A DNA stretch of 64,000 bases from Cribrihabitans marinus (GTDB taxonomy: Bacteria; Pseudomonadota; Alphaproteobacteria; Rhodobacterales; Rhodobacteraceae), in the NCBI RefSeq assembly GCF_900109035.1, contig NZ_FNYD01000014.1:1-64000 (forward strand), in the 5' to 3' direction. Within the stretch, counting starts at the first letter, position 1. The number at the start of each line of letters is the position of its first letter. The position numbers and the translations under genes were made by a program. This document shows positions 1-64,000 of the stretch, piece after piece. The notes beneath the pieces were generated by a model that had not been told where the DNA came from, did not search any database, and worked only from the letters and a program-made list of their open reading frames with translations.

Positions 1-170
1 GGCAAATCAAATGGTTCCAAAGAAAGACCGAATACATAGAAGCAGGGTCAGCGGCGCATCGAAAAATCACTTGCAGGGGAAGGCAGTTCATACATTGCCC
101 CCCGTTCCCGGCCAGCGTAGACAGGGCCGCGAAGCGACAGAAACCACCGACCGAACCTCGAGGGAGCACC

Positions 171-2015
171 ATGGCCGCAGGCGTCAAGAGCTTTTCAAAG
201 ATATTCGTCTGGATCCTGATGGGCCTGCTGCTCCTGGGGCTTGCGGGCTTCGGGGCGGTGAACCTGTCGGGCACCGTGCGCACCGTCGCGACTGTGGGCG
301 ACGAGACCGTGAGCGTTGACGAATATGCCCGCGAGTTGCAGCGCGAGATCCGGGCCGTCGAGGCCCAGACCGGCCAGCCCCTGCCGATGTCGCAGGCACG
401 CGAGATAGGGATCGACCGCCGTGTGCTGACGCGGCTGGTGGCGCTGGCCGCCGTCGACAACGAGGTCGGGCAGCTGGGCGTTTCGATCGGCGACGAGAAC
501 CTGCAGCGCGAGATCCTGGAGATTTCCGCCTTTCAGGGCGCCGATGGCGGGTTCGACCGCGAATCCTATCGCTTTGCGCTGGAACAGGCGGGGTTGAACG
601 AGGCCGAGTTCGAGGCCGATCTGCGCAAGGAGACCGCCCGCACGCTGGTGCAGGGGGCGATCGTCGGCGGCGTGCAGATGCCGGAGACGCTGACGGACAC
701 GCTGGCTGATTTCGTGGCCGCCCGCCGCAGCTTCACCGCCGCCATCGTCACGCCCGACAAGCTGGAAACCCTGGTGCCGCCGCCGTCCGATGCCCAGCTC
801 ACCAAATATTACGAGGCCAATCCCGACCAGTTCACGCTGCTGCGCACCAAAAAGCTGACCTATGCGCTGCTGACGCCGGCCATGCTGCTCGATGAGGTCG
901 AGATCGACGAGGATTCGGTGCGCCGCCTCTACGAGCAACGCGAGAACCAGTACAATCAACCCGAGCGGCGGCTGGTCGAACGCCTCATCTTTTCCGATGA
1001 ACGGGCCGCCGAGGACGCTCTGGCGCAGATCGAGGTGGGCGGGACCACATTCGAAAACCTGGTCGATGAGCGCGGGCTGGCCCTGTCGGATATCGACATG
1101 GGCGATGTCGCCGCCGGGGATCTGGGAGAGGCCGCCGGGCCGGTCTTCGAAGCCGATGTCGGCGAAGTCGTCGGACCGCTGGCCACAGATCTGGGCCCCG
1201 CCCTGTTCCGCGTCAACGGCAGCTTCGACGCGCGCACCACGTCCTTCGAGGATGTCGAGGCCGAGCTGCGCGACGAACTGGCCGCCAGCCGTGCCCGCCG
1301 CCTGATCGAGGCGCGGGCCGAGAATATCGACGACCTGCTGGCCGGTGGCGCCACGCTCGAGGAGCTGGCGCAGGAAACCGACCTGGAGCTGGGCCAGATC
1401 GACTGGACCCCCGAAACCTCGGACGGCGTGGCCGCCTATGCCGAGTTCCGCAGCGCCGCGCAGGCGGTCAAGGCCGAGGATTTCCCCGAGGTCCAGTTCC
1501 TGGAGGATGGCGCGATCTTCGCGCTGCGGCTGGACGAGGAACTGCCGCCCCGACCCGAACCCTTCGAGAGTGCCCGCGACAAGGTGGTCGAGGCCTGGAC
1601 TGCCCAGGCGATTACGGACGCGCTGGAGGCGCGCGCCGATGATGTCCTGGCCGAGATCGAGGCCGGCGGCGACCTGCAGGAGGCCGGGTTGCAGATCAAG
1701 GTCGAGAACGGCCTGACCCGCACCGCCTTCCTGGACTATGCGCCCGACGGGTTCATGGGCGAGGTGTTCGACATGGAGGTCGGCGACTGGCGCGTCGTTT
1801 CGGGTGACGGCAATGCGCTGCTGGTGCGGCTGGACGAGATCCTGCCGCCGGCCGAGACTGATGAGCTGACCCAGATGCGCCAGGCGATGGCCGACCGGAT
1901 GGACCAGGCGCTGGCGCAGAACCTGTTCGATGCCTTCGTGCAAGCCGCCCGCGCGCGGGCCGAGCTTACGATTGACCAGCAGGCGCTGACCGCCGTGCAG
2001 GCGAATTTCCAGTAG
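171..2015 (+). CDS. ppiD: PpiD-type membrane-anchored peptidyl-prolyl isomerase / periplasmic foldase
   Basis: A 614-aa protein, close to the roughly 620 aa usual for PpiD. Residues 11-30 form one N-terminal membrane anchor, followed by a long charged periplasmic part. The first half matches the SurA/PpiD N-terminal chaperone fold. A divergent parvulin-like region lies around residues 240-360, where a conserved SFxxxA-type strand is hard to see, so isomerase activity may be weak. It should assist folding of exported proteins at the outer face of the inner membrane. The start is supported by GGGAG about 7 bases before the ATG. Nothing codable is seen in the 170 bases upstream. It lies 10 bp before trpE and may be co-transcribed with it. 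Confidence 0.85.
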   Translation: MAAGVKSFSKIFVWILMGLLLLGLAGFGAVNLSGTVRTVATVGDETVSVDEYARELQREIRAVEAQTGQPLPMSQAREIGIDRRVLTRLVALAAVDNEVGQLGVSIGDENLQREILEISAFQGADGGFDRESYRFALEQAGLNEAEFEADLRKETARTLVQGAIVGGVQMPETLTDTLADFVAARRSFTAAIVTPDKLETLVPPPSDAQLTKYYEANPDQFTLLRTKKLTYALLTPAMLLDEVEIDEDSVRRLYEQRENQYNQPERRLVERLIFSDERAAEDALAQIEVGGTTFENLVDERGLALSDIDMGDVAAGDLGEAAGPVFEADVGEVVGPLATDLGPALFRVNGSFDARTTSFEDVEAELRDELAASRARRLIEARAENIDDLLAGGATLEELAQETDLELGQIDWTPETSDGVAAYAEFRSAAQAVKAEDFPEVQFLEDGAIFALRLDEELPPRPEPFESARDKVVEAWTAQAITDALEARADDVLAEIEAGGDLQEAGLQIKVENGLTRTAFLDYAPDGFMGEVFDMEVGDWRVVSGDGNALLVRLDEILPPAETDELTQMRQAMADRMDQALAQNLFDAFVQAARARAELTIDQQALTAVQANFQ

Positions 2016-2025
2016 TCGCGCGCTG

Positions 2026-3537
2026 ATGGCCCTGACCCCGGAATACGAGACCTTCGCCCGCGCCTACGAGGCGGGCGAGAACCAGGTCGTCTATGCCAGG
2101 CTGGCCGCCGACCTGGACACGCCGGTCTCGCTGATGCTCAAGCTGACCGGCGCCCAGAAGGACGCGTTCATGCTGGAATCGGTCACCGGCGGCGAGGTGC
2201 GTGGGCGCTATTCGATCATCGGCATGAAGCCGGACCTGGTCTGGCGCTGCCGGGGCGCGGCGTCCGAGCTGAACCGCTCGGCCCGGTTCGACGCGGATGC
2301 GTTCGAGCCGCAGACGGGCGACCCGATGGCCAACCTGCGCGCCCTGCTGGCCGAAAGCCGCATCGCCCTGCCCGACGATCTGCCACAGGCCGCCGCCGGT
2401 CTGTTCGGCTATCTGGGCTATGACATGGTGCGGCTGGTCGAGCATCTTCCGGATGTGAACCCCGACCCGCTGGGCCTGCCTGACGCGCTGATGATGCGTC
2501 CGTCGGTGGTGGCGGTGCTGGACGGGGTCAAGGGCGAGGTCACGGTGGTCTCGCCCGCCTGGGCCAGCGACGGGCAATCGGCCAAGGCCGCCTATGCCCA
2601 GGCCGCCGAGCGGGTGATGGACGCGGTGCGCGACCTGGAGCGCGCGATGCCCTCCGAGACCCGCGACCTGGGCGATGCGTCGGAAATCGCGCCGCCGGTC
2701 AGCAATTTCACTGAATCCGGCTATATGCAGGCGGTCGAGCGCGCCAAGGACTACATCCGCGCCGGTGACATCTTCCAGGTGGTCCCGGCGCAGCGCTGGA
2801 CGCAGGAATTCCCGCTGCCGCCCTTTGCGCTCTACCGCTCGCTCCGGCGCACCAACCCCTCGCCCTTCATGTTCTATTTCAATTTCGGCGGCTTCCAGGT
2901 CATCGGCGCCAGCCCCGAGATCCTGGTGCGGGTCTTCGGCCGCGAGGTGACGATCCGCCCCATCGCCGGCACCCGCCCCCGCGGTGCGACGCCCGAGGAG
3001 GACCGCGCGCTCGAGGCCGATCTGCTGGCTGACAAGAAGGAACTGGCCGAGCACCTGATGCTGCTGGACCTGGGCCGCAACGATTGCGGGCGGGTGGCCC
3101 GGATCGGCACCGTGCGCCCCACCGAAGAGTTCATCATCGAACGCTACAGCCATGTGATGCACATCGTCTCGAACGTGGTGGGCGAACTGGCCGAGGGCAA
3201 GGACGCGCTGGATGCCTTCTTTGCCGGCATGCCCGCGGGCACGGTGAGCGGTGCGCCCAAAGTGCGCGCGATGGAGATCATCGACGAGCTGGAACCCGAG
3301 AAGCGCGGCATCTATGGCGGCGGCGTCGGCTATTTCAGCGCCGGCGGCGACATGGACATGTGCATCGCCCTGCGCACCGCCATCGTGAAGGACCACAAGC
3401 TCTATATCCAGGCCGGCGGCGGTGTGGTCTATGACAGCGACCCGCAGGCCGAGTACCAGGAGACGGTGCACAAATCCAACGCCATCCGCCGCGCGGCGGC
3501 CGACGCCGCCCGGTTCACCGGCGGCGGCAACCGCTAG
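2026..3537 (+). CDS. trpE: Anthranilate synthase component I
   Basis: A 503-aa chorismate-binding enzyme that, with TrpG, converts chorismate and glutamine to anthranilate, the first step of tryptophan synthesis. The N-terminal domain carries the LES feedback-inhibition motif near residues 50-52. The C-terminal catalytic domain shows IAGTRPRG, LLDLGRNDCGR, ERYSHVMH and the AGTVSGAPK signature. It begins 10 bp after the foldase gene with no separate leader peptide or attenuator visible. trpG, trpD and trpC sit 5.6 kb downstream rather than beside it, a split arrangement common in Rhodobacterales. Confidence 0.97.
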   Translation: MALTPEYETFARAYEAGENQVVYARLAADLDTPVSLMLKLTGAQKDAFMLESVTGGEVRGRYSIIGMKPDLVWRCRGAASELNRSARFDADAFEPQTGDPMANLRALLAESRIALPDDLPQAAAGLFGYLGYDMVRLVEHLPDVNPDPLGLPDALMMRPSVVAVLDGVKGEVTVVSPAWASDGQSAKAAYAQAAERVMDAVRDLERAMPSETRDLGDASEIAPPVSNFTESGYMQAVERAKDYIRAGDIFQVVPAQRWTQEFPLPPFALYRSLRRTNPSPFMFYFNFGGFQVIGASPEILVRVFGREVTIRPIAGTRPRGATPEEDRALEADLLADKKELAEHLMLLDLGRNDCGRVARIGTVRPTEEFIIERYSHVMHIVSNVVGELAEGKDALDAFFAGMPAGTVSGAPKVRAMEIIDELEPEKRGIYGGGVGYFSAGGDMDMCIALRTAIVKDHKLYIQAGGGVVYDSDPQAEYQETVHKSNAIRRAAADAARFTGGGNR

Positions 3538-3603
3538 CGCCACGTTGCGTTGACGCGCAGGTGATCTCGGCCCTAGGGTATTCTACTCAGGACAGGGGCT
3601 GCC

Positions 3604-5445
3604 ATGACCGAATCCCGGGCAACGCGCCGTCTGGCGGCCGTTCTGGCCGCGGACATCGTCGGATATTCCCGCCACATGGGCCGGGACGAGTTGGCGACGA
3701 GATCCCGGTTCAACGCCCTGATGGACAGCGTCATCCGTCCGGCTGTCGCCAGGTTCGGCGGGCGGATCGTCAAGCTGCTGGGCGATGGGCTGTTGGTCGA
3801 GTTCGCAAGCGTGGTCGATGCCGTGGATTGCGCGACCGCGTGGCAGCACGAAGTGGCCCGGTCCAACGCGGCGGACACGGATGTCCCGCAACTGGTCTTT
3901 CGCATCGGCGTCAACCTGGGCGACGTGATCGTCGAGGGGGACGACATTCATGGCGACGGCGTGAACGTGGCCTCCCGCCTGGAGTCCCTGGCCGATCCCG
4001 GCGGAATTGTCCTGTCCCGCGCGGCGCGCGACCAGGTGCGGGACAAGATCGACATCCCGCTCGATGATCTGGGCGAAATCGAAGTCAAGAACATCGCGCG
4101 GCCGGTTCGCGCCTTCAAGATCGGCCACAACCGGGAACCGGCGCCGGTGGCGAGGCGACGATGGCCCCTCGCGGCCGCCGCGGCCGTCCTTCTGGCGGTT
4201 GCACTCGTCTGGCTGCAACCCTGGATCAGGCTCAGCGAGGCGCGGGCCATTGCCGCGATGGAACTGCCGCTGCCAAGCAAACCCTCTGTCGCCGTCATGC
4301 CCTTTCGCAATCAGGCCGGCGAGCCCGGTGAACTGGCCGCCGACGTGATCGCGCGAGACGTCACCGACAGCCTGAGCCTTGTGTCCGGCCTGTTCGTGAT
4401 CTCCAGCAGTTCGACCTTCAGCTACAAGGAATCCACGGCCACGCCGCAGCAGGTTTCGCGCGAACTCGGCGTGCGCAACATCGTGCAGGGCACGGTGCGC
4501 GGAACCGGCGGCGACTTCAGGGTCGCGGTCGAAATCGTCGATGGCGTGAACGGCGCGACGATCTGGCGTGAGGAATTCCAGCAATCGGGCAGCGATTCCT
4601 TCAAGCTCAAGGAGGACATCTCGCACTCGATCGCGCGCATACTGGCCCAGAACATCGCCCGCAGCAGCGCGCCGGGCCGATCCACGTTCAGCGACGAGGC
4701 CTATACCCTGTGGTACCGCGCCTCGCGCGAGATCGGCAAGGCCCCCAGCAAGAGCGGTTTCAGTTTCGCGAAGGCGCTTGCGGAAAGTGCGCTGGCAATC
4801 GACCCCGAGTTTGGCCGCGCTCTGGCCGTGCTGGCCTATATCGACACGCAGAACGGGTATTTCGGTTTCGTGGATGACCGGCAGGGCGCGATGCGGAAGG
4901 GCCTGGAGAAGGCGCGCAACGCCGTTCGACTGGCCCCGGATGACTGGTATGTCCACGAAATGCTGGGCTTTTCGCTGATGAATGTCCGTGCCTACGAGGA
5001 TGCGGTCGCGGCCTTCGACGTCGCCATCGGCCTGGCGCCCTCCTCCGACAGCACCCTTATCCGGTCAGCGCTGCCGTTGTTGTTCCTTGGACGCCCCGAT
5101 GAGGCCGAGGCGCGGCTGCTGACGGCGATGCGGATCAATCCGCTCTATGACTGGGCGCCTGTGAATTTCCTTGCCATGGCCTATTACGAACAGGGCCGTT
5201 TCCCCGAGGCGGTCGAGAAATTCGACGAGGCGGCCCGGCTCAATCCCGGGTTCATCGGCAACATGGTCTGGCGGGCCGCCGCACATGCGCAGGTCGGAAA
5301 CCAGGAAACCGCGGAACGGATTGCCGCCCGCCTGTTGGAAAAGGCGCCCGGCTGGACGATTTCCAGCAATTTCGTGCAGATTCGCGACCCCGCGATGCAA
5401 GCCCTTCTCGACGATGGCCTGCGCAAGGCCGGACTGCCCGAATAG
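3604..5445 (+). CDS. Class III adenylate/guanylate cyclase with membrane segment and TPR-like C-terminus
   Basis: A 613-aa protein. Residues about 8-175 are a class III cyclase catalytic domain: the metal aspartates fall at D17 (AADIVGYS) and D61 (LLGDGLLVEF), and the transition-state Asn/Arg pair is in GVNVASRLE at 121-125. A single membrane helix spans about 186-204. A TolB/FlgO-like domain follows at about 215-340, with TPR-like helical repeats to the end. The catalytic domain is therefore cytoplasmic and the C-terminal half probably periplasmic. This architecture is common in rhizobia and Rhodobacterales, and its signal is generally unknown. Substrate (ATP or GTP) cannot be decided from sequence alone. 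The next gene is a periplasmic cyclic-nucleotide phosphodiesterase. Confidence 0.9.
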   Translation: MTESRATRRLAAVLAADIVGYSRHMGRDELATRSRFNALMDSVIRPAVARFGGRIVKLLGDGLLVEFASVVDAVDCATAWQHEVARSNAADTDVPQLVFRIGVNLGDVIVEGDDIHGDGVNVASRLESLADPGGIVLSRAARDQVRDKIDIPLDDLGEIEVKNIARPVRAFKIGHNREPAPVARRRWPLAAAAAVLLAVALVWLQPWIRLSEARAIAAMELPLPSKPSVAVMPFRNQAGEPGELAADVIARDVTDSLSLVSGLFVISSSSTFSYKESTATPQQVSRELGVRNIVQGTVRGTGGDFRVAVEIVDGVNGATIWREEFQQSGSDSFKLKEDISHSIARILAQNIARSSAPGRSTFSDEAYTLWYRASREIGKAPSKSGFSFAKALAESALAIDPEFGRALAVLAYIDTQNGYFGFVDDRQGAMRKGLEKARNAVRLAPDDWYVHEMLGFSLMNVRAYEDAVAAFDVAIGLAPSSDSTLIRSALPLLFLGRPDEAEARLLTAMRINPLYDWAPVNFLAMAYYEQGRFPEAVEKFDEAARLNPGFIGNMVWRAAAHAQVGNQETAERIAARLLEKAPGWTISSNFVQIRDPAMQALLDDGLRKAGLPE

Positions 5446-5525
5446 CCTGATCCGCCCGTCACGGAATCATGCTACCGTTGTCTGGCGCACTCACACACAG
5501 ACCGTCCGACATTGGGAGAAGACGC

Positions 5526-7487
5526 ATGTCACGATTTCCGCTCACCCGCCGCCATTTCCTGGGCACCACCGCGGGGTTCATCGCCCTGCACCCGTTCTCG
5601 GCCCGCGCGGCGACCGGACAGGCGCATCTGCGGATCATGGAGACGACCGACCTGCATGTGCATGTCTTTCCCTATGACTACTACGCCGACAAGCCGCGCG
5701 ACACCGTGGGCCTGGCCCGCACCGCCTCGATCATCGCCGATATCCGGGCCGAGGCGACCAATTCCATGCTGATCGACAACGGCGACTTCCTGCAGGGCAA
5801 CCCGATGGGCGACTACATCGCCTATGAGCGCGGCATGAAGGAGGGCGACACGCACCCCGTGATCACCGCCATGAACGCCGTCGGGTTCGACGCCTCGACG
5901 CTGGGCAATCACGAGTTCAACTATGGGCTCGATTTCCTGATGAAATCGCTCGCCGGGGCCGAATTCCCGATCACCAGCGCAAACGTCGTCAAGGAGATGT
6001 CCTCGGATCCCACCAAGGACTCCACGCTGGTGCAGCCCTATCTGCTGCTCGACCGGATGCTGACCGATGGCGACGGCCAGACCCACCCGATCCGCATCGG
6101 CCTCATCGGCTTCGTGCCGCCGCAGATCATGAACTGGGACCGCCGCCATCTCGAGGGCAACGTGCAGGCCCGCGACATCGTGGCCACCGCCAAGGCCTAT
6201 GTGCCGCAGATGAAGGAACAGGGCGCCGAGATCATCATCGCGCTGAGCCATTCGGGCATCGGGCCCGCGACCCATAGCGACGGGATGGAAAACGCCAGCG
6301 TGCCGCTGGCCGCAGTCGAGGGGATCGACGCGGTCCTGACCGGGCACCATCACCGAGTGTTCCCGTCCTCGGATTACGACGGTATCGACGGGGTCGATGT
6401 CGCCGCCGGCACCATCCACGGCAAACCCGCCGCGATGGGCGGGTTCTGGGGCTCGCATCTGGGGGTGATCGACCTGATGCTGGAACGCTCGGGCAACGAG
6501 TGGCGCATCGTGAGCCACGCGACCGAGGCGCGGCCGATCTCGAAGCGCAACGAGGATCGCTCGATCACTCCACTGGTCGAGAGCCGGCAGGAGGTGCTGG
6601 ACAGCGTGCAGGCCGAGCATGACGCCACGCTGGAATATGTGCGCCGCCCGGTGGGCAAGACAGACGCGCCGCTGCATTCCTATTTCGCGCTGGTGGCCGA
6701 CGATCCCTCGGTGCAGATCGTGTCGATTGCCCAGCTTTGGTATATCGAACAGATGATGAAGGGCACCGAGCACGAGGGCCTGCCGATCCTCAGCACCGCC
6801 GCCCCCTTCAAGGCCGGCGGACGCGGCGGGCCGGACTATTACACGGATGTCCCCGCGGGCGACGTGGCGATCCGGAACGTGGCCGACCTCTACCTCTATC
6901 CCAACACGGTGCGCGCGGTCCGAGTGACCGGGGCGCAGGTCAAGGACTGGCTGGAACGCTCGGCCGGGATCTTCAACCAGGTCACCCCGGGCCAGGCCGA
7001 CCAGGTGCTGCTCAACCCCGACTTCCCCAGCTACAATTTCGACGTGATCGACGGGGTTGAATACCGCATCGACCTCAGCCAGCCGTCGAAATTCGACCCC
7101 AAGGGAGAGTTGATCAACCCCGATGCCAACCGCATCACCGACCTGACCTTCAACGGGGAACCCATTGATCCGCAGGCGGAATTCATCATCGCCACCAACA
7201 ACTACCGCGCCGGCGGCGGCGGCAAGTTCCCCGGCGCAATGGGCGACACCACGATCTTCGAAGGGCCGGACACCAACCGCGACGTGATCGTGCGCTACAT
7301 CGTCGAGAAGGGCACGATCAGCCCCAGCGCCGACGGCAACTGGAGCTTTGCGCCGCTGCCCGACACCTCGGTCCTGTTCGACACCGGCCCCAAGGCCGTG
7401 GACTATGCCGGCGACGTGCCGGGGGTCGAAATCGAAGAGGCCGGCGACGGGCCGGATGGCTTCGCCCGGTTCCGCATCACGCTCTGA
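5526..7487 (+). CDS. cpdB: 2',3'-cyclic-nucleotide 2'-phosphodiesterase / 3'-nucleotidase, Tat-exported
   Basis: A 653-aa calcineurin-like phosphoesterase fused to a 5'-nucleotidase C-terminal domain. The start was moved to the ATG after GGGAGAA, which gives a Tat signal (TRRHFLGT, cleavage near SARAATG). Metal-binding motifs are [21 protein letters not shown] and TGHHHR. The enzyme scavenges phosphate and nucleosides in the periplasm by opening 2',3'-cyclic nucleotides and hydrolysing 3'-nucleotides. An upstream in-frame ATG at 5469 would bury the Tat signal and is rejected. It may share a transcript with the preceding cyclase (80-bp gap), but CpdB substrates are 2',3'-cyclic, not the 3',5' product of the cyclase. 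Confidence 0.93.
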
Positions 7488-7505
7488 GAGGGATCGCGGC
7501 ACTGC

Positions 7506-7531
7506 CGGGGCGGATGAGCAACGCCCCGCTT
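7506..7531 (+). terminator. Putative intrinsic terminator after cpdB
   Basis: A perfect 7-bp stem (CGGGGCG at 7506-7512 with CGCCCCG at 7522-7528) and a 9-base loop is followed by a pyrimidine-rich but not uninterrupted T stretch. It lies 19 bp after the cpdB stop, between two convergent genes. Confidence 0.45.
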
Positions 7532-7581
7532 CCTCTTGCCGGAAATATCCCCGCCGGAGGCACCGCGCCGCAAGGCGCGGT

Positions 7582-8970
7582 TCACTGGCCCGGCACCTGC
7601 CGCGTCAGCACCGCCGAGACCGGCGCCAGCGCCACCCGGCTGGCCCGGTCCTGCAACCCCCAGAGCAGCAGCGAGGAAATCGTGTCAGGCCGCACCCGGC
7701 CCAGCATGATCACCGCCCCCTCCTGCCCGGCACGAAATGCCGCCTGGTCCAGGAAACGCCGGATCACATCGGAGGACTGGCCAGCCCCGTCGAAATCGCG
7801 GAACACCACCGCGGCGGGCACCCCGTCGCGCGCTGCCAGTTTCTGCACGGTGTTCAGCCCCTTGTCCTGGGTAATCAGCCCGCGGCCGGTGGACTGGGTG
7901 ATGTCAGTCACCTGATCGGACAATTCGCGGTTGCCCTGGATTCCGGTTTCCGTCCCCTCCAGGATTGCGACGCTTTCAGGCACCTTGGACAGCCAGACCT
8001 CCATCGACACCTCGGCATCGCGGGCAGTAGCCGAAGGCGGAAGATCGGCCAGCATCACCACTTCGAATCCGGCCGCCCGGTGGCGGGCCATCTTCTCTGA
8101 GGCCTCCGGATCGGTGGGGTCCAATGCGAAGGTCACCGGGTAGGGAAACTCGGCCAACGCCTCGGCTCCGAGCGCATCCGGGCCGTCGATCAGCACAATC
8201 GACAACAGCGGCTTGGCGTCTGGGTTCTCGAACGGTACCGCATGGGCCTTGATCGGCGGCTTCCCGCCCGCATCCGCCGCCGGCTCCTCGGCCTCGTCCC
8301 GTTCGGTCAGCGGAATCACCGGGGTTCCGGCGGTCGGCCGGTTCACCACCGGGCTGTCGCCGCCGATCTGCGGCAGCGCGATGGCCTGCTCCGTGCCCTC
8401 ATCCTCGGCCGCAGGATCCTCCGGGGCGGCCTCCGGTTCCTGCGCCGGGGGGGCATCGGGCTCGGACGCGACGATCGGTGCGTCTTCTGCCTCGGCTGCG
8501 TCCGGCGCCTCGGGCGCACGCGGCTGGGCGGGACGCTCGGTCGAGGCGACCACGCCGCTTTCGGCCGCCGGCGCCTTGGGGGCTTCGACGGTCGGCGCCG
8601 TTCTGGCCGGCGGCACGTCACCGGTCACGTCGAGCGTGGCCGGATCGCTTTCCCCGGGCTGCGACGGGGTTGCCGCATCGACAGTCACCTCGGGCTTGGC
8701 TGCCGGGGCAGTCGCCTCGTCGTCGGCGGCCACGGTACCGCCGCCATCGGCCGGATCGGCCGGTGCCCGCGGGGCCAGTTCGACCAGGTCCGCATCGCGG
8801 CCCGGCGCGTCCACGCCCGCAGCCTCGGATACCGGGGCCGGATCGGCATTTGCCGGCGCCTCGTCGCTGACATCCGGTTGCCGCGCAACCGGAAAGCTGA
8901 GCGAGACGAATGCGGCGCCCCCGACGACCACGACCGCACCCACGACCATTCCCCCGAAAAATCCGCTCAT
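7582..8970 (-). CDS. Divergent polysaccharide deacetylase family protein
   Basis: A 462-aa protein with an N-terminal membrane or signal helix (residues 5-25). A very long Ala/Pro/Glu-rich low-complexity linker covers about 30-240. The C-terminal domain, about 250-460, resembles divergent polysaccharide deacetylase (PF04748; LSIVLIDGPDALG, PVTFALDPTDPEA). Such proteins are envelope-located, with no firmly established substrate. The linker probably spans the periplasm or wall. It is divergent from trpG, with 147 bp between the two starts. Confidence 0.8.
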   Translation of the reverse strand: MSGFFGGMVVGAVVVVGGAAFVSLSFPVARQPDVSDEAPANADPAPVSEAAGVDAPGRDADLVELAPRAPADPADGGGTVAADDEATAPAAKPEVTVDAATPSQPGESDPATLDVTGDVPPARTAPTVEAPKAPAAESGVVASTERPAQPRAPEAPDAAEAEDAPIVASEPDAPPAQEPEAAPEDPAAEDEGTEQAIALPQIGGDSPVVNRPTAGTPVIPLTERDEAEEPAADAGGKPPIKAHAVPFENPDAKPLLSIVLIDGPDALGAEALAEFPYPVTFALDPTDPEASEKMARHRAAGFEVVMLADLPPSATARDAEVSMEVWLSKVPESVAILEGTETGIQGNRELSDQVTDITQSTGRGLITQDKGLNTVQKLAARDGVPAAVVFRDFDGAGQSSDVIRRFLDQAAFRAGQEGAVIMLGRVRPDTISSLLLWGLQDRASRVALAPVSAVLTRQVPGQ

Positions 8971-9117
8971 AGCTCGACTGCCTCTTTATCTGGGTCACTT
9001 GCGCCTGTCGGACCCATGCGCCCTTGACGCTGCCGCCCTTCCCTGAGCATGTAGGATCCGACACCACTATATCGCGGCTGGACGGTGCCTCGCCAGCCCC
9101 TAATGACGCGGGCCAAG

Positions 9118-9699
9118 ATGCTGCTGCTGATAGATAACTACGACTCGTTCACCTACAACCTCGTCCACTACCTTGGCGAGCTTGGCGCCGAGATGGTCGT
9201 GCGCCGGAACGACTCGCTGGATGTGCAGGAGGCGATGGCGATGAAGCCCGCAGGCATCCTGCTGAGCCCCGGCCCCTGCGACCCCGACCGCGCCGGTATC
9301 TGCCTGGCGCTGACCCGGGCGGCGGCCGAAACGCGCACCCCGCTGCTCGGCGTTTGCCTGGGCCACCAGGTGATCGGGCAGGTTTTCGGCGGGCGCGTCG
9401 TTCGCTGCCACGAAATCGTGCATGGCAAGATGGGCCATATCCGGCACGGCGGCACAGGCCTGTTCGCCGGTCTGCCCTCGCTCTTCGAGGCGACGCGCTA
9501 CCATTCGCTGGTGGTCGAGCGCGACAGCCTGCCCGACAGCCTGGAGATCACTGCCGATCTGGAGGATGGCACGATCATGGCGCTGCAGCACCGCGAGCTG
9601 CCGATCCACGGCGTGCAGTTCCACCCCGAATCCATCGCCTCGCAGCACGGGCATGCCTTGCTGCGGAATTTCCTCGCCGAGATGAAGGTCCCCGCGTGA
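9118..9699 (+). CDS. trpG: Anthranilate synthase component II (glutamine amidotransferase)
   Basis: A 193-aa class I glutamine amidotransferase. The nucleophile Cys is in GVCLGHQ, and the His-Glu pair is in GVQFHPESI near the end. It releases ammonia for TrpE. ATGs also exist at 9085 and 9103, but 9118 gives the family-typical beginning [11 protein letters not shown]. Its stop overlaps the GTG start of trpD (GTGA), so the pair is translationally coupled. Confidence 0.95.
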
Positions 9700-10715
9700 G
9701 TGACGCTCTGAAACCGCTGATCGGGGCCGCCGCCGACCGTCCGCTGACGCGCGCCGAGGCGGAAACCGCCTTTGCCATCCTGTTCGAGGGCGAGGCGACG
9801 CCCAGCCAGATCGGCGGGTTCCTGATGGCGCTCAGGACGCGCGGAGAGACGGTGGATGAATATGCCGCCGCCGCCGCGGTGATGCGTGCCAAGTGCAACG
9901 CGGTGCGCGCGCCCGAGGGCGCGATGGACATTGTCGGCACCGGCGGCGACGGCAAGGGCACGCTGAACATCTCGACCGCCACGGCCTTTGTGGTGGCCGG
10001 CGCCGGGGTCTGCGTGGCCAAGCACGGCAACCGCAACCTCAGCTCGAAATCCGGCGCGGCGGATGCGCTTGGGCAGATGGGTGTGAACGTGATGATCGGC
10101 CCGCAACAGGTTGAAAAGGCATTGGGTTCCACCGGAATCTGCTTCATGATGGCGCCCATGCACCACCCTGCGATCGCGCATGTGATGCCCACCCGGTCGG
10201 AGCTGGGGACGCGCACGATCTTCAACATCCTGGGCCCGCTGACCAACCCGGCCGGCGTCAAGCGGCAACTCACCGGCGCGTTCAGCCGCGACCTGATCCG
10301 GCCGATGGCCGAGACGCTGGCGCAGCTGGGCTCGGACCGGGCGTGGCTGGTGCATGGATCTGACGGCACCGACGAGCTGGCGATTTCCGGCGTGAGCTGG
10401 ATTGCCGCGCTCGAGGATGGCGGGATCAAGGAGATCGAGCTGCATCCCGAGGATGCCGGCCTGCCCGTGCACCCGTTCGAGGACATCATCGGTGGGTCGC
10501 CCGAAGACAACGCGACCGCCTTCCGCGCCCTTCTGGACGGCGCACCGTCGGCCTATCGCGACGCGGTGCTGCTGAATTCCGCCGCGGCGCTGGTGGTGGC
10601 AGAGGCGGCCGGCGATCTGCGCGACGGGGTCAAGATGGCCGCCGAAAGCATCGACAGCGGCCGCGCCCGGCAGAAGATCGAGGCGCTGGCACAGGCAACA
10701 CAGGGACCCGCATGA
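9696..10715 (+). CDS. trpD: Anthranilate phosphoribosyltransferase
   Basis: A 339-aa enzyme that attaches phosphoribose from PRPP to anthranilate. Family motifs are [14 protein letters not shown] (PRPP/Mg binding), [12 protein letters not shown] and a C-terminal NSAAAL. The start is GTG at 9696, inside the trpG stop, giving [10 protein letters not shown]. The long in-frame extension upstream lies wholly inside trpG and is not translated. The end overlaps trpC by ATGA. Confidence 0.96.
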
Positions 10716-11524
10716 CCGAGACGATCCTCGACAAGATCAAGGCCTACAAGCTGGAAGAAATCGCCGCTGACAAGGCCGCAAAACCGCTGGAGGCGGTGGA
10801 GGCCGAAGCCAATGACGCCCCACCGGTCCGGCCCTTTGCCGAGGCGTTGCACCAGGCGTCGCGCGAGGATTATGGCCTGATCGCCGAAATCAAGAAGGCC
10901 AGCCCGTCCAAGGGATTGATCCGCGCCGATTTCGACCCGGCCGCCCTGGCCCAGGCCTATGAGGACGGCGGCGCGACCTGCCTGAGCGTGTTGACCGACA
11001 CGCCGAGTTTCCAAGGCGACAAATCCTATCTTGGTGCTGCAAGATCCGCCTGCAACCTTCCGGTTTTGCGCAAGGATTTCATGTATGACACCTACCAGGT
11101 CGCCGAGGCCCGCGCGCTGGGGGCCGACTGCATCCTGATCATCATGGCCTCGGTCGACGATGGCCAGGCCGCCGAGTTGGAGGCAGCCGCGTCGGATTGG
11201 GGGATGGATGTCCTCATCGAGGTGCATGACGCCGATGAACTGGCCCGGGCCGAGGCGCTCAAGAGCCGGTTGATCGGCATCAACAACCGGGATCTGCACA
11301 GTTTCGAGACCAGCCTCGACACCACTCGCAAGCTGATCAAGCGGGTGCCGGTGGACCGCACCATCGTCAGCGAAAGCGGTTTGCGCAGCTCCGACGACCT
11401 GGCCGAACTGGCGCGCTACGGCGCCCGGTGCTTTCTGATCGGCGAAAGCCTGATGCGGCAGGACGACGCGGCCCAGGCGACCCGCGATTTGCTGGCCAAC
11501 CCCCTCACACCCGGAGCGATGTGA
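10712..11524 (+). CDS. trpC: Indole-3-glycerol phosphate synthase
   Basis: A 270-aa TIM barrel that closes the indole ring. The signature [12 protein letters not shown] is near residues 58-69, and the phosphate-binding and catalytic loops include [21 protein letters not shown] and SESGL. There is no fused TrpF domain. It starts within the trpD stop (ATGA) and its own stop shares a base with moaC (TGATG), continuing the coupled operon. Confidence 0.96.
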
Positions 11525-11997
11525 TGGCCCTGACCCATTTCGACGCCAAGGGCGATGCGCATATGGTCGATGTTTCGGACAAGCCGTCGACAGCGCGGGT
11601 CGCAGTCGCCGCCGGGCACATCAGCATGGCCCGAGAAACCTTTGATCTTGTTGCCGAAGGTCGCGCCAAGAAGGGTGACGTCCTGTCGGTGGCGCGGCTG
11701 GCGGGCATCATGGGCGCCAAGAAGACGCCCGAGCTGATCCCGCTGTGCCATCCGCTGCCGGTGACCAAGGTGGCGGTCGAGTTGACGCTGGACCCCGACC
11801 TGCCCGGCGTGCGGATCGAGGCCACGGTCAAGACCACCGGCCAGACCGGCGTCGAGATGGAGGCGCTGACCGCCGTGTCCACCGCTGCGCTCACGGTCTA
11901 TGACATGGTCAAGGCCGCGGACAGGACGATGGAGATCGGCGGCATCCGGGTTCTGCTGAAAGATGGCGGAAAGTCCGGGCGTTACGAGGCGACATGA
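11524..11997 (+). CDS. moaC: Cyclic pyranopterin monophosphate synthase
   Basis: A 157-aa protein of the second half of the first step in molybdenum cofactor synthesis, acting after MoaA. It shows the conserved [11 protein letters not shown] and [21 protein letters not shown] motifs. The start ATG overlaps the trpC TGA; an in-frame longer form would lie inside trpC. A tryptophan-molybdopterin operon of this kind is usual in Rhodobacterales and has no obvious metabolic link. Confidence 0.96.
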
Positions 11998-13166
11998 TCA
12001 CGGTAGACGAGGCGCGCGCCCGGCTGTTGCAGCTGGTCACGCGCGGCCCGGTCGAAAAGGTGCCGGTGGCCCAGGCCGCCGGACGTGTGCTGGGCGCGGA
12101 TGTGACCGCCACACGGGACCAGCCGCCTTTTGCCGCGTCCTCGATGGACGGCTACGCGGTCCACTCCGACGAAGTCGAGCGGCACGCGATGTTCAAGATC
12201 ATTGGTGAAGCCGCTGCAGGGAAAAGGTTTTCCGGATCTGTTCAGCCAGGTCAGGCGGTGCGCATCTTCACCGGTGCACCGATGCCCGCCGGGGCGGATT
12301 TCGTGGTGATCCAGGAGGATGTGAGCCGCAAGGGTGATGTCATCACGATAACCGAAACTCCCGGCACCAAAAGCAACGTTCGACCTGCGGGCGTCGATTT
12401 CACCGTCGGAACAAAGCTGTCCGCGCCCCGATTGTTGATGCCCGCAGATATCGCCTTGCTTGCGGCGATGAACATCGCGCAGGTGCCGGTGACCCGGAAA
12501 CCGGTGGTCGCCCTGATCGCCACCGGCGACGAACTGGTCATGCCCGGCGAGGATCCCGGCCCGGAGCAGATCATCGCCTCCAACACGTTCGGCCTCCGGG
12601 CGATGCTCCAGGCCGACGGGGCCGAGGTGCGGATGCTGCCCATCGCACGCGACACCGAGGCCTCGCTGCGCACCGCCTTCGGGCTGGCTGCGGGGGCGGA
12701 TCTGGTGGTAACCGTCGGCGGTGCCTCGGTGGGCGACCACGACCTGGTGGCGCCGGTGGCCGAGGCACTGGGGTTGGAGCGGTCCTTCTACAAGATCCGG
12801 ATGCGCCCGGGCAAACCTTTGATGGCCGGGCGCATGGGGGACGCCGCCATGGTCGGACTGCCGGGCAACCCGGTCTCGGCGCTTGTCTGCGGGCACCTGT
12901 TCCTGCGGCCGATGGTGCGCCGAATGCTCGGCCTCGACCCGGGTCCGCCGCCGCCGAAGAATGCGGCCCTGGCGGCACCGATCGGCGGGAACGGTGCGCG
13001 CGAGCATTACATGCGTGCCCATGTCCAAGATGGGCGCATCACGATTTTTGACAATCAGGACAGCTCGTTACTGAGCGTTCTTGCAGCGTCCAACGCGCTG
13101 GTTGTGCGTCCGCCCGACGATCCCGCGCGGGCGGCGGGCGACATGGTCAGCTACCTGGCCATCTGA
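11994..13166 (+). CDS. moeA: Molybdopterin molybdenumtransferase
   Basis: A 390-aa MoeA/gephyrin-type enzyme that inserts molybdate into adenylylated molybdopterin. Motifs are [14 protein letters not shown] near residue 40, [11 protein letters not shown], and the MoCF-binding stretch [11 protein letters not shown] followed by RMRPGKPL and [10 protein letters not shown]. It begins in the moaC stop (ATGA). It ends 78 bp before lexA, which has its own promoter. Confidence 0.95.
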
Positions 13167-13183
13167 CCCCGGCTTCCAAACGG

Positions 13184-13212
13184 TTGACACAAAACAGGAA
13201 CATGCGTAGAAC
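13184..13212 (+). promoter_or_regulatory. lexA promoter overlapped by an SOS box
   Basis: The -35 TTGACA (13184-13189) and -10 TAGAAC (13207-13212) are 17 bp apart. The alphaproteobacterial LexA operator GAAC-N7-GAAC (complement of GTTC-N7-GTTC) occupies 13198-13212, so bound LexA would cover the -10 element. This is the expected autorepression layout. Confidence 0.85.
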
Positions 13213-13244
13213 AAAATGAAACGCATGGGCATGAGGTACGAGCG

Positions 13245-13943
13245 ATGTTGACCAAGAAGCAACTGGATTTGCTGGAATTTATTCACAGGCGGATGCAGTC
13301 GGACGGTGTTCCGCCCAGTTTCGACGAGATGAAGGATGCGCTGGACCTGCGGTCCAAGTCGGGCATCCACCGGCTGATCACCGCGCTGGAGGAGCGCGGC
13401 TTCATCCGACGACTGGCACACCGCGCGCGGGCGATCGAGATCGTTAAGCTGCCCGAAAGCCTGGGCGGCGATCCCTCGCCCGGATTCCAGCCGCGCGTGA
13501 TCGACGGCGACCGGCCGGCTGCGCCGCGGCCCGCGAACAGCGAGCGGGTCGAGGTTCACGCGCTGGAACTGCCGGTCATGGGCCGGATCGCCGCCGGTGT
13601 GCCGATCGAGGCGATCAGCCAGGTGTCGCACAACGTGGCAGTGCCCGGCTCTATGGTGGTCGGCGCCGGTGAGCATTATGCGCTCGAGGTCAAGGGCGAC
13701 TCGATGATCGAGGCGGGTATCAATGACGGCGACATCGTGGTGATCCGGGAAACCGCCGTGGCCGACAATGGCGACATCGTCGTGGCGCTGGTCGAGGACC
13801 ACGAGGCCACGCTCAAGCGGTTCTACCGGCGCGGCAACGCGATCGCGCTCGAGGCGGCGAACCCGGCCTATGAAACCCGCGTCCTGCCCGAGGACAAGGT
13901 GCGCGTACAGGGCCGGCTGGTGGGGCTGATCCGAAGCTATTGA
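13245..13943 (+). CDS. lexA: LexA SOS repressor
   Basis: A 232-aa repressor. A winged helix-turn-helix DNA-binding domain (residues 1-65, alphaproteobacterial type with [15 protein letters not shown]) is joined by a variable linker to a peptidase S24 domain. The self-cleavage site is A117-G118 (GRIAAGVP); catalytic Ser153 (GDSMIE) and Lys191 (ATLKRF) are present. RecA filament stimulates its autocleavage and opens the SOS regulon. GAGG lies about 9 bases before the ATG. The last 7 bases overlap the convergent comEC. Confidence 0.97.
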
Positions 13944-15967
13944 TCCCGGACCGCGCTCCAGAGCCGCCGCCCGCCGTGGTCGGCGGCTTGGCGCAGGCCC
14001 TTTGCTCCCAGCGACAGGCTTCCGGTGCGGCGCAGGCGCTGTGGATCGAACACTTCGCAGCCGCCCGTCAATTTCAGCGGCACCGAGGACACGATGAGCT
14101 GACCCTTTGAACAGCTGTCCATCCGCGCCGCGGCCCGTTTGCCCGACACGTGGATCACCTCGACCGAACCTGCCCGCATCCGCCACGGCAATCCGCGCTG
14201 CGGCATTGCCCCGCGCCCGGCGGCCGTTTGCTGCTCTGCGCCGTCGCCGTCATTTTCCAGCCAGACCCCGGCGACGAACCCCGCGCCCCTCGCCTTGCTC
14301 AGCGCGCGGCCGTCTGTGGTCATCACGCCGACCAGGGTTCCGGATTCAGCGACAAGGATGGCCGGCCTGTCGGCCCCGGCCCAGAGCGTGAAGGCGGCCA
14401 GCACAGGCAGGATCCCCGCCAACCGGCTCCGCCCCTGCCACAGGATCAGCAACAGGAATCCCAGGGCGATCAGCGGCAGAACAGCGGGCGGCGGGCTGGC
14501 CACGTGGCCCTGCGCCCCGTCAAGGCCCGATATCCACTCCGCCACCGCAAGGATCCAGCGGAGCCCGAGCCCCATCAGCTTCAATCCGATCCACTCCAGA
14601 CCCAGCGGCGCCAGACAGGCCGCGAGCACGGCGGCCGGAATGACGAGCGTCCCCATCAGCGGCACCGAGACCAGGTTCGCGGCCAGCCCGTAATGCGACA
14701 GCGTGTTGAAATGCGCCGCCCCGATCGGCGCGGTGGCCAACCCGGCCACCGCGGAAGAGATCGCGACGCCCAGCACCGGGGCCAACCAGCGCGGACCCGG
14801 CCTGACCTCGATGCGCCGCATCCAGCCGAACACAGCGACCAGCGCGGTCGTGGCGGCAAAAGACATCTGGAACCCCGGCCCCAGCAGCGCCTCGGGCCGC
14901 AACGCCAGCACGATCAGCGCCGCGACCGCCACCGCCCGCAATGAAATCGCCCGCCGGTCGACCAGCAACGCGCCCAGCATGACCGCCACCATGACAAAGG
15001 CCCGTTCGGTGGCCACGTTGCCGCCCGACAGTGCCAGGTAGCCGGCGGCCGCCACCAATGCACCGCAGGCCGCGATCTTGCGGACCGGCCAGCGCAGCGC
15101 GAGCACAGGCAGCAGCGCCAGCGCCATGCGCAGCCCCCCGAAGACGAATCCCGCAAGCAGACCCATATGCAGCCCCGAAATCGCCAGGAGATGCGCGAGG
15201 TTGCTGGCCCGCAGCGCCTCGAGCGTGGCCTGCCCCACGCCGCTCCGGTCGCCGGTTGTCACGGCGGCGGCGAACCCGCCGACATCGCCCGGTAATACCT
15301 GGCGCACCCGGGCCGAGGCCGCCATGCGGATCGCCTCGATCCGCAGCCCGGCCCGCCCGTCACCCGGGGGGGCGGCCAGCAGGACCGGAGTGCGCGTGTA
15401 TCCCACCGCGCCCAGCCCGTTGAACCACGCATGCCGGCGGAAATCGTACCCGCCGGGCTCCACCGGCCCGCCGGGCGGCGACAGGTGCCCGGTGGTCATG
15501 ATCCGGGCCCCGGGCTGCGGCTCGGGTGCCGGGCCGTGGAACGAGACCCGCACCCTGTTCGGGGTACGATGGGGAGCCGTTTCGCGCAGGCGTACGCGGT
15601 CCAGCGTCACCCGCAGCGCATCCGAGGCGGAGCGGTCCAAAGCCACCACACGCCCCTCGATCGGGCCGTAATAGCGGAAATCCAGCACCGGCCCGGCGAC
15701 CCGATGCGCACGCGCCCCGGCCAGCATGATCCCCAGCGCGACCAGCGCCAGCGCCGCGCCGAGCGGCGACCAGGACCCGGCCCCGCGCCACGCCAGACGC
15801 GTCCCCGCAGCCAGGACCATCATGGCGGCGGCATAGACCCCGGCGCCAGGCTCGACCGGCCAGGCGAAGTAAAGGCCGATCCCCACGCCCAGGCACACCG
15901 GCGCCCAGGGAAAGAGATGGCCGCGCTGGCGCAACAGCGTATGCTCGACCCGGTGCAGAACGCGCAT
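13937..15967 (-). CDS. comEC: ComEC/Rec2-type DNA-uptake channel protein
   Basis: A 676-aa multi-span membrane protein. It has N-terminal helices with a DUF4131-like OB region, then the competence domain: [28 protein letters not shown] and [18 protein letters not shown] are typical. The C-terminal part is short and I see no full metallo-beta-lactamase nuclease domain, as in many alphaproteobacterial ComEC. It would carry single-stranded DNA across the inner membrane. The rest of a competence pathway is not in this window. It is divergent from gltX and convergent with lexA. Confidence 0.9.
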
Positions 15968-16046
15968 GCTTGCTCCTGTCGGCGCGGCTCGTTAGACAGG
16001 CGACAACCCTATCTCCCTCACGGTTACCAGAAGGTAAAAGGCCCCC

Positions 16047-17462
16047 ATGTCCGAAATGGTCGTTACCCGTTTTGCCCCCTCGCCCACCGGGTTCCTGCAT
16101 ATCGGCGGCGCGCGCACGGCGCTGTTCAACTGGCTCTATGCCCGCGGCCGCGGCGGCAGATTCCTGCTGCGGATAGAGGATACCGACCGCGAACGCTCGA
16201 CCCCCGAGGCGACCACGGCCATCCTGCAGGGGCTGCGCTGGCTGGGGCTGGACTGGGACGGCGAACCGGTGAGCCAGGCCGCCCGCGCCAACCGGCACGC
16301 CGAGGTCGCGCGCCAGTTGCTGGCCGACGGCAAGGCCTACAAGTGTTTCTCGACCCAGGACGAGATCGCCACCTTCCGCGAGCAGGCCCGCGCCGAGGGC
16401 CGCTCGACCCTGTTCCGCAGCCCGTGGCGCGACGCCGATCCGGCCGACCACCCCGACGCGCCCTATGCAATCCGCATCAAGGCACCGCAGGGGGGCGAGA
16501 CGGTGATCCGTGACCGGGTGCAGGGCGACGTGACGATCCGCAACGATCAGCTCGACGACATGGTGCTGCTGCGCTCGGACGGCACGCCGGTCTACATGCT
16601 GGCGGTGGTGGTCGACGATCGCGACATGGGTGTGACTCATGTGATCCGCGGCGACGATCACCTCAACAACGCCGCCCGGCAGATGATGATCTATGACGCG
16701 ATGGGCTGGGACGTGCCGGTCTGGGCGCATATTCCGCTGATCCACGGGCCGGACGGCAAGAAACTCTCCAAGCGCCACGGCGCGCTGGGGGCGCAGGAAT
16801 ACCAGGCGATGGGTTATCCCGCCGCGGGCATGCGCAACTACCTGGCACGGCTGGGCTGGAGCCACGGCGACGACGAGTTCTTTACCGACGCGCAGGCGCG
16901 TGCCTGGTTCGACCTGGACGGGATCGGCAAGTCCCCGGCGCGGTTCGACCTGAAGAAGCTGGAGAATCTGAGCGGGCAGCATATCGCGATCGGCGATGAT
17001 GCCGCGCTGCGGCATGAACTGCAGGCCTATCTGGCCGCCGCCGGCCAGCCTGCCCTGACCGAAACCCAGGGGGACGACATCGAGCGTGCGATGTATTGCC
17101 TCAAGGACCGGGCGCGAACCTTTCCGGAACTCCTTGAAAAAGCGGAGTTTGTTCTGACAGAGCGTCCGATCCGGCCGGATGAGAAGGCGCAGAAGGCCCT
17201 GCAATCGGTATCCGACGGTATACTGGACGAATTGACGCCGCAGTTGCAAAATGCTAGCTGGACGCGAGACAGTCTGGAGGAGGTCATGGCGTCCTTTGCC
17301 GCGGCGAAGGACACCAAGTTCGGCAAGTTGGCCGGCCCGCTGCGCGCGGCGCTGGCCGGTCGGGCGGTTACGCCTTCGGTCTATGACATGATGCTGGTGC
17401 TGGGGCGCGACGAGACCCTGGCCCGACTTGAGGATGCAGCGAACCTGTCACCGGTCACCTGA
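16047..17462 (+). CDS. gltX: Glutamate--tRNA ligase
   Basis: A 471-aa class I aminoacyl-tRNA synthetase. The HIGH motif appears as [13 protein letters not shown] near residues 18-30 and the KMSKS loop as KKLSKRHGA. The C-terminal all-helical anticodon-binding domain is complete. Many alphaproteobacteria carry two gltX copies, one able to charge tRNA-Gln for later amidation; this one cannot be assigned to either type from sequence. AAGG precedes the ATG. Confidence 0.95.
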
Positions 17463-17568
17463 GCCGGTCTCGCTGCCCCGACACGACCGGGCTCGCGCGG
17501 CTGCGCGGGTGCCGACCGCACGGTGGACCCGTCGCAAGACCCGTGCCCGCAAGAGGAAGGGATTTCAG

Positions 17569-18864
17569 ATGACAGACAGCCAGAAAACAGCAACGCTGAC
17601 CCTTGATGGCGAAAGCTACGACCTGCCGGTCTTTTCGCCGACCGCCGGCCCGGACGTGATCGACATACGCAAGCTCTACGGCACGGCCGGCGTCTTCACC
17701 TACGATCCCGGCTTCACCTCGACCGCCAGCTGCGACAGCACGATCACCTATATCGATGGCAACAAGGGCGAGCTGCTGCACCGTGGCTACCCGATCGACC
17801 AGCTGGCGGAGAAATCGCATTATCTCGAGGTCTGCTTCCTGCTGCTTTACGGCTACCTGCCGTCGGCCTCCGAGCTGGAGACCTTCGAAACGACGATCAC
17901 GCGCCACACGATGATCCACGAGCAGATGCACTATTTCTTCCGCGGGTTCCGCCGCGACGCGCATCCGATGGCGACGATGGTGGGCGTGGTCGGCGCGATG
18001 TCGGCCTTCTACCACGACTCGACCGACATCAATGACGAGCGCCAGCGCGAGATCGCCACCCATCGCCTGATCGCCAAGATGCCGACCATCGCGGCGATGG
18101 CCTACAAGTATTCCATCGGCCAGCCCTTCGTCTATCCGCGCAACGATCTGGATTACGCGGCCAACTTCCTGCACATGTGCTTTGCGGTGCCGGCCGAGGA
18201 TTATCACATCGACCCGATCCTGGCCCGCGCGATGGACCGGATCCTGACGCTGCATGCCGATCACGAGCAGAACGCATCGACCTCGACCGTGCGGCTGGCC
18301 TCGTCCTCGGGCGCCAACCCGTTTGCCTGCATCGCCGCCGGCATCGCCTGCCTCTGGGGGCCGTCGCATGGCGGCGCGAACCAGGCCTGTCTGGAGATGC
18401 TCAAGGAGATCGGATCGGTCGACCGGATCCCCGAATACATCGCCCGCGCCAAGGACAAGGACGATCCGTTCCGCCTGATGGGGTTCGGTCACCGCGTCTA
18501 CAAGAACTTCGATCCGCGCGCCAAGGTGATGAAACAATCTGCCGACGAAGTGCTGGATCTTCTCGGAGTCGAGAACAATCCGGTCCTCAAGGTCGCCAAG
18601 GAACTGGAGAAACAGGCCGTCAACGACGATTACTTCGCCGAGAAGAAGCTGTTTCCCAACGTGGATTTCTATTCGGGCATCATCCTCGAGGCGATGGGTT
18701 TTCCCACCTCGATGTTCACGCCGATCTTCGCAGTGTCGCGGACCGTCGGCTGGGTGTCGCAGTGGAAGGAACAGCTGGCCGACCCGCAGCTCAAGATCGG
18801 CCGGCCCCGCCAGCTGTATCAGGGCGAGATCCTGCGCGACTACGTGGATATCGAAAAACGCTGA
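17569..18864 (+). CDS. gltA: Citrate synthase (type II)
   Basis: A 431-aa TCA-cycle enzyme condensing acetyl-CoA and oxaloacetate. Catalytic motifs are [11 protein letters not shown], the [12 protein letters not shown] His region, and Asp in [10 protein letters not shown]. The ATG at 17569 follows AGGAAGGG, a strong ribosome-binding site. The longer in-frame reading back to 17428 overlaps gltX and is not used. It is followed directly by a strong terminator. Confidence 0.97.
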
Positions 18865-18885
18865 GGAAAGGCGCAGCGCGTGTCC

Positions 18886-18917
18886 CGCCCCGGTCCCCAA
18901 GGCCCGGGGCGTTTTTT
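18886..18917 (+). terminator. Rho-independent terminator of gltA
   Basis: A perfect 8-bp GC stem, CGCCCCGG (18886-18893) with CCGGGGCG (18904-18911), has a 10-base loop and is followed at once by six T (18912-18917). It is the clearest intrinsic terminator in the window. Confidence 0.92.
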
Positions 18918-18922
18918 CGTGG

Positions 18923-20002
18923 TCACAGAAGGCTCAGCTGGTCGCCCGGCTGCGGCGGGCGCGCGAAGAGGTCGCAACGCAGGGGCTGCGAGTCCGTCGC
19001 AAGCCCAAGCCTTCGGCACGCTGTCCGGAACCGGGCGCCGACCAGCCGGGCATAGGCCCCCTCGCCCCGCATCCGTTTGCCCCAGCGCGGGTCATAGTCG
19101 CGCCCGCCATGCATCTCGCGCAGCAGCCCCATCACCTTGGCGGCCCGGCCCGGCGCGTGTTCGGCCAGCCACTCCTGCCAGAGCGCCGAGACCTCGCGCG
19201 GCAGCCGCAGCATGATCCAGCTGGCCGCATCGGCGCCGGCGTCGCGGGCGGCGGTCAGCAGGGCCTCAAGCTCGTGATCGGTCAGCCCCGGCACCAGCGG
19301 CGAGGTCATGACCCGGACCGGAACCCCGGCCCCGGTCAGCCGCCGGATGCTCTCCAGCCGCCGGGCCGGTGACGGCGCGCGCGGCTCCATCCGCCGTGCA
19401 AGGTCGGCATCCAGCGTGGTCAGAGAGACCCCCACGCGCACCAGGCCAAGCGCCGCCATCGGTGCCAGGATATCCAGATCGCGTTCGACCAGCGCGCCCT
19501 TGGTGACGATCGCCACCGGGTGGTTGAACGCGGCCAGGGTCTGCAGGCAGGCCCGCGTGATGCCGCGGTCGCGCTCGACCGGCTGATACGGGTCGGTATT
19601 GGTGCCCAGGGCAATCGGCGCCACCCTGTAGCGCGCGGCCGCCAGCTCGTGGCGCAACACCTCGGGCGCGTTCGGGCGGGCGATCAGTATTGTCTCGAAG
19701 TCCAGCCCCGGCGAAAGGCCCAGATAGGCGTGGCTGGGTCGTGCAAAGCAATAGGCGCAGCCGTGCTCGCAGCCCCGATACGGGTTGATCGAGCGGTCGA
19801 ACGGCAGGTCCGGCGACCGGTTATAGGTGATCAGGCTGCGCGCGGTCTCCTCGCGAATTTCGGTTCGGAACGAGCCCCGCTCCTCGGGAATGTCCCAGCC
19901 GTCCCACACCTCTTCGCGGGCCAGATCGAAGCGGCCGGCCGCGTTGCTTGCGGCGCCACGCCCCTTTCGGCGCTCCGCCGGGACTGAAGAGAGATCCTGC
20001 AT
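18923..20002 (-). CDS. PA0069-family radical SAM protein (SplB-like)
   Basis: A 359-aa radical SAM enzyme. The CxxxCxxC iron-sulfur motif is in GCEHGCAYCFARPSHAY at about residues 72-88. The following GTNTDPYQPVE and VTKGALVERD fit the spore-photoproduct-lyase-like PA0069 group, whose substrate is not established. The start was set at the ATG giving MQDLSSVPAERR; the long upstream extension runs antisense through the corrinoid-protein gene and has no family similarity. It converges on gltA and is divergent from the corrinoid protein. Confidence 0.85.
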   Translation of the reverse strand: MQDLSSVPAERRKGRGAASNAAGRFDLAREEVWDGWDIPEERGSFRTEIREETARSLITYNRSPDLPFDRSINPYRGCEHGCAYCFARPSHAYLGLSPGLDFETILIARPNAPEVLRHELAAARYRVAPIALGTNTDPYQPVERDRGITRACLQTLAAFNHPVAIVTKGALVERDLDILAPMAALGLVRVGVSLTTLDADLARRMEPRAPSPARRLESIRRLTGAGVPVRVMTSPLVPGLTDHELEALLTAARDAGADAASWIMLRLPREVSALWQEWLAEHAPGRAAKVMGLLREMHGGRDYDPRWGKRMRGEGAYARLVGARFRTACRRLGLATDSQPLRCDLFARPPQPGDQLSLL

Positions 20003-20215
20003 CCCAGACTTATGGAACAAAGAATGAACACATGCAACAAACCCAACATCTTTCTGCGAAATTCTCATTACACAAGCCGCAGATTTCCCCGTAGAAGTCG
20101 GTTGCGGAGCCGCCGGTGTCGCAATCGTCGCAGTCCCGAACCGCGCAAAGCGCAAGAAACGGGTCAATCCGTCACACCCGGGGCGGCGGCCCCACAGAAC
20201 CGAGGAAACGCGCCA

Positions 20216-20917
20216 ATGTCGGAAGAAGAAGACGAGATCATCCTGTCGGAACTGGACGATGAGGAACTTGTCCAGCAGATGTTCGACGACCTCTATGACG
20301 GTCTCAAGGAAGAGATCGAAGAGGGCGTGACCATCCTGCTCGACCGCGGCTGGGCCCCCTACGACATCCTCACCAAGGCGCTTGTGGGCGGCATGACCAT
20401 CGTCGGCGCCGATTTCCGCGACGGCATCCTGTTCGTCCCCGAGGTTCTTCTGGCCGCCAACGCGATGAAGGGCGGCATGGCCATCCTCAAGCCACTGCTG
20501 GCCGAGACCGGCGCACCGCGGATGGGCACCATGGTGATCGGAACGGTCAAGGGCGACATTCACGACATCGGCAAGAACCTGGTGTCGATGATGATGGAAG
20601 GCGCGGGTTTCGAGGTGGTCGACCTGGGCATCAACAACCCGGTCGAGAACTATCTGGCTGCGCTGGAAGAGCACAAGCCCGACATCCTGGGCATGTCCGC
20701 CCTGCTGACCACCACCATGCCCTACATGAAGGTGGTGATCGACACGATGATCGAACAGGGCCTGCGCGACGACTATATTGTGCTGGTGGGCGGCGCGCCC
20801 CTGAACGAGGAATTCGGCAAGGCGATCGGCGCAGATGCCTATTGCCGGGATGCCGCCGTGGCCGTCGAGACCGCCAAGGATTTCGTCAGCCGCAAGCACA
20901 ACAGCCTGAGCGCCTGA
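20216..20917 (+). CDS. Corrinoid (cobalamin)-binding methyltransferase protein, MtbC/MetH-module type
   Basis: A 233-aa protein with an N-terminal four-helix cap domain (about 1-95) and a B12-binding Rossmann domain carrying the His ligand in DIHDIGKN (about residue 120) plus the later GGAP loop. Proteins of this kind shuttle methyl groups between methyltransferases. In some roseobacters methionine synthase is split into separate proteins, and a free-standing corrinoid module like this one is part of it. Assignment to that role is inference. The ATG follows GAGGAAA. Next gene, in the same direction, is DUF1638. Confidence 0.85.
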   Translation: MSEEEDEIILSELDDEELVQQMFDDLYDGLKEEIEEGVTILLDRGWAPYDILTKALVGGMTIVGADFRDGILFVPEVLLAANAMKGGMAILKPLLAETGAPRMGTMVIGTVKGDIHDIGKNLVSMMMEGAGFEVVDLGINNPVENYLAALEEHKPDILGMSALLTTTMPYMKVVIDTMIEQGLRDDYIVLVGGAPLNEEFGKAIGADAYCRDAAVAVETAKDFVSRKHNSLSA

Positions 20918-20978
20918 GCGCCGCGCGACGATCCCTCCCCGCGCCGACCCGCTCGCCAGACCGAGGAGACCGGCCCGC

Positions 20979-21647
20979 ATGACCCGGCCCGCCGACCTGC
21001 CCGACGACACGCAGCTGACCCGCGACGGGGTCAGCCTGGCGCAAGGCGGGCGCATCCTGCTGGTGGCCTGCGGCGCGCTGGCGCGCGAGATCGTCGCGCT
21101 GCGCGACCGCAACGGCTGGGACCATATCGACCTCACCTGCCTGCCGGCCATCCTGCACAACCACCCCGAACGCATCGCCGACGCGGTCGAGGCCACGGTC
21201 ACCGCGCGGCGCGACGCCTACCAGAAGGTCTATGTCGTCTATGCCGATTGCGGCACTGGCGGCCGGCTTCAGGACACCTGCGCCCGCCTCGGCGTCGAGA
21301 TGATAAAGGGCCCGCATTGCTACAGCTTCTACGAGGGCAACGCGGCCTTTGCCGCGCATGACGACGAGGTCACAGCCTTCTACCTCACCGATTTCCTGGC
21401 CCGCCAGTTCGACGCCTTCGTGTGGAAGCCGCTCGGCCTGGACCGCCACCCGGAATTGCGCGAGATGTATTTCGGCAATTACACCAAGCTGGTCTACCAG
21501 GCGCAGTCGGACGATTCCGCCCTGACCGCCCGCGCCCGCGCTTGCGCCGAGCGGCTGGGGCTTGCTTTCGAGCGCCGCTTCACCGGCTATGGCGACCTGG
21601 AGCGCACGCTGGCCGACTGGGCCGGATCTGGCCCTTCATCTGGCTGA
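20979..21647 (+). CDS. DUF1638 family protein
   Basis: A 222-aa protein matching DUF1638 (LVACGALAREI, YADCGTGG, GPHCYSFYEG, ..FYLTDFLARQFD). The conserved Cys and His residues in these motifs suggest a metal or corrinoid contact. The family is repeatedly found next to corrinoid proteins and methyltransferases, as here (61 bp after the corrinoid gene, GAGGAGA ahead of its ATG). Its biochemical activity is not established. Confidence 0.85.
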   Translation: MTRPADLPDDTQLTRDGVSLAQGGRILLVACGALAREIVALRDRNGWDHIDLTCLPAILHNHPERIADAVEATVTARRDAYQKVYVVYADCGTGGRLQDTCARLGVEMIKGPHCYSFYEGNAAFAAHDDEVTAFYLTDFLARQFDAFVWKPLGLDRHPELREMYFGNYTKLVYQAQSDDSALTARARACAERLGLAFERRFTGYGDLERTLADWAGSGPSSG

Positions 21648-21664
21648 AAACACCTGGGGGAGCG

Positions 21665-21682
21665 CGAGGGGCTGGCCCCTCG
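21665..21682. terminator. GC-rich hairpin between convergent genes
   Basis: A perfect 8-bp stem (CGAGGGGC, loop TG, GCCCCTCG) lies between the DUF1638 stop and the sufE stop. There is no T tract on either strand, so terminator function is a guess. Confidence 0.35.
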
Positions 21683-21696
21683 CCCGCGCGACGGGG

Positions 21697-22107
21697 TCAG
21701 GCGTGCTCGGCGGCGACGGAACGGATCCGCTCGATCATCGCCCTAAGCCCGTTCGAGCGTTGCGACGACAGGTGTTCGTGCAGACCCAGCCGCGCCATCT
21801 CGGCCCGCGCGTCCACCTGGGGCACCTCGACAACCTCCAGGTCGTTGTAGAGCGCGCGCAGCACCGCGATCAGGCCGCGCACGATCATCGCGTCGCTGTC
21901 ACCGTCGAAGTGGAACCGCCCCGTCTCGATCACCGGGTGCAGCCAGACCTGGCTGGCGCAGCCATCGACCTTGGTGGCCGGCACCTTGAGCGCGTCCGGA
22001 AGCGGCTCCATCGCCCGGCCCAGGTCGATCACGTGGCGATAGCGGTCCTCCCAGTCGTCGAGAAACTCGAAATCCTCGACAATCTCCTCAAAGGCGGGGC
22101 TGGCCAT
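21697..22107 (-). CDS. sufE: SufE family cysteine desulfurase-associated sulfur acceptor
   Basis: A 136-aa protein of usual SufE length. The sulfur-accepting cysteine is Cys50 in VDGCASQVW. It takes persulfide sulfur from SufS and hands it to the SufBC2D iron-sulfur scaffold in the cytoplasm. No other suf genes are nearby. Confidence 0.92.
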   Translation of the reverse strand: MASPAFEEIVEDFEFLDDWEDRYRHVIDLGRAMEPLPDALKVPATKVDGCASQVWLHPVIETGRFHFDGDSDAMIVRGLIAVLRALYNDLEVVEVPQVDARAEMARLGLHEHLSSQRSNGLRAMIERIRSVAAEHA

Positions 22108-22252
22108 CTCTCGGTCCTTCGTGGTTGCGCTCTGCAGCCTGTGACCTAAGCCGCCACCTGCGGCCTGTCCAGCCCCGGCAATGGCTTTTCAAGCGGCGCG
22201 CGATGCGCTAACCGGGTTGCGGGCAAGGGAATACCGATCCGGGGCGGGTGCG

Positions 22253-22777
22253 ATGCGCAGATCAATTCTTCTTCTACTGGTGGCCGGCATCACGCTGAGC
22301 GCATGCAGCGGCTGGCGGGACTCGCGGGTGAACCCGTCGAACTGGTTCGGCCGCGACCGCGGATCGGTGGCCAATGTGGATGCCGACGGCACGGTCAATC
22401 CGCTGCTGCCGCAGGAGGACAGCATCGGCATGTTCGACCGGCCCGACTCGGTGGATATCAGCGTGCCGATCACCGCCGTGACGGACCTGCGCGTCGAGCC
22501 CACGAATACCGGCGCCATCATCTATGCCAGCGGGGTCGCCAACCGTCAGGGCGCCTATGCCACGCGGCTGCGGCGCGAACGGTCCGAGGCGGATGCGGAG
22601 GCCGGCATCCTGACCTATTCCTTCCGCGTGGTCTATCCGGTCGATCCGACGCCTCAGGGGCCCGAGCAGACCCGCCGCGTGCACGAGGCCGCCTCGGTCT
22701 CGAACGAAACCCTCGAGGGGATCCGGCTGATCCGGGTGGTGGGCGAGACCAACGCACGCGAGGCCCGCCGCCGCTGA
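22253..22777 (+). CDS. Small predicted lipoprotein
   Basis: A 174-aa protein whose ATG at 22253 gives a type II signal peptide: MRRSILLLLVAGITLSAC, with lipobox LSAC and the lipidated Cys at residue 18. The mature part has a mixed alpha/beta look with no recognised domain. The in-frame ATG at 22181 would bury the signal and is rejected. It ends 7 bp from the convergent rnd. A function cannot be assigned. Confidence 0.75.
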   Translation: MRRSILLLLVAGITLSACSGWRDSRVNPSNWFGRDRGSVANVDADGTVNPLLPQEDSIGMFDRPDSVDISVPITAVTDLRVEPTNTGAIIYASGVANRQGAYATRLRRERSEADAEAGILTYSFRVVYPVDPTPQGPEQTRRVHEAASVSNETLEGIRLIRVVGETNAREARRR

Positions 22778-22784
22778 GCGACAG

Positions 22785-23945
22785 TCAGAGCGGGACGACC
22801 CGCACGTTCTGGCCCTTGGCGGCCAGCGCGATCTTGCCCTCGCACAGGCGCAGCGCATCCTCGCCGAACACCTCGAACCGCCAGCCCGACAGAGCCGGAA
22901 CATCCCGCTCGCCCGCGGCGATCAGGTCCAGATCGGCACTGGGCGCAATCAGCTTGGCGGCGACGCCGGCGCTTTCGGTCTTGGATTTCAGCAGCACGCG
23001 CAGCAGGTCGGCCAGGGCCGGGTTGACCTGCAGCTTGTCACGGCTGCGGTCGATTTCGGGCAGCTGGTCGGGCGGGCAGCTGATCCCGCGCTCGACGGCG
23101 GCCAGGATGCCGTCCGCGATTGCGCCCTTGCGGGCCTCGCGCAGCAGCAGGCGCAACCCGCCCAGATCGGAATGGGTGCGCGGCTTCGCCGAGGCCAGTT
23201 CGATCAGCGCGTCATCCTTGTAGACCCGGTTGCGCGGCACGTTGTTCTGCTGCGCGTGGATCTCGCGGAACCGCGCCAGCTCCCGCACGATGGCCAGGAA
23301 CCGGGCCGAGTTGGTGCGGGTCTTGACCCGGCGCCAGGCCTCTTCGGGCTGGATGTCGTAGGTGGCCGGGTTGGTGAGGATCTTCAGCTCTTCGGCGACC
23401 CAGTGGCTGCGCCCGGTCTTCTCCAGCTCGGCCGCCAGGTATTCATAGATCCCCCGCAGATGCGTCACGTCCGCCAGGGCATAGGCCTTCTGCGCCTCGG
23501 TCAGCGGGCGGCGCGACCAGTCGGTGAAGCGCGAGGTCTTGTCGACCCCCTGCTTGCAGATCTTGCGTACCAGCGTCTCGTATCCCACCTGCTCGCCGAA
23601 GCCGCAGACCATCGCCGCCACCTGCGTGTCGAAGAGCGGTTCGGGAAACACCCCGGCGTCGATCCAGAAGATCTCCAGATCCTGACGGGCGGCGTGGAAC
23701 ACCTTGACCACGTCACGGTGGCGGAACAGTTCGTGCAGCGGCTCCAGCGAGATGCCGTCGGCCAGCGGGTCGATCAGCACCGCGCTACCGTCATCGTCGC
23801 CGCCGGGATGGGCCAGCTGCACCAGGCACAGCTTGGAATAATAGGTCCGCTCGCGCAGGAACTCGGTATCGACGGTCACATAGGGGTGGCGTGCGGCGGC
23901 CGAGCAGAACTCGGCCAGCTCTTGTGTTGTTGTCAGGGTCTTCAT
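22785..23945 (-). CDS. rnd: Ribonuclease D
   Basis: A 386-aa 3'-5' exoribonuclease for tRNA end trimming. DEDD residues are visible in VDTEFLRERTYY, HAARQDLEIFW and the KAYALADV Tyr-Asp pair. An HRDC-type helical domain follows. The start at MKTLTTTQEL matches the family; the longer form adds a 25-residue basic tail without support. It is followed by purN in the opposite map direction of transcription (purM-purN-rnd all run leftward). Confidence 0.93.
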   Translation of the reverse strand: MKTLTTTQELAEFCSAAARHPYVTVDTEFLRERTYYSKLCLVQLAHPGGDDDGSAVLIDPLADGISLEPLHELFRHRDVVKVFHAARQDLEIFWIDAGVFPEPLFDTQVAAMVCGFGEQVGYETLVRKICKQGVDKTSRFTDWSRRPLTEAQKAYALADVTHLRGIYEYLAAELEKTGRSHWVAEELKILTNPATYDIQPEEAWRRVKTRTNSARFLAIVRELARFREIHAQQNNVPRNRVYKDDALIELASAKPRTHSDLGGLRLLLREARKGAIADGILAAVERGISCPPDQLPEIDRSRDKLQVNPALADLLRVLLKSKTESAGVAAKLIAPSADLDLIAAGERDVPALSGWRFEVFGEDALRLCEGKIALAAKGQNVRVVPL

Positions 23946-24053
23946 CTGGATCGGCTGTATCTTTTTCTTGTTCGTGTTACTGCCCGCCCGGCCCCCGCGT
24001 GCGGCTGTCGGGGCAACCATAGGCCGAACGCGCCCCAGCCGCCAGACCCCGTG

Positions 24054-24650
24054 TCACGGCAGGTGCACCGGGCGCGTATCGCCCTGCGCAAACCGGCGCA
24101 GGACCGCCGGATAGAGGCGATGTTCCTGTTCCAGCACCCGCGCGGCAAGGCTGGCCGGCGTTTCCTCGGGCCGCACCGCGACCACGGCCTGGCCCAGGAT
24201 CGGCCCGTCATCCAGCTCTGCCGTCACCTCGTGCACAGTGCAGCCATGCGCGCGCTCACCCGCGTCCAGCGCGCGCGCGTGGGTGTCGAGCCCGCGATAC
24301 TTGGGCAGCAGCGAGGGATGGATGTTCAGCATCCGCCCGGCAAACCGCGCCACGAAACCGCCCGTGAGGACACGCATGAACCCGGCAAGGCAGACGATGT
24401 CCGGTGCGGCGTCCTGCAATGGCTTCAGCAGTTCCGCCTCGAATGCAGCGCGGTCTCCGGCAAAGGGCCGGTGGTCGACCGCCGCCGTGGGGATGCCCCG
24501 CGCCTCGGCCGCCCGCAGCCCGCCGGCCTCAGGGTCGTTCGACAGGACCAGGCAGGGCCGGGCCGGATGGTCGCCGGTCATGCTGTCGGCCAGGGCCACC
24601 ATGTTCGAGCCGCCGCCCGAAATCAGTATCGCAACCCGCTTGTGGCTCAC
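24054..24650 (-). CDS. purN: Phosphoribosylglycinamide formyltransferase
   Basis: A 198-aa enzyme using 10-formyl-THF in the third step of purine synthesis. Motifs are ISGGGSNM (phosphate loop), [12 protein letters not shown] with the catalytic Asn-His, and the Asp in [10 protein letters not shown]. The start is GTG at 24650, inside the purM stop (GTGA), so it is translationally coupled to purM. Confidence 0.95.
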
Positions 24651-25693
24651 GAATGCGTGCCGGAATAGGCCACGCCCGGCTGGCCGGTGACATGGCCCAG
24701 CCGGGCCACCGTCTCGCCCTGCCCGGCCAGCAGCACGGCCAGATCCTCGGCCCGGTCGGCCGCGCAGACCACCACCATGCCGATGCCGCAGTTGAACGTC
24801 TTGAGCATCTCGGCCTCGGCGATGCCGCCGGTTTCGGCCATCCAGCGAAACACCCCCGGCAGATCCCAGGCGTTCAGGTCGATCGCGGCGCCCAGCCCCT
24901 CGGGCAACACGCGCGGCAGGTTCTCGGTCAGACCGCCGCCGGTGATATGCGCAAGCCCGTGCACGCCGCCTTCGCGGATCGCCGCCAGCGCCGGCTTCAC
25001 GTAAAGCCGTGTGGGCGTCAGCAACGCGGCGCCCAGGCCGCCGTCACCCCAGGGGCAATCGGCGTCCCAGCCCAGCCCCGAGACCTCGACCAGCCGGCGC
25101 ACCAGCGAATAGCCGTTGGAATGCACGCCATCCGAGGCCAGGCCCAGCAGCACGTCGCCCTCGCTCACACTCTCGGGCAATGCTGCGCCGCGCTCCATCG
25201 CGCCCACGGCAAAACCCGCCAGGTCGAAATCGCCGTCCGGGTACATGCCGGGCATCTCGGCCGTCTCGCCGCCGATCAGAGCGCAGCCCGAGCGCGCGCA
25301 GCCCTCGGCGATGCCCTCGATCACCTGCGCCGCGCTTTCGGTGTCCAGCTTGCCGGTGGCGAAATAGTCCAGGAAGAACAGGGGCTCGGCGCCCTGGCAG
25401 ACCAGGTCGTTGACGCACATGGCCACCAGGTCGATGCCGACCCCGTCCACATGGCCGGTGTCGATGGCGATGCGCAGCTTGGTCCCCACCCCGTCCGTCG
25501 CGGCCACCAGAACCGGATCGTCATATCCCGCCCCCTTGAGGTCGAACAGCGCGCCGAACCCGCCCAGTCCGCTCATCACGCCGGGGCGTGCCGTGCGCCT
25601 GGCCGCGGGCTTGATCCGGTCGACCAGGGCATTGCCCGCGTCGATATCCACACCCGCCTCGGCATAGGTCATGCCGTTCTTGCCCGTCGTCAT
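24647..25693 (-). CDS. purM: Phosphoribosylformylglycinamidine cyclo-ligase
   Basis: A 348-aa AIR synthetase, the fifth step of purine synthesis. Motifs are the N-terminal [37 protein letters not shown], the [19 protein letters not shown] stretch, and [10 protein letters not shown]. It leads a purM-purN pair overlapping by 4 bp. No PurR site or riboswitch is seen in the 107 bp before its start. Confidence 0.95.
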
Positions 25694-25760
25694 GCCGAAA
25701 CCCTCATCCGTGCGCCTGCGCGCGGGTTAGTGCAAAGCGCGCGGGCTTGCAACGTGTCAC

Positions 25761-25788
25761 TTGACGCAGAGGGCGATCCTGCTAGGCA
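25761..25788 (+). promoter_or_regulatory. Candidate promoter of the CAT tRNA
   Basis: TTGACG (25761-25766) and TAGGCA (25783-25788) are 16 bp apart and end 12 bp before the tRNA, a fitting distance for its transcription start. Confidence 0.5.
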
Positions 25789-25800
25789 TGTCGCGCTGGC

Positions 25801-25876
25801 GGGCCTGTAGCTCAACGGTTAGAGCAGAGCGCTCATAACGCTTTGGTTGCAGGTTCGAATCCTGCCGGGCCTACCA
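25801..25876 (+). tRNA. tRNA with CAT anticodon (Met elongator or lysidine-type Ile2)
   Basis: A 76-base cloverleaf: acceptor GGGCCTG/CGGGCCT with G-T pairs at the ends, D arm GCTC/GAGC, anticodon loop CTCATAA, T arm GCAGG/CCTGC and encoded CCA. The anticodon CAT fits elongator Met or Ile2 (C34 modified to lysidine by TilS). The variable-loop and anticodon-stem pattern looks more like Ile2, but I cannot settle it. It is not initiator Met, because the anticodon stem lacks the three G-C pairs. Confidence 0.93.
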
Positions 25877-25899
25877 GTCATCCGCGACCGACGCGCCGC

Positions 25900-27219
25900 T
25901 CAGCGACCGATCACGATATCCGCGCAGAGCCCGCCCAGCCGCCCGCTTTCGCCCAGACGCAACGTGCCGCCATGCGCGCGGGCGATGTCGGCGACGATGG
26001 CCAGGCCCAGCCCCACGCCCGTGCCCTTGTCCTGGTTGCGCGCCGGGTCCAGCCGGACAAAGGGCTTGATCGCCTCGCCGCGCTGGTCCGCCGCGATCCC
26101 CGGCCCGTCATCCTCGACCCGGATCCGCAGGGATTTCGGCGTCAGCGACACCGAGACCTCGGCCCGCGTGCCATAGCGCATCGCGTTGGCGATCAGGTTC
26201 TCCGCAGCCCGGCGGATCGCCATCGGGCGCAGGGTCATCTCGCCCTGCCCCTCGCACTCCACCAGTTCGACATCCAGACCCGCCCGGCGCTGGTCATCCA
26301 CCACCTCGCGCAGCAGTTCCGCCGGATCCAGGCTTTCGAACCCGCTCTCGGCGACACCGCGGGAAAACTCCAGGAAGGCGTCCAGAAGCCGTTGCATCTC
26401 GTCGACGTCGCGGCGCATCGGCGCGGCCTCCTCCTCGTCGAGTAGCGACAGGCTCAGCCTCAGCCGAGTGAGCGGCGTGCGCAGATCATGGCTGACGCCG
26501 GACAGCATCATCGTCCTCTGCTCGATCTGCCGCTCGATCCGGGCACGCATGTCCAGAAAGGCCTGGCCCGCCGCGCGCACCTCGGTCGCGCCCGAGGGCG
26601 TATAGTCAACCGTGCGGCCATGCCCGAAGGCCTGCGCCGCGCGGGCCAGCCGGGTAATCGGGCGCAACTGGTTGCGCATGTAGAGAAACGAGATGGCGGT
26701 CATCAGGATGCCGAAGAACAGCATCGTCACCAGAAGCTGATGCGGCGCTGCCGGCGTCAGCCGCCGCCGGTCGAAGATCAGTTCGATCGGCCCCAGCCGC
26801 GTGTCGAGGTAGAAGCGCGAGTTGCGGTTGTCCAGAAGCTCGATCGCCCTGAGTTCGGGGATCCGCGCCCGGATGGTCTCGGTCACGACCCCGCCGGTCA
26901 GGTCGAACCCGCGCAATATGTCCCCGTCGGGCACGTCGTCGGGCGCGGGAAAGCGCATCCGCGTGGCCAGCGCATCCAGCAGCGGGCGCATCTCGGCCAG
27001 AAGCTGCTGTTGCGTCTCGACCCGCTCGGCCCTGTCCACAACCAGGTCGATCTCGCGCGAAACCGCCAGCGTCATCTGCCGCGTCACGTCTTCGAGATGG
27101 CGCTGGAGGAACACGACCGAGGCGATGAGCAGCAATGTGACCACCGGCATCACCAGGATCAGGGCGGCCCGGCCATACAGGCTGCGCGGCATGTATCGTT
27201 TGAGCCAGGCAAATAACAT
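25900..27219 (-). CDS. EnvZ-like sensor histidine kinase, orphan
   Basis: A 439-aa membrane kinase. TM1 is at about 17-38 and TM2 at about 160-180, with a periplasmic sensor loop between. A HAMP domain follows, then the phospho-acceptor H-box GVSHDLRTPLTRL at about residue 245, N-box ENLIANAMRYG and G-boxes VEDDGPGIAADQ and GLGLAIV. The sequence fits the EnvZ group. No response regulator lies beside it (neighbours are a tRNA and an MBL hydrolase), so its partner is encoded elsewhere. Confidence 0.9.
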   Translation of the reverse strand: MLFAWLKRYMPRSLYGRAALILVMPVVTLLLIASVVFLQRHLEDVTRQMTLAVSREIDLVVDRAERVETQQQLLAEMRPLLDALATRMRFPAPDDVPDGDILRGFDLTGGVVTETIRARIPELRAIELLDNRNSRFYLDTRLGPIELIFDRRRLTPAAPHQLLVTMLFFGILMTAISFLYMRNQLRPITRLARAAQAFGHGRTVDYTPSGATEVRAAGQAFLDMRARIERQIEQRTMMLSGVSHDLRTPLTRLRLSLSLLDEEEAAPMRRDVDEMQRLLDAFLEFSRGVAESGFESLDPAELLREVVDDQRRAGLDVELVECEGQGEMTLRPMAIRRAAENLIANAMRYGTRAEVSVSLTPKSLRIRVEDDGPGIAADQRGEAIKPFVRLDPARNQDKGTGVGLGLAIVADIARAHGGTLRLGESGRLGGLCADIVIGR

Positions 27220-27260
27220 GGGCTAAACCTAGCGGGCCGCAGGAACGAGAGAAAGAGCCG

Positions 27261-28178
27261 ATGAACCAGAGCCTTGACGCCTTCGATCCGCCCGTGGGGC
27301 AGCCTGTGCGCCTGGAGCCGCGCCTGCGCCGGATTCTGGCGCCGAACCCGTCGCCGATGACCTTTCGCGGCACCAACACCTATCTCGTCGGCGACCGCGA
27401 CCTGGCGGTGATCGACCCCGGCCCCGAGGACCCCGCGCATCTGGCGGCGATCCTGTCCGCGCTGGAGCCGGGTCAGAGCGTCTCTCATATCATCGTGACG
27501 CACAGCCATCTCGACCATTCGCCACTGGCGCGGCCCTTGGCGGCGCGAACCGGTGCGCAGGTGCTGGCCTTTGGCGGCCCCGAGGCCGGACGCAGCGCCG
27601 TGATGCGCAGGCTGGCGGCCACCGGGCTGAGCGGCGGCGGCGAAGGCGTCGACCTCGGCTTTGCCCCCGATGCCACGGTGGCGGACGGCGACGACATCGA
27701 CGGTGACGGCTGGACGCTCGAGGTTCTGCACACGCCGGGACATCTGGGCAACCACATCGCCCTGGCCTGGGAGGGGGCCTGCTTTTCCGGCGATCACGTG
27801 ATGGGCTGGGCCAGTTCCCTGGTCTCGCCGCCCGATGGAGACCTGACCGATTTCATGGCCTCCTGCCGCCGCCTGCGGGCGCGCGATTGGCGGGTGTTCC
27901 ACCCCGGCCACGGCGCCCCGGTGACCGACGCTGCCGCCCGGCTCGACTGGCTGATCGGGCACCGCCTGAGTCGCGAGGCCGCCATCCTCGAGGCGCTGGC
28001 CGATGGCCCGGCGGACGCGGCCACGCTGACCGCGCGGATCTACACCGAGACCCCCGCCGCCCTCCTGCCCGCCGCCCGACGCAACGTCATCGCGCATCTA
28101 GTTGATCTTAAGATGAAAAACCGTGTTGTGCCAACCGATGACCTGACCGCCGACGCGCAGTTCCGGCGGCTGACCTGA
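27261..28178 (+). CDS. MBL-fold metallohydrolase (LACTB2-like)
   Basis: A 305-aa metallo-beta-lactamase-fold protein. The zinc motif is THSHLDHS at about residues 78-85, with further ligands in HTPGHLGNH, SGDHVMG and HPGHG. The C-terminal 80 residues form a winged-helix extension as in LACTB2-type proteins, some of which are ribonucleases; the substrate here is unknown. It is divergent from the kinase with a 41-bp gap. Confidence 0.85.
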   Translation: MNQSLDAFDPPVGQPVRLEPRLRRILAPNPSPMTFRGTNTYLVGDRDLAVIDPGPEDPAHLAAILSALEPGQSVSHIIVTHSHLDHSPLARPLAARTGAQVLAFGGPEAGRSAVMRRLAATGLSGGGEGVDLGFAPDATVADGDDIDGDGWTLEVLHTPGHLGNHIALAWEGACFSGDHVMGWASSLVSPPDGDLTDFMASCRRLRARDWRVFHPGHGAPVTDAAARLDWLIGHRLSREAAILEALADGPADAATLTARIYTETPAALLPAARRNVIAHLVDLKMKNRVVPTDDLTADAQFRRLT

Positions 28179-28217
28179 TACCCTTCCCCCAGCGGGCAGA
28201 TTTTTTGCAATACCCTC

Positions 28218-28246
28218 TGGACCTCGCGAATCCGGATTGCTATATC
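28218..28246 (+). promoter_or_regulatory. Candidate promoter of tRNA-Asn
   Basis: TGGACC (28218-28223) and TATATC (28241-28246) have a 17-bp spacer and sit 11 bp before the tRNA. Confidence 0.45.
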
Positions 28247-28257
28247 GCCCTCACCGT

Positions 28258-28332
28258 TCCGGCGTAGCTCAGCGGTAGAGCAGTTGACTGTTAATCAATT
28301 GGTCGTAGGTTCGATCCCTACCGCCGGAGCCA
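28258..28332 (+). tRNA. tRNA-Asn (GTT), probable island attachment site
   Basis: A 75-base cloverleaf: acceptor TCCGGCG/CGCCGGA, D arm GCTC/GAGC, anticodon loop CTGTTAA (GTT), T arm GTAGG/CCTAC, then GCCA. The gene is intact to its 3' end. An integrase gene begins 176 bp downstream, and all DNA from here rightward is accessory. That makes the 3' end of this tRNA the natural attL of the island. No second copy of the tRNA end is found in the window, so attR must lie beyond the right edge. Confidence 0.96.
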
Positions 28333-28347
28333 AAATCCCTCAGATAT

Positions 28348-28365
28348 AGGCGAAACGCCTTATTT
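28348..28365 (+). terminator. Possible terminator of tRNA-Asn
   Basis: A 5-bp stem AGGCG/CGCCT with an AAA loop (28348-28360) is followed by a T-rich TATTT. The stem is short, so confidence is low. Confidence 0.4.
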
Positions 28366-28388
28366 CATTGGGTTTCCCACGAGGTGAC

Positions 28389-28406
28389 CTCCGACCAGAG
28401 TCGGAG
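28389..28406. repeat. 7-bp inverted repeat at island left end
   Basis: CTCCGAC (28389-28395) and GTCGGAG (28400-28406) are perfect complements with a 4-base loop. The repeat lies between tRNA-Asn and the iteron array and may be a protein-binding site for recombination. Confidence 0.5.
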
Positions 28407-28412
28407 CCACCT

Positions 28413-28466
28413 GTGCACGTGCACAAATAGGTGCACAAACGCGTGCCCGAACCGGTGCACGGATCC
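28413..28466. repeat. 12-bp iteron-like tandem array (GTGCAC-headed)
   Basis: GTGCAC at 28413 is followed by four tandem 12-bp units beginning at 28419, 28431, 28443 and 28455. Three start with GTGCAC and one with GTGCCC, with partly conserved tails (AAATAG, AAACGC, GAACCG, GGATCC). The array sits between the tRNA-Asn end and the first recombinase start. That is the expected position of arm-type recombinase or excisionase binding sites, or of an operator for the recombinase gene. Confidence 0.75.
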
Positions 28467-28507
28467 CGACTCCCGGATGCCCTGGAACCCGTTTCGGAGC
28501 ACCTGCC

Positions 28508-30781
28508 ATGGCCGGAGTCGCACACACACCCCACCTCGAAAAACGCCCCTCGGGCTACTTCTTCCGGCGCCGTCTGCCGAAGGCCTGGGTCGAGATATCG
28601 AACCCTGGTCAAAGTTCGGCCATCTGTCTCAGCCTTCGGACCGACGTCCTCTCCGAAGCGACATGCCGCGTCCGCGCCCTCACGGCACTCACGGACCTGG
28701 CCGTCGCGCTGACGACGGAGAGACCGGTGAACCACCTGAGCGCCGAGCACGTGACATTGCTGACCGAGCTGGCACGCTGCCAGATCGCCGCCCACGAGGC
28801 CCTGCGAGCGTCGGCCGAGCCGCGTTCGGAAGCGGCGGCGAACTTTGCGGCGCAGGCCGAGCGCGCGACCCAGGACATGCTGCGCCGGGCTCTGGCGCTC
28901 GGTGATCGGTCACCGGTCACGGACCCCTTGCGCGAGATGGCGAGGCAGTTCGGCGTGACCCTCGACGAGACCAGCTCGGACTGGCGCGCGCTCGCGTTCG
29001 AGGCTCTGCGGGTCATGCTGGACGTGTCGCGCGAGCGGGAACGGCGCGAGGTGGGAACCTACGAGGAAGCGACCCCGATCTTCCGGTCGGTCATGGCAAG
29101 CCGGTCGGTCTCCCCAGCCGCCGGCTCGCCCGTGGTCCTGGCACAGGCGCCGGCCCCGGCCCTGGCCGTCCCGGCGGCGACCGCCCCGGCCGTGAGTCCC
29201 GTGGCTGTGCCGGCCATGCCGGCTGCCACCACGGCCGCCGAACCACAGTTGGCCTGTCCCGTTCAGAACCAGGTCGAGACTACCGGCGTCGCGCCCGAAA
29301 CCGCAGCGCCCATTGTCGAGAACAATAGCTCCCATGCGCCCTCTTCCCAGGAACGCGCGCCCGTTCCCGCCGCCAAGGCGCAGGAGACGGCGCCGATGCG
29401 CTCCGCAATGTCACGGGAGGAGCCCCAGATCCTGATCGATCAATCGCTCCTCTCGGACGAAGCGCGCGCCGCCCTGGCGAAAGGGCCCAACATTGAGCTT
29501 CGCGAGGCCTTCGATCTCTATTTCGAACTCAAGGAGCTCGGATATGGAGATCTCTTCAAGGCCCGGCAGAAACGATTCCCGGACAAGGGTCGGAACTGGG
29601 TTCGGTCATCGAGGGGCAATGCCAGGAAAGCCCGCGATATCTGGGTCGATGTCTTGGGCAACCAACCGTTCCACCAGATCGACTGGACCGAGATCGACGG
29701 CGTCCTGAATGTCATTCGACGCATCCCCAAATACCACGGCAAGAAAAAGAACCTTCTCAATTTGAAGGGTTTCCGCGATCTCGTCGAGCGTGCCGACGAG
29801 CAGGAACTGGCAGCGGCGACGGCCGCGAGGGAAGAACTCGCCGCCAAGGGCATAGCCAAACCCGCGGATCTCGAACGCGCGGACGTCGATGCGAAGATCC
29901 CGCGGCTTCGTGTCGCCACCTTCCTCCGCCATGGCCGCATGGCAAACCGGGTTGGCAAGATGTTGGAAGCAATGAAGCTGATCGACGAGAATCCCTTCGA
30001 GATCTGTTCCTGGACCAACGACGAGGAGAAGGCGCTGAAGGCTAACGAGGACGACCGCTCGCGCATGCTCTGGGACGACAAGATCCAGAAGCTCTTCGCC
30101 TCTCCGGTCTACCAGGGACAATGCGAGGAGAAGGACTACCCGCTGTTCTGGGGCCCCCTCATCGCGCGCCTTGCCGGCTGTCGCGCCGAGGAAATCCTGC
30201 AACTCGCACCGGAGGATTTCGGCTCGGAGAACGGCATCGCGTATTTCACGGTGCGGAACGTGACCGGCAACCACGTGAAATCCACCGCTGGGGAACGTCG
30301 CATCGCCGTGCACCCGAAGCTCGTGGAGCTGGGTCTTCTCCAGTTTGTGGAGATGCGCCGGCGGCAGAAGCAATCGCGCCTGTTTCCGGACCTCAACCGC
30401 GGCAAGACCAAGGACACGTTCTCCGAGCTCTACAGCAAGACCTTCGGCTACTACCGCAAGACAAACGATTGCTACTGGCCCGGGCTCGACTTCCATGCGT
30501 TCCGCACGACCTTCCACAACGACCTCGGCAACCTGCTCTGTCCCGACATGGTGCGTCGGCGCATCATGGGGCACGAGAAACCGGTGGACGAGGGTGACGG
30601 ATCCTACACGCGCGAGATCTGGGTGAAGACGCTCCACGAGGTCATCAGCCGGATCGACCTGGATATCTCGAGGATCAAGAGCCCGTTCGCCGCGTCCGAG
30701 TCCGCAGCTCCCGAGACCGTGCCAACCCAGATTCAGGGCGATCACGGCAATGTCGTCGGGTTTCGTCGCCGGCCGGCCTGA
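28508..30781 (+). CDS. Large tyrosine recombinase / integrase (Int1)
   Basis: A 757-aa site-specific recombinase, nearly twice the usual integrase length. A DUF6538-like N-terminal segment (LEKRPSGYFFRRRLPK, about 10-30) is followed by a helical region to about 190. A Pro/Ala/Val-rich low-complexity linker covers about 200-300. A core-binding domain and C-terminal catalytic domain end the protein. Catalytic residues are Arg in LAGCRAEE, Lys in HVKSTAGERR, H663-x-x-R666 (HAFR), H689 (MGHE) and Y700 (GSYTR). All are present, so it is probably active. GGAG lies 8 bases before the ATG. Its place beside tRNA-Asn suggests it drives island integration. Confidence 0.9.
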   Translation: MAGVAHTPHLEKRPSGYFFRRRLPKAWVEISNPGQSSAICLSLRTDVLSEATCRVRALTALTDLAVALTTERPVNHLSAEHVTLLTELARCQIAAHEALRASAEPRSEAAANFAAQAERATQDMLRRALALGDRSPVTDPLREMARQFGVTLDETSSDWRALAFEALRVMLDVSRERERREVGTYEEATPIFRSVMASRSVSPAAGSPVVLAQAPAPALAVPAATAPAVSPVAVPAMPAATTAAEPQLACPVQNQVETTGVAPETAAPIVENNSSHAPSSQERAPVPAAKAQETAPMRSAMSREEPQILIDQSLLSDEARAALAKGPNIELREAFDLYFELKELGYGDLFKARQKRFPDKGRNWVRSSRGNARKARDIWVDVLGNQPFHQIDWTEIDGVLNVIRRIPKYHGKKKNLLNLKGFRDLVERADEQELAAATAAREELAAKGIAKPADLERADVDAKIPRLRVATFLRHGRMANRVGKMLEAMKLIDENPFEICSWTNDEEKALKANEDDRSRMLWDDKIQKLFASPVYQGQCEEKDYPLFWGPLIARLAGCRAEEILQLAPEDFGSENGIAYFTVRNVTGNHVKSTAGERRIAVHPKLVELGLLQFVEMRRRQKQSRLFPDLNRGKTKDTFSELYSKTFGYYRKTNDCYWPGLDFHAFRTTFHNDLGNLLCPDMVRRRIMGHEKPVDEGDGSYTREIWVKTLHEVISRIDLDISRIKSPFAASESAAPETVPTQIQGDHGNVVGFRRRPA

Positions 30782-30938
30782 AATTCCGAGTCGGCACTGC
30801 CCACCGCGGAGTCATTCGACCTCACGAAGGCGTGATGCATCATGGAAGATAACGATCCGAAATTTTGACTCAGATCAACTGTTTCCCGCGAATCCGGGGC
30901 ATAGGGGCGGCATTCCAACACCCACGGAGATACAGGAA

Positions 30939-32147
30939 ATGCGCGATATCCTCGCCACCCGAATTGACACGGAAATGCCTCAGGAAACCACCACCTGGCA
31001 GTCACCTCGATCCCTTCTCGAGGCCGCCAATATCACTGAACAATCACGCGCCGTCCTCGACGGGGAACTGCAAATCCGCCTCGAGACGGCCTTCGAGCTC
31101 TTCATCGACGCAAGGTCGCTGGGATATCGGCCTGGTGCCCTGCGGCTCGATGCCGCTCGTGGTGAACACTGGCGCCGGATCAGCGGTGCGAATACGCAGA
31201 GTGCGAAGCGTGTATGGACGCGGGCTCTCGGGAATCCGTTCTTTTCCGATATCGAGCGGGAAGATATCATCCTCGCGTTGGAAAAGATCCGGAATTTGCC
31301 GAAATACCACGGGAAACGCTGCAGCAATGGCGCCAATCATGAAAGTGGGCTGGGAAAAGAAACTTCCGCTCCCGACCGCATCGGGATCTCGACATTCCTG
31401 AAGTTCGGGCGGACGGCACGCCAGGTTGGCGATCTGCTGGTCGAACTGAATCTCAAAGACGCGAACCCGTTCGAGATCTGTTACTGGTCGACGGCCGAGG
31501 AGGCCCGTCTGCGGCAGCAGGCGCGCCCATCCGGGACCCGTGACTGGTCTGAGGCAGTCAAGTGCTACCTGTCCTCGCCGATGTTCAAGGGTGCCATGAG
31601 GGACGCCGGGGATCCGCTGTTCTGGATCCCGCTCTTGATGCGTCTCGGGGGCCTGCGGCTCGACGAAGCCGTCCACGTCACGATCCAGGATCTGCAATAT
31701 CGTGACGGTATGCCGGTCCTCTGCATCGATCGCGATGCGAAGGCCTCCAAGTCCTTCCGGGAGATCCCTGTCTCTCAGCGGCTTCAGGACCTTGGCTTCG
31801 TCGATCTGTTCGAGCTGCGGCGCGACCAGAAAGAGACACTGCTGTTCCCGCAACTTGCGGAAGTTCGGCCCGGGTCGGGCAGCGCGCGGTTCCGGAAGGA
31901 TTTCATTCGCTACTGCGAGACGCACGGGATGGATGCTTCGACGCTCCACGCTCACGATTTCCGGAGAGCCTTGCATCATGCACTGCTCGAACAGGAATGC
32001 CCGGAGCACGTGGTCAGAAGCGCAATGGGTCAGATGTCGCGGGATACGTCGGGCAAGTTTCTCGACGACAGCCTGCTTCAAACCGTCCAGCAGGCGCTAT
32101 CCGAGGCTGGCGCGGGCCTTCCGGATATCGTCGGACCGAACCGCTGA
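30939..32147 (+). CDS. Degenerate tyrosine recombinase paralogue of Int1 (Int2)
   Basis: A 402-aa protein clearly related to the C-terminal half of Int1; both share IRxxPKYHGK, a DANPFEIC/ENPFEIC block, PLFWxPL and the Arg motif. Int2 keeps the first Arg (GGLRLDE), Lys and H339-x-x-R342 (HDFR). The Int1 MGHE is MGQM (Q365), and the nucleophile Tyr position reads GKFLD (F374). It should therefore be unable to cut DNA and may be a structural or regulatory partner. The start is the ATG at 30939, after GGAGAT; the reading upstream to 30750 overlaps Int1. It ends before a terminator. Confidence 0.8.
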   Translation: MRDILATRIDTEMPQETTTWQSPRSLLEAANITEQSRAVLDGELQIRLETAFELFIDARSLGYRPGALRLDAARGEHWRRISGANTQSAKRVWTRALGNPFFSDIEREDIILALEKIRNLPKYHGKRCSNGANHESGLGKETSAPDRIGISTFLKFGRTARQVGDLLVELNLKDANPFEICYWSTAEEARLRQQARPSGTRDWSEAVKCYLSSPMFKGAMRDAGDPLFWIPLLMRLGGLRLDEAVHVTIQDLQYRDGMPVLCIDRDAKASKSFREIPVSQRLQDLGFVDLFELRRDQKETLLFPQLAEVRPGSGSARFRKDFIRYCETHGMDASTLHAHDFRRALHHALLEQECPEHVVRSAMGQMSRDTSGKFLDDSLLQTVQQALSEAGAGLPDIVGPNR

Positions 32148-32162
32148 ACCATAGCGAGGGGG

Positions 32163-32190
32163 AGGCCCGGGTACATGCCCCGGGCCTTCT
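32163..32190 (+). terminator. Intrinsic terminator after Int2
   Basis: An AGGCCCGGG/CCCGGGCCT stem (9 bp, 7-base loop, 32163-32187) is followed by TCT. It lies between the Int2 stop and the convergent small gene at 32204. Confidence 0.65.
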
Positions 32191-32203
32191 GCATGATTCC
32201 GCA

Positions 32204-32593
32204 TCATTCTCGTCTTCGGCAACTCCTTGGCGCGACGAGCCCCCTGCTCCGAAGACAGGCCAACGCGCGCAGGGTCTCATGTGCGGAAAGTCGCCGCGCA
32301 AATATGAAAGCGGTTGGATAGTGCGCATACCATCTTGCCGGCGCTTCGAGATAACCGAGCGTGCCGAGCGCTTCGAGCGCCGTCACCCGAACGACACCGC
32401 ACTCGAAATACCACTCGGTTTCCTCGATGCCCGGTTCGACCCCAAATCGACCATTCCGGAGATCGAAAACACCTGCGACGAGAGTGAATGGCCTGAGATC
32501 GCGATGAACATGTTCACACCATGCCCAGGCCATGCCGAGGTCGTCGGCAATCCTGCCGCGGTCTCCGGTGAACGGGTCATTCCTACTCACCAT
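32204..32593 (-). CDS. Hypothetical protein, 129 aa
   Basis: Not recognised. The ATG at 32593 follows a GAGAG sequence. The product begins MVSRNDPFTGDRGRIADD, with mixed alpha/beta content and several Trp residues, and no signal or membrane segment. It is the last of three small minus-strand genes that appear to form one operon (gaps of 69 and 80 bp). Coding status is moderate: length and ribosome-binding site support it, but no family is identified. Confidence 0.5.
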   Translation of the reverse strand: MVSRNDPFTGDRGRIADDLGMAWAWCEHVHRDLRPFTLVAGVFDLRNGRFGVEPGIEETEWYFECGVVRVTALEALGTLGYLEAPARWYAHYPTAFIFARRLSAHETLRALACLRSRGLVAPRSCRRRE

Positions 32594-32662
32594 GGGAGCT
32601 CTCGCCAAAGCCCGAGGCGATAGGAACGCGGCGACGCGCTGTCGTGCTGTCACCGCTGTGCA

Positions 32663-33106
32663 TCAGCCCGCGAACCTGCGATTGACCACTCGCTCGCCAC
32701 AGAGACGCGCGTCGAACATCCGCATCATCCGCGCGAGGTAAAGAAGCTTGTTGGACCAAAGCTCGATCGCTTCCCCGCGCTCCGAGAGAATCCGGCGCTT
32801 GTAGACTGCACCAGTTGCTCCGTAGTCAGGGTCATTCTTACCCTCGAACACGTCCTCGTAGCAGAGCGTCTCCGTCTCGCGTTCCGCCCGGAGAATATCC
32901 GCGAGCAGATCGACGGACTGCAGCGCACGCGGACCAGCGGGATCATCGCCAGAGATGTCGTTCAGCAGGCCGCGGATATGACGGTGCTGATGTGCATCTG
33001 CCGACAGAAGGTTGACGGGCAGGTCCTCGGCAAGAGCCCTGCAAGCAACGATTGTTCGCGCGGCAAGCTCTTCGATTGGCATCACATGGAGTTGTATGTC
33101 GTTCAT
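32663..33106 (-). CDS. Hypothetical protein, 147 aa
   Basis: Not recognised. The ATG at 33106, after GGAGAG, gives MNDIQLHVMPIEELAARTIV, an acidic helical protein with a basic C-terminal helix (NKLLYLARMMRMFDARL). It is the middle gene of the three-gene minus-strand group beside the recombinases. A regulatory or accessory role in island mobility is only a guess from position. Confidence 0.55.
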   Translation of the reverse strand: MNDIQLHVMPIEELAARTIVACRALAEDLPVNLLSADAHQHRHIRGLLNDISGDDPAGPRALQSVDLLADILRAERETETLCYEDVFEGKNDPDYGATGAVYKRRILSERGEAIELWSNKLLYLARMMRMFDARLCGERVVNRRFAG

Positions 33107-33131
33107 CCAGTCTCTCCAGAAATCATTCTCT

Positions 33132-33178
33132 GGCGCCGCACCACACGGCGCCTTCAAGAGCCGGCCCAGAGGGCCGGC
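33132..33178 (-). repeat. Two GC-rich hairpins between small genes
   Basis: GGCGCC at 33132 and 33147 can pair, and GCCGGCCC (33160-33167) pairs perfectly with GGGCCGGC (33171-33178) around AGA. They lie in the 80-bp gap between the first and second small genes. No T tract follows on the transcribed strand, so they look more like transcript processing or stability hairpins than a full terminator. Confidence 0.5.
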
Positions 33179-33186
33179 GGGAGAGA

Positions 33187-33597
33187 TCAGGCCGCGTCGC
33201 GAGCTGGCCTCGCGGCCGCCGGCGTGTCCGCAGGCGCCGACGCGTCCGGCAGAGCACATAGAACCTCGGTCATCGCGTCCGCAAGACGGCAGATTCCGGT
33301 GACTACGAGATTGGCGGGATGGAGGTCGCAGAAGTGGCCAGGATCGGTCGCATCCGGATCGCCGACCAGCTCGAGGGTCAGCAACCCATGAAACCAGCGG
33401 ATCTCGCGCCGCAGGTGGGGCCCGAGGTGGGACGCCTGTCGAAGCCGCGAGACCAGGCGCAGAAATCGGCGCTGCGCTGCCTGCCCGCCGAGCAGCAATG
33501 ATGCCTCCGAGAGGCCTGCGAAGTGCTCGGCGACAAAGCTCCGTATTGACCTAAGGGCAATTGCACCTGCAGACCGGGAGGGGGTGATGTTGGGCAT
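33187..33597 (-). CDS. Hypothetical protein, 136 aa
   Basis: Not recognised. The ATG at 33597 follows AAGGAAC. The product begins MPNITPSRSAGAIALRSIRS and is a mostly helical, Arg/Leu-rich protein with a low-complexity Ala/Pro tail. It is first gene of the three-gene group. A palindrome 18 bp upstream (33615-33629) could be its operator. An upstream in-frame ATG at 33639 would run across that palindrome and is less likely. Confidence 0.5.
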   Translation of the reverse strand: MPNITPSRSAGAIALRSIRSFVAEHFAGLSEASLLLGGQAAQRRFLRLVSRLRQASHLGPHLRREIRWFHGLLTLELVGDPDATDPGHFCDLHPANLVVTGICRLADAMTEVLCALPDASAPADTPAAARPARDAA

Positions 33598-33614
33598 GGG
33601 TGAGTTCCTTCTGT

Positions 33615-33629
33615 CACGGACAGTCCGTG
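33615..33629. promoter_or_regulatory. Palindromic operator candidate
   Basis: CACGGAC-A-GTCCGTG is a perfect 7-bp inverted repeat around one base, placed 17 bp before the start of the three-gene minus-strand group. Spacing and symmetry fit a repressor dimer site. Confidence 0.5.
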
Positions 33630-34008
33630 TCCGCTTCAAGCGCCCTGATTTCTCCTTTCTTCGGGGCGGGATGCGGGGCTCGACTCTCTTCGGTAGCAGC
33701 CAGGAGAGTGACAGTAGTATCGAACCCGTTCCTTCTGTGTTGGCGCGCGAGGCGCAGGCGGCGCGCCCTCACGCAGAGGGGCGCGCCGACCGAAGGCTCG
33801 TGCACGAATATCTTGCTGCGTATTGTCGCTCACGGATCCTGCGGGACTGCCAACCGAGACTATTCGTATCGCGTCTCGTGCTGCACCTTTCATGCCGATC
33901 AGCTCGGCCTCGTCGATCGCGGCCTCACCCGGATGGCCGCGATCGATCGGGGACGATCCGCTCTTCCAATTCTTCCGCGCTTGCTGTCAGGCAGACACCA
34001 TGGCGAAG
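33630..34008. other. Intergenic stretch without a convincing gene
   Basis: No reading frame here has both a ribosome-binding site and protein-like composition; those present are short and Arg/Ser-rich, as expected of shadow frames in GC-rich DNA. The stretch separates the recombinase pair from the small-gene group. Confidence 0.5.
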
Positions 34009-35391
34009 CTACAGATGCGTCGCGCGGTTCCGAGTCTTGTGATGGGCGGTTGTTTTTTCCGACTGCGCCGCAATGGCCTTTCGCGCCCTTTGCCAGATGG
34101 CTTCCCCCGCCGCTCCTTCGCACTCGGCACGATACGCCTTGCCGGCTCTTCGCGTGCCATGTCCCAGGTGGGTCGCAATGACATCGGCCGCGCGTACCGG
34201 GTCGTGACGACGCATGTAGTCCGCGGCAAGGGTCCTCAGATCATGCGAAGGGACACCAATCGCGGCCTTGGTCAGTTCGGTCGGAAGATTCCGGTAGGGC
34301 TGGCTGTGAACGAGCGACAACCAGTTGCAGCCGACAAGCTCCTGGTGGCGGATATGGACGAGGCGATCGGGCCGCCCGTCGAGGATCCACTCGTCGAGGA
34401 TTTCGCAGATCTCGGGCCAGATCGCACCCGTTTCCGTCTCGGCCCGGGTCTTCTGCTGCTGCCATTCGGCGCGCCAGGTTCCGTCGACCTCACGGACGAT
34501 CTGATGGCCGAAGCGCCAGGATACGAGATCGCCCTTCCGCGGCGGCTTGTGCATGATGACCGCGCAGACGACCGCCTGCTGCATGCAGCGGCGTCGCGCT
34601 GAGCTATGTGCCGGCAGGTCATGAGCGCGTTCCCTGAGTTCGCGGATCCTGTCGGCGACATGAGCATATCCGCCGCGTTCCGTGAGGCCCGCCAGCCGTT
34701 CATACTTGTTCTTCGCAGCCAGCTCGGCCTGATCCCGCAGATCGCGCGAGATGACCCGCATCGCAGTCAGGCTCTCTTGCGCGACGCCACATTTGGCGCC
34801 CAAGGCAATCAGGCCCTCGAGGTAGTTCGCGGCCGTGACGGGCTTCACGCGCCGTTCCGGGTCGGGGTGGAACAGGAAAGCATCCGACAGTTCGCACGCC
34901 GCGACGAAGCCATGCGCCTCGGACGCGAGACCTTCCGCGACGATCGTGGCGCACCGATCGATGCTGGCGATGTACCGCTGCCTGGTGCTGGCCTTGATAG
35001 GTGCGTCGTCGAGGTCTGGCTTCATCCGCCGCCACGTCTCGGGCCAGGCCGCGCCGATGGTCGTCTCAACGGTCGGCGCGACCTTCGCGGTCCGCTTCGG
35101 TCGCCGGGCATACCATTCCTCGCTGACGACCTTGGCCAAGGCAGTCGACACATGCGGCGCGTATCGCGAGAGCGCGCGCAGCAGACACCGAAATGTCGAT
35201 TCCGAAGCGGCCGCGTCCCGGTATGCCTCGGTGGGCGGCATGGCGAGACTGCCCTTGCCTGCCCGGACCGCCGACCAGAAACGACCCATCACCTGCGCCG
35301 CACCCGGCTCGAGTTGCGGCGCGTCTTCCAGCATGGCACGGCGGATCGCGGCCGGCACATCTTTCAGTATCTCGTCGGGCCTGCTCTTCAT
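34009..35391 (-). CDS. Tyrosine recombinase (Int3)
   Basis: A 460-aa protein. The start is the ATG at 35391, which lies one base after the stop of the preceding recombinase. The C-terminal catalytic domain shows Arg in KPPRKGDL, H383-x-x-R386 (HDLR), H411 (LGHG) and nucleophile Y420 (KAYRAE), so the full set is present. The N-terminal half is helical and resembles SAM-like core-binding domains, with no close match to Int1. It is coupled to Int4 in a two-recombinase operon, an arrangement often used when two different subunits act on one att site. Confidence 0.85.
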   Translation of the reverse strand: MKSRPDEILKDVPAAIRRAMLEDAPQLEPGAAQVMGRFWSAVRAGKGSLAMPPTEAYRDAAASESTFRCLLRALSRYAPHVSTALAKVVSEEWYARRPKRTAKVAPTVETTIGAAWPETWRRMKPDLDDAPIKASTRQRYIASIDRCATIVAEGLASEAHGFVAACELSDAFLFHPDPERRVKPVTAANYLEGLIALGAKCGVAQESLTAMRVISRDLRDQAELAAKNKYERLAGLTERGGYAHVADRIRELRERAHDLPAHSSARRRCMQQAVVCAVIMHKPPRKGDLVSWRFGHQIVREVDGTWRAEWQQQKTRAETETGAIWPEICEILDEWILDGRPDRLVHIRHQELVGCNWLSLVHSQPYRNLPTELTKAAIGVPSHDLRTLAADYMRRHDPVRAADVIATHLGHGTRRAGKAYRAECEGAAGEAIWQRARKAIAAQSEKTTAHHKTRNRATHL

Positions 35392-35392
35392 G

Positions 35393-37318
35393 TCATGTTC
35401 TCCGTTGCATGCGCGAAAAAATATCCGGGTGCCGCTCAAGCAGAGCGGCGCGCACGGCCACGGCCGCCGCTTCACCGCTGTCCTTCCCGTAATGCCGTTT
35501 CGCGACTTGTTCCGTGTTCGCGAGAACCGAAGCGACGGTTCCGAACGCACCGGGTTTGACAGCGAGCAACAGCGTGGCAAGCGCGTGCCGGCACTGGTGC
35601 GGCGTCAGCCCGAGCCCGAGCTGGCGGTCGCCGAGATCCCACAACTCCAGGATCGATGCGACGGACATGCAACCACCGGGCAGGTTCAGGGCCGATTTCC
35701 GCAACCGTGGTGCGGCGGTGCCCGGAAAAAGGTAGGGCGAGTCATCGAGGCCGCGGAGCTTCATCAGCTTGGGCCGGTCGACCTTGTCCCACTGCCAGAG
35801 CACCTTGGCGTCGTCTCCGAGCACGTTGACGACCAAAGTTTCCCCGTTCTTGACCTCGCCTCCGGAAAACCGGATCTCGGCATGCTCCCGGTCCGCGATC
35901 CATGTCAGGTTGCGCGGGCATCCCGGTGTCGCCCGGCGACGGGTCATGAACAGGTTGGCCGGCCGCAGCGCCCGGCTGACCTGGATCGCGTAGGCAGCGG
36001 CGCAAGCCGACAGCCGGAGTGCACGATCCTTTGCAAAGTCGGTCGATGCCGCCGCGAGTTCCTTGGTCGAGATGTCGCCGAGCCGAGCGGGGGCGTTCAC
36101 GAAGGCCGCCGCGAGATGCGGGGACTTTCGCAGACGGTTGCAGATGGCCTCCGCGTCTGCGGTCATTTCGATCGGCGACAACACGTAGTCCGCATGGAAC
36201 AGCCGCACGAGGCGGATCCGCGCGAGGATCTCGGGATCGCGCAGACCGTGCCGCGCGATCGTCGTTAGGTTCGTGAACCGAGACCACAGCGTCGAGCTTT
36301 CGTCCGCATCCTTCAGCGTGGGAGACGCCGCGCTCCGCGCAATCTGCGCGGCGCAGGCCGCTTCCAGCGCGTCGGTGGTGAACGCGTCGCGCAACGTCCC
36401 GAGGCCCGCGAACCCGGTCTCCGGCGCATGGCTCTCGCGCAGGAGCCAGGTCGTGGCCTGCCGGTAGCCAGCCAGCGCGGTCTCGATGTTCTTGGGCAGC
36501 TTTTTCTTCTTGTCACCGACGCGCGCAGCGATCTCCGCATCGATCTCGATGGCCGACCGGCCAAGTCGCATCTGCTCCTTGGCCCATTCTCTCATGTCGG
36601 CTGGCTGGCGCAGGGTCTGGCGGAACACCTCCTCCGCATCTGCACGGAAATCGGCGGGCAGCGACTCCCAGGGAATGCGGCGCGCCCGGTCGGAGGCGGC
36701 CGGCACGACGAAATCCTGGCGTGGCAGCAGGCCCGCAAGCTCCGGCCAGCGATTGTGTCCGCGTCGCAGCTCGACAATGCGCTGCGCAAACTTCCGTAGC
36801 GACTTGCGACCATCCGGCGTCGCGTCGTGCCAGAGCCGGTCGAATTCTGCCTGGTCGAGGTCCGGCAAGGCAAGGCGAGCCCGTGCCCGAACCAGGAGAA
36901 ACGGCCTGTGGGTGCTGGTGGTGAAAAGCGCGCCGCTGTCGACGAACCCCTCGTTCTCGACGATGAACTTGATGGCCTTGTCGTAGCTCGCGCGGGCGCC
37001 CGTGTCCGGGGTGTCATGTCCGTGCGCCACAAGAAATCGCTGTAGAGCGGAGCGGACACGGGAATTCCCGCGCTTGCGCGCCGTGTCGAGATTCTTCGAG
37101 CGGGAGACGGCCCCATAGGCGGATGCGGCGATCACCTTCTCGAAGTAGCCGAGGTCAGCCGGGACGAGATCCAACTCCTCTTCGGTAAGGTCGAGCCGGG
37201 TGGCGACCTTCTCGATCTCATAGATCGTGTCGCGGCTCTCGCCGGTCTCCTTCGCCCACTCCAGAAAGTTCGGGAACATCGGGGGGGCGGCGTTGGTCAA
37301 TGTTCTGTCGTGTTTCAT
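35393..37318 (-). CDS. Large tyrosine recombinase (Int4)
   Basis: A 641-aa protein from the ATG at 37318, preceded by GGAG; a GTG at 37360 is possible but falls inside a hairpin. The catalytic end has Arg in RALRPANLF, H574-x-x-R577 (HQCR) and Y610 (RHYGKDSG). The usual LGH motif reads LANT, an Asn in place of the second His. The long N-terminal part (about 400 aa) is helical and not recognised. It begins the Int4-Int3 pair and follows the excisionase-like gene. Confidence 0.8.
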   Translation of the reverse strand: MKHDRTLTNAAPPMFPNFLEWAKETGESRDTIYEIEKVATRLDLTEEELDLVPADLGYFEKVIAASAYGAVSRSKNLDTARKRGNSRVRSALQRFLVAHGHDTPDTGARASYDKAIKFIVENEGFVDSGALFTTSTHRPFLLVRARARLALPDLDQAEFDRLWHDATPDGRKSLRKFAQRIVELRRGHNRWPELAGLLPRQDFVVPAASDRARRIPWESLPADFRADAEEVFRQTLRQPADMREWAKEQMRLGRSAIEIDAEIAARVGDKKKKLPKNIETALAGYRQATTWLLRESHAPETGFAGLGTLRDAFTTDALEAACAAQIARSAASPTLKDADESSTLWSRFTNLTTIARHGLRDPEILARIRLVRLFHADYVLSPIEMTADAEAICNRLRKSPHLAAAFVNAPARLGDISTKELAAASTDFAKDRALRLSACAAAYAIQVSRALRPANLFMTRRRATPGCPRNLTWIADREHAEIRFSGGEVKNGETLVVNVLGDDAKVLWQWDKVDRPKLMKLRGLDDSPYLFPGTAAPRLRKSALNLPGGCMSVASILELWDLGDRQLGLGLTPHQCRHALATLLLAVKPGAFGTVASVLANTEQVAKRHYGKDSGEAAAVAVRAALLERHPDIFSRMQRRT

Positions 37319-37349
37319 CTTTTCGATCTCCAGGGTTGGGGCCTCGCGG

Positions 37350-37373
37350 GCCGCCTTCACGCGGAAAGGCGGC
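37350..37373 (-). promoter_or_regulatory. Leader hairpin before Int4
   Basis: GCCGCCTT (37350-37357) pairs with AAGGCGGC (37366-37373) around an 8-base loop, about 30 bases upstream of the Int4 start in the minus-strand leader. It could limit expression of the recombinases. The 268 bp between Int4 and the HTH gene hold nothing else clear. Confidence 0.4.
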
Positions 37374-37586
37374 TCGTGCGGCCCAGGCCACGGACCTCAT
37401 TCGGTCCCTTCAGGAGATCGCGCCCGGCGCGGCGTCTCGCACAATCTGTCGTGATTTTCCCGCGTTTCGCAGGATCGCCCCCGAGCATAACGCCGATTTA
37501 TGTTCGGGGACGGATGTGCGACGGGCGGAGCCATCCCGCTCGTGTCGGAATGGTCCCGGTCGCACTTGTGCGACGCGGACGGGGTG

Positions 37587-37955
37587 TCATTTCCACCAGC
37601 CGTGAGGAAGATCGACACCCCGCAGCTGCAGCCAATCGGTCACGTCATGCGGGTTGAAGCGGACGGCCCCGAAGACGTTGCGCGTGGGCATCCCGTCATC
37701 GATCCACCGCTCGACGGTGCGCACGCTGACCCGGAGGGCTCCGGCTATGACCTTCTTGCCAAGCAAATTGTCTTGGTAGCGTCGGATCAGCGCACGCTTC
37801 GGCATCGGTCCGTCCTCGCAAGCCCAGACATCCGGCCAAGCCATGCGATAGACGCGACCGATGCGGGTCGCTTCGATCTCACCCGCCCGGATCTTGCGCC
37901 GGACCGTGTCAGGTCGCAGGCCGAAATGGTTGGCAACTTCTTCAACTGACAGCAT
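37587..37955 (-). CDS. Double helix-turn-helix, excisionase/MerR-like protein
   Basis: A 122-aa protein with two HTH_17-like units: MLSVEEVANHFGLRPDTVRRK at the N-terminus and a second at about 60-110 (VSVRTVERWIDDGMPTRNV). The ATG follows AGGAAAAA. Small proteins of this kind next to tyrosine recombinases act as excisionases or as regulators of the integrase. An imperfect inverted repeat sits directly over its 5' leader, suggesting autoregulation. Confidence 0.75.
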   Translation of the reverse strand: MLSVEEVANHFGLRPDTVRRKIRAGEIEATRIGRVYRMAWPDVWACEDGPMPKRALIRRYQDNLLGKKVIAGALRVSVRTVERWIDDGMPTRNVFGAVRFNPHDVTDWLQLRGVDLPHGWWK

Positions 37956-37960
37956 TTTTT

Positions 37961-37985
37961 CCTCATCAGGTTGTTCCTGAAGAGG
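37961..37985. promoter_or_regulatory. Imperfect inverted repeat before the HTH gene
   Basis: CCTCATCAGG (37961-37970) and CCTGAAGAGG (37976-37985) are complementary at 9 of 10 positions with a 5-base spacer. They begin 5 bp upstream of the HTH gene start, where a bound protein would block its translation start or promoter. Confidence 0.5.
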
Positions 37986-38030
37986 AATTAGTCCCCGCGT
38001 TCTTTGTTCTGAAACGCACGGAGACAACCC

Positions 38031-38081
38031 CAATGGTGTCATGCGTCAATTAGAACGATCAATTGGCCGGCGACACCATTG
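38031..38081. promoter_or_regulatory. Nested inverted repeats in the divergent promoter region
   Basis: CAATGGTGTC (38031-38040) and GACACCATTG (38072-38081) are perfect 10-bp complements 31 bp apart. Inside them CAATT (38047-38051) and AATTG (38061-38065) form a second pair. The structure lies between the divergent HTH gene and the plus-strand ATPase, so it is a likely operator or a recombination/transfer site. Confidence 0.6.
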
Positions 38082-38169
38082 CTGTCGCGCCAGTCCTCAC
38101 GCAGCTGTGACCGAACGCATTTCTGCGAGACAACGCCTGCGCCCAGTTCCTCCGAAACGGAGGCAGCAG

Positions 38170-40347
38170 ATGAAAGAAAACAAGACCCTGGAAGTGATGG
38201 GAACCGTCCCGCTATGGCACCGCCCCGCCGAAGCGCGCGAAAAGCTCGACCAGATCATCGGCGGGTTCGTTGCGGCGGCCACGTCCGTTTCGAAAACGCC
38301 TGAAAGGGAATGTGCAGCACTCGCCCTCAAGGTGACGGCTGGTCTCGGCAAGACGGCAACAACGCTTCGCCTGATCGCCCGCCATGGGGAGGCGCTGCTC
38401 GCGCGCGGTCACGTGCTCTTCTACGTCCCGACCCTCGATCTCGCGGAGCGGGCCCACAGCGAGTTCTTGAGACTGGCACCCGATATTCCGAGCCGTGTAA
38501 TCCGCGGCCGTGAGGCCCTTCGCCCCCACGACAAATCAAAGCAAATGTGCGAAAATGCCGATCTGGCAAAAAAGATTGCCGGTTTCGTCCCGTCCGTGAC
38601 GCAAGCACTGTGTCGCGGAGTGGATGCCGATGGAAATTTCGTCCAGTCGTCCTGCGCATCGGAGTGTCCGTATCTTGCGCAAAAAGATGTCAGCGGACCG
38701 CATGTCGTCTTCCTTTCGCACGCATATCTGACAGTGCACCCCCCGATCGACGACGACTTCCCGGTCGTGCTGCGGGTCGTGGATGAAAAGGTCTGGCCGA
38801 CCCTGACACGGATATCCCACATTTCCGTCGAGGATTTCATGCGCGCTCCGCCCGCAGGTGTCGAGGAGGAGCTCCTCAATGCCCTATCCAGGGCCAAGGG
38901 CCTCGTGGTCGACGGTCTCCAACGAGATCTGCCGCTCTACGAACATCTACGGCGAGACGGACTCACAACCGACAGCATCAGCAGTCTCGCCGACATGGAG
39001 CGCAAGTCGCGGAAGCATCTGGAGCTCAGCCCGGCACAGGATATGGCGTCGAAGAAGTTCCGGATTACCACTTTTGATAGCAGGGCTTTCCTGGTCTCCC
39101 GGCGCCGGCAGCGCATCTTTTCGCTGTTGTCAGAAAAGGACGTCGGGCGCTGCAACATCCTGCGGCTGGCGGAGACTACCGTCGATGGCGCATCAAGGCA
39201 GTCGATCGAAATATTCACCACCGAGGACGTCCCCCGCGACGCGCCGATGCTGCTGCTCGATGCCGACGCAGACCGGGAGATGACAGAACGGGTTGTCCCG
39301 GGAGCGGAGGTGATCGCCATCGAGTCTCCCCCGGATGCGGACATAGTCCAGATCAAGGATCTTACACTCTCCAACACGTGGATGCTCGACGAAGAAAAGG
39401 GCGCGGGGCGGCGCGCTGCCGTGCTGAAAATAATCAAACGTGAAGTCAGCCGGGCCGCGGGAGCAGGCGTGCTCGTTGTCGCCACGAAAGCGGTTCTCGG
39501 GGCGCTCCATACAGACGCCTCCGGTGTCACTCCGACGGATGAGGCCGGGCTGAAACAACCGCTCCTCGGTGCAGTGCCTCGATGGTTCGGGCCGCGAACA
39601 CAAGGGGTCAACGACTTCGAGGATTTCGCCGCAATCGTCGTGGTCGGTCGCTTGCAACCCCATATTTCCGATGTGGAAGCTTCCGCTCGTGCAATTTTCG
39701 GAAAGGATCTCCTTCCTATCGCCTCGCATGACGGTGGTCCCCTCCCGGCGCTGAAATCCTTCCACCTTATGAGCGACGGCTCAGATCCTCCGGCAAAATG
39801 CCACACGCACCCCGATCCCCGAGTCCACGCCGTCATCGCGCAGACACGCGAGTGCGGGACGCTGCAAGCGATCGCGCGACTGCGCCTCGTTGCCCCGGTG
39901 CGGAGCAAACGGGTCGTGATTCTGAGCAGCCTGCCTCTGCCAGGCTTTCCTGTCACCCGGCTTGTCGCGTTCGATCAACTCGCCCGCGGACTCGAACACG
40001 AGCCTGATCCGGCAGGCTTCATCCGGATGGAAGCGTCCCTGAGGGCGTTACGTCGGCGGCCTGTTTGCGGCACGCGCCTGTCGGCTGGCGGACTGGCCGC
40101 TGACCTTCCGCGCGATTTCAAGACAGACGAGGCAGCGAAGCGATTTCGACGCGGCAGGTCCACCGATCACCTCGTCGCGCTTTGCAGACGGGTTTCTAAA
40201 AGGAATGGCTGGCCGATCACTCTGATTGCCCTCCAAAAACCCGGAGGTGGCCATGAAATTCCGGCGATCATGCTCGCGCCACCGGAAAATGCGCTGCAAC
40301 AGGCAAAGCGTCTGTGGCCAGATCTGCACGCGACATGCGGCGCATGA
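38170..40347 (+). CDS. SF2-helicase-like ATPase of a mobile element
   Basis: A 725-aa protein starting at the ATG after GGAGG. Walker A is VTAGLGKTAT (about 57-66), with FYVPTLDLAERA as motif Ia, a Walker B-like VVDEKVW near residue 205, and a motif VI-like QAIARLRLVAP near 575. A Cys group (C-x3-C around residue 160, SSCASECPYL) may bind metal. It resembles helicase-like replication or maintenance ATPases of plasmids and integrative elements, but I cannot name the family. It lies upstream of a KfrA-like gene, which supports a maintenance role. Confidence 0.65.
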   Translation: MKENKTLEVMGTVPLWHRPAEAREKLDQIIGGFVAAATSVSKTPERECAALALKVTAGLGKTATTLRLIARHGEALLARGHVLFYVPTLDLAERAHSEFLRLAPDIPSRVIRGREALRPHDKSKQMCENADLAKKIAGFVPSVTQALCRGVDADGNFVQSSCASECPYLAQKDVSGPHVVFLSHAYLTVHPPIDDDFPVVLRVVDEKVWPTLTRISHISVEDFMRAPPAGVEEELLNALSRAKGLVVDGLQRDLPLYEHLRRDGLTTDSISSLADMERKSRKHLELSPAQDMASKKFRITTFDSRAFLVSRRRQRIFSLLSEKDVGRCNILRLAETTVDGASRQSIEIFTTEDVPRDAPMLLLDADADREMTERVVPGAEVIAIESPPDADIVQIKDLTLSNTWMLDEEKGAGRRAAVLKIIKREVSRAAGAGVLVVATKAVLGALHTDASGVTPTDEAGLKQPLLGAVPRWFGPRTQGVNDFEDFAAIVVVGRLQPHISDVEASARAIFGKDLLPIASHDGGPLPALKSFHLMSDGSDPPAKCHTHPDPRVHAVIAQTRECGTLQAIARLRLVAPVRSKRVVILSSLPLPGFPVTRLVAFDQLARGLEHEPDPAGFIRMEASLRALRRRPVCGTRLSAGGLAADLPRDFKTDEAAKRFRRGRSTDHLVALCRRVSKRNGWPITLIALQKPGGGHEIPAIMLAPPENALQQAKRLWPDLHATCGA

Positions 40348-40430
40348 TATCTGCCTCAGATTTTCTTTTTCGACGCGCCGGACGAACCAATATCCTTTTC
40401 AGCCACCAGCGGCGCCTTTGACAAACACCC

Positions 40431-40451
40431 TTTCGCAAAGACTTTGCGAAA
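40431..40451. promoter_or_regulatory. Perfect 21-bp palindrome, likely KfrA-like operator
   Basis: TTTCGCAAAG-A-CTTTGCGAAA is a perfect 10-bp inverted repeat around a central A, ending 16 bp before the start of the KfrA-like gene. KfrA-type proteins are known to repress their own promoter by binding repeats there. Confidence 0.75.
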
Positions 40452-40467
40452 CCAACGAGGAAAGACA

Positions 40468-41070
40468 ATGACCGAGAAGAAGACGGGCCGTCCGCCGAAG
40501 TACACCGAGGCGCAAGTTCTCGAAGGCATCGGGATCGTCGAGGAACACGGCGATACCCCGACCGGCGAGGCTGTGAAGAAAGCGATGTGTGTCCACCTCG
40601 ACGTGCCGCCTGGGATCAACGCCCAGAGCCTCGACAAGGAGGTCCAGCGGCTTCTCGTGGAGCGGGAACGGCAGCAATCCGCGCGTCTGATCGAGGCCTT
40701 GCCTGAAACAAGCCGGAATGCAGTCCGAGAGATCAGCCAAGCCGTGGAGTCCGCGATCCTGCTGCACCTCGGCCGCGAACATGATGAACTCCGACGTATC
40801 AATGAACAGAAGGTCACGCAGAAGGACATGGACCTGGCGAACCAGCGTGCGCAAATCCGGGACCTGCTGATGAAGCTCGATGATCAGGCAGAAGAGATGG
40901 CGGGCCTCGAAGACGAGAAACGAATTCTGAATGACCAGCTCAATGCGGCAAAAGAACAGAATGCGGCGTTGAAGACGCATATCACCGAGCTGGAAAAGAA
41001 GGAAAATTTCAAGGAGGAAATGCTCGCTTTCATGAAGGACGCGCTGGCGCCGAAGACCGAAAAGGCATAG
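40468..41070 (+). CDS. KfrA-like coiled-coil DNA-binding protein
   Basis: A 200-aa protein. The N-terminal 50 residues (GRPPKYTEAQVLEGIGIVEE..GDTPTGEAVKKAM) match the KfrA_N plasmid DNA-binding domain. Residues about 85-195 form a long continuous coiled coil rich in Glu, Lys, Gln and Leu. KfrA proteins bind DNA at plasmid promoters and support stable segregation. GAGGAAAG lies ahead of the ATG, and a perfect palindrome overlaps the promoter region. It ends 76 bp before the convergent HNH gene of module A, a stretch without visible features. Confidence 0.8.
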   Translation: MTEKKTGRPPKYTEAQVLEGIGIVEEHGDTPTGEAVKKAMCVHLDVPPGINAQSLDKEVQRLLVERERQQSARLIEALPETSRNAVREISQAVESAILLHLGREHDELRRINEQKVTQKDMDLANQRAQIRDLLMKLDDQAEEMAGLEDEKRILNDQLNAAKEQNAALKTHITELEKKENFKEEMLAFMKDALAPKTEKA

Positions 41071-41146
41071 CGAAAGTTGGTCGCACCCGGCTCTTTCACC
41101 GAGGCTTTCGAAATCTCCCGTCTGCTACGTGTGTCGATGACTACAC

Positions 41147-41953
41147 CTACGTGAGCAGGCGCTCGCGATGCCATGCGAGGGGACCGATATGGTCCGCGGC
41201 CAAGATCAGTTGCGGAACGTCGGCGAGACCCAGGGCCAGCGCGGCGGCCTCCGACAACTTGGGTGACGGAACCGCCCGGCCCTCTCCGTCGAAGCTGACC
41301 AGGAAGGCGTCGAACGCGGCGTCCCAGTGGGCGGCCAGCAGCAGGCCGTTGAAGACGTCGAGGCGCTGGCCGTCACTCTTGCACTCGGCCCAAGGGACGA
41401 TGTGGCTGGCGCGCAGCAGGGCGCGGTCCGTGATGCCGGTCAGTGGGCAGCGGCCACCCCAATAGTCGTCGAGGGCCGCGCGGAAGGTGTTCTGGCCGAC
41501 GCGGAGGCGAACCTGGGCCTCGCGGGTAGTGGCGCAGGTCGGGTCGAGGTCCTGGGAATCCGGGCCCGACCAGGTCTGTCCTTCACGCTTCAAGTCGGCC
41601 TCGAAGGCGGCCCCGGGAGCGTCCGGGAGGGCGCGGAACAGGTGCCAGGCGCGCAGGCAGGCGGCGCGGAGTTCGCCGAGGGTCTCGAACCGTAGATGGT
41701 CGGCCTCGGGGTTGCCCAGCTCCTCCTCGGCCAGCCGGCGGAGAACGCGGGGCGTGGTGCGCAGGGCGTAGCCGGGAGGCGCGATGGCCAGCGCGATCTG
41801 GCCGGGGGCGTTCTGCGAGCGGAGCGTCATCCAAGGTGGATCGTCGAGCGCGGCGGGGATCGTTCCTTCGGGTTGCAGCGTCCAGCCGCTGTCGTAGCCC
41901 GCCTTCTGGAGGATCAACCGCGCCGGGCCGGAGGGGGCGAGGTCGAAGCTCAC
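41147..41953 (-). CDS. HNH endonuclease, last gene of module A
   Basis: A 268-aa protein with GTG start inside the methylase stop (GTGA). The C-terminal HNH_2-type domain at about 168-225 shows CPLTG, ASHIVPW, and the NGLLLAAHWDAAFDAFL His/Asp region. The N-terminal 130 residues are not recognised and may recognise DNA or a partner. Tight coupling to the methylase makes it the likely cutting subunit of the module. This family usually restricts foreign DNA; target and modification rules cannot be read from sequence. Confidence 0.85.
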   Translation of the reverse strand: MSFDLAPSGPARLILQKAGYDSGWTLQPEGTIPAALDDPPWMTLRSQNAPGQIALAIAPPGYALRTTPRVLRRLAEEELGNPEADHLRFETLGELRAACLRAWHLFRALPDAPGAAFEADLKREGQTWSGPDSQDLDPTCATTREAQVRLRVGQNTFRAALDDYWGGRCPLTGITDRALLRASHIVPWAECKSDGQRLDVFNGLLLAAHWDAAFDAFLVSFDGEGRAVPSPKLSEAAALALGLADVPQLILAADHIGPLAWHRERLLT

Positions 41954-44900
41954 GCGCCCTCACCGAGTCCAACGGCGCTCCAGTCGGCCGAGAGCCGATC
42001 CCAGGCTTCCAGCACCAGCCGTTCGGTGCGGTATTCGCCGTAGAGCCGCTCTTCCTTCTGCTTCAGCACTCGGAAGGTTTCTGAAGGGTAGTCGGAGCCC
42101 ATGACGCTGGCCGGATCGAGGATGTAGCGCAGCTCGTCCCGCGTCAGGCCATAGGCGCGGGCGTAGAAGGCGTCGAGCTCGGCGCGGAGCAGCGCGCGGC
42201 GGCCCTCGTCCCAGGCGAAGGGCAGGCCGTCATGGCCGAGGTCGCGGGCGAAGGCGGCCAGCGCGTGCGAGGTGTAGGTGAGTTCGAGGACGCGAGGAAC
42301 GATGAAGACGAGATGTGGTTCTGCGTAGAAGGTCGGCGGTAGAACAGGAAATTGCTTCAAATACCCATATGTTAGGTGAAGTCCTCCCACCTTTTGTCGA
42401 GCCACGAAATCCAATGTCAGTGATGACAAGTTGGCAAGTAACGCTGCCCATTTGCGCGGCTCTGCATTCACGAAGAAGAGTGGCAATACGTGGCCAGGAG
42501 CCACCCTCGGGATTGCCGCGGCGACGGTTGTTCTTTCCGTGCTTGAGCTTGTGATGTCGCGCCAACCCATCATCCAGTCGCGCCGCCAGCCCTTGGCGGC
42601 AAGCCTGGCAGCAACCTCCTCTGCCGACACCCAGTAGCGCGGCATCGGCTCCCAGTCCGGATTGGCCTTTTCTGTCGAGGTCGCGTCGCGAGCGCTGTCT
42701 CCGTCGTAGGTGGCCCAGCGGTGGTCCATCTGGTGGATCATCTTCGCCTCGTAGAGCGGCACCATCCGTTCTTCGGCGCGGGAAAGAGACAGGGAAATGG
42801 TATCGCTGCCGTCGAGGTCCATCGCCGCCTGCGCGGGCCGGGTGGCCCCGGGGCGCGAAGCATGGATGCGCGGGCGTGTCCAGTCGGCGCCGTCGCGCCG
42901 CCAGCCCTCATCTGTCAGTTGAGCGAAAGTATGGAATAGACCGGAATCGTTGGACATGTCGAATAAACGGGCAAAGCTAATGTCCCATGGGTTTCCATCG
43001 GCACGGTCTTCCTCGATCAGCACGGGCGCGGCGCCATAGATCTTCGCCGTAAGCTCGGCGTCTCGGCGCGAGCGGAACACAGGGGCGGTCTTGGTATTCG
43101 GATTGATCTCGATGATCTGTTCAGGGGTTAATTCGAAACGCCTCCTCGCGTCCAGAAAGTCTCTGGTGTCACGTGCATCAAATGAAAACTCGGCAGTGCC
43201 TGCATCCCATCCCATTGTTATAAGACAGAATGATTTCCGGTCATCCGTCTGCTTGAATACTTGCCTTACCTCGTAGAAGGAAAGCAGAGAGATCAGTCGT
43301 TCTTGGGTAACGATCTCCGAAAAGAACGATGCGGTATTATTATCCGTGGCAATTCCAGTTGGAACAATCAGACCTGCTCTACCCTGCCGGTTCACTCCGG
43401 ATGCGAAAAGCTCGGAAAAAAGGGCGTAGGTGTTCACGTCACCCCGCCCAGTCAACGGATAGCGGCCGCCCTCGGCCCGAGCGAACTCACTCGCTGCCTC
43501 GGCGGTGCGCCGGGAATGTTCGAAGGCGAGGAAAAGCTGCTGCTCTGGTGTGCCCGGATCGGCCTCGGCCAGCGCCTTGATCATCCGCCGACGCGCCGCC
43601 GTATTAGGCGCCTGGGCGATATCGGGCGCGCGGGACGCGAAGAATTCCTGTTCCTGGAGCTTGATCCGCTCCCATGGCGGGTTGCCCAGCATCACGTCGA
43701 AGCCACCATGCGCCCAGATCGCGGGAAAGGCGATCGGCCAGTGCAGCACATGCGCCTCGGCCGCGGTGTCGGCCACGCCTTGCACCAGCACCGGATCGCC
43801 TTCGCGGGCCAGGATGCGACCGATATCCGCCGTGGTCGGCACCTGAACATTCGGCTTTTTCGGTAGCAGGAAGGCCGCCACCCAGGCATCGGCCGCCCGC
43901 CGAAGTCGTAGACGCTCGGCATCGGCACCCCGTGCCTCGAAGCTTGCTCTTAGCCGCTCGACCTCCTCCAGCGTGTCCTGGCTTGCGGCATGGAGCCGCT
44001 CGTCGAAGGCCACCAGCGCAGGCGGGAGGCCTCCGGGGCCATCGAGACCCAGATCGCCCTGGCCCTCGCGCTCGGCCTTGTTGCGCTTGCGCAGGTCCGA
44101 GGCGATGCCCTTGTCGTCGCCGGTTAGTGCCTTGTAGGCCGCATCGGGTATTCCCTCGGTCAGCAGGCGCAGGTCTGACAGACCCAGCAACGCGTCGCCA
44201 TGCCGGATGTTGGCGTCGAGAAAGCCCAGGGGCCGCCCGGGCTCCACACTTTCGATCCAAAGCGCGACACGGGCGAGTTCGACGGCGAAGTCGTTGCGGT
44301 CCACTCCGAAGATGCAGCGCGCCACCACCTCGCGCAGCGCATGGCGGAACGCGGCGGGGTCGAAGGTCTCGCCCTCGGCCTCGGCGCGCGTCCGGGCCAC
44401 AGCGTCCGCCATGCGCCGCGCCGCGGCGAGCAGGAAGTGGCCCGACCCGCAAGCCGGGTCGCAGACGGTCATGGTCAGGATACCCTCGGCGCCGGTCTCG
44501 CCGTTCGGCGTGCCGATGCCACGTCGGCGGTCTGCGATCACCGGGTCGAGCGCGCTGTCGAGCAGCGCCTGCACGAGGCTGTCGGGCGTGTAGTAGGATC
44601 CGGTGGTCTTGCGCTGGTTGCCCCGCGTCTCTGCCCCGCCGGCATAGTCCAGGAGCGTATGGTTCTCTGCGAGACGTGGCACGAGTTCGAGGAGAGATTC
44701 ATAGACCGAGCCCAGTTCCTCGGTCTGCATGTCGCGCCAGTTGATCCGGGCAAGGGCATGGCCGTCGCGGATCCAGGCGAGGTGGAACAGCGCGTCGAGG
44801 AAATGGTGGTTGGGCAATGTGGCCGCGTCGAGGATCGGCGTCAGTCCTTCCCGGAACAGGCCGCCGAGGGCGGGAAGGCCCAGGAGCGGCTCGCCTTTCT

Positions 44901-45927
44901 GAAGCGCACGGAACAGCACCTTCACGCCTTCCCACGCGTCGTGATGCCTATCGCGACTGGCCCGCCTACGGGCACGCAGGGCGAGCCGTGAGAGGGCGTA
45001 GCCCTCGGAGTATGTCTCTCGCGCCTCGTCTGTGGCGTCGGGAGCGTGCAGGAGGCCACGATCTTCGGTGGTGAGGACGAAGATCAGCCGGTAGACGACC
45101 CGTAGGGCTTCGGCGTGGAGCGCCTCCGCCGGGTTTTCCTCGGCCTCGATCCGGGCCCGGGTGGCCGAGTCTGCCAGTGCACCAGCACCAAGGGCTCGAA
45201 GTGCCGCCTCGACGCCGTCACGCAGCCTGTCACGGGCGGCAACGCCCTGCTCGGCGGCGACTTTGCTCCAGCGCTCCAGGGGGCCTTCCACGGCCTCGCC
45301 GCGTCCGAAGCGGGTTCGGTGGATCAGCCGCCAGAGACCGGCAAAGGCGCCGAGATCGTCGGTATCGAGAATCGCGCCAAGGTCTGCCTCGAGAAACGCC
45401 GGACGACCGAGGCGAACGGAGTCGCGCATCAGCCGGATACGCTTGCCGTCGGTCACCAGCCCCCAAAGGGCGTCATCCGAAGCGTTGAGCGCATCCTGCA
45501 GGAGCAACGCGGGCGAGCGGAACCGTCCGGCCGCTCCGCCCTCATGCCGCGCGCGGTCAAGGCCCCCTTCCGGCGCGATGACCACCGGGACACGACCATC
45601 CCCTGTCAACAGGTCAACTGGAAAGTGGCGTTCGCCGACCATCAGAGGCCCGGTCTTCAAGTCGTCGAAGCCGAAGGCCCGAAGTATCGCACGGACCTGG
45701 GCGGTAGCGTCGGCCGGCGGCTCGTCATTGGCGGCGCGGGCCATGCGAAATGCCCGCTCGATTTCGTCGTTGAGGGTAAGTCCCTTCGGCACGCCATAGT
45801 CCGTCGCCGCCTGTTCGGTAGCCTGACCGCGGGAGATCTTCGCGATCATATCTGACGGGATCAGCCCTCCTTCCAGGATCAGGCCGGCGCCAATCTCGAC
45901 GGGGCGGTGCATCGTCTCGTGGCGCAT
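41950..45927 (-). CDS. Eco57I/DrmMI-type adenine DNA methyltransferase
   Basis: A 1325-aa class I methyltransferase. SAM-binding motif I is CDPACGSGHF at residues 489-498, preceded by GSYYTPDSLVQALL. The catalytic motif IV is NPPW at 749-752; this wide spacing is typical of the Eco57I/PglX group. The N-terminal 450 residues are a helical type IIG-like region where I do not see a clear PD-(D/E)XK nuclease motif. The C-terminal 300 residues look like a target-recognition domain. It follows the SNF2 gene by a 1-bp overlap (TGATG), the same order as drmD-drmMI in class 1 DISARM. Confidence 0.9.
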   Translation of the reverse strand: MRHETMHRPVEIGAGLILEGGLIPSDMIAKISRGQATEQAATDYGVPKGLTLNDEIERAFRMARAANDEPPADATAQVRAILRAFGFDDLKTGPLMVGERHFPVDLLTGDGRVPVVIAPEGGLDRARHEGGAAGRFRSPALLLQDALNASDDALWGLVTDGKRIRLMRDSVRLGRPAFLEADLGAILDTDDLGAFAGLWRLIHRTRFGRGEAVEGPLERWSKVAAEQGVAARDRLRDGVEAALRALGAGALADSATRARIEAEENPAEALHAEALRVVYRLIFVLTTEDRGLLHAPDATDEARETYSEGYALSRLALRARRRASRDRHHDAWEGVKVLFRALQKGEPLLGLPALGGLFREGLTPILDAATLPNHHFLDALFHLAWIRDGHALARINWRDMQTEELGSVYESLLELVPRLAENHTLLDYAGGAETRGNQRKTTGSYYTPDSLVQALLDSALDPVIADRRRGIGTPNGETGAEGILTMTVCDPACGSGHFLLAAARRMADAVARTRAEAEGETFDPAAFRHALREVVARCIFGVDRNDFAVELARVALWIESVEPGRPLGFLDANIRHGDALLGLSDLRLLTEGIPDAAYKALTGDDKGIASDLRKRNKAEREGQGDLGLDGPGGLPPALVAFDERLHAASQDTLEEVERLRASFEARGADAERLRLRRAADAWVAAFLLPKKPNVQVPTTADIGRILAREGDPVLVQGVADTAAEAHVLHWPIAFPAIWAHGGFDVMLGNPPWERIKLQEQEFFASRAPDIAQAPNTAARRRMIKALAEADPGTPEQQLFLAFEHSRRTAEAASEFARAEGGRYPLTGRGDVNTYALFSELFASGVNRQGRAGLIVPTGIATDNNTASFFSEIVTQERLISLLSFYEVRQVFKQTDDRKSFCLITMGWDAGTAEFSFDARDTRDFLDARRRFELTPEQIIEINPNTKTAPVFRSRRDAELTAKIYGAAPVLIEEDRADGNPWDISFARLFDMSNDSGLFHTFAQLTDEGWRRDGADWTRPRIHASRPGATRPAQAAMDLDGSDTISLSLSRAEERMVPLYEAKMIHQMDHRWATYDGDSARDATSTEKANPDWEPMPRYWVSAEEVAARLAAKGWRRDWMMGWRDITSSSTERTTVAAAIPRVAPGHVLPLFFVNAEPRKWAALLANLSSLTLDFVARQKVGGLHLTYGYLKQFPVLPPTFYAEPHLVFIVPRVLELTYTSHALAAFARDLGHDGLPFAWDEGRRALLRAELDAFYARAYGLTRDELRYILDPASVMGSDYPSETFRVLKQKEERLYGEYRTERLVLEAWDRLSADWSAVGLGEGA

Positions 45928-48692
45928 CAGCTCGCTTCCGGCAGGATTACGTGGAGGGCTATGAGGTCCGGCGGCAGCACCGGCTCGACAATCGTGCGAC
46001 CCCGCGTGGAGGAGGCAACACGCAGACGGTCGTGATCCGCCGTCAACGTCTCGGCGCGAGACTGGGCGATTGCGGTGAGGGCGTCAGAGTCATTGATACG
46101 GGCACGGGCGCGCAGCACCTGGGTTCTCCGCACCGGCTCGGGCAAGGTCGCGCCGACCTCCTCGTCGAGCACCTTTAGCGCATCGAGGCCGATGGCGGCG
46201 TGCCCCGTGGCTGTGCCTTCCCACAGAACCGGCACAATTTCTTCGGCCAGGAGGAAGTCATCTGACGCGGCCGAAGCGCGTCGGATGCGGTGGCGGACCC
46301 GGAGAAGTGCCAGCGTTTGCATCACGGTGGCAGCTCGGCTGATCCAGGCGCCGGATCGCGATAGAGCGTCCGGGGCGTCTTCCAGGGCACCTTCAGAAAG
46401 GGCGTCGGACAGCGTTGCGACTATGGGATGCGTGCGATGCAACACCTCGACTCCTGGCTGGGCGACAGGGTCGAACGAAACTCGGGTTCGCCCTTGGATG
46501 CCCCGCGAGGAGAGAGCTTCGCGCACCATTTCGGGTAGCGCATCGACCGGGACGGATTTTCCGTCGAACGTGATGCCGACCCGGTCCAGGGCACGGCGTA
46601 CGAACCGCCGAACATCCTCGGTATCGCCCAAAAGGTCGCGCACGCGCTGCCATTCCGGTATCACTTCTTCGGGCTTCAGGCGTCTTTGCGCAAAGCGTGC
46701 CCGGGATGCCTTTTCGTTCTCCTCCGCATCGCGCCAGAGTCGTTCGAGATCGGCCGCTGGATCAAGGTCGCGAAACAGGTCGCCCTGACGACCCGAGGCT
46801 GCGCCGGACTTCAATACCAGTGCATGCATCATTGCCTCGGACACCGTCCCGCGATCATCCAGCATGCTGACGGAGACATTCGTGGCTTTCCGGATGGCCG
46901 CAGCCTTTCTCAGGATGACGTCGAGAACAGCCCCGTCGATGGCCGAGTTGCTGCCATAGATCGTCAAGGAGCGCACCTGATCGGTCGGCTGCCCGAACCG
47001 ATCGACCCGGCCTTCGCGCTGTTGGTGCCGCGTCGGATTCCAGGACAGATCGTAGTGCACGACAGCATCGAATAGGGTCTGGAGGTTGATACCCTCTGAC
47101 AGGCAATCGGTTGCAACGAGTATTCGACGCTCCGCGTCCGCCATGCCTTCGACGCGAACCCTCCGCTCCGTGCCTGGAAGCCGGCCGGTGACGACCTCGA
47201 TCGTCCGGTCCTTGAAGGACCTATCTTTCCTGAGCGCGCCGGCCACGGCCTCGGCTGTGGCAATGTAGCGGCAGAACACGACAGGCTGATGGCCCTGAGA
47301 ACAGAGCTCCGCCAGTTCGCGCTTGAGGAGTGACAGCTTGGCGTCCTCCTGGGGTCTGGCTTCGAGATCTCGTGCCATCCGCAGAAGGTCGTCGAGGCCA
47401 GCCATGTCCTCTGCCGCTGTCCCCGGTTCCAGATCGTCATCCGTCAGCTGGCCCTCATCCTCGTCAAAGATCGCGGCTTCCAGATCAGAATCGTCGGTCG
47501 GGCCGCGCCGGGCCTCCAGCGTGGCAATCGCAGCGGCCGGCGAGGAACCGACACATCGCATCAGGGCCAGGGTAGCCCAGATCGCCAGCCGCCGCCGGCG
47601 CGCATCATGTCCGGATTTCGCGGCGCGCTCGGTGCACCACGCCAAGACGGCCTCGTGGAACGCCAGGTGTGAGGGCGTCAACTGAAACGCCCTCTCGCCG
47701 ACATCATGCTTGGGAAAGGTCCGCTTCGCGCCGGGAACTTCCCAGCCTTCTTCCCTGACATCGATACGTCGCCTCTGGACGAAATGCTGGGCGAGCTCTT
47801 CCCGAGCTCGGGACAAGGCGCCATGAGAGAAGTCCGGGCGAAGCAACGCCAGAATGTCGTCGAAAGCTTCCGCGTCACCGGAATGCGGCGTCGCGGTGAG
47901 CAGAACCATGTGACGGTTCGGGTCCTTTGCGAGACCGTTCAACAGGACCTGCCTCTGGGTTGTGCCGCGTCCGCCGCCGACACAGGCATGCGCCTCGTCC
48001 ACGATAACGAAATTCGGGCAGGACCTTGCGAAGTCAGCCCGGCGGCGGTCGGCCTTGATGTAGTCCAGGCTGACAACGGTGACCGGATGGGCGTCGAAAG
48101 GACTCTCGTCCAATGCGAGCCCGCGTTCGAGACGTGGCGCAGTCGTGGCGGTCACGGCGGTCGCATGCAGATCGAATTTTTCGCGCAGTTCATCGACCCA
48201 TTGCTCGACCAGGTGCGGCGGACACAGCACGCAGGCTCGCGTTGCCTCGCCTCGGTCCCACATCTCCCGGAGGATTAGGCCGGCCTCGATGGTCTTACCG
48301 ATGCCCACATCGTCGGCGATCAGCAGCCGGATCGGGTCGAGGCGCAGCGCCATGATCAACGGGACCAGCTGATAGGATCGCGGCTCGAACGCGATCCGAC
48401 CGGAGGAGCGGAACGGGCCCGCGCCTCGGCGAAGGCTGAGGCGCAACGCGTCCGACAGCAAGCGCGCTTCCGAGGAAGTGCCCATACGCGATGCGTCCGG
48501 CGCCTTGAAGATTGCCGGCTCGGGCGGAACCGACTCGAGTGCCGGCAGAACTACCGTGGAATCGCTCTCCGTGCCCGATAGCGGTCGCAGGCGCAGGCGG
48601 TCGGGTCCCGATCCGGGCAGGACGACCCATTCCCTGCCGCGTGCACGGATCAGGCTGCCTGGGCTTGTAAGGGCGCTGGTAGCCGAAGTCAT
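45927..48692 (-). CDS. DrmD-like SNF2 helicase
   Basis: A 921-aa SF2 ATPase of the SNF2/HepA type. Q-motif Gln108, Walker A ADDVGIGKT (126-134), DEAH box at 232-235 (VDEAHACVGG), motif III LLTATPHSG, and the C-terminal lobe ATDCLSEGINLQ and HQQREGRVDRFGQ are all intact. It resembles DrmD of class 1 DISARM. The first ~100 residues form a small beta-rich domain. It overlaps the DUF1998 helicase gene by ATGA. Probable role is DNA translocation or remodelling for the module. Confidence 0.88.
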   Translation of the reverse strand: MTSATSALTSPGSLIRARGREWVVLPGSGPDRLRLRPLSGTESDSTVVLPALESVPPEPAIFKAPDASRMGTSSEARLLSDALRLSLRRGAGPFRSSGRIAFEPRSYQLVPLIMALRLDPIRLLIADDVGIGKTIEAGLILREMWDRGEATRACVLCPPHLVEQWVDELREKFDLHATAVTATTAPRLERGLALDESPFDAHPVTVVSLDYIKADRRRADFARSCPNFVIVDEAHACVGGGRGTTQRQVLLNGLAKDPNRHMVLLTATPHSGDAEAFDDILALLRPDFSHGALSRAREELAQHFVQRRRIDVREEGWEVPGAKRTFPKHDVGERAFQLTPSHLAFHEAVLAWCTERAAKSGHDARRRRLAIWATLALMRCVGSSPAAAIATLEARRGPTDDSDLEAAIFDEDEGQLTDDDLEPGTAAEDMAGLDDLLRMARDLEARPQEDAKLSLLKRELAELCSQGHQPVVFCRYIATAEAVAGALRKDRSFKDRTIEVVTGRLPGTERRVRVEGMADAERRILVATDCLSEGINLQTLFDAVVHYDLSWNPTRHQQREGRVDRFGQPTDQVRSLTIYGSNSAIDGAVLDVILRKAAAIRKATNVSVSMLDDRGTVSEAMMHALVLKSGAASGRQGDLFRDLDPAADLERLWRDAEENEKASRARFAQRRLKPEEVIPEWQRVRDLLGDTEDVRRFVRRALDRVGITFDGKSVPVDALPEMVREALSSRGIQGRTRVSFDPVAQPGVEVLHRTHPIVATLSDALSEGALEDAPDALSRSGAWISRAATVMQTLALLRVRHRIRRASAASDDFLLAEEIVPVLWEGTATGHAAIGLDALKVLDEEVGATLPEPVRRTQVLRARARINDSDALTAIAQSRAETLTADHDRLRVASSTRGRTIVEPVLPPDLIALHVILPEAS

Positions 48693-51600
48693 GAAGTCAC
48701 CTTGTCGATATGCGCGAGTTCTTCCGGCATCTCATCGGGCGGCGCGGCCGCTCCGAGGATAATGTAACCTTCGTTCGACAGCTCGGCGGAAAGGCCTGCG
48801 TCCTCGGTCACGGCGGTGTAGAACTTGCTCCACGACGCCTGCGCGACCTTGCCGCCCCGTGCAATGGGGTCCACGTCCGGCGGTACGATTCCCCACCTGC
48901 GCGCCGCGTCTGCCCACGGCCCTTCCGAGGCCGGTGTGCGAACTGGACTCGTCTTTTCAATCGGCGCGACCACCTCGACCTTGGCCGATAGAAGGTCAGC
49001 CAAGAAACGCCGGACCTCGCTCCGCCTCCGGTCGATCAACTCATGATCAGGCTGGTTGAAATAGGTAAGGATGCAGCGATAGCAGCCCTCGACGCAGGGG
49101 GCGTCGTCGCGGTCACGCCATTCGCCGTCAGTCTCTTCCAGGTGCATGATCTCGAGACTGGCGCGGACCACCGCTTGCAGGTCCTCCTGGCGCGAGATCC
49201 GCGACAGCACACCCGCGCCACCTTCGGACGCCTCGTAGAATAGAAGCCCGTTGCGCGCATCCCGATCCGGAACGGGATCCACGGCAATTTCACCTTCCTC
49301 AAGACGGAAAACCCGCTCGAGGCCGCGGGCAAGGGCGCTCTGCAAGGTTGCGACGTCCTCGACCTCCAAGTGACGCAAGGGAACCAGAAGCATGGCATTC
49401 TTGCGATCCTCCACCATCGGCAGGACCGTCTGCTCGGGCTCGGCGCTTGGGCGTAAATCCGGGTCGGTATCATCACCGCCTGCCGAACCGCGCCAGCGAC
49501 CACTATGGGTTCCGATCTTGAAACCGTAGAGGTCCTTGTCTCGACGTCGCCGCAGTCCCTTGTTGATCCTGGCAATACGGGTGCGCGGTCCGTAGGAGAT
49601 CGCTGCCAGGTCTTTCCCTTCACCATCGCGCAACCGAACCCTTTGTGGTTCGCCCTGGAACGCAAAAGCGGTCTGTATATCGAAGCCCTGGCGCTGGCGC
49701 TCCTCGTCATTGGCGGAAATTCGTTCCGCCGGAGCGGCCTCGACATTCTCGACGCGAAATGCGCCGTCGAGGCGAATAGGATCGGCCAGTCCGGCCCCAC
49801 ATGCATCACAGCGCTCGGGAGCATCCGAACCTTGGATCGAGCCGCAGTTTGGGCAGAGAAGCAATACATCGGTGTTGAGGCCGACTCCGTCGCCAGCGCG
49901 CACTTGTGGAGGTAGCATGGCGCGCGTCACGCGGAACGACTGCCCTTCGTGATAGATCATGCTCCCCGGCCCGAACTCGGAAATTGCCAGGAAACGCGCC
50001 CTCGAGAGGAAATCGCCACGGCCACGTCGTTCGGCACCGGGAACGAAAGCCGTGAGCGGCAGGCGAGGAAAATTGTATCCAGGCAAGAAGCCTTCCGTTG
50101 CCAGATAGCGGTAGGTGAAGAAGTCCGAGGAGTTTGAATCCTTGCCGCTCTTGAGCAATTCGATCTGCCGTCGTGCGCTGTTATAAGATCGGTCCCCTTG
50201 CCGTCGTTCCTCGGCGCTTGCCTGGGTGCTCTTCGACAACCGGTAGCCGCGATCTCTCTGGTCTTCGGCGGCGCTCAACCGCCGTCTCCACGAGTCGAAA
50301 GCCCGGTCGAATCTCTCGAAGGCATCGCGCGCGGTGCTTTCTGCGAGATCATGTCCGAAGGGTCGGCCGGCAATCTGGCTGAGGACAGCCACCATGCGCT
50401 CTGCCGCACGAGGAGCGAGTTCGGGGACTGATAGAGCTGCCGCTACTTCATCTCGGAGTGGATACTTGCCGTCTCCTTGAGTGAGGTCCAGCACTTCGGC
50501 GATCGCCGGTGCAAGTTCCACTCCGGATTCCGCCAGCCAGATGGCGTGACAGTGGGATACGACGAGTTCCTCATTGCCGAGATCGAGAAGCGGCGGCTGC
50601 ACCGTTCCCGCGACCATCTGGCCTGGATCGGCGAAATAATACTGATCATGGGGGCTCTGTGCGGCGCAATAGGTCGTGATCAGCGCCGCCTGTCCAGCGC
50701 GGCCTGCACGCCCTGCCCGCTGCGTGTAGTTGGCCGGCGTCGGCGGCACGTTTCTAAGGTGCACATGTTCGAGTGTGGAAATGTCGACCCCGAGCTCCAT
50801 TGTTGGCGAGCAAATTAGCAGGGGAAGACGCCGGGAGGTTTCGTTGTCATGCGGCATCTCCTGCATTTGCTTCCGGTCGTCTTCTTCGAAACGGAACCGG
50901 CGCTCCCGGTGCTGGCGGAGGTCCTTGTCCACCTGTGCGGTGTGTTCCCTTGCCTCCAGGCCCCGCAGCGGTGCGCGCCTGGCCAACATGTTGTCGGCAA
51001 CCCTTGTGTAGAGTTCGCGAAAATAGGGGTTCGGCGGAGCTTTTTCGCCTTCTTCGGCCACGGGCTCTCTCGCGGCGCAGAGCTTCAGGGCGCCGGGGTC
51101 AAGTTTCCAGCCCATGGGGCCAAAGGGCGTTCGCTGAGCCCGGACATAGGCGTAGTCGTCATGGGCCGTCGCCTGGAGAAGCGCTTCGATGACTTCGGTC
51201 ACCTCACCCCGCCGCAGCCGACGACCCCAGAGGCGTTCATCGACGAGGGCCTTGCCCAGAGCCGACTGGGCGCTGCCGCGAAGCACGATGCCTTCATCCC
51301 GAAGCGAGATGTTTGCACGCGATGTGCCTTCGAGCATCAGCCACGCGGCTTCCCTTGGGCGTTCTTTCTCATGGATGGCCCAGGGCGCTTGGAGGTAGCG
51401 TCGCGACTCCTCGGCAATCTCCTCGAAGCGTTGCCGGTCCAGAGCTTCTACATCGATTGCGAGGCCGGTTCGCATGTGTTCCAGAAGGATCCGCAATGCC
51501 TTCAAGCGGATATCAGACGTCGTATCGCGCAACACCTCGGGAGCGCCGACGAAGATGGCGTCATCCTCGGCCAGTTCCGAAAGCATCGCGTATTCGACCC

Positions 51601-53767
51601 GAACAAGTTCGAGGTCCTCCAGATTGGGGTTCGTAAAGCGCCAGCCGCGGCGCTGATCCGTCCAGACGCGATGGGCAATGATCCGCGATAGCAGCACCTC
51701 AGCCTCAGTCGCTTTGCGTCCACGCACATCGTCCCGCAGCCATTCTTCGTGACTGTCTTCGTTCGACCAAGCATAACCCAGGGCCCTCCGGACGGCGTCT
51801 CCGAAATCGCGACCGGCCAACCCGCCGCTGCCAGCGTCGCGAACGGCCGCAAATACGGCTGCGCGCAGCTTCGTGACGAAGACGTGGTCGTTGAAATGAC
51901 CTGCCTGCAAGGCCGCGTCTTGGCGGTTGTCGGTAAAGGTCAGAAGCTTGCCGCGGCCGGCTTCCGCAGCTTCCATTCCCTCGAGTGCTACCGAGTTAAG
52001 TATCGTTGTCGCCGAGGAGCGACCTTCGGCGGAGAGGCCCGACAGCCTGTTGCGATCCCGACCTTGCCCCGGCGGCGTGTCTCCGCAGCGCAGACACAGC
52101 GAGAATTTTCCCTTCATGAACCACATATCGATGCCGGAGCCTTCGACACCTTGGGAATCTACTGAAACCTGGAATGGAACGCGTTCGCGATAGGTTTTCT
52201 TGATACGGGTCGATCCGTTTGCCGTTTCCTCGAGCCAGGACGACGGAAGATCCTGATCTCCCTCAAAGGGCAGCCCTTCCGCGCGACATAGAAAGCCTGT
52301 CTCGTCATCATCGTTGAGCGGTTCCTCGTCGATCGAGCGAGGGACGTATCGACGTCCGGCACCATCCAGAAACGCGCGGACAGGGTGATAGTCCTGCCCG
52401 CACTTCCGGCAGAAACGAACCTCGAACAGCCGCGCTTCTGCCTTCGGGTCGGTTTTCTGCTTGTCGAACCGGATCGTCCGTCCATGCTCCGGACCCAAGG
52501 TCGCATACAGACTGTCCGGACCGGACAGATACTGGTGAAGCTTGTAGGCCAGGAAGCCGCGATCCGATGAGCCTTGCCGCAGGGTCTCGGGCATCGAGGC
52601 AACGGAAAGCGCGCGCTGAAGCGCGGCGACGCACTCGAGCACCGGCTCGCCTGACTCTTCCGCGAGCTGGGATGCCGCCTCACTGAGGGTGCGGGGCTTA
52701 CGGCGTTGCGGTATCGGATCGTCCGTCAAGCCAATGCGAGTTTCGGCCCAGACGATGATCGGTTCGGTCTTCAGGCGGTCATCCGACAAATTCGCAAGCG
52801 GCGTGCGTATGGACTTCTTCAAGTCAGCTCGATCCACATGTCCTTCGGTGGCCCGGACCAGGGTCTCGCCAATCACGGCCTCAGGTTCAATTCGGTCACC
52901 GAAGATCATCGTCGCTGTATTCGCCACAACTGTTGCCGGGTCTTCCGCGACTGCATCCGAAGAGGCCATGGTGGCGGACGTTCCGATGCACCGAAGGTGG
53001 TCCGGCGACAGTCGATCTCGCAGACGACGAACCAGCATCGCTACGTCGGCACCCTGGCGCCCGCGATAGGTGTGTAGCTCGTCGAGAACGAGCCAATCGA
53101 GGCCGCGAGCGTTCGCCAGGACCTGGCGCCCTTTTCGATCGGCGCGGGTGAGCAGCAGCTCCAGCATCATGAAGTTGGTAAGCAGAATATCGGGGGGATT
53201 TGCGGCGATCCTCTCCCGGTCAGCTTCAGATTCTTGACCGGTGTATCTCTCGACGACAGGAGGATCGCCCAGACCGGAGTCACGCAGAAAACCGTTGATT
53301 TCCTCGAGCTGAGAATTCGCGAGTGCGTTCATCGGATAAATGATGATTGCGCGGGTGCGACGCTTCTCTCCTGCCGTACGCGCCCGAATGGCAGCGTCGA
53401 TCAATGGAATAAAGAAACAGAGCGACTTGCCTGAACCCGTTCCGGTGGTGACGACGAAGCCCTTTCCGGACTGCGCCATGCCAAGCGCCAGGTCCTGGTG
53501 GACGTAGAGATCGATGGGGCTGCCATCTTTGCGGCGAAAGACCTTGGCTGTATCCGGAAGGACTGTACCGTCAGCAGCTCTCTCATCCACTGACGCACCA
53601 GGTCTAAACCGGGGATTCAGACTTATGAGCGGCTCGCGGACGTATCGGCGCTCGTTGTAGGCTTTATCGATTGCTGCTTGGAGATCTTCCGATCGAATAT
53701 TTGCAAAGGAGCGGGAGAAATTCTCATATCGCTCGATCGACTTCTGGTTAAGTGAAAATACGTCCAT
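48689..53767 (-). CDS. Giant DUF1998 DEAD-like helicase (DruE / fused DrmA-DrmB-like)
   Basis: A 1692-aa protein, first gene of module A. The N-terminal helicase core has Walker A TTGTGSGK at 107-114, IIYPMNALANSQ as motif Ia, DELH at 229-232 (LVLDELHTYRGRQGAD), and TSATMA. A C-terminal lobe follows with STPTMELGVDI-type motifs (ICSPTMELGVDIS) and QRAGRAGR. Zinc-like Cys pairs occur in CRKCGQ, CLRCGD and CPNCGS..CDACG. The C-terminal DUF1998 cluster reads CVEGCYRCILTYFNQPDHELIDR near residue 1555. One chain thus covers what DISARM splits into DrmA and DrmB, and it also matches the Druantia DruE plan. AAAGG precedes the ATG. Confidence 0.88.
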   Translation of the reverse strand: MDVFSLNQKSIERYENFSRSFANIRSEDLQAAIDKAYNERRYVREPLISLNPRFRPGASVDERAADGTVLPDTAKVFRRKDGSPIDLYVHQDLALGMAQSGKGFVVTTGTGSGKSLCFFIPLIDAAIRARTAGEKRRTRAIIIYPMNALANSQLEEINGFLRDSGLGDPPVVERYTGQESEADRERIAANPPDILLTNFMMLELLLTRADRKGRQVLANARGLDWLVLDELHTYRGRQGADVAMLVRRLRDRLSPDHLRCIGTSATMASSDAVAEDPATVVANTATMIFGDRIEPEAVIGETLVRATEGHVDRADLKKSIRTPLANLSDDRLKTEPIIVWAETRIGLTDDPIPQRRKPRTLSEAASQLAEESGEPVLECVAALQRALSVASMPETLRQGSSDRGFLAYKLHQYLSGPDSLYATLGPEHGRTIRFDKQKTDPKAEARLFEVRFCRKCGQDYHPVRAFLDGAGRRYVPRSIDEEPLNDDDETGFLCRAEGLPFEGDQDLPSSWLEETANGSTRIKKTYRERVPFQVSVDSQGVEGSGIDMWFMKGKFSLCLRCGDTPPGQGRDRNRLSGLSAEGRSSATTILNSVALEGMEAAEAGRGKLLTFTDNRQDAALQAGHFNDHVFVTKLRAAVFAAVRDAGSGGLAGRDFGDAVRRALGYAWSNEDSHEEWLRDDVRGRKATEAEVLLSRIIAHRVWTDQRRGWRFTNPNLEDLELVRVEYAMLSELAEDDAIFVGAPEVLRDTTSDIRLKALRILLEHMRTGLAIDVEALDRQRFEEIAEESRRYLQAPWAIHEKERPREAAWLMLEGTSRANISLRDEGIVLRGSAQSALGKALVDERLWGRRLRRGEVTEVIEALLQATAHDDYAYVRAQRTPFGPMGWKLDPGALKLCAAREPVAEEGEKAPPNPYFRELYTRVADNMLARRAPLRGLEAREHTAQVDKDLRQHRERRFRFEEDDRKQMQEMPHDNETSRRLPLLICSPTMELGVDISTLEHVHLRNVPPTPANYTQRAGRAGRAGQAALITTYCAAQSPHDQYYFADPGQMVAGTVQPPLLDLGNEELVVSHCHAIWLAESGVELAPAIAEVLDLTQGDGKYPLRDEVAAALSVPELAPRAAERMVAVLSQIAGRPFGHDLAESTARDAFERFDRAFDSWRRRLSAAEDQRDRGYRLSKSTQASAEERRQGDRSYNSARRQIELLKSGKDSNSSDFFTYRYLATEGFLPGYNFPRLPLTAFVPGAERRGRGDFLSRARFLAISEFGPGSMIYHEGQSFRVTRAMLPPQVRAGDGVGLNTDVLLLCPNCGSIQGSDAPERCDACGAGLADPIRLDGAFRVENVEAAPAERISANDEERQRQGFDIQTAFAFQGEPQRVRLRDGEGKDLAAISYGPRTRIARINKGLRRRRDKDLYGFKIGTHSGRWRGSAGGDDTDPDLRPSAEPEQTVLPMVEDRKNAMLLVPLRHLEVEDVATLQSALARGLERVFRLEEGEIAVDPVPDRDARNGLLFYEASEGGAGVLSRISRQEDLQAVVRASLEIMHLEETDGEWRDRDDAPCVEGCYRCILTYFNQPDHELIDRRRSEVRRFLADLLSAKVEVVAPIEKTSPVRTPASEGPWADAARRWGIVPPDVDPIARGGKVAQASWSKFYTAVTEDAGLSAELSNEGYIILGAAAPPDEMPEELAHIDKVTS

Positions 53768-53928
53768 CAGCCTTTACTCTTACCCCGCCCCGTCGGTCTC
53801 ATCTTAGCCAAGTTGTTGCAGAAAAATGTAGGCTTTTCGAGGGCTTTGATGCGTATTAGAGGTGAGGTCCGCACCCGCCCTCGTCCCCGGCACTACGCAG
53901 TCCGTTTCATGCGCGATAGCACTGCGGG
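53768..53928. other. Gap upstream of module A
   Basis: It should hold the minus-strand promoter of module A, but no -35/-10 pair with good spacing is convincing. It adjoins the transposase remnant, so the original upstream region may be damaged. Confidence 0.4.
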
Positions 53929-54207
53929 ATGACCCCGGCGCTGAAGCGCGCCCTCCGGCACTGCAGCGCAATCGAGCCCGCTATCGGACACATGAAAACC
54001 GAGGGCCGGCTCGCCCGCAGCCTGCTGAAGGGTTCGCTCGGCAATGCCCTACACACGGCACTCTGCGGTTGCGGTCACAAAGTCCACCTGATCCTCGTCC
54101 CTCTGAGGGCTCTCATGGTTGAAATCCTGAGGCTCTTCTTCCGTGCCATCGCCGCTACCGCAGTGTTGGAGAGAATCTCACCTTTTCGGATCGCACCCGC
54201 AGCGTGA
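53929..54207 (+). pseudogene. C-terminal remnant of an IS5-like transposase
   Basis: About 92 residues read LRHCSAIEPAIGHMKTEG, LKGSLGNALHTALCGCGH and then an aliphatic tail. This is the characteristic C-terminal end of IS5-group DDE transposases, including the catalytic-Glu helix region (SAIEPxIGHxK). The N-terminal two thirds are missing, and an in-frame stop (TAG at 53917-53919) lies just upstream. The remnant sits exactly between module A and module B, marking a past insertion at their junction. Confidence 0.75.
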
Positions 54208-54483
54208 TATTCTACACCGACTGAAAGAATGCGAGTCCCCTGACCGACCCCATTCTCAGCCTGTCAACGCAAGCCGCCTGATCATGACCTCAGGCCACCG
54301 TGGAAATTCGACCAGCTTGACGGACGTGACCGCCAGACGGCCTTCCCAGTAAGCTACGACCATCCGCACAATACTGTCCGCGAGGCTGACCCAAAGCGTC
54401 AACTTCCTCGAAATGAATGGCGAATGTTATAGGCTCGTCAAAAGTCGGGCCCGAAAGGCCGAGATGTTCACCTAACGATCGAA
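54208..54483. other. Probable IS flank / decayed DNA
   Basis: No plausible gene. The frames here are short and lack ribosome-binding sites. It may be the 3' non-coding end of the lost insertion element; no terminal inverted repeat could be paired because the other end is gone. Confidence 0.35.
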
Positions 54484-55176
54484 TCACGCCGCCCGCGCCC
54501 CTGATGTTGCCTCGGACCAGCCCAGCCAGACGGTCGGGCGCATTTCCTCCTCGCCAAGGAAGGTGCGGATCGCGAAGACCTCCAACGCCGCCCCATGGCG
54601 AAAGGCGGGGCCCCAGGCGGGATCGGCGGGCATGACCTCGGTGCCACCGGCCCAGACGCCGCGCTGCGCCAGCAGGTAATCGTCCTCACGGTCGGTCAGG
54701 ACGCCGCCCTGGGCCAGCCGCGTCAGCGCCCGCGCCATTGCCGCATCCATGTCGCCCAGCAGGCCGTCGAGCGGACAATCGGAACGCTCCACCCGGCGCT
54801 GCAACACGTGGCGCGTCGCGTGCACCGCGTCCATCTGGAACCCGATCGCGCGCTTGCCGCTGCGGACGTGAACGCGCGTCCAGGCGATGCGGTCTTCCCT
54901 GAAGCATGCCGCGCCGTCCTTGCGCAGATCCACCGTCATCACCGAGCGCAGCAAGATCACAAGCCCATCCGCCACAGTCCGCGCCGACACCACGCCACGC
55001 CGCCCGCGCAGCCGGGCCGCGAACCTCTGGCGGCTGCGGGGATTGGGCGCGATGCTGTGCAATTCCATCAGGATCCGCGCCATGTCGGCATTGTCCTGCG
55101 CCGCATCCACCAACGCCTGCCCCGCCAGGCCGCGCGCGAGCGAGCCGCGGGCATGTTCCAGATCCACTACACGCAT
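54484..55176 (-). CDS. Unknown protein divergent from the WYL regulator, 230 aa
   Basis: Not recognised. The ATG at 55176 is preceded by GGAGAG with good spacing and gives MRVVDLEHARGSLARGLAGQ. The protein is Arg-rich, mixed alpha/beta, with no signal peptide or membrane helix. One Cys and a cluster of His/Arg residues (HVRSGKRAIGFQMDAVHATRHV) lie mid-protein. It is transcribed away from the WYL gene across a 115-bp shared promoter region, so it is likely controlled by it. Whether it belongs to module B or is independent is open. Confidence 0.6.
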   Translation of the reverse strand: MRVVDLEHARGSLARGLAGQALVDAAQDNADMARILMELHSIAPNPRSRQRFAARLRGRRGVVSARTVADGLVILLRSVMTVDLRKDGAACFREDRIAWTRVHVRSGKRAIGFQMDAVHATRHVLQRRVERSDCPLDGLLGDMDAAMARALTRLAQGGVLTDREDDYLLAQRGVWAGGTEVMPADPAWGPAFRHGAALEVFAIRTFLGEEEMRPTVWLGWSEATSGARAA

Positions 55177-55291
55177 TCCGATCTCTCCAGGTCTTGGATT
55201 CGTTGACAAATCGATAATGCCCGGCCAGCATGGCAAAAACTGTCACCGATTTCTTGCGCGACAAACCATTGAGGCAAAGAGGGTTTTCCAC

Positions 55292-56287
55292 ATGTCCTAC
55301 GCCAAGGCCGCCGATTTGCTGCGGGTTGCCGAAATGGCCATGTCCCGCTTTGACGGGATCGCACTCCAGGATCTAACCGAGGAATTCGGCTGCGATCACC
55401 GCACCGCGCAGCGCATGATGCGATCCTTCGAGACCGTCTTTCCGCAAGTCGATATCCGCGAGGACGGGGACCGCCGCCGCCGCTGGCACCTGCCCCGGCA
55501 CGACCCGCGCTGGCTGCAGGCACAGGGCATCCGCGACAGCGAACTCGCCGCGCTGGAACTGGCCATCAAACGCGCCGAACGCGACGGTGCCCCGGACGAG
55601 GCGAAGAGACTGCAAGTTCTGCGAGATCGCCTTCTGGCCGCCATGCCGTCCAGCCTGGCGCGCCGGGCCGAAGCCGACGCCGAGGCGCTGCTCGAAGCGC
55701 AGGGCTTTGCTTCTCGCCCCGGGCCGCGTGTCGTGTCGGACCTGAGCCTGCTGGGGGCGCTGACCGAGGCGCTGCGCGCGCCCTTCACCGTCGAGATAAG
55801 CTATACTTCGGCCGATGGCCGGACGTCCGACCGGTTGCTGGAACCTTATGGGTTGTTACTGGGCATCCGGCGCTATCTCGTCGCCCGGCCCGTCGCGGGC
55901 GACGGCAAGATGCGGCGCTTTCGACTCGACCGTATCGCCGAGGCGCGGATCACCGGCAAGAGTTTTGCCCGCGACCCGGCCTTCGACCTTGGCCAATTCG
56001 CATCGCAGGCTTTCGGTTCGTTCCATTCCGACGCCGAATATGGCCCCGTCGCCTGGCGGTTTTCACCAGAGGCCGCGTCCGTCGCACGGCAGTTCGTCTT
56101 TCACCCGTCGCAGGAGATGCTCGACGAATCGGACGGATCGTTGATCGTGCGGTTCGAAGCCTCAGGGCATCTCGAAATGGCCTGGCATCTCTACCAATGG
56201 GGGAATGACGTCGAAGTGCTGGCCCCCAAGGCGCTCCGCGACATGGTGGCCGGGCATCGCCGCGCCGATTTCCCGGCACTCCCCTGA
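55292..56287 (+). CDS. WYL-domain transcriptional regulator
   Basis: A 331-aa protein with an N-terminal winged HTH (LQDLTEEFGCDHRTAQRMMR, about 23-42), a helical middle, and a WYL domain at about 160-250 (VEISYTSADGRTSDRLLEPYGLLLGIRRYLVAR). The C-terminal WCX-type extension runs to the end. WYL regulators commonly control defence operons and sense nucleic-acid ligands. The ATG at 55292 is chosen because earlier in-frame codons overlap the divergent gene. It lies 72 bp upstream of the nuclease-helicase operon and is probably its regulator. Confidence 0.9.
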   Translation: MSYAKAADLLRVAEMAMSRFDGIALQDLTEEFGCDHRTAQRMMRSFETVFPQVDIREDGDRRRRWHLPRHDPRWLQAQGIRDSELAALELAIKRAERDGAPDEAKRLQVLRDRLLAAMPSSLARRAEADAEALLEAQGFASRPGPRVVSDLSLLGALTEALRAPFTVEISYTSADGRTSDRLLEPYGLLLGIRRYLVARPVAGDGKMRRFRLDRIAEARITGKSFARDPAFDLGQFASQAFGSFHSDAEYGPVAWRFSPEAASVARQFVFHPSQEMLDESDGSLIVRFEASGHLEMAWHLYQWGNDVEVLAPKALRDMVAGHRRADFPALP

Positions 56288-56359
56288 CCCTGACAGCTTT
56301 TGCCACCGTAAGCCGCGACCCTGTAGCAGACCACCGTTAACGATTCGAAAAGATACCTC

Positions 56360-58951
56360 ATGCGCATCGATCCCCTGCTCACCCGCTCTCCGGAATCCGG
56401 CGCGTTGCGCCCCGTCACGAATGACCTGCTGGCCGAGGTCTACCTTTCGCCGCAACGGCCCGAACTGCGCCTTGGCGATCACCTCGGCCCCGGCGCGCCC
56501 TGGTCCGAGAGTTTCGAGGCGGCGCCCGAGGAAACCGCGCGGGCGGTCGAGGCAGGGCTCTTGGCCGTAGCCCATGCAACCCCGTATCTCGACCCTTCTT
56601 ATCTTTCGCCTGAGGCGCTGCCCGAGGGCCGCGCCCGCAGCCACCTGGCCGCGCTGCGCGACCTCTGGCGCGACCTCGGCGCCCTGCCGGGCCAACTGGA
56701 TACCTGGCGCCACGTGCTGAACGCCAAGGCCGGCGATGCGCTCGAGGCGCTGCCGCTGGCCACCCCCGATTGCCCCTTCGCCACCCCGGCCGAGGGCGCA
56801 CTTGCGGGAACCTTGCGCGCGCATCACGGAGCTGCAGAGGCACCGCCGGCATCGTCCTCCGACAAGGAGGGCAGCGCGCTGCGGCACATTCAGGATCATC
56901 TCGGGCGGCGGTCGGACGAGATAGCGCCGGACGGTTCCATCGCATGCCACGGGCTGCGCGACCCGCGCGAGGAGACTGAGTTCGCTGCCGCCCTCGCCCA
57001 GTCCATGCTGGAGGCGGGCCGAGTGGAGAGTGCATCCGAGATCGGCCTTCTGGTGCCCGACGGGCCCGCCTATGCGCTGTCTTTGCGGGAAGCCTTTGAC
57101 AGGGTCGGGCTACCTCTCTCCGGACTGCCGGAACAGGACGCGCGGCGCGATACAACCGGGGAGCTTCTTCCGCTGCTGCTGGTGCTCCTGCAAGGCCCGG
57201 CGCCGCGCACCGCGCTGGCCTCACTCTACGTCGCGCCGGGGATGCCCTGGTCGCCCGAGACCGGGCGCAGAATGGCGCGCGAGGTGATCGACCGGGGCAA
57301 ATCGCGCACGGCGTCGGAACTGGACGGCCCGGCCCGTGACCTGCTGGATGCCCTGCGCCCCTGCGACACGCCCGAGCAATTGTTCGGGCGGCTTGGGGCC
57401 TTTGCACGCGCCGCACCCGGGGTGGAATTGGCCCCGCGTATCGCGCCCCTGAAGACGGTCACGGACAAAACCATCGACTGGCCCCTGCTGCGCCGCCTCG
57501 CCGCGCCGGGGCCGCAAGCCGCCGAGGGGCGGGACCGGTTCGTTGAAGGTGTCTCGTTCTTTACCGAAAGCGCCCTGCCCTGGCGTCCGGTCCGCCAGCT
57601 GATCGTGCTGGGCATGGCCGGCGGGCACTGGCCCCGTCTGCCGGGATCGACCCCGTTCTTCACCGAGGGCGAGATCGCGCTGATCCGCGACAGCGGCCTG
57701 TTGCTGGAAGGCCGCCGGCAGAAACTGGCGCGCGGACTGGAACTGTTCCGCCGCCAGCTGGGTGCGGCCACAGAGGGCGTGACGCTGCTGGTGCCCGCGA
57801 TGGACATGCGCGGAGACCGCCTGACGCCCTCTACCGGGCTTGCCCTGATCGCGCATATGCTGGGGGCCGAAGAGCCTGCCGACCTGGTGCAGGACCTGCG
57901 GTCGGTCGCACCCGAGGACTGGCCCGTCGCAGCCACCCTTCCCGCCCTCGTCCCGCAGGGCGGCGCACCCGATCTGCCCGAGTGCGGCGTCCTGCACATC
58001 CAGCGCGGCCTGGGCACGCCGGACAAACCCGGCGTCGATCTGCTGCGCCTGCGCGAGACCGAGGATGGCCCGCTGCCGCATTCGCCGTCGCGGCTTGAGA
58101 CCCTGCTGGTCAGCCCGCTCGGCTGGCTGCTGGACGAACTCGGCGCCAAGGACCGCGCCTGGGCGCCCGAGACCCTCGACGTGATGACTCTTGGCACGCT
58201 GATGCACCAGGTGCTGGAGGATGTCTATGCCGAGGGCGCGCCGGTGCCGGATGACGCCACGCTGACCACGACGGTCCCCGGCGTGCTCGAGAGCGCGATC
58301 CGCCGTCACGCGCGCTGGTTGACTGATGCCGCCTGGGCCACGGAACGGGCCAGCCTACTGCGCGAGGCGCAGGATATCTGCACCGCCTGGGCTGGTTTCC
58401 TGCGCGACACCGGGGCCAAGGTCCTGCACAACGAGATCGAATTGAAGGGCGATCACGGCGGCCTGCTGCTGCATGGCAAGGCGGACTGCCTGCTGAAGCT
58501 GCCCGACGGGCGGATCCTCGTGGTCGACCACAAGCGCTCCAGTGCGGGCGGTCGGCGCGAGCGCATGGCCAGGGGCTGGGACCTGCAGGTGGCGCTCTAC
58601 CGCGCCATGCTGGAACGGCCCTCGGAGGACACCGCGCTGACCCGGCTGGTGGCCGAGGGCGCGCAGGTCGTCACCGCCTACCACATGCTGCGCGACGGCA
58701 CCGTCCTGTCGGATGCCCATGGCGTCGATGTGCCAAGGGTCGAGACGGCCGGCGCGGATGCAGCCGTGAAAGCGATGGAACACCTTGCCAAGGTCCTCGC
58801 CGAGGTTGGCGCGGGCACAATCCGCCTTAACCGTGAAGGCGACGCCAAGACCTTCGATAAGGAGCGCGGCATCAAGGCCTATGCCCTGAAAAACCCGGTG
58901 GTGGCGGCCTTTTGCCTGCCGGAAACGCAAGAAGAGGAGGACGCGCAATGA
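56360..58951 (+). CDS. AddB-like RecB-family nuclease
   Basis: An 863-aa protein, shorter than host AddB (about 1000). The N-terminal and middle parts resemble an inactivated UvrD-like helicase fold without Walker A. The C-terminal PD-(D/E)XK nuclease of RecB type has the His in GTLMHQVLEDVY (about 615), HGKADCLLKLPDG with the Asp, VVDHKRSS with the DxK pair, and QVALYRAML. The four Cys of an iron-sulfur cluster seen in classical AddB are not present. It overlaps the next gene by ATGA and should form a two-subunit nuclease-helicase with it. Confidence 0.85.
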   Translation: MRIDPLLTRSPESGALRPVTNDLLAEVYLSPQRPELRLGDHLGPGAPWSESFEAAPEETARAVEAGLLAVAHATPYLDPSYLSPEALPEGRARSHLAALRDLWRDLGALPGQLDTWRHVLNAKAGDALEALPLATPDCPFATPAEGALAGTLRAHHGAAEAPPASSSDKEGSALRHIQDHLGRRSDEIAPDGSIACHGLRDPREETEFAAALAQSMLEAGRVESASEIGLLVPDGPAYALSLREAFDRVGLPLSGLPEQDARRDTTGELLPLLLVLLQGPAPRTALASLYVAPGMPWSPETGRRMAREVIDRGKSRTASELDGPARDLLDALRPCDTPEQLFGRLGAFARAAPGVELAPRIAPLKTVTDKTIDWPLLRRLAAPGPQAAEGRDRFVEGVSFFTESALPWRPVRQLIVLGMAGGHWPRLPGSTPFFTEGEIALIRDSGLLLEGRRQKLARGLELFRRQLGAATEGVTLLVPAMDMRGDRLTPSTGLALIAHMLGAEEPADLVQDLRSVAPEDWPVAATLPALVPQGGAPDLPECGVLHIQRGLGTPDKPGVDLLRLRETEDGPLPHSPSRLETLLVSPLGWLLDELGAKDRAWAPETLDVMTLGTLMHQVLEDVYAEGAPVPDDATLTTTVPGVLESAIRRHARWLTDAAWATERASLLREAQDICTAWAGFLRDTGAKVLHNEIELKGDHGGLLLHGKADCLLKLPDGRILVVDHKRSSAGGRRERMARGWDLQVALYRAMLERPSEDTALTRLVAEGAQVVTAYHMLRDGTVLSDAHGVDVPRVETAGADAAVKAMEHLAKVLAEVGAGTIRLNREGDAKTFDKERGIKAYALKNPVVAAFCLPETQEEEDAQ

Positions 58952-61900
58952 CCGATCTGTCCCTCGTGCCCGCTGGTGCTGGCGCCGGCAAGACCTACCA
59001 CATCCAGAAGACGTTGGGGGAATGGGTCGAGACGGGCGAGGTGTCTCCGGGCCGCATCCTTGCCGTGACCTTCACCGAGGCGGCGGCGGCCGAGATGCGC
59101 GACCGGGTGCGCGGCGAATTGATGGCGCGCGGGCGACTCGAAGACGCGCTGGAGATCGACCGCGCCTACATGGGCACGATCCACGCCCTGGGACAGCGGT
59201 TGTTGACGGAACACGCCTTCGCTGCCGGACGCTCACCCGAAAGCCGGCTCTTGAGCGAGCCGGAACGCGATCTGCTGATCCGGCTGGAGATGACCCGCTG
59301 CACCGCCTTGCACCCCTTGATGCGGGACTTGGGGCGGTTCGGTTACGCTTGGGACTTCGCCACGGGGGCCAGCGCCGAGGACAACTTTCGGGCCGATGTT
59401 CTAAGGACAGTGGACCTGATTCGCGGCCTTGGCGCGCGCGGGCAGTCGCCGGATATCCTTGAACCGGCGTTGGACGCGCTGGCCGAGGGCTATGGCGCGG
59501 TTGCGCCGGACGGCGCGACGCTCACAGCGTCGCTGCAACGTGCCGTACAGGACCTTCTGGAGGCTTTCCCCGACAGCCTCGGCCCGCTTTTCGACGGCAA
59601 CGGATCGGCGGTAAAGTCCTTCTCGGACAATCACCGCGACCTTCGGCTCGCGGCGCGGGACGGCGTGCTGGCGCGGGACTGGACGCTCTGGCAGAAACTG
59701 CGCGACCTGCGGCAGTCCAAACGTGGCGCACCGACCCCCGAAGGCTATGACGACCTCGCCGCCGTTGTCATGGAGGTCGCAAATGCCCTGCCACGCCATC
59801 CCGGCCCGCTGGCCGATGCGCAGGCGCACCTGAGCGCGCTCGTGACCGGCGCGCAGGAGGTGCTGGAGGCCTACGAGGAGGCCAAGCGCAAGGCCGGGCT
59901 GATCGATTACGCCGACATGATCGCCGAGGCCGAGACTCTGCTGCGCGCCTGCCCCGACATCCTCCAAGCCGTGCTGGGCGAAATCGATTGCGTGGTGATC
60001 GACGAATTCCAGGACACCAACCCGGTGCAGTTCGCCCTGCTCTGGCGGCTGGCGCGCGGGGCGAAACGCGCGCTCATCGTGGGCGACACCAAACAGTCGA
60101 TCATGGGTTTCCAGGGTGCCGACCCGCGCCTGACCGAAGCTCTGCAGGCCGCCCATCCCGAGACTGTCACACCGCTCTATCGCAACTGGCGGTCCGATCC
60201 GAGGATCATGGCGATGGTCAACACCCTCGGCCCGACACTCTTCGACAACTACAATCCTCTGGCCCCACAGCGCGCCGAAACCGGCGAGACAGCGCTGGAG
60301 GTTCTGGACCTGCCGAAAGGCCGCAAGGACACCACGGCAGAGTGTATTGCGAACCGCGTGGCCGACATCCTGAAGGCAGAAACGCCTGTCTACGACAAGG
60401 CGCTGAAGACCATGCGCCCCGCCCGACCCAGCGACGTGGCCGTGCTGACTTATACACACCAGAAGGCCAGCGCGGCGGCTGCGGCTCTGGAGGCTCACGG
60501 CCTGCCGGTGCGCATCCAACAGGACGGCTGGCTAAGCTCGCTCGCAATGCGCGCCGCCCGCGCCGCCCTGGCCTTTGCCGCCGACCCAGAGGACAGCCAC
60601 GCCGCGCTGACTTGGCTGACGCTCGGCCCGCCGCGCGTGCCGCTGGAGGATGCCTTGCACAACGCCGTCGATGGGGTGCTGGGCGCACATGTCTCTCTCG
60701 CCCCCCTGCACGCGCTCAATGACGGGATCGCCACCCGCCCGGTGGGCGAGACCCTGGCCGATGTGATGCGCGTGACCAGCCTGCGCGACTGGGCCGCCGG
60801 GCTGGCGCAGCCCGCGCAGGCGCTGGCCGACCTCGCCCGGCTCGAGGGTGAGGCGCAGGAGTTCGACATTATGGCGCACGACCTGCGCGCCGCCGCTGGT
60901 TTCCATGGCGCCGGGGTGCAGGTCTTTCTGGGTTGGATCGCATCCCAGACCGCCAGGGATTGGGACCGCCATCCCGACCCGGACGGCTGGTCCTCCTCGG
61001 GCATCGAAATCTGCACCTGGCACGCCGCCAAGGGCCGCGAATGGCCGATCACCGTGGTCGCCGGACTGGACCAGAAGATCGCCGAACGCCCGGGCACTCT
61101 GCGGGCCGAGTTCGATGGCTTCGACGATCTCGACAACGTGCTGGACCATGCCGGCCTGGGCTACCTGCCAGACTTCGCCGCGCCGGAATCGCAGGAGCCT
61201 TTCACCGAAGCCCGCCGCCCCGAGGATGAACGCGACGCGGCGCGCAAGCTTTACGTCGCGCTGACTCGGGCGCGCGACCGGCTGATCCTGGTGATGCCGC
61301 GCGAGAAGTCCAAGCCGCGCGACACTGCCGAACGCATGGTCGACCTGCTGCGCGACCGCGCCGGGTTCGAGACAGCCGATTGCACGCTGACCGTCGTGAG
61401 CCAGCCCTTTGCCTCGCGGGTTGCCGAAGGCATTCCCGACGAACCGGTTTCCTCAGGGGCCGCATCGGCCGAGACCCACACCCGCTTCGGCAAGGCACGC
61501 AGCCCTCTCGCCACCAAACGCACGCCCTGGCGGCGCAGCCCCTCGACCCTTGCCGAACCGGAGCCGGCCCATGCCGTCCTACTGGAAACGGTGCGCCTGG
61601 CCGAGGGCGTCACGGAGACCAGCACCGGCAGCGCGACCGAACGCGGCACCGCCTGGCATCTCGCCTTCCGCGTGCTGGCCGCCCGACCGGACCTGACCGA
61701 CCGGATCTCCGCAGCTACCGGCCTTCCCGGCCATGCGATCACTCAGATCGCCGCTCAGGCGCAGGCATTGACCAGTTGGCTGGCAGACCGGGGATATGAC
61801 AGGCTGCATTTCGAATTGCCGCTGCAGGAGACCGCCTTGGACGGTTCCGAAACCAACGCCATCCTCGACTGTCTTGCCGAGGGGCCGCAGGGCCTGATGA

Positions 61901-62091
61901 TCGTCGACCACAAGTCCGGCACCTGCCCCGACCCCACCGAACGCTTTGCCACCTACCAGCCGCAACTGGCCGCCTATGCCGCTATGGTCCGCAGGCGCTG
62001 GCCGGACAAGCCGCTGCAGGGCGTCGCCATCCACTGGATGAGCGAGGGCACGCTAAGCGTTGCGACCGCCCCGATTATGGAACCGGCCTGA
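58948..62091 (+). CDS. AddA-like UvrD helicase with RecB nuclease domain
   Basis: A 1047-aa SF1 helicase-nuclease. Walker A is AGAGAGKT at 9-16, Walker B with VVIDEFQDTNP near 350, then GDTKQSIMGFQGA, and the C-terminal lobe TWHAAKGREWP and VALTRARDRL. The nuclease domain around 970-995 reads AILDCLAEG..LMIVDHKSG, followed by YQPQLAAYA. All core motifs are intact. The start is the ATG inside the AddB-like stop. Its stop overlaps DUF6361 (TGATG). Unlike the host RecBCD/AddAB pair it is embedded in a WYL-PLD operon, pointing to defence rather than repair. Confidence 0.88.
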   Translation: MTDLSLVPAGAGAGKTYHIQKTLGEWVETGEVSPGRILAVTFTEAAAAEMRDRVRGELMARGRLEDALEIDRAYMGTIHALGQRLLTEHAFAAGRSPESRLLSEPERDLLIRLEMTRCTALHPLMRDLGRFGYAWDFATGASAEDNFRADVLRTVDLIRGLGARGQSPDILEPALDALAEGYGAVAPDGATLTASLQRAVQDLLEAFPDSLGPLFDGNGSAVKSFSDNHRDLRLAARDGVLARDWTLWQKLRDLRQSKRGAPTPEGYDDLAAVVMEVANALPRHPGPLADAQAHLSALVTGAQEVLEAYEEAKRKAGLIDYADMIAEAETLLRACPDILQAVLGEIDCVVIDEFQDTNPVQFALLWRLARGAKRALIVGDTKQSIMGFQGADPRLTEALQAAHPETVTPLYRNWRSDPRIMAMVNTLGPTLFDNYNPLAPQRAETGETALEVLDLPKGRKDTTAECIANRVADILKAETPVYDKALKTMRPARPSDVAVLTYTHQKASAAAAALEAHGLPVRIQQDGWLSSLAMRAARAALAFAADPEDSHAALTWLTLGPPRVPLEDALHNAVDGVLGAHVSLAPLHALNDGIATRPVGETLADVMRVTSLRDWAAGLAQPAQALADLARLEGEAQEFDIMAHDLRAAAGFHGAGVQVFLGWIASQTARDWDRHPDPDGWSSSGIEICTWHAAKGREWPITVVAGLDQKIAERPGTLRAEFDGFDDLDNVLDHAGLGYLPDFAAPESQEPFTEARRPEDERDAARKLYVALTRARDRLILVMPREKSKPRDTAERMVDLLRDRAGFETADCTLTVVSQPFASRVAEGIPDEPVSSGAASAETHTRFGKARSPLATKRTPWRRSPSTLAEPEPAHAVLLETVRLAEGVTETSTGSATERGTAWHLAFRVLAARPDLTDRISAATGLPGHAITQIAAQAQALTSWLADRGYDRLHFELPLQETALDGSETNAILDCLAEGPQGLMIVDHKSGTCPDPTERFATYQPQLAAYAAMVRRRWPDKPLQGVAIHWMSEGTLSVATAPIMEPA

Positions 62092-63260
62092 TGTCCTTTC
62101 TCGCATGGATCGACTTCGACCAGGCCGACCGGGATCGCACCCGCCGGATCATGGACCTCTTCGGTCAGGAAGACACCCGAGACGAGCTTGGCCTCGGTTC
62201 GGTGCGCGATGCACTTGCGGACCTCATGTTCCCCGGCACATCGACGATCCAGACGCGGTTGCGCTACATGCTGTTCGTGCCCTGGATCTACCGGATGGCC
62301 GGAACGCACAAGGGCACGGCCGCCGCTCGGCGCGAGCTGGCGCGTGCCCTTGAGATCCGTCTGATCGAGGCACTTGTGCGCGGCGGCGAGACGCAGAACG
62401 TCATCGGCAGCGCAGCACGGGAAAAGCTGAAGCGTCTGCCCAGCGACGTCTACTGGGCGGGCCTGCTGACGCTCGGCATCCGGCGCTTCCAGGGCAGTCG
62501 CAATGCCTGTCTCGAGGCGACCCCGGGCGAAGCGCAAACGCTCTGGGCCAATGGATTGCCGCCCGCGCCAGACGATTTCCTGTCATCCCCGGACAGCACG
62601 GCGACCTTTCCGCTTTCGACGGAAGAGGCCGATTTCCTGCGGGACCGGCTGGCACAGGACGCGCCGCACAGCCTGTTCACGCTCTTGTCCCGCCAGGCGA
62701 GCGCCGCCGAGTGCGACATGATCTGGCAGCATCCCTCGCGCGCTGATTGGCCCAATCACATCAGGACGCTCGTCGGTCATGCCGAGCGGTTTTCTCGTCT
62801 GATGCACAGCGCCTCCCTGCTCTACAATCTAATGCTGTCGGAGAAGGCGGCGCAGATGCAGGGGGCGCATGAGAGCAGCTGGCATGATCGGGTCGAGACC
62901 TATTCCGCGATGCTCGACACGTGGAAAGCCGAGACCCCCCATGACCTGTTCACCGATTGGGACCTTCAGGATCTTTGGCTTTTGGCGCAGGACACAATCC
63001 ACGATGTCAAACCACACAGCCGCAGGTTCATAGAAACATGGCGCGAGACCGTGCTGGAAACGGGCGGAGGCGTGCGCAACGATGCTACCGCCCGCGCCCT
63101 TGTCCGCGACCGCGAAACCCGTCTGAAAGGCGCGAAGTCCCGCTTCCGCAACGACAGCGCGCTGATGCGATGGAGCGGCGCGTCGGGGACAGCGCCGCTT
63201 AACTTCCGCTGGAAACCCGTCGTTACCAATCACGTCAGGGATCTTGTGGATGCAGAATAA
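62091..63260 (+). CDS. DUF6361 family protein
   Basis: A 389-aa protein that fits DUF6361: MSFLAWIDFDQADRDRTRRI at the start, then FPGTSTIQTRLRYMLFVPWIYR. It is soluble and helical, with an Arg-rich tail. No catalytic motif is evident. Function is unknown; the family sits next to helicases and PLD-like proteins in defence-type regions. It starts in the helicase stop (TGATG) and overlaps the next gene by 11 bp, so the operon is strongly coupled. Confidence 0.8.
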   Translation: MSFLAWIDFDQADRDRTRRIMDLFGQEDTRDELGLGSVRDALADLMFPGTSTIQTRLRYMLFVPWIYRMAGTHKGTAAARRELARALEIRLIEALVRGGETQNVIGSAAREKLKRLPSDVYWAGLLTLGIRRFQGSRNACLEATPGEAQTLWANGLPPAPDDFLSSPDSTATFPLSTEEADFLRDRLAQDAPHSLFTLLSRQASAAECDMIWQHPSRADWPNHIRTLVGHAERFSRLMHSASLLYNLMLSEKAAQMQGAHESSWHDRVETYSAMLDTWKAETPHDLFTDWDLQDLWLLAQDTIHDVKPHSRRFIETWRETVLETGGGVRNDATARALVRDRETRLKGAKSRFRNDSALMRWSGASGTAPLNFRWKPVVTNHVRDLVDAE

Positions 63261-64000
63261 TGCTGCGCTCGATCCCGAAAACCGCGCGCTTTACGCCGAG
63301 ATCCTGCGGGCGCCTGCGGGGTATGACCTCGATGCCGCGCTGGCGACGACCTATACGCTGGACTTTGAAACGGCCCTCGTTGTCCCGGCGACGCTGGCCT
63401 TTCACGCTGCCGAAAACAGGCAAGAGACATTGGACACGCCGCTTGCGCTGCTTGAAGGGTTGGAGCGCCTGTCGTCCCGCATCGCGATCTTCTGCGAGGC
63501 CGGTCGGATCAAGTCCGTCCCCAAGGGGGCCAACCGCCTGACTGCGCTGCTCGAAGATACCGTGACGGAGGTAACAGCCCCGCGCGACGGCGCCTTTCAC
63601 CCCAAGCTATGGTTCCTGCGGTTCGTTCCCATCGGCGGCCATGGGCGGCCGCGCCTGCGGCTGGCCTTGCTGTCCCGCAACCTGACGACGGACGCCTCCT
63701 GGGACCTGTCCCTGTCTCTGGACGGCGTGGCGACAGCGAACGCACGCGACCAGAACGCACCGCTTGTCGAGCTTGTCAGTGCCTTGCCCGGCATGGCCTC
63801 CGGTCGGCCCGCCCCGGCGCCCGTCGCGTCGATGGTCGCTTCCCTCGCCAAGGATCTTGCACGCGCCGAATGGGACTACCCGAGGCACGTCAACAAGATC
63901 AGCTTTGCTGTGAACGGGCTGAGCGATCGGGTCTGGCGTCCGCAGGTTGGCCGCACACTGGGCATCATTTCGCCCTTTGTCACGGATGGCGCATTGTCGG
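63250..64000 (+). CDS. PLD-like nuclease/phosphodiesterase, truncated by window edge
   Basis: At least 250 residues, open at the right edge. The ATG at 63250 gives MQNNAALDPENRALYAEIL. A first HKD-type half-motif is FHPKLWFLRF (HxK, about residues 117-119), followed by LLSRNLTTDASWDLS, the Ser/Asn/Asp stretch of PLD-like proteins. A second half-motif would lie beyond the edge. It overlaps DUF6361 by 11 bp and closes the visible part of module B. PLD proteins occur in several defence systems (DrmC of DISARM among them). Confidence 0.75.
   Translation, partial: MQNNAALDPENRALYAEILRAPAGYDLDAALATTYTLDFETALVVPATLAFHAAENRQETLDTPLALLEGLERLSSRIAIFCEAGRIKSVPKGANRLTALLEDTVTEVTAPRDGAFHPKLWFLRFVPIGGHGRPRLRLALLSRNLTTDASWDLSLSLDGVATANARDQNAPLVELVSALPGMASGRPAPAPVASMVASLAKDLARAEWDYPRHVNKISFAVNGLSDRVWRPQVGRTLGIISPFVTDGALS

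Follow-up and report, generated by a model that had tools for sequence, protein, structure and literature searches.

The window analysed here, a stretch of 64,000 nucleotides from Cribrihabitans marinus, ends in an operon that is best read as two defence modules in one. The first consists of a WYL regulator and an AddAB-like helicase-nuclease, the second is the Azaca system, with its proteins ZacA, ZacB and ZacC (ZacABC). We give a probability of roughly 0.6 to the reading in which the AddAB-like complex degrades DNA opened by ZacABC. The WYL-AddB-AddA part is probably a portable module, repeatedly recruited to triples that contain PLD and helicase genes, where it would degrade the opened DNA. 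What is unlisted in this locus is the AddAB-like module, along with its recurring link to Azaca.

Layout of the operon

The five genes of the original prediction are all present and co-directional, and form an overlapping run in the order claimed: WYL, AddB-like, AddA-like, DUF6361 and PLD (Table 1). The junctions are also as described. The AddB-like and AddA-like genes overlap in an ATGA at 58948-58951, a TGATG at 62089-62093 couples the AddA-like and DUF6361 genes, and the DUF6361 and PLD-like genes share 11 bp at 63250-63260.

The limits drawn around these genes need correction. Position 54484, given as the start of the block, belongs to a divergent open reading frame without a family match, which is unrelated to the operon. 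At the other end the run passes the window edge, which truncates it. The full contig (L002) adds a helicase gene, overlapping the PLD gene by 8 bp, and then the four genes of a complete Zorya type I system.

Table 1 Features of the locus. Positions are those of the window, unless marked as contig positions.
Feature	Position	Strand	Remarks
DrmMI-like (PglX-like methyltransferase)	45927-41950	-	ARMADA type I-like operon
DrmD/DpdE-like (BrxHII-like helicase)	48692-45927	-	ARMADA type I-like operon
DruE-like (YprA-like helicase)	53767-48689	-	ARMADA type I-like operon
Upstream block of WYL gene	55203..55247	+	TTGACA box and AAACTGTCACC element
WYL-WCX transcriptional regulator	55292..56287	+	ATG 55292 most likely start; Pfam WYL E 1.7e-10, WCX E 2e-15
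AddB-like subunit, 863 aa	56360..58951	+	PDDEXK_1 E 1.8e-17
AddA-like subunit, 1047 aa	58948..62091	+	ATG 58948; UvrD-helicase E 4e-47 plus PDDEXK_1
ZacA (DUF6361)	62091..63260	+	Pfam DUF6361 E 1e-100; PADLOC ZacA
ZacB (PLD-like nuclease)	63250..64000	+	ATG 63250; continues to contig 65094 (L002 3250-5094)
ZacC helicase	contig 65087-68269, beyond window		Directly after ZacB; PADLOC E 0

Azaca and its neighbours

The locus holds the three Azaca components complete and in order. The DUF6361 protein matches the PADLOC ZacA profile at positions 3-393 of 396 (E 4.8e-121), the complete PLD protein matches ZacB at 2-583 of 586 (E 8e-161), and the downstream helicase matches ZacC at 6-1016 of 1019. 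ZacB has an HxK motif. This half of the operon is therefore Azaca, a catalogued system. PMC10952713 assigns a PLD domain to Azaca, with reference to Millman et al. 2022, and ZacC is employed as a defence helicase in PMC12278908. The literature searched yielded no description of the Azaca mechanism. A sequence search for solved relatives of ZacA, ZacB and ZacC returned none that is convincing, and the structure model of ZacA is poor (pLDDT 47).

Downstream of ZacC, the PADLOC profiles ZorA1, ZorB1, ZorC1 and ZorD1 match in order, with E values from 4e-115 to 0. The second defence-like operon that had been noticed alongside is, going by its predicted genes, ARMADA type I-like, and its gene order agrees with ARMADA type I in PMC12458937. 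With ZacABC matching Azaca, in an island that also holds Zorya type I and an ARMADA-like operon, the predicted defence role is well supported.

The catalogue search that had been proposed turned up one part of the set. DUF6361 plus PLD is PADLOC's Azaca, so 'undescribed' does not apply to ZacABC. WYL-AddB-AddA is absent from the catalogues and papers searched: no AddB model of PADLOC matches it, and these sources nowhere give an AddAB-like pair as part of Azaca.

The AddAB-like pair

That the catalytic motifs are intact, as claimed, is confirmed by alignment. The AddA-like protein is an SF1 helicase plus a PD-(D/E)XK nuclease, with helicase motifs and nuclease residues that are invariant among 18 relatives from two families. 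In the numbering of the 1047-aa protein, its Walker A motif holds K15 and its nuclease residues include D974 and K989. Its best PDB match is AddA (3u44_A, E 2e-71). In the AddB-like protein, the nuclease residues H616, E692, D709, D723, K725, Q743 and Y747 are invariant among 14 relatives.

The AddB-like protein had been described as a RecB-family nuclease with a dead helicase fold. It has no Walker A motif, yet its structure model (pLDDT 80) shows the AddB fold, which makes it an inactive UvrD-type helicase fold, as described, plus a PD-(D/E)XK nuclease. The top five PDB matches of the model are AddB of the AddAB complex (Foldseek E 7.6e-18, VIA Z 21.6).

Elsewhere, the host genome has a separate gene of canonical AddA length. 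Relatives are present on conjugative plasmids. The viral contigs searched for AddB-like relatives contained none.

Linkage with Azaca across genomes

The original prediction called for a check of DUF6361 co-occurrence across genomes. Linkage was sampled in 80 ZacA loci from GTDB species, 73 of them assessable. An AddA-like gene lies directly upstream of ZacA or one gene away in 52 of these 73 (71%). It is directly upstream on the same strand in 46 loci, a count that takes in L054, and mostly overlaps ZacA or lies within 30 bp of it; in 6 further loci it is at most one gene distant.

About a quarter of the assessable Azaca loci have no AddAB-like pair. Three of these (L050, L056 and L073) are nested in clades of the ZacA tree that do have AddAB, and in L024 an internal deletion has reduced AddAB to a remnant. 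Azaca therefore does not need AddAB.

The slot upstream of ZacA is filled by two very different AddAB-like families. Similarity between their AddB proteins is confined to the nuclease domain, their AddA proteins are 25% identical, and loci of the two families interleave in the ZacA tree. The module also moves between loci. Loci L032 and L095 have AddA and AddB that are 85% and 81% identical, with ZacA, ZacB and ZacC at only 44%, 41% and 43%; the ZacABC proteins of L032 are 62-68% identical to those of the window. On these sequence identities, L032 is a clean swap of the AddAB-like module between Azaca loci.

ZacA is found in 5 of the 8 genomes with type-2 AddB, whereas in the whole sample 7 of 385 have it (P about 1e-8). 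For type-1 AddB and close ZacA the association in the same genome sample, with the window's own genome excluded, is modest (2 overlaps, P 0.005). The linkage with ZacABC is repeated and convergent, and the AddAB-like module is freely exchanged between partners.

Other partners of the module

Within the same taxonomic order, 14 of 17 type-1 AddB-like loci lack ZacABC. Several of these adjoin GmrSD, McrBC or a second triple of the form 'unknown + PLD + helicase' (T1-T2-T3). In ten plasmid loci the AddAB-like pair stands alone four times. Neighbours of the pair are consistently restriction or defence genes: BREX, GmrSD, McrBC, Hma and PLD-helicase triples.

In L127, L133 and L146-L150 the same AddAB is joined to this second triple, which is uncatalogued; L146 has the reverse arrangement. 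The triple was considered as a divergent Azaca and rejected. Comparison of T1 with the ZacA profile gave no signal, T2 matches ZacB over some 50 residues around a PLD motif (with probabilities that range from 8 to 75% according to the profile used), and T3 and ZacC match as helicases. From these comparisons, T1-T2-T3 has the same architecture as Azaca and is another family.

The WYL regulator

Among the 19 loci where a type-1 AddAB pair is adjacent, 16 carry a WYL homologue as well. The gene accompanies this pair and not ZacABC, and is also found at loci without Azaca. Loci of type-2 AddAB carry a BrxR-like gene.

The block upstream of the WYL gene is kept in the window, L025, L029 and L031, where the flanking sequence is divergent. 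It is a possible promoter or operator. A search for inverted repeats ahead of the WYL gene gave none within the limits tried.

Proposed mechanism and alternatives

In the preferred reading, a repressor-like WYL protein would silence the AddAB-like pair until infection. AddA would be the working motor of this pair and AddB, an inactive motor, the scaffold, with two working nuclease sites between them. The other module consists of ZacA, the PLD nuclease ZacB and the SF2 helicase ZacC. The sequence of steps is conjectural: ZacABC may recognise and open phage or plasmid DNA, perhaps with nicks or breaks made by ZacB, after which the AddAB-like complex would load on ends or single-stranded gaps, unwind processively and degrade both strands of this presumed substrate. 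Such a dedicated copy could act while phage inhibitors block the host AddAB, and would thereby add to the presumed protection. That an AddAB-like engine has been attached recurrently and convergently is a direct clue that Azaca works via DNA opening and end processing.

The main competitor, clearly less probable, is that WYL-AddB-AddA forms a defence or anti-plasmid system sufficient in itself, independent of the adjoining Azaca. The pair does stand alone or with other partners in most of the loci sampled in its order and alone in four of the plasmid loci, and the WYL gene travels with it. Independence sits poorly with the junctions to ZacA, same-strand and near-overlapping in dozens of loci, with one slot having recruited two AddAB families, and with an equally tight junction to T1-T2-T3 in either order. 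It is rather unlikely that the pair is instead a sensor or decoy, to which inhibitors of the host AddAB or RecBCD bind, thereby triggering ZacABC or cell shutdown. RecBCD inhibition does set off defence in OLD, retron Ec48 and Gabija (PMC12904381), but the retention of every nuclease and helicase residue fits a working enzyme better.

Still less likely is a backup repair enzyme, serving the recombination of the mobile island itself. The resemblance to AddAB and the relatives on conjugative plasmids would suit this role; the consistent restriction and defence neighbours, and the lack of relatives on the viral contigs, would not. Hardly anything speaks for five genes forming one undescribed system, as first predicted, beyond the contiguous and overlapping operon. 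PADLOC identifies DUF6361 as ZacA and PLD as ZacB, with ZacC past the window, and the phylogeny is modular: the two halves assort independently, each also occurring without the other.

In a bolder reading, the portable AddAB-like class may tentatively, at somewhat less than even odds, be seen as a general DNA-degrading engine repurposed for defence. It would be swapped among unrelated modules that open DNA, namely Azaca, the second triple and perhaps GmrSD and McrBC, and be needed to restrict fully the phages that block AddAB or RecBCD of the host. If one engine is indeed common to unrelated triples, bacteria would keep, for defence alone, a further copy of the very enzyme that is the most frequent target of phage inhibition.

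Comparison with known systems

The window carries ZacA, ZacB and ZacC in the catalogued order of Azaca, but with an AddAB-like pair upstream, which no catalogue searched gives for Azaca. Gabija was considered because the AddA-like protein matches GajB models, via the common UvrD motor. It was rejected: helicase and nuclease form a single protein here, this protein has its own AddB partner, which has no PADLOC match, and the neighbouring genes scanned contained no match to GajA, the OLD-family nuclease of Gabija.

Many systems have BrxR relatives in their vicinity (PMC9122601), and the window's WYL protein likewise adjoins defence genes. Unlike BrxR and CapW it belongs to another subgroup, WYL-WCX, with a predicted DNA-binding role.

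Like AddAB, RexAB and AdnAB, the pair joins an SF1 helicase with a nuclease to an inactive helicase fold with a nuclease. The AddA-like protein is however far under the NCBIfam cut-offs for AddA (149.6 bits versus 860.75 for TIGR02784, and 149.5 versus 707.65 for TIGR02785). In Bacillus subtilis AddB, C-terminal cysteines hold a 4Fe-4S cluster. The 14 AddB-like proteins conserve no cysteine and lack the C-terminal CxxC pattern. In further contrast, such pairs are carried by defence islands and plasmids.

Operon layout and gene identities

The five genes of the original prediction (WYL, AddB-like, AddA-like, DUF6361 and PLD-like) are present in a row on the plus strand from 55292, and the ATGA, TGATG and 11 bp overlaps between genes are all confirmed in the sequence. 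The window covers bases 1-64000 of a parent contig of 79,753 bp. On the full contig, the window edge cuts the operon: the PLD gene runs past base 64000, and ZacC and the Zorya genes lie beyond it.

Features of the island and of the operon, including its continuation beyond the window
Feature	Position	Strand	Remarks
tRNA-Asn	28258-28332		candidate island start
Two integrase-like ORFs	28508-32147		beside tRNA-Asn; read by eye
Possible HNH-type ORF	41147-41953		after ARMADA type I-like operon; read by eye
ARMADA type I-like operon	41950-53767	-	from gene order
ORF of 250 aa	54484-55236	-	divergent to WYL
WYL-WCX regulator	starts 55292	+	first of five-gene run
AddB-like protein, PD-(D/E)XK nuclease	second gene of run	+	
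AddA-like UvrD helicase-nuclease	third gene of run	+	
DUF6361 protein, ZacA	fourth gene of run	+	PADLOC
PLD-like protein, ZacB	fifth gene of run, ends contig 65094	+	PADLOC
Helicase, ZacC	contig 65087-68269		overlaps PLD gene; PADLOC
Complete Zorya type I system	contig 68590-76214 (L002 8590-16214)		directly after Azaca

PADLOC identifies the DUF6361 protein as ZacA (E 5e-121), the PLD protein as ZacB (8e-161) and the helicase after it as ZacC (E 0), each across the whole model. They are the three components of Azaca. The DUF6361 and PLD genes had been put forward as part of an undescribed set; given the PADLOC calls, the two together were already catalogued. Millman et al. reportedly described Azaca in 2022. 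PMC10952713 and PMC12278908 agree with this attribution.

In the left half, the best solved-structure match of the AddA-like protein is AddA (3u44_A, E 2e-71). No sequence match to the AddB-like protein was found among PDB entries. Its predicted model (pLDDT 80) has AddB of the AddAB complex as its top five structural matches with both aligners, at Z 21.6 across 752 residues; the overall rmsd is large, probably because of how the domains are placed. This match, and the absence of a Walker A motif, bear out the dead helicase fold proposed for this RecB-family protein. In both subunits the nuclease residues (H, E, D, D-x-K, Q, Y) never vary, and neither do the main helicase motifs of the AddA-like one, so the nuclease and ATPase motifs are indeed intact.

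No Pfam family matches the 250 aa ORF, and locus L126 has a similar ORF in divergent position (961-1758). The island is probably tRNA-linked, as predicted: it is likely to begin at tRNA-Asn, with the tRNA and integrase-like ORFs (28258-32147) as the insertion end. At the other side, a 320 bp gap separates ZacC from four Zorya type I genes. Zorya I also follows Azaca in L021, L023, L024 and L031, so the two are a recurrent pair in the window's clade.

Linkage of the AddAB-like pair to Azaca

ZacA relatives were searched in 84,980 species genomes, giving 325 stretches. The 80 most similar to the query alignment were kept. They come almost entirely from Alphaproteobacteria, plus a few from other Pseudomonadota, and include redundant or metagenome-assembled entries; genes in them are longest-ORF calls. 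Seven contigs end too close to ZacA to assess. Among the remaining 73 of these best 80, a whole or partial AddA-like gene lies directly upstream of ZacA on the same strand in 46 (L054 included), mostly overlapping or at most 30 bp apart, and within one gene of ZacA in 6 more. L039 has WYL-AddB-AddA upstream in divergent orientation, and L024 a fused AddAB remnant.

In-frame internal deletions fuse AddB to AddA in L024 (2881-3720) and L027 (5808-10001), leaving ZacABC intact; this suggests that an Azaca operon can lose its AddAB. At the Azaca loci L070 and L078 (3485-9898), the place of the pair is taken by WYL, an SNF2 helicase resembling DrmD and a 623-aa protein with no assigned family.

There are two AddAB-like families, and the window's pair is type 1. 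Type-2 AddB resembles type 1 over the nuclease domain only, and the AddAs are 25% identical. A BrxR-like WYL gene and an HmaA-like helicase often lie upstream at type-2 loci, in divergent orientation. Between type-2 AddA and ZacA, a large extra helicase gene (UvrD_C_2-type or ResIII-type) is found in L081, L087, L082, L084 and L086; L165 has a gene of similar size after AddA, without ZacABC.

Loci were also read starting from AddB. Among 391 genomes of the window's order, 17 have full-length type-1 AddB and 7 have ZacA; 3 have both, adjacent in all three. The partners of the 17 are ZacABC (3), a triple of unknown, PLD-like and SF2 helicase genes called T1-T2-T3 (3), a PDDEXK_4 nuclease (2), a metallophosphatase (2), GmrSD (1) and McrBC (1); 2 loci are at a contig end and 3 are broken or solitary. 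Across 385 genomes of the class, 8 have type-2 AddB, and 5 of these 8 also have ZacA (P about 1e-8), adjacent in only two and otherwise on separate contigs. Ten plasmid records, 7 predicted conjugative, carry the pair: with the T triple (5, of which 2 directly after a BREX cluster), with a DUF262 gene (1) or alone (4). Among partners read, the overlapping tight AddA junction is mainly with ZacA and T1; GmrSD and McrB are separated from AddA by 230-370 bp. WYL accompanies AddAB, not ZacABC.

Between WYL and AddB, many type-1 loci encode an ADP-ribosylglycohydrolase / dual-specificity phosphatase of about 522 aa (L045, L127, L130, L147, L149; domains checked in L045). L147 has an HEPN-domain gene upstream of AddB in addition.

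Does the linkage imply function?

On a quick ZacA tree with some long branches, the two types interleave. Type 1 is found in the clades of the window and of L045 and in the distant clade of L079; type 2 occupies the L041 clade and one large separate clade, within which AddAB losses (L050, L056, L073) are nested. L032 is a clear module swap: its AddA/AddB share 85/81% identity with those of L095, whereas its ZacA/B/C share only 44/41/43% with L095 and 62-68% with those of the window. Given this swap and the interleaving, unrelated AddAB-like pairs have landed repeatedly in one slot and one orientation. If the two modules had no functional connection, such repeated recruitment in one orientation would be difficult to account for, even though Azaca can dispense with the pair.

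The best-supported reading is a division of labour. The PLD-helicase triple would open or nick target DNA, the AddAB-like complex would degrade it from the ends so produced, and the WYL protein would hold expression in check. Computation supports the individual parts; we infer which acts first, on what substrate and how they are regulated. Phage RecBCD inhibitors are common (PMC12904381), which is a reason for a dedicated second helicase-nuclease engine.

Comparison with known systems

The second defence-like operon predicted beside the module, its divergent neighbour, has a YprA/DruE-like helicase, a BrxHII/DrmD-like helicase and a PglX/DrmMI-like methyltransferase. This is the gene order of ARMADA type I (PMC12458937).

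The T triple is coupled to the AddAB-like pair in L127 (10834-16857), L133, L135 and L146-L150. It follows a BREX cluster in L148 and L150, and in L146 it precedes AddB rather than following AddA, keeping a 4-bp overlap. It shares its layout with Azaca, but T1 has no detectable relation to ZacA, so the triple is treated as matching Azaca in layout and not in family. PADLOC gives it no full match; it is possibly an uncatalogued Azaca-like system, meaning absent from the 2023 PADLOC copy used and from the part of the literature searched.

The window's pair is nearest to AddA and AddB among structures. It differs in that the AddA-like score is far under the NCBIfam AddA cut-offs, and that the AddB-like protein has no conserved cysteines like those holding the AddB iron-sulphur cluster. 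The genome carries another AddA-length gene elsewhere. The pair is AddAB-like, not AddAB.
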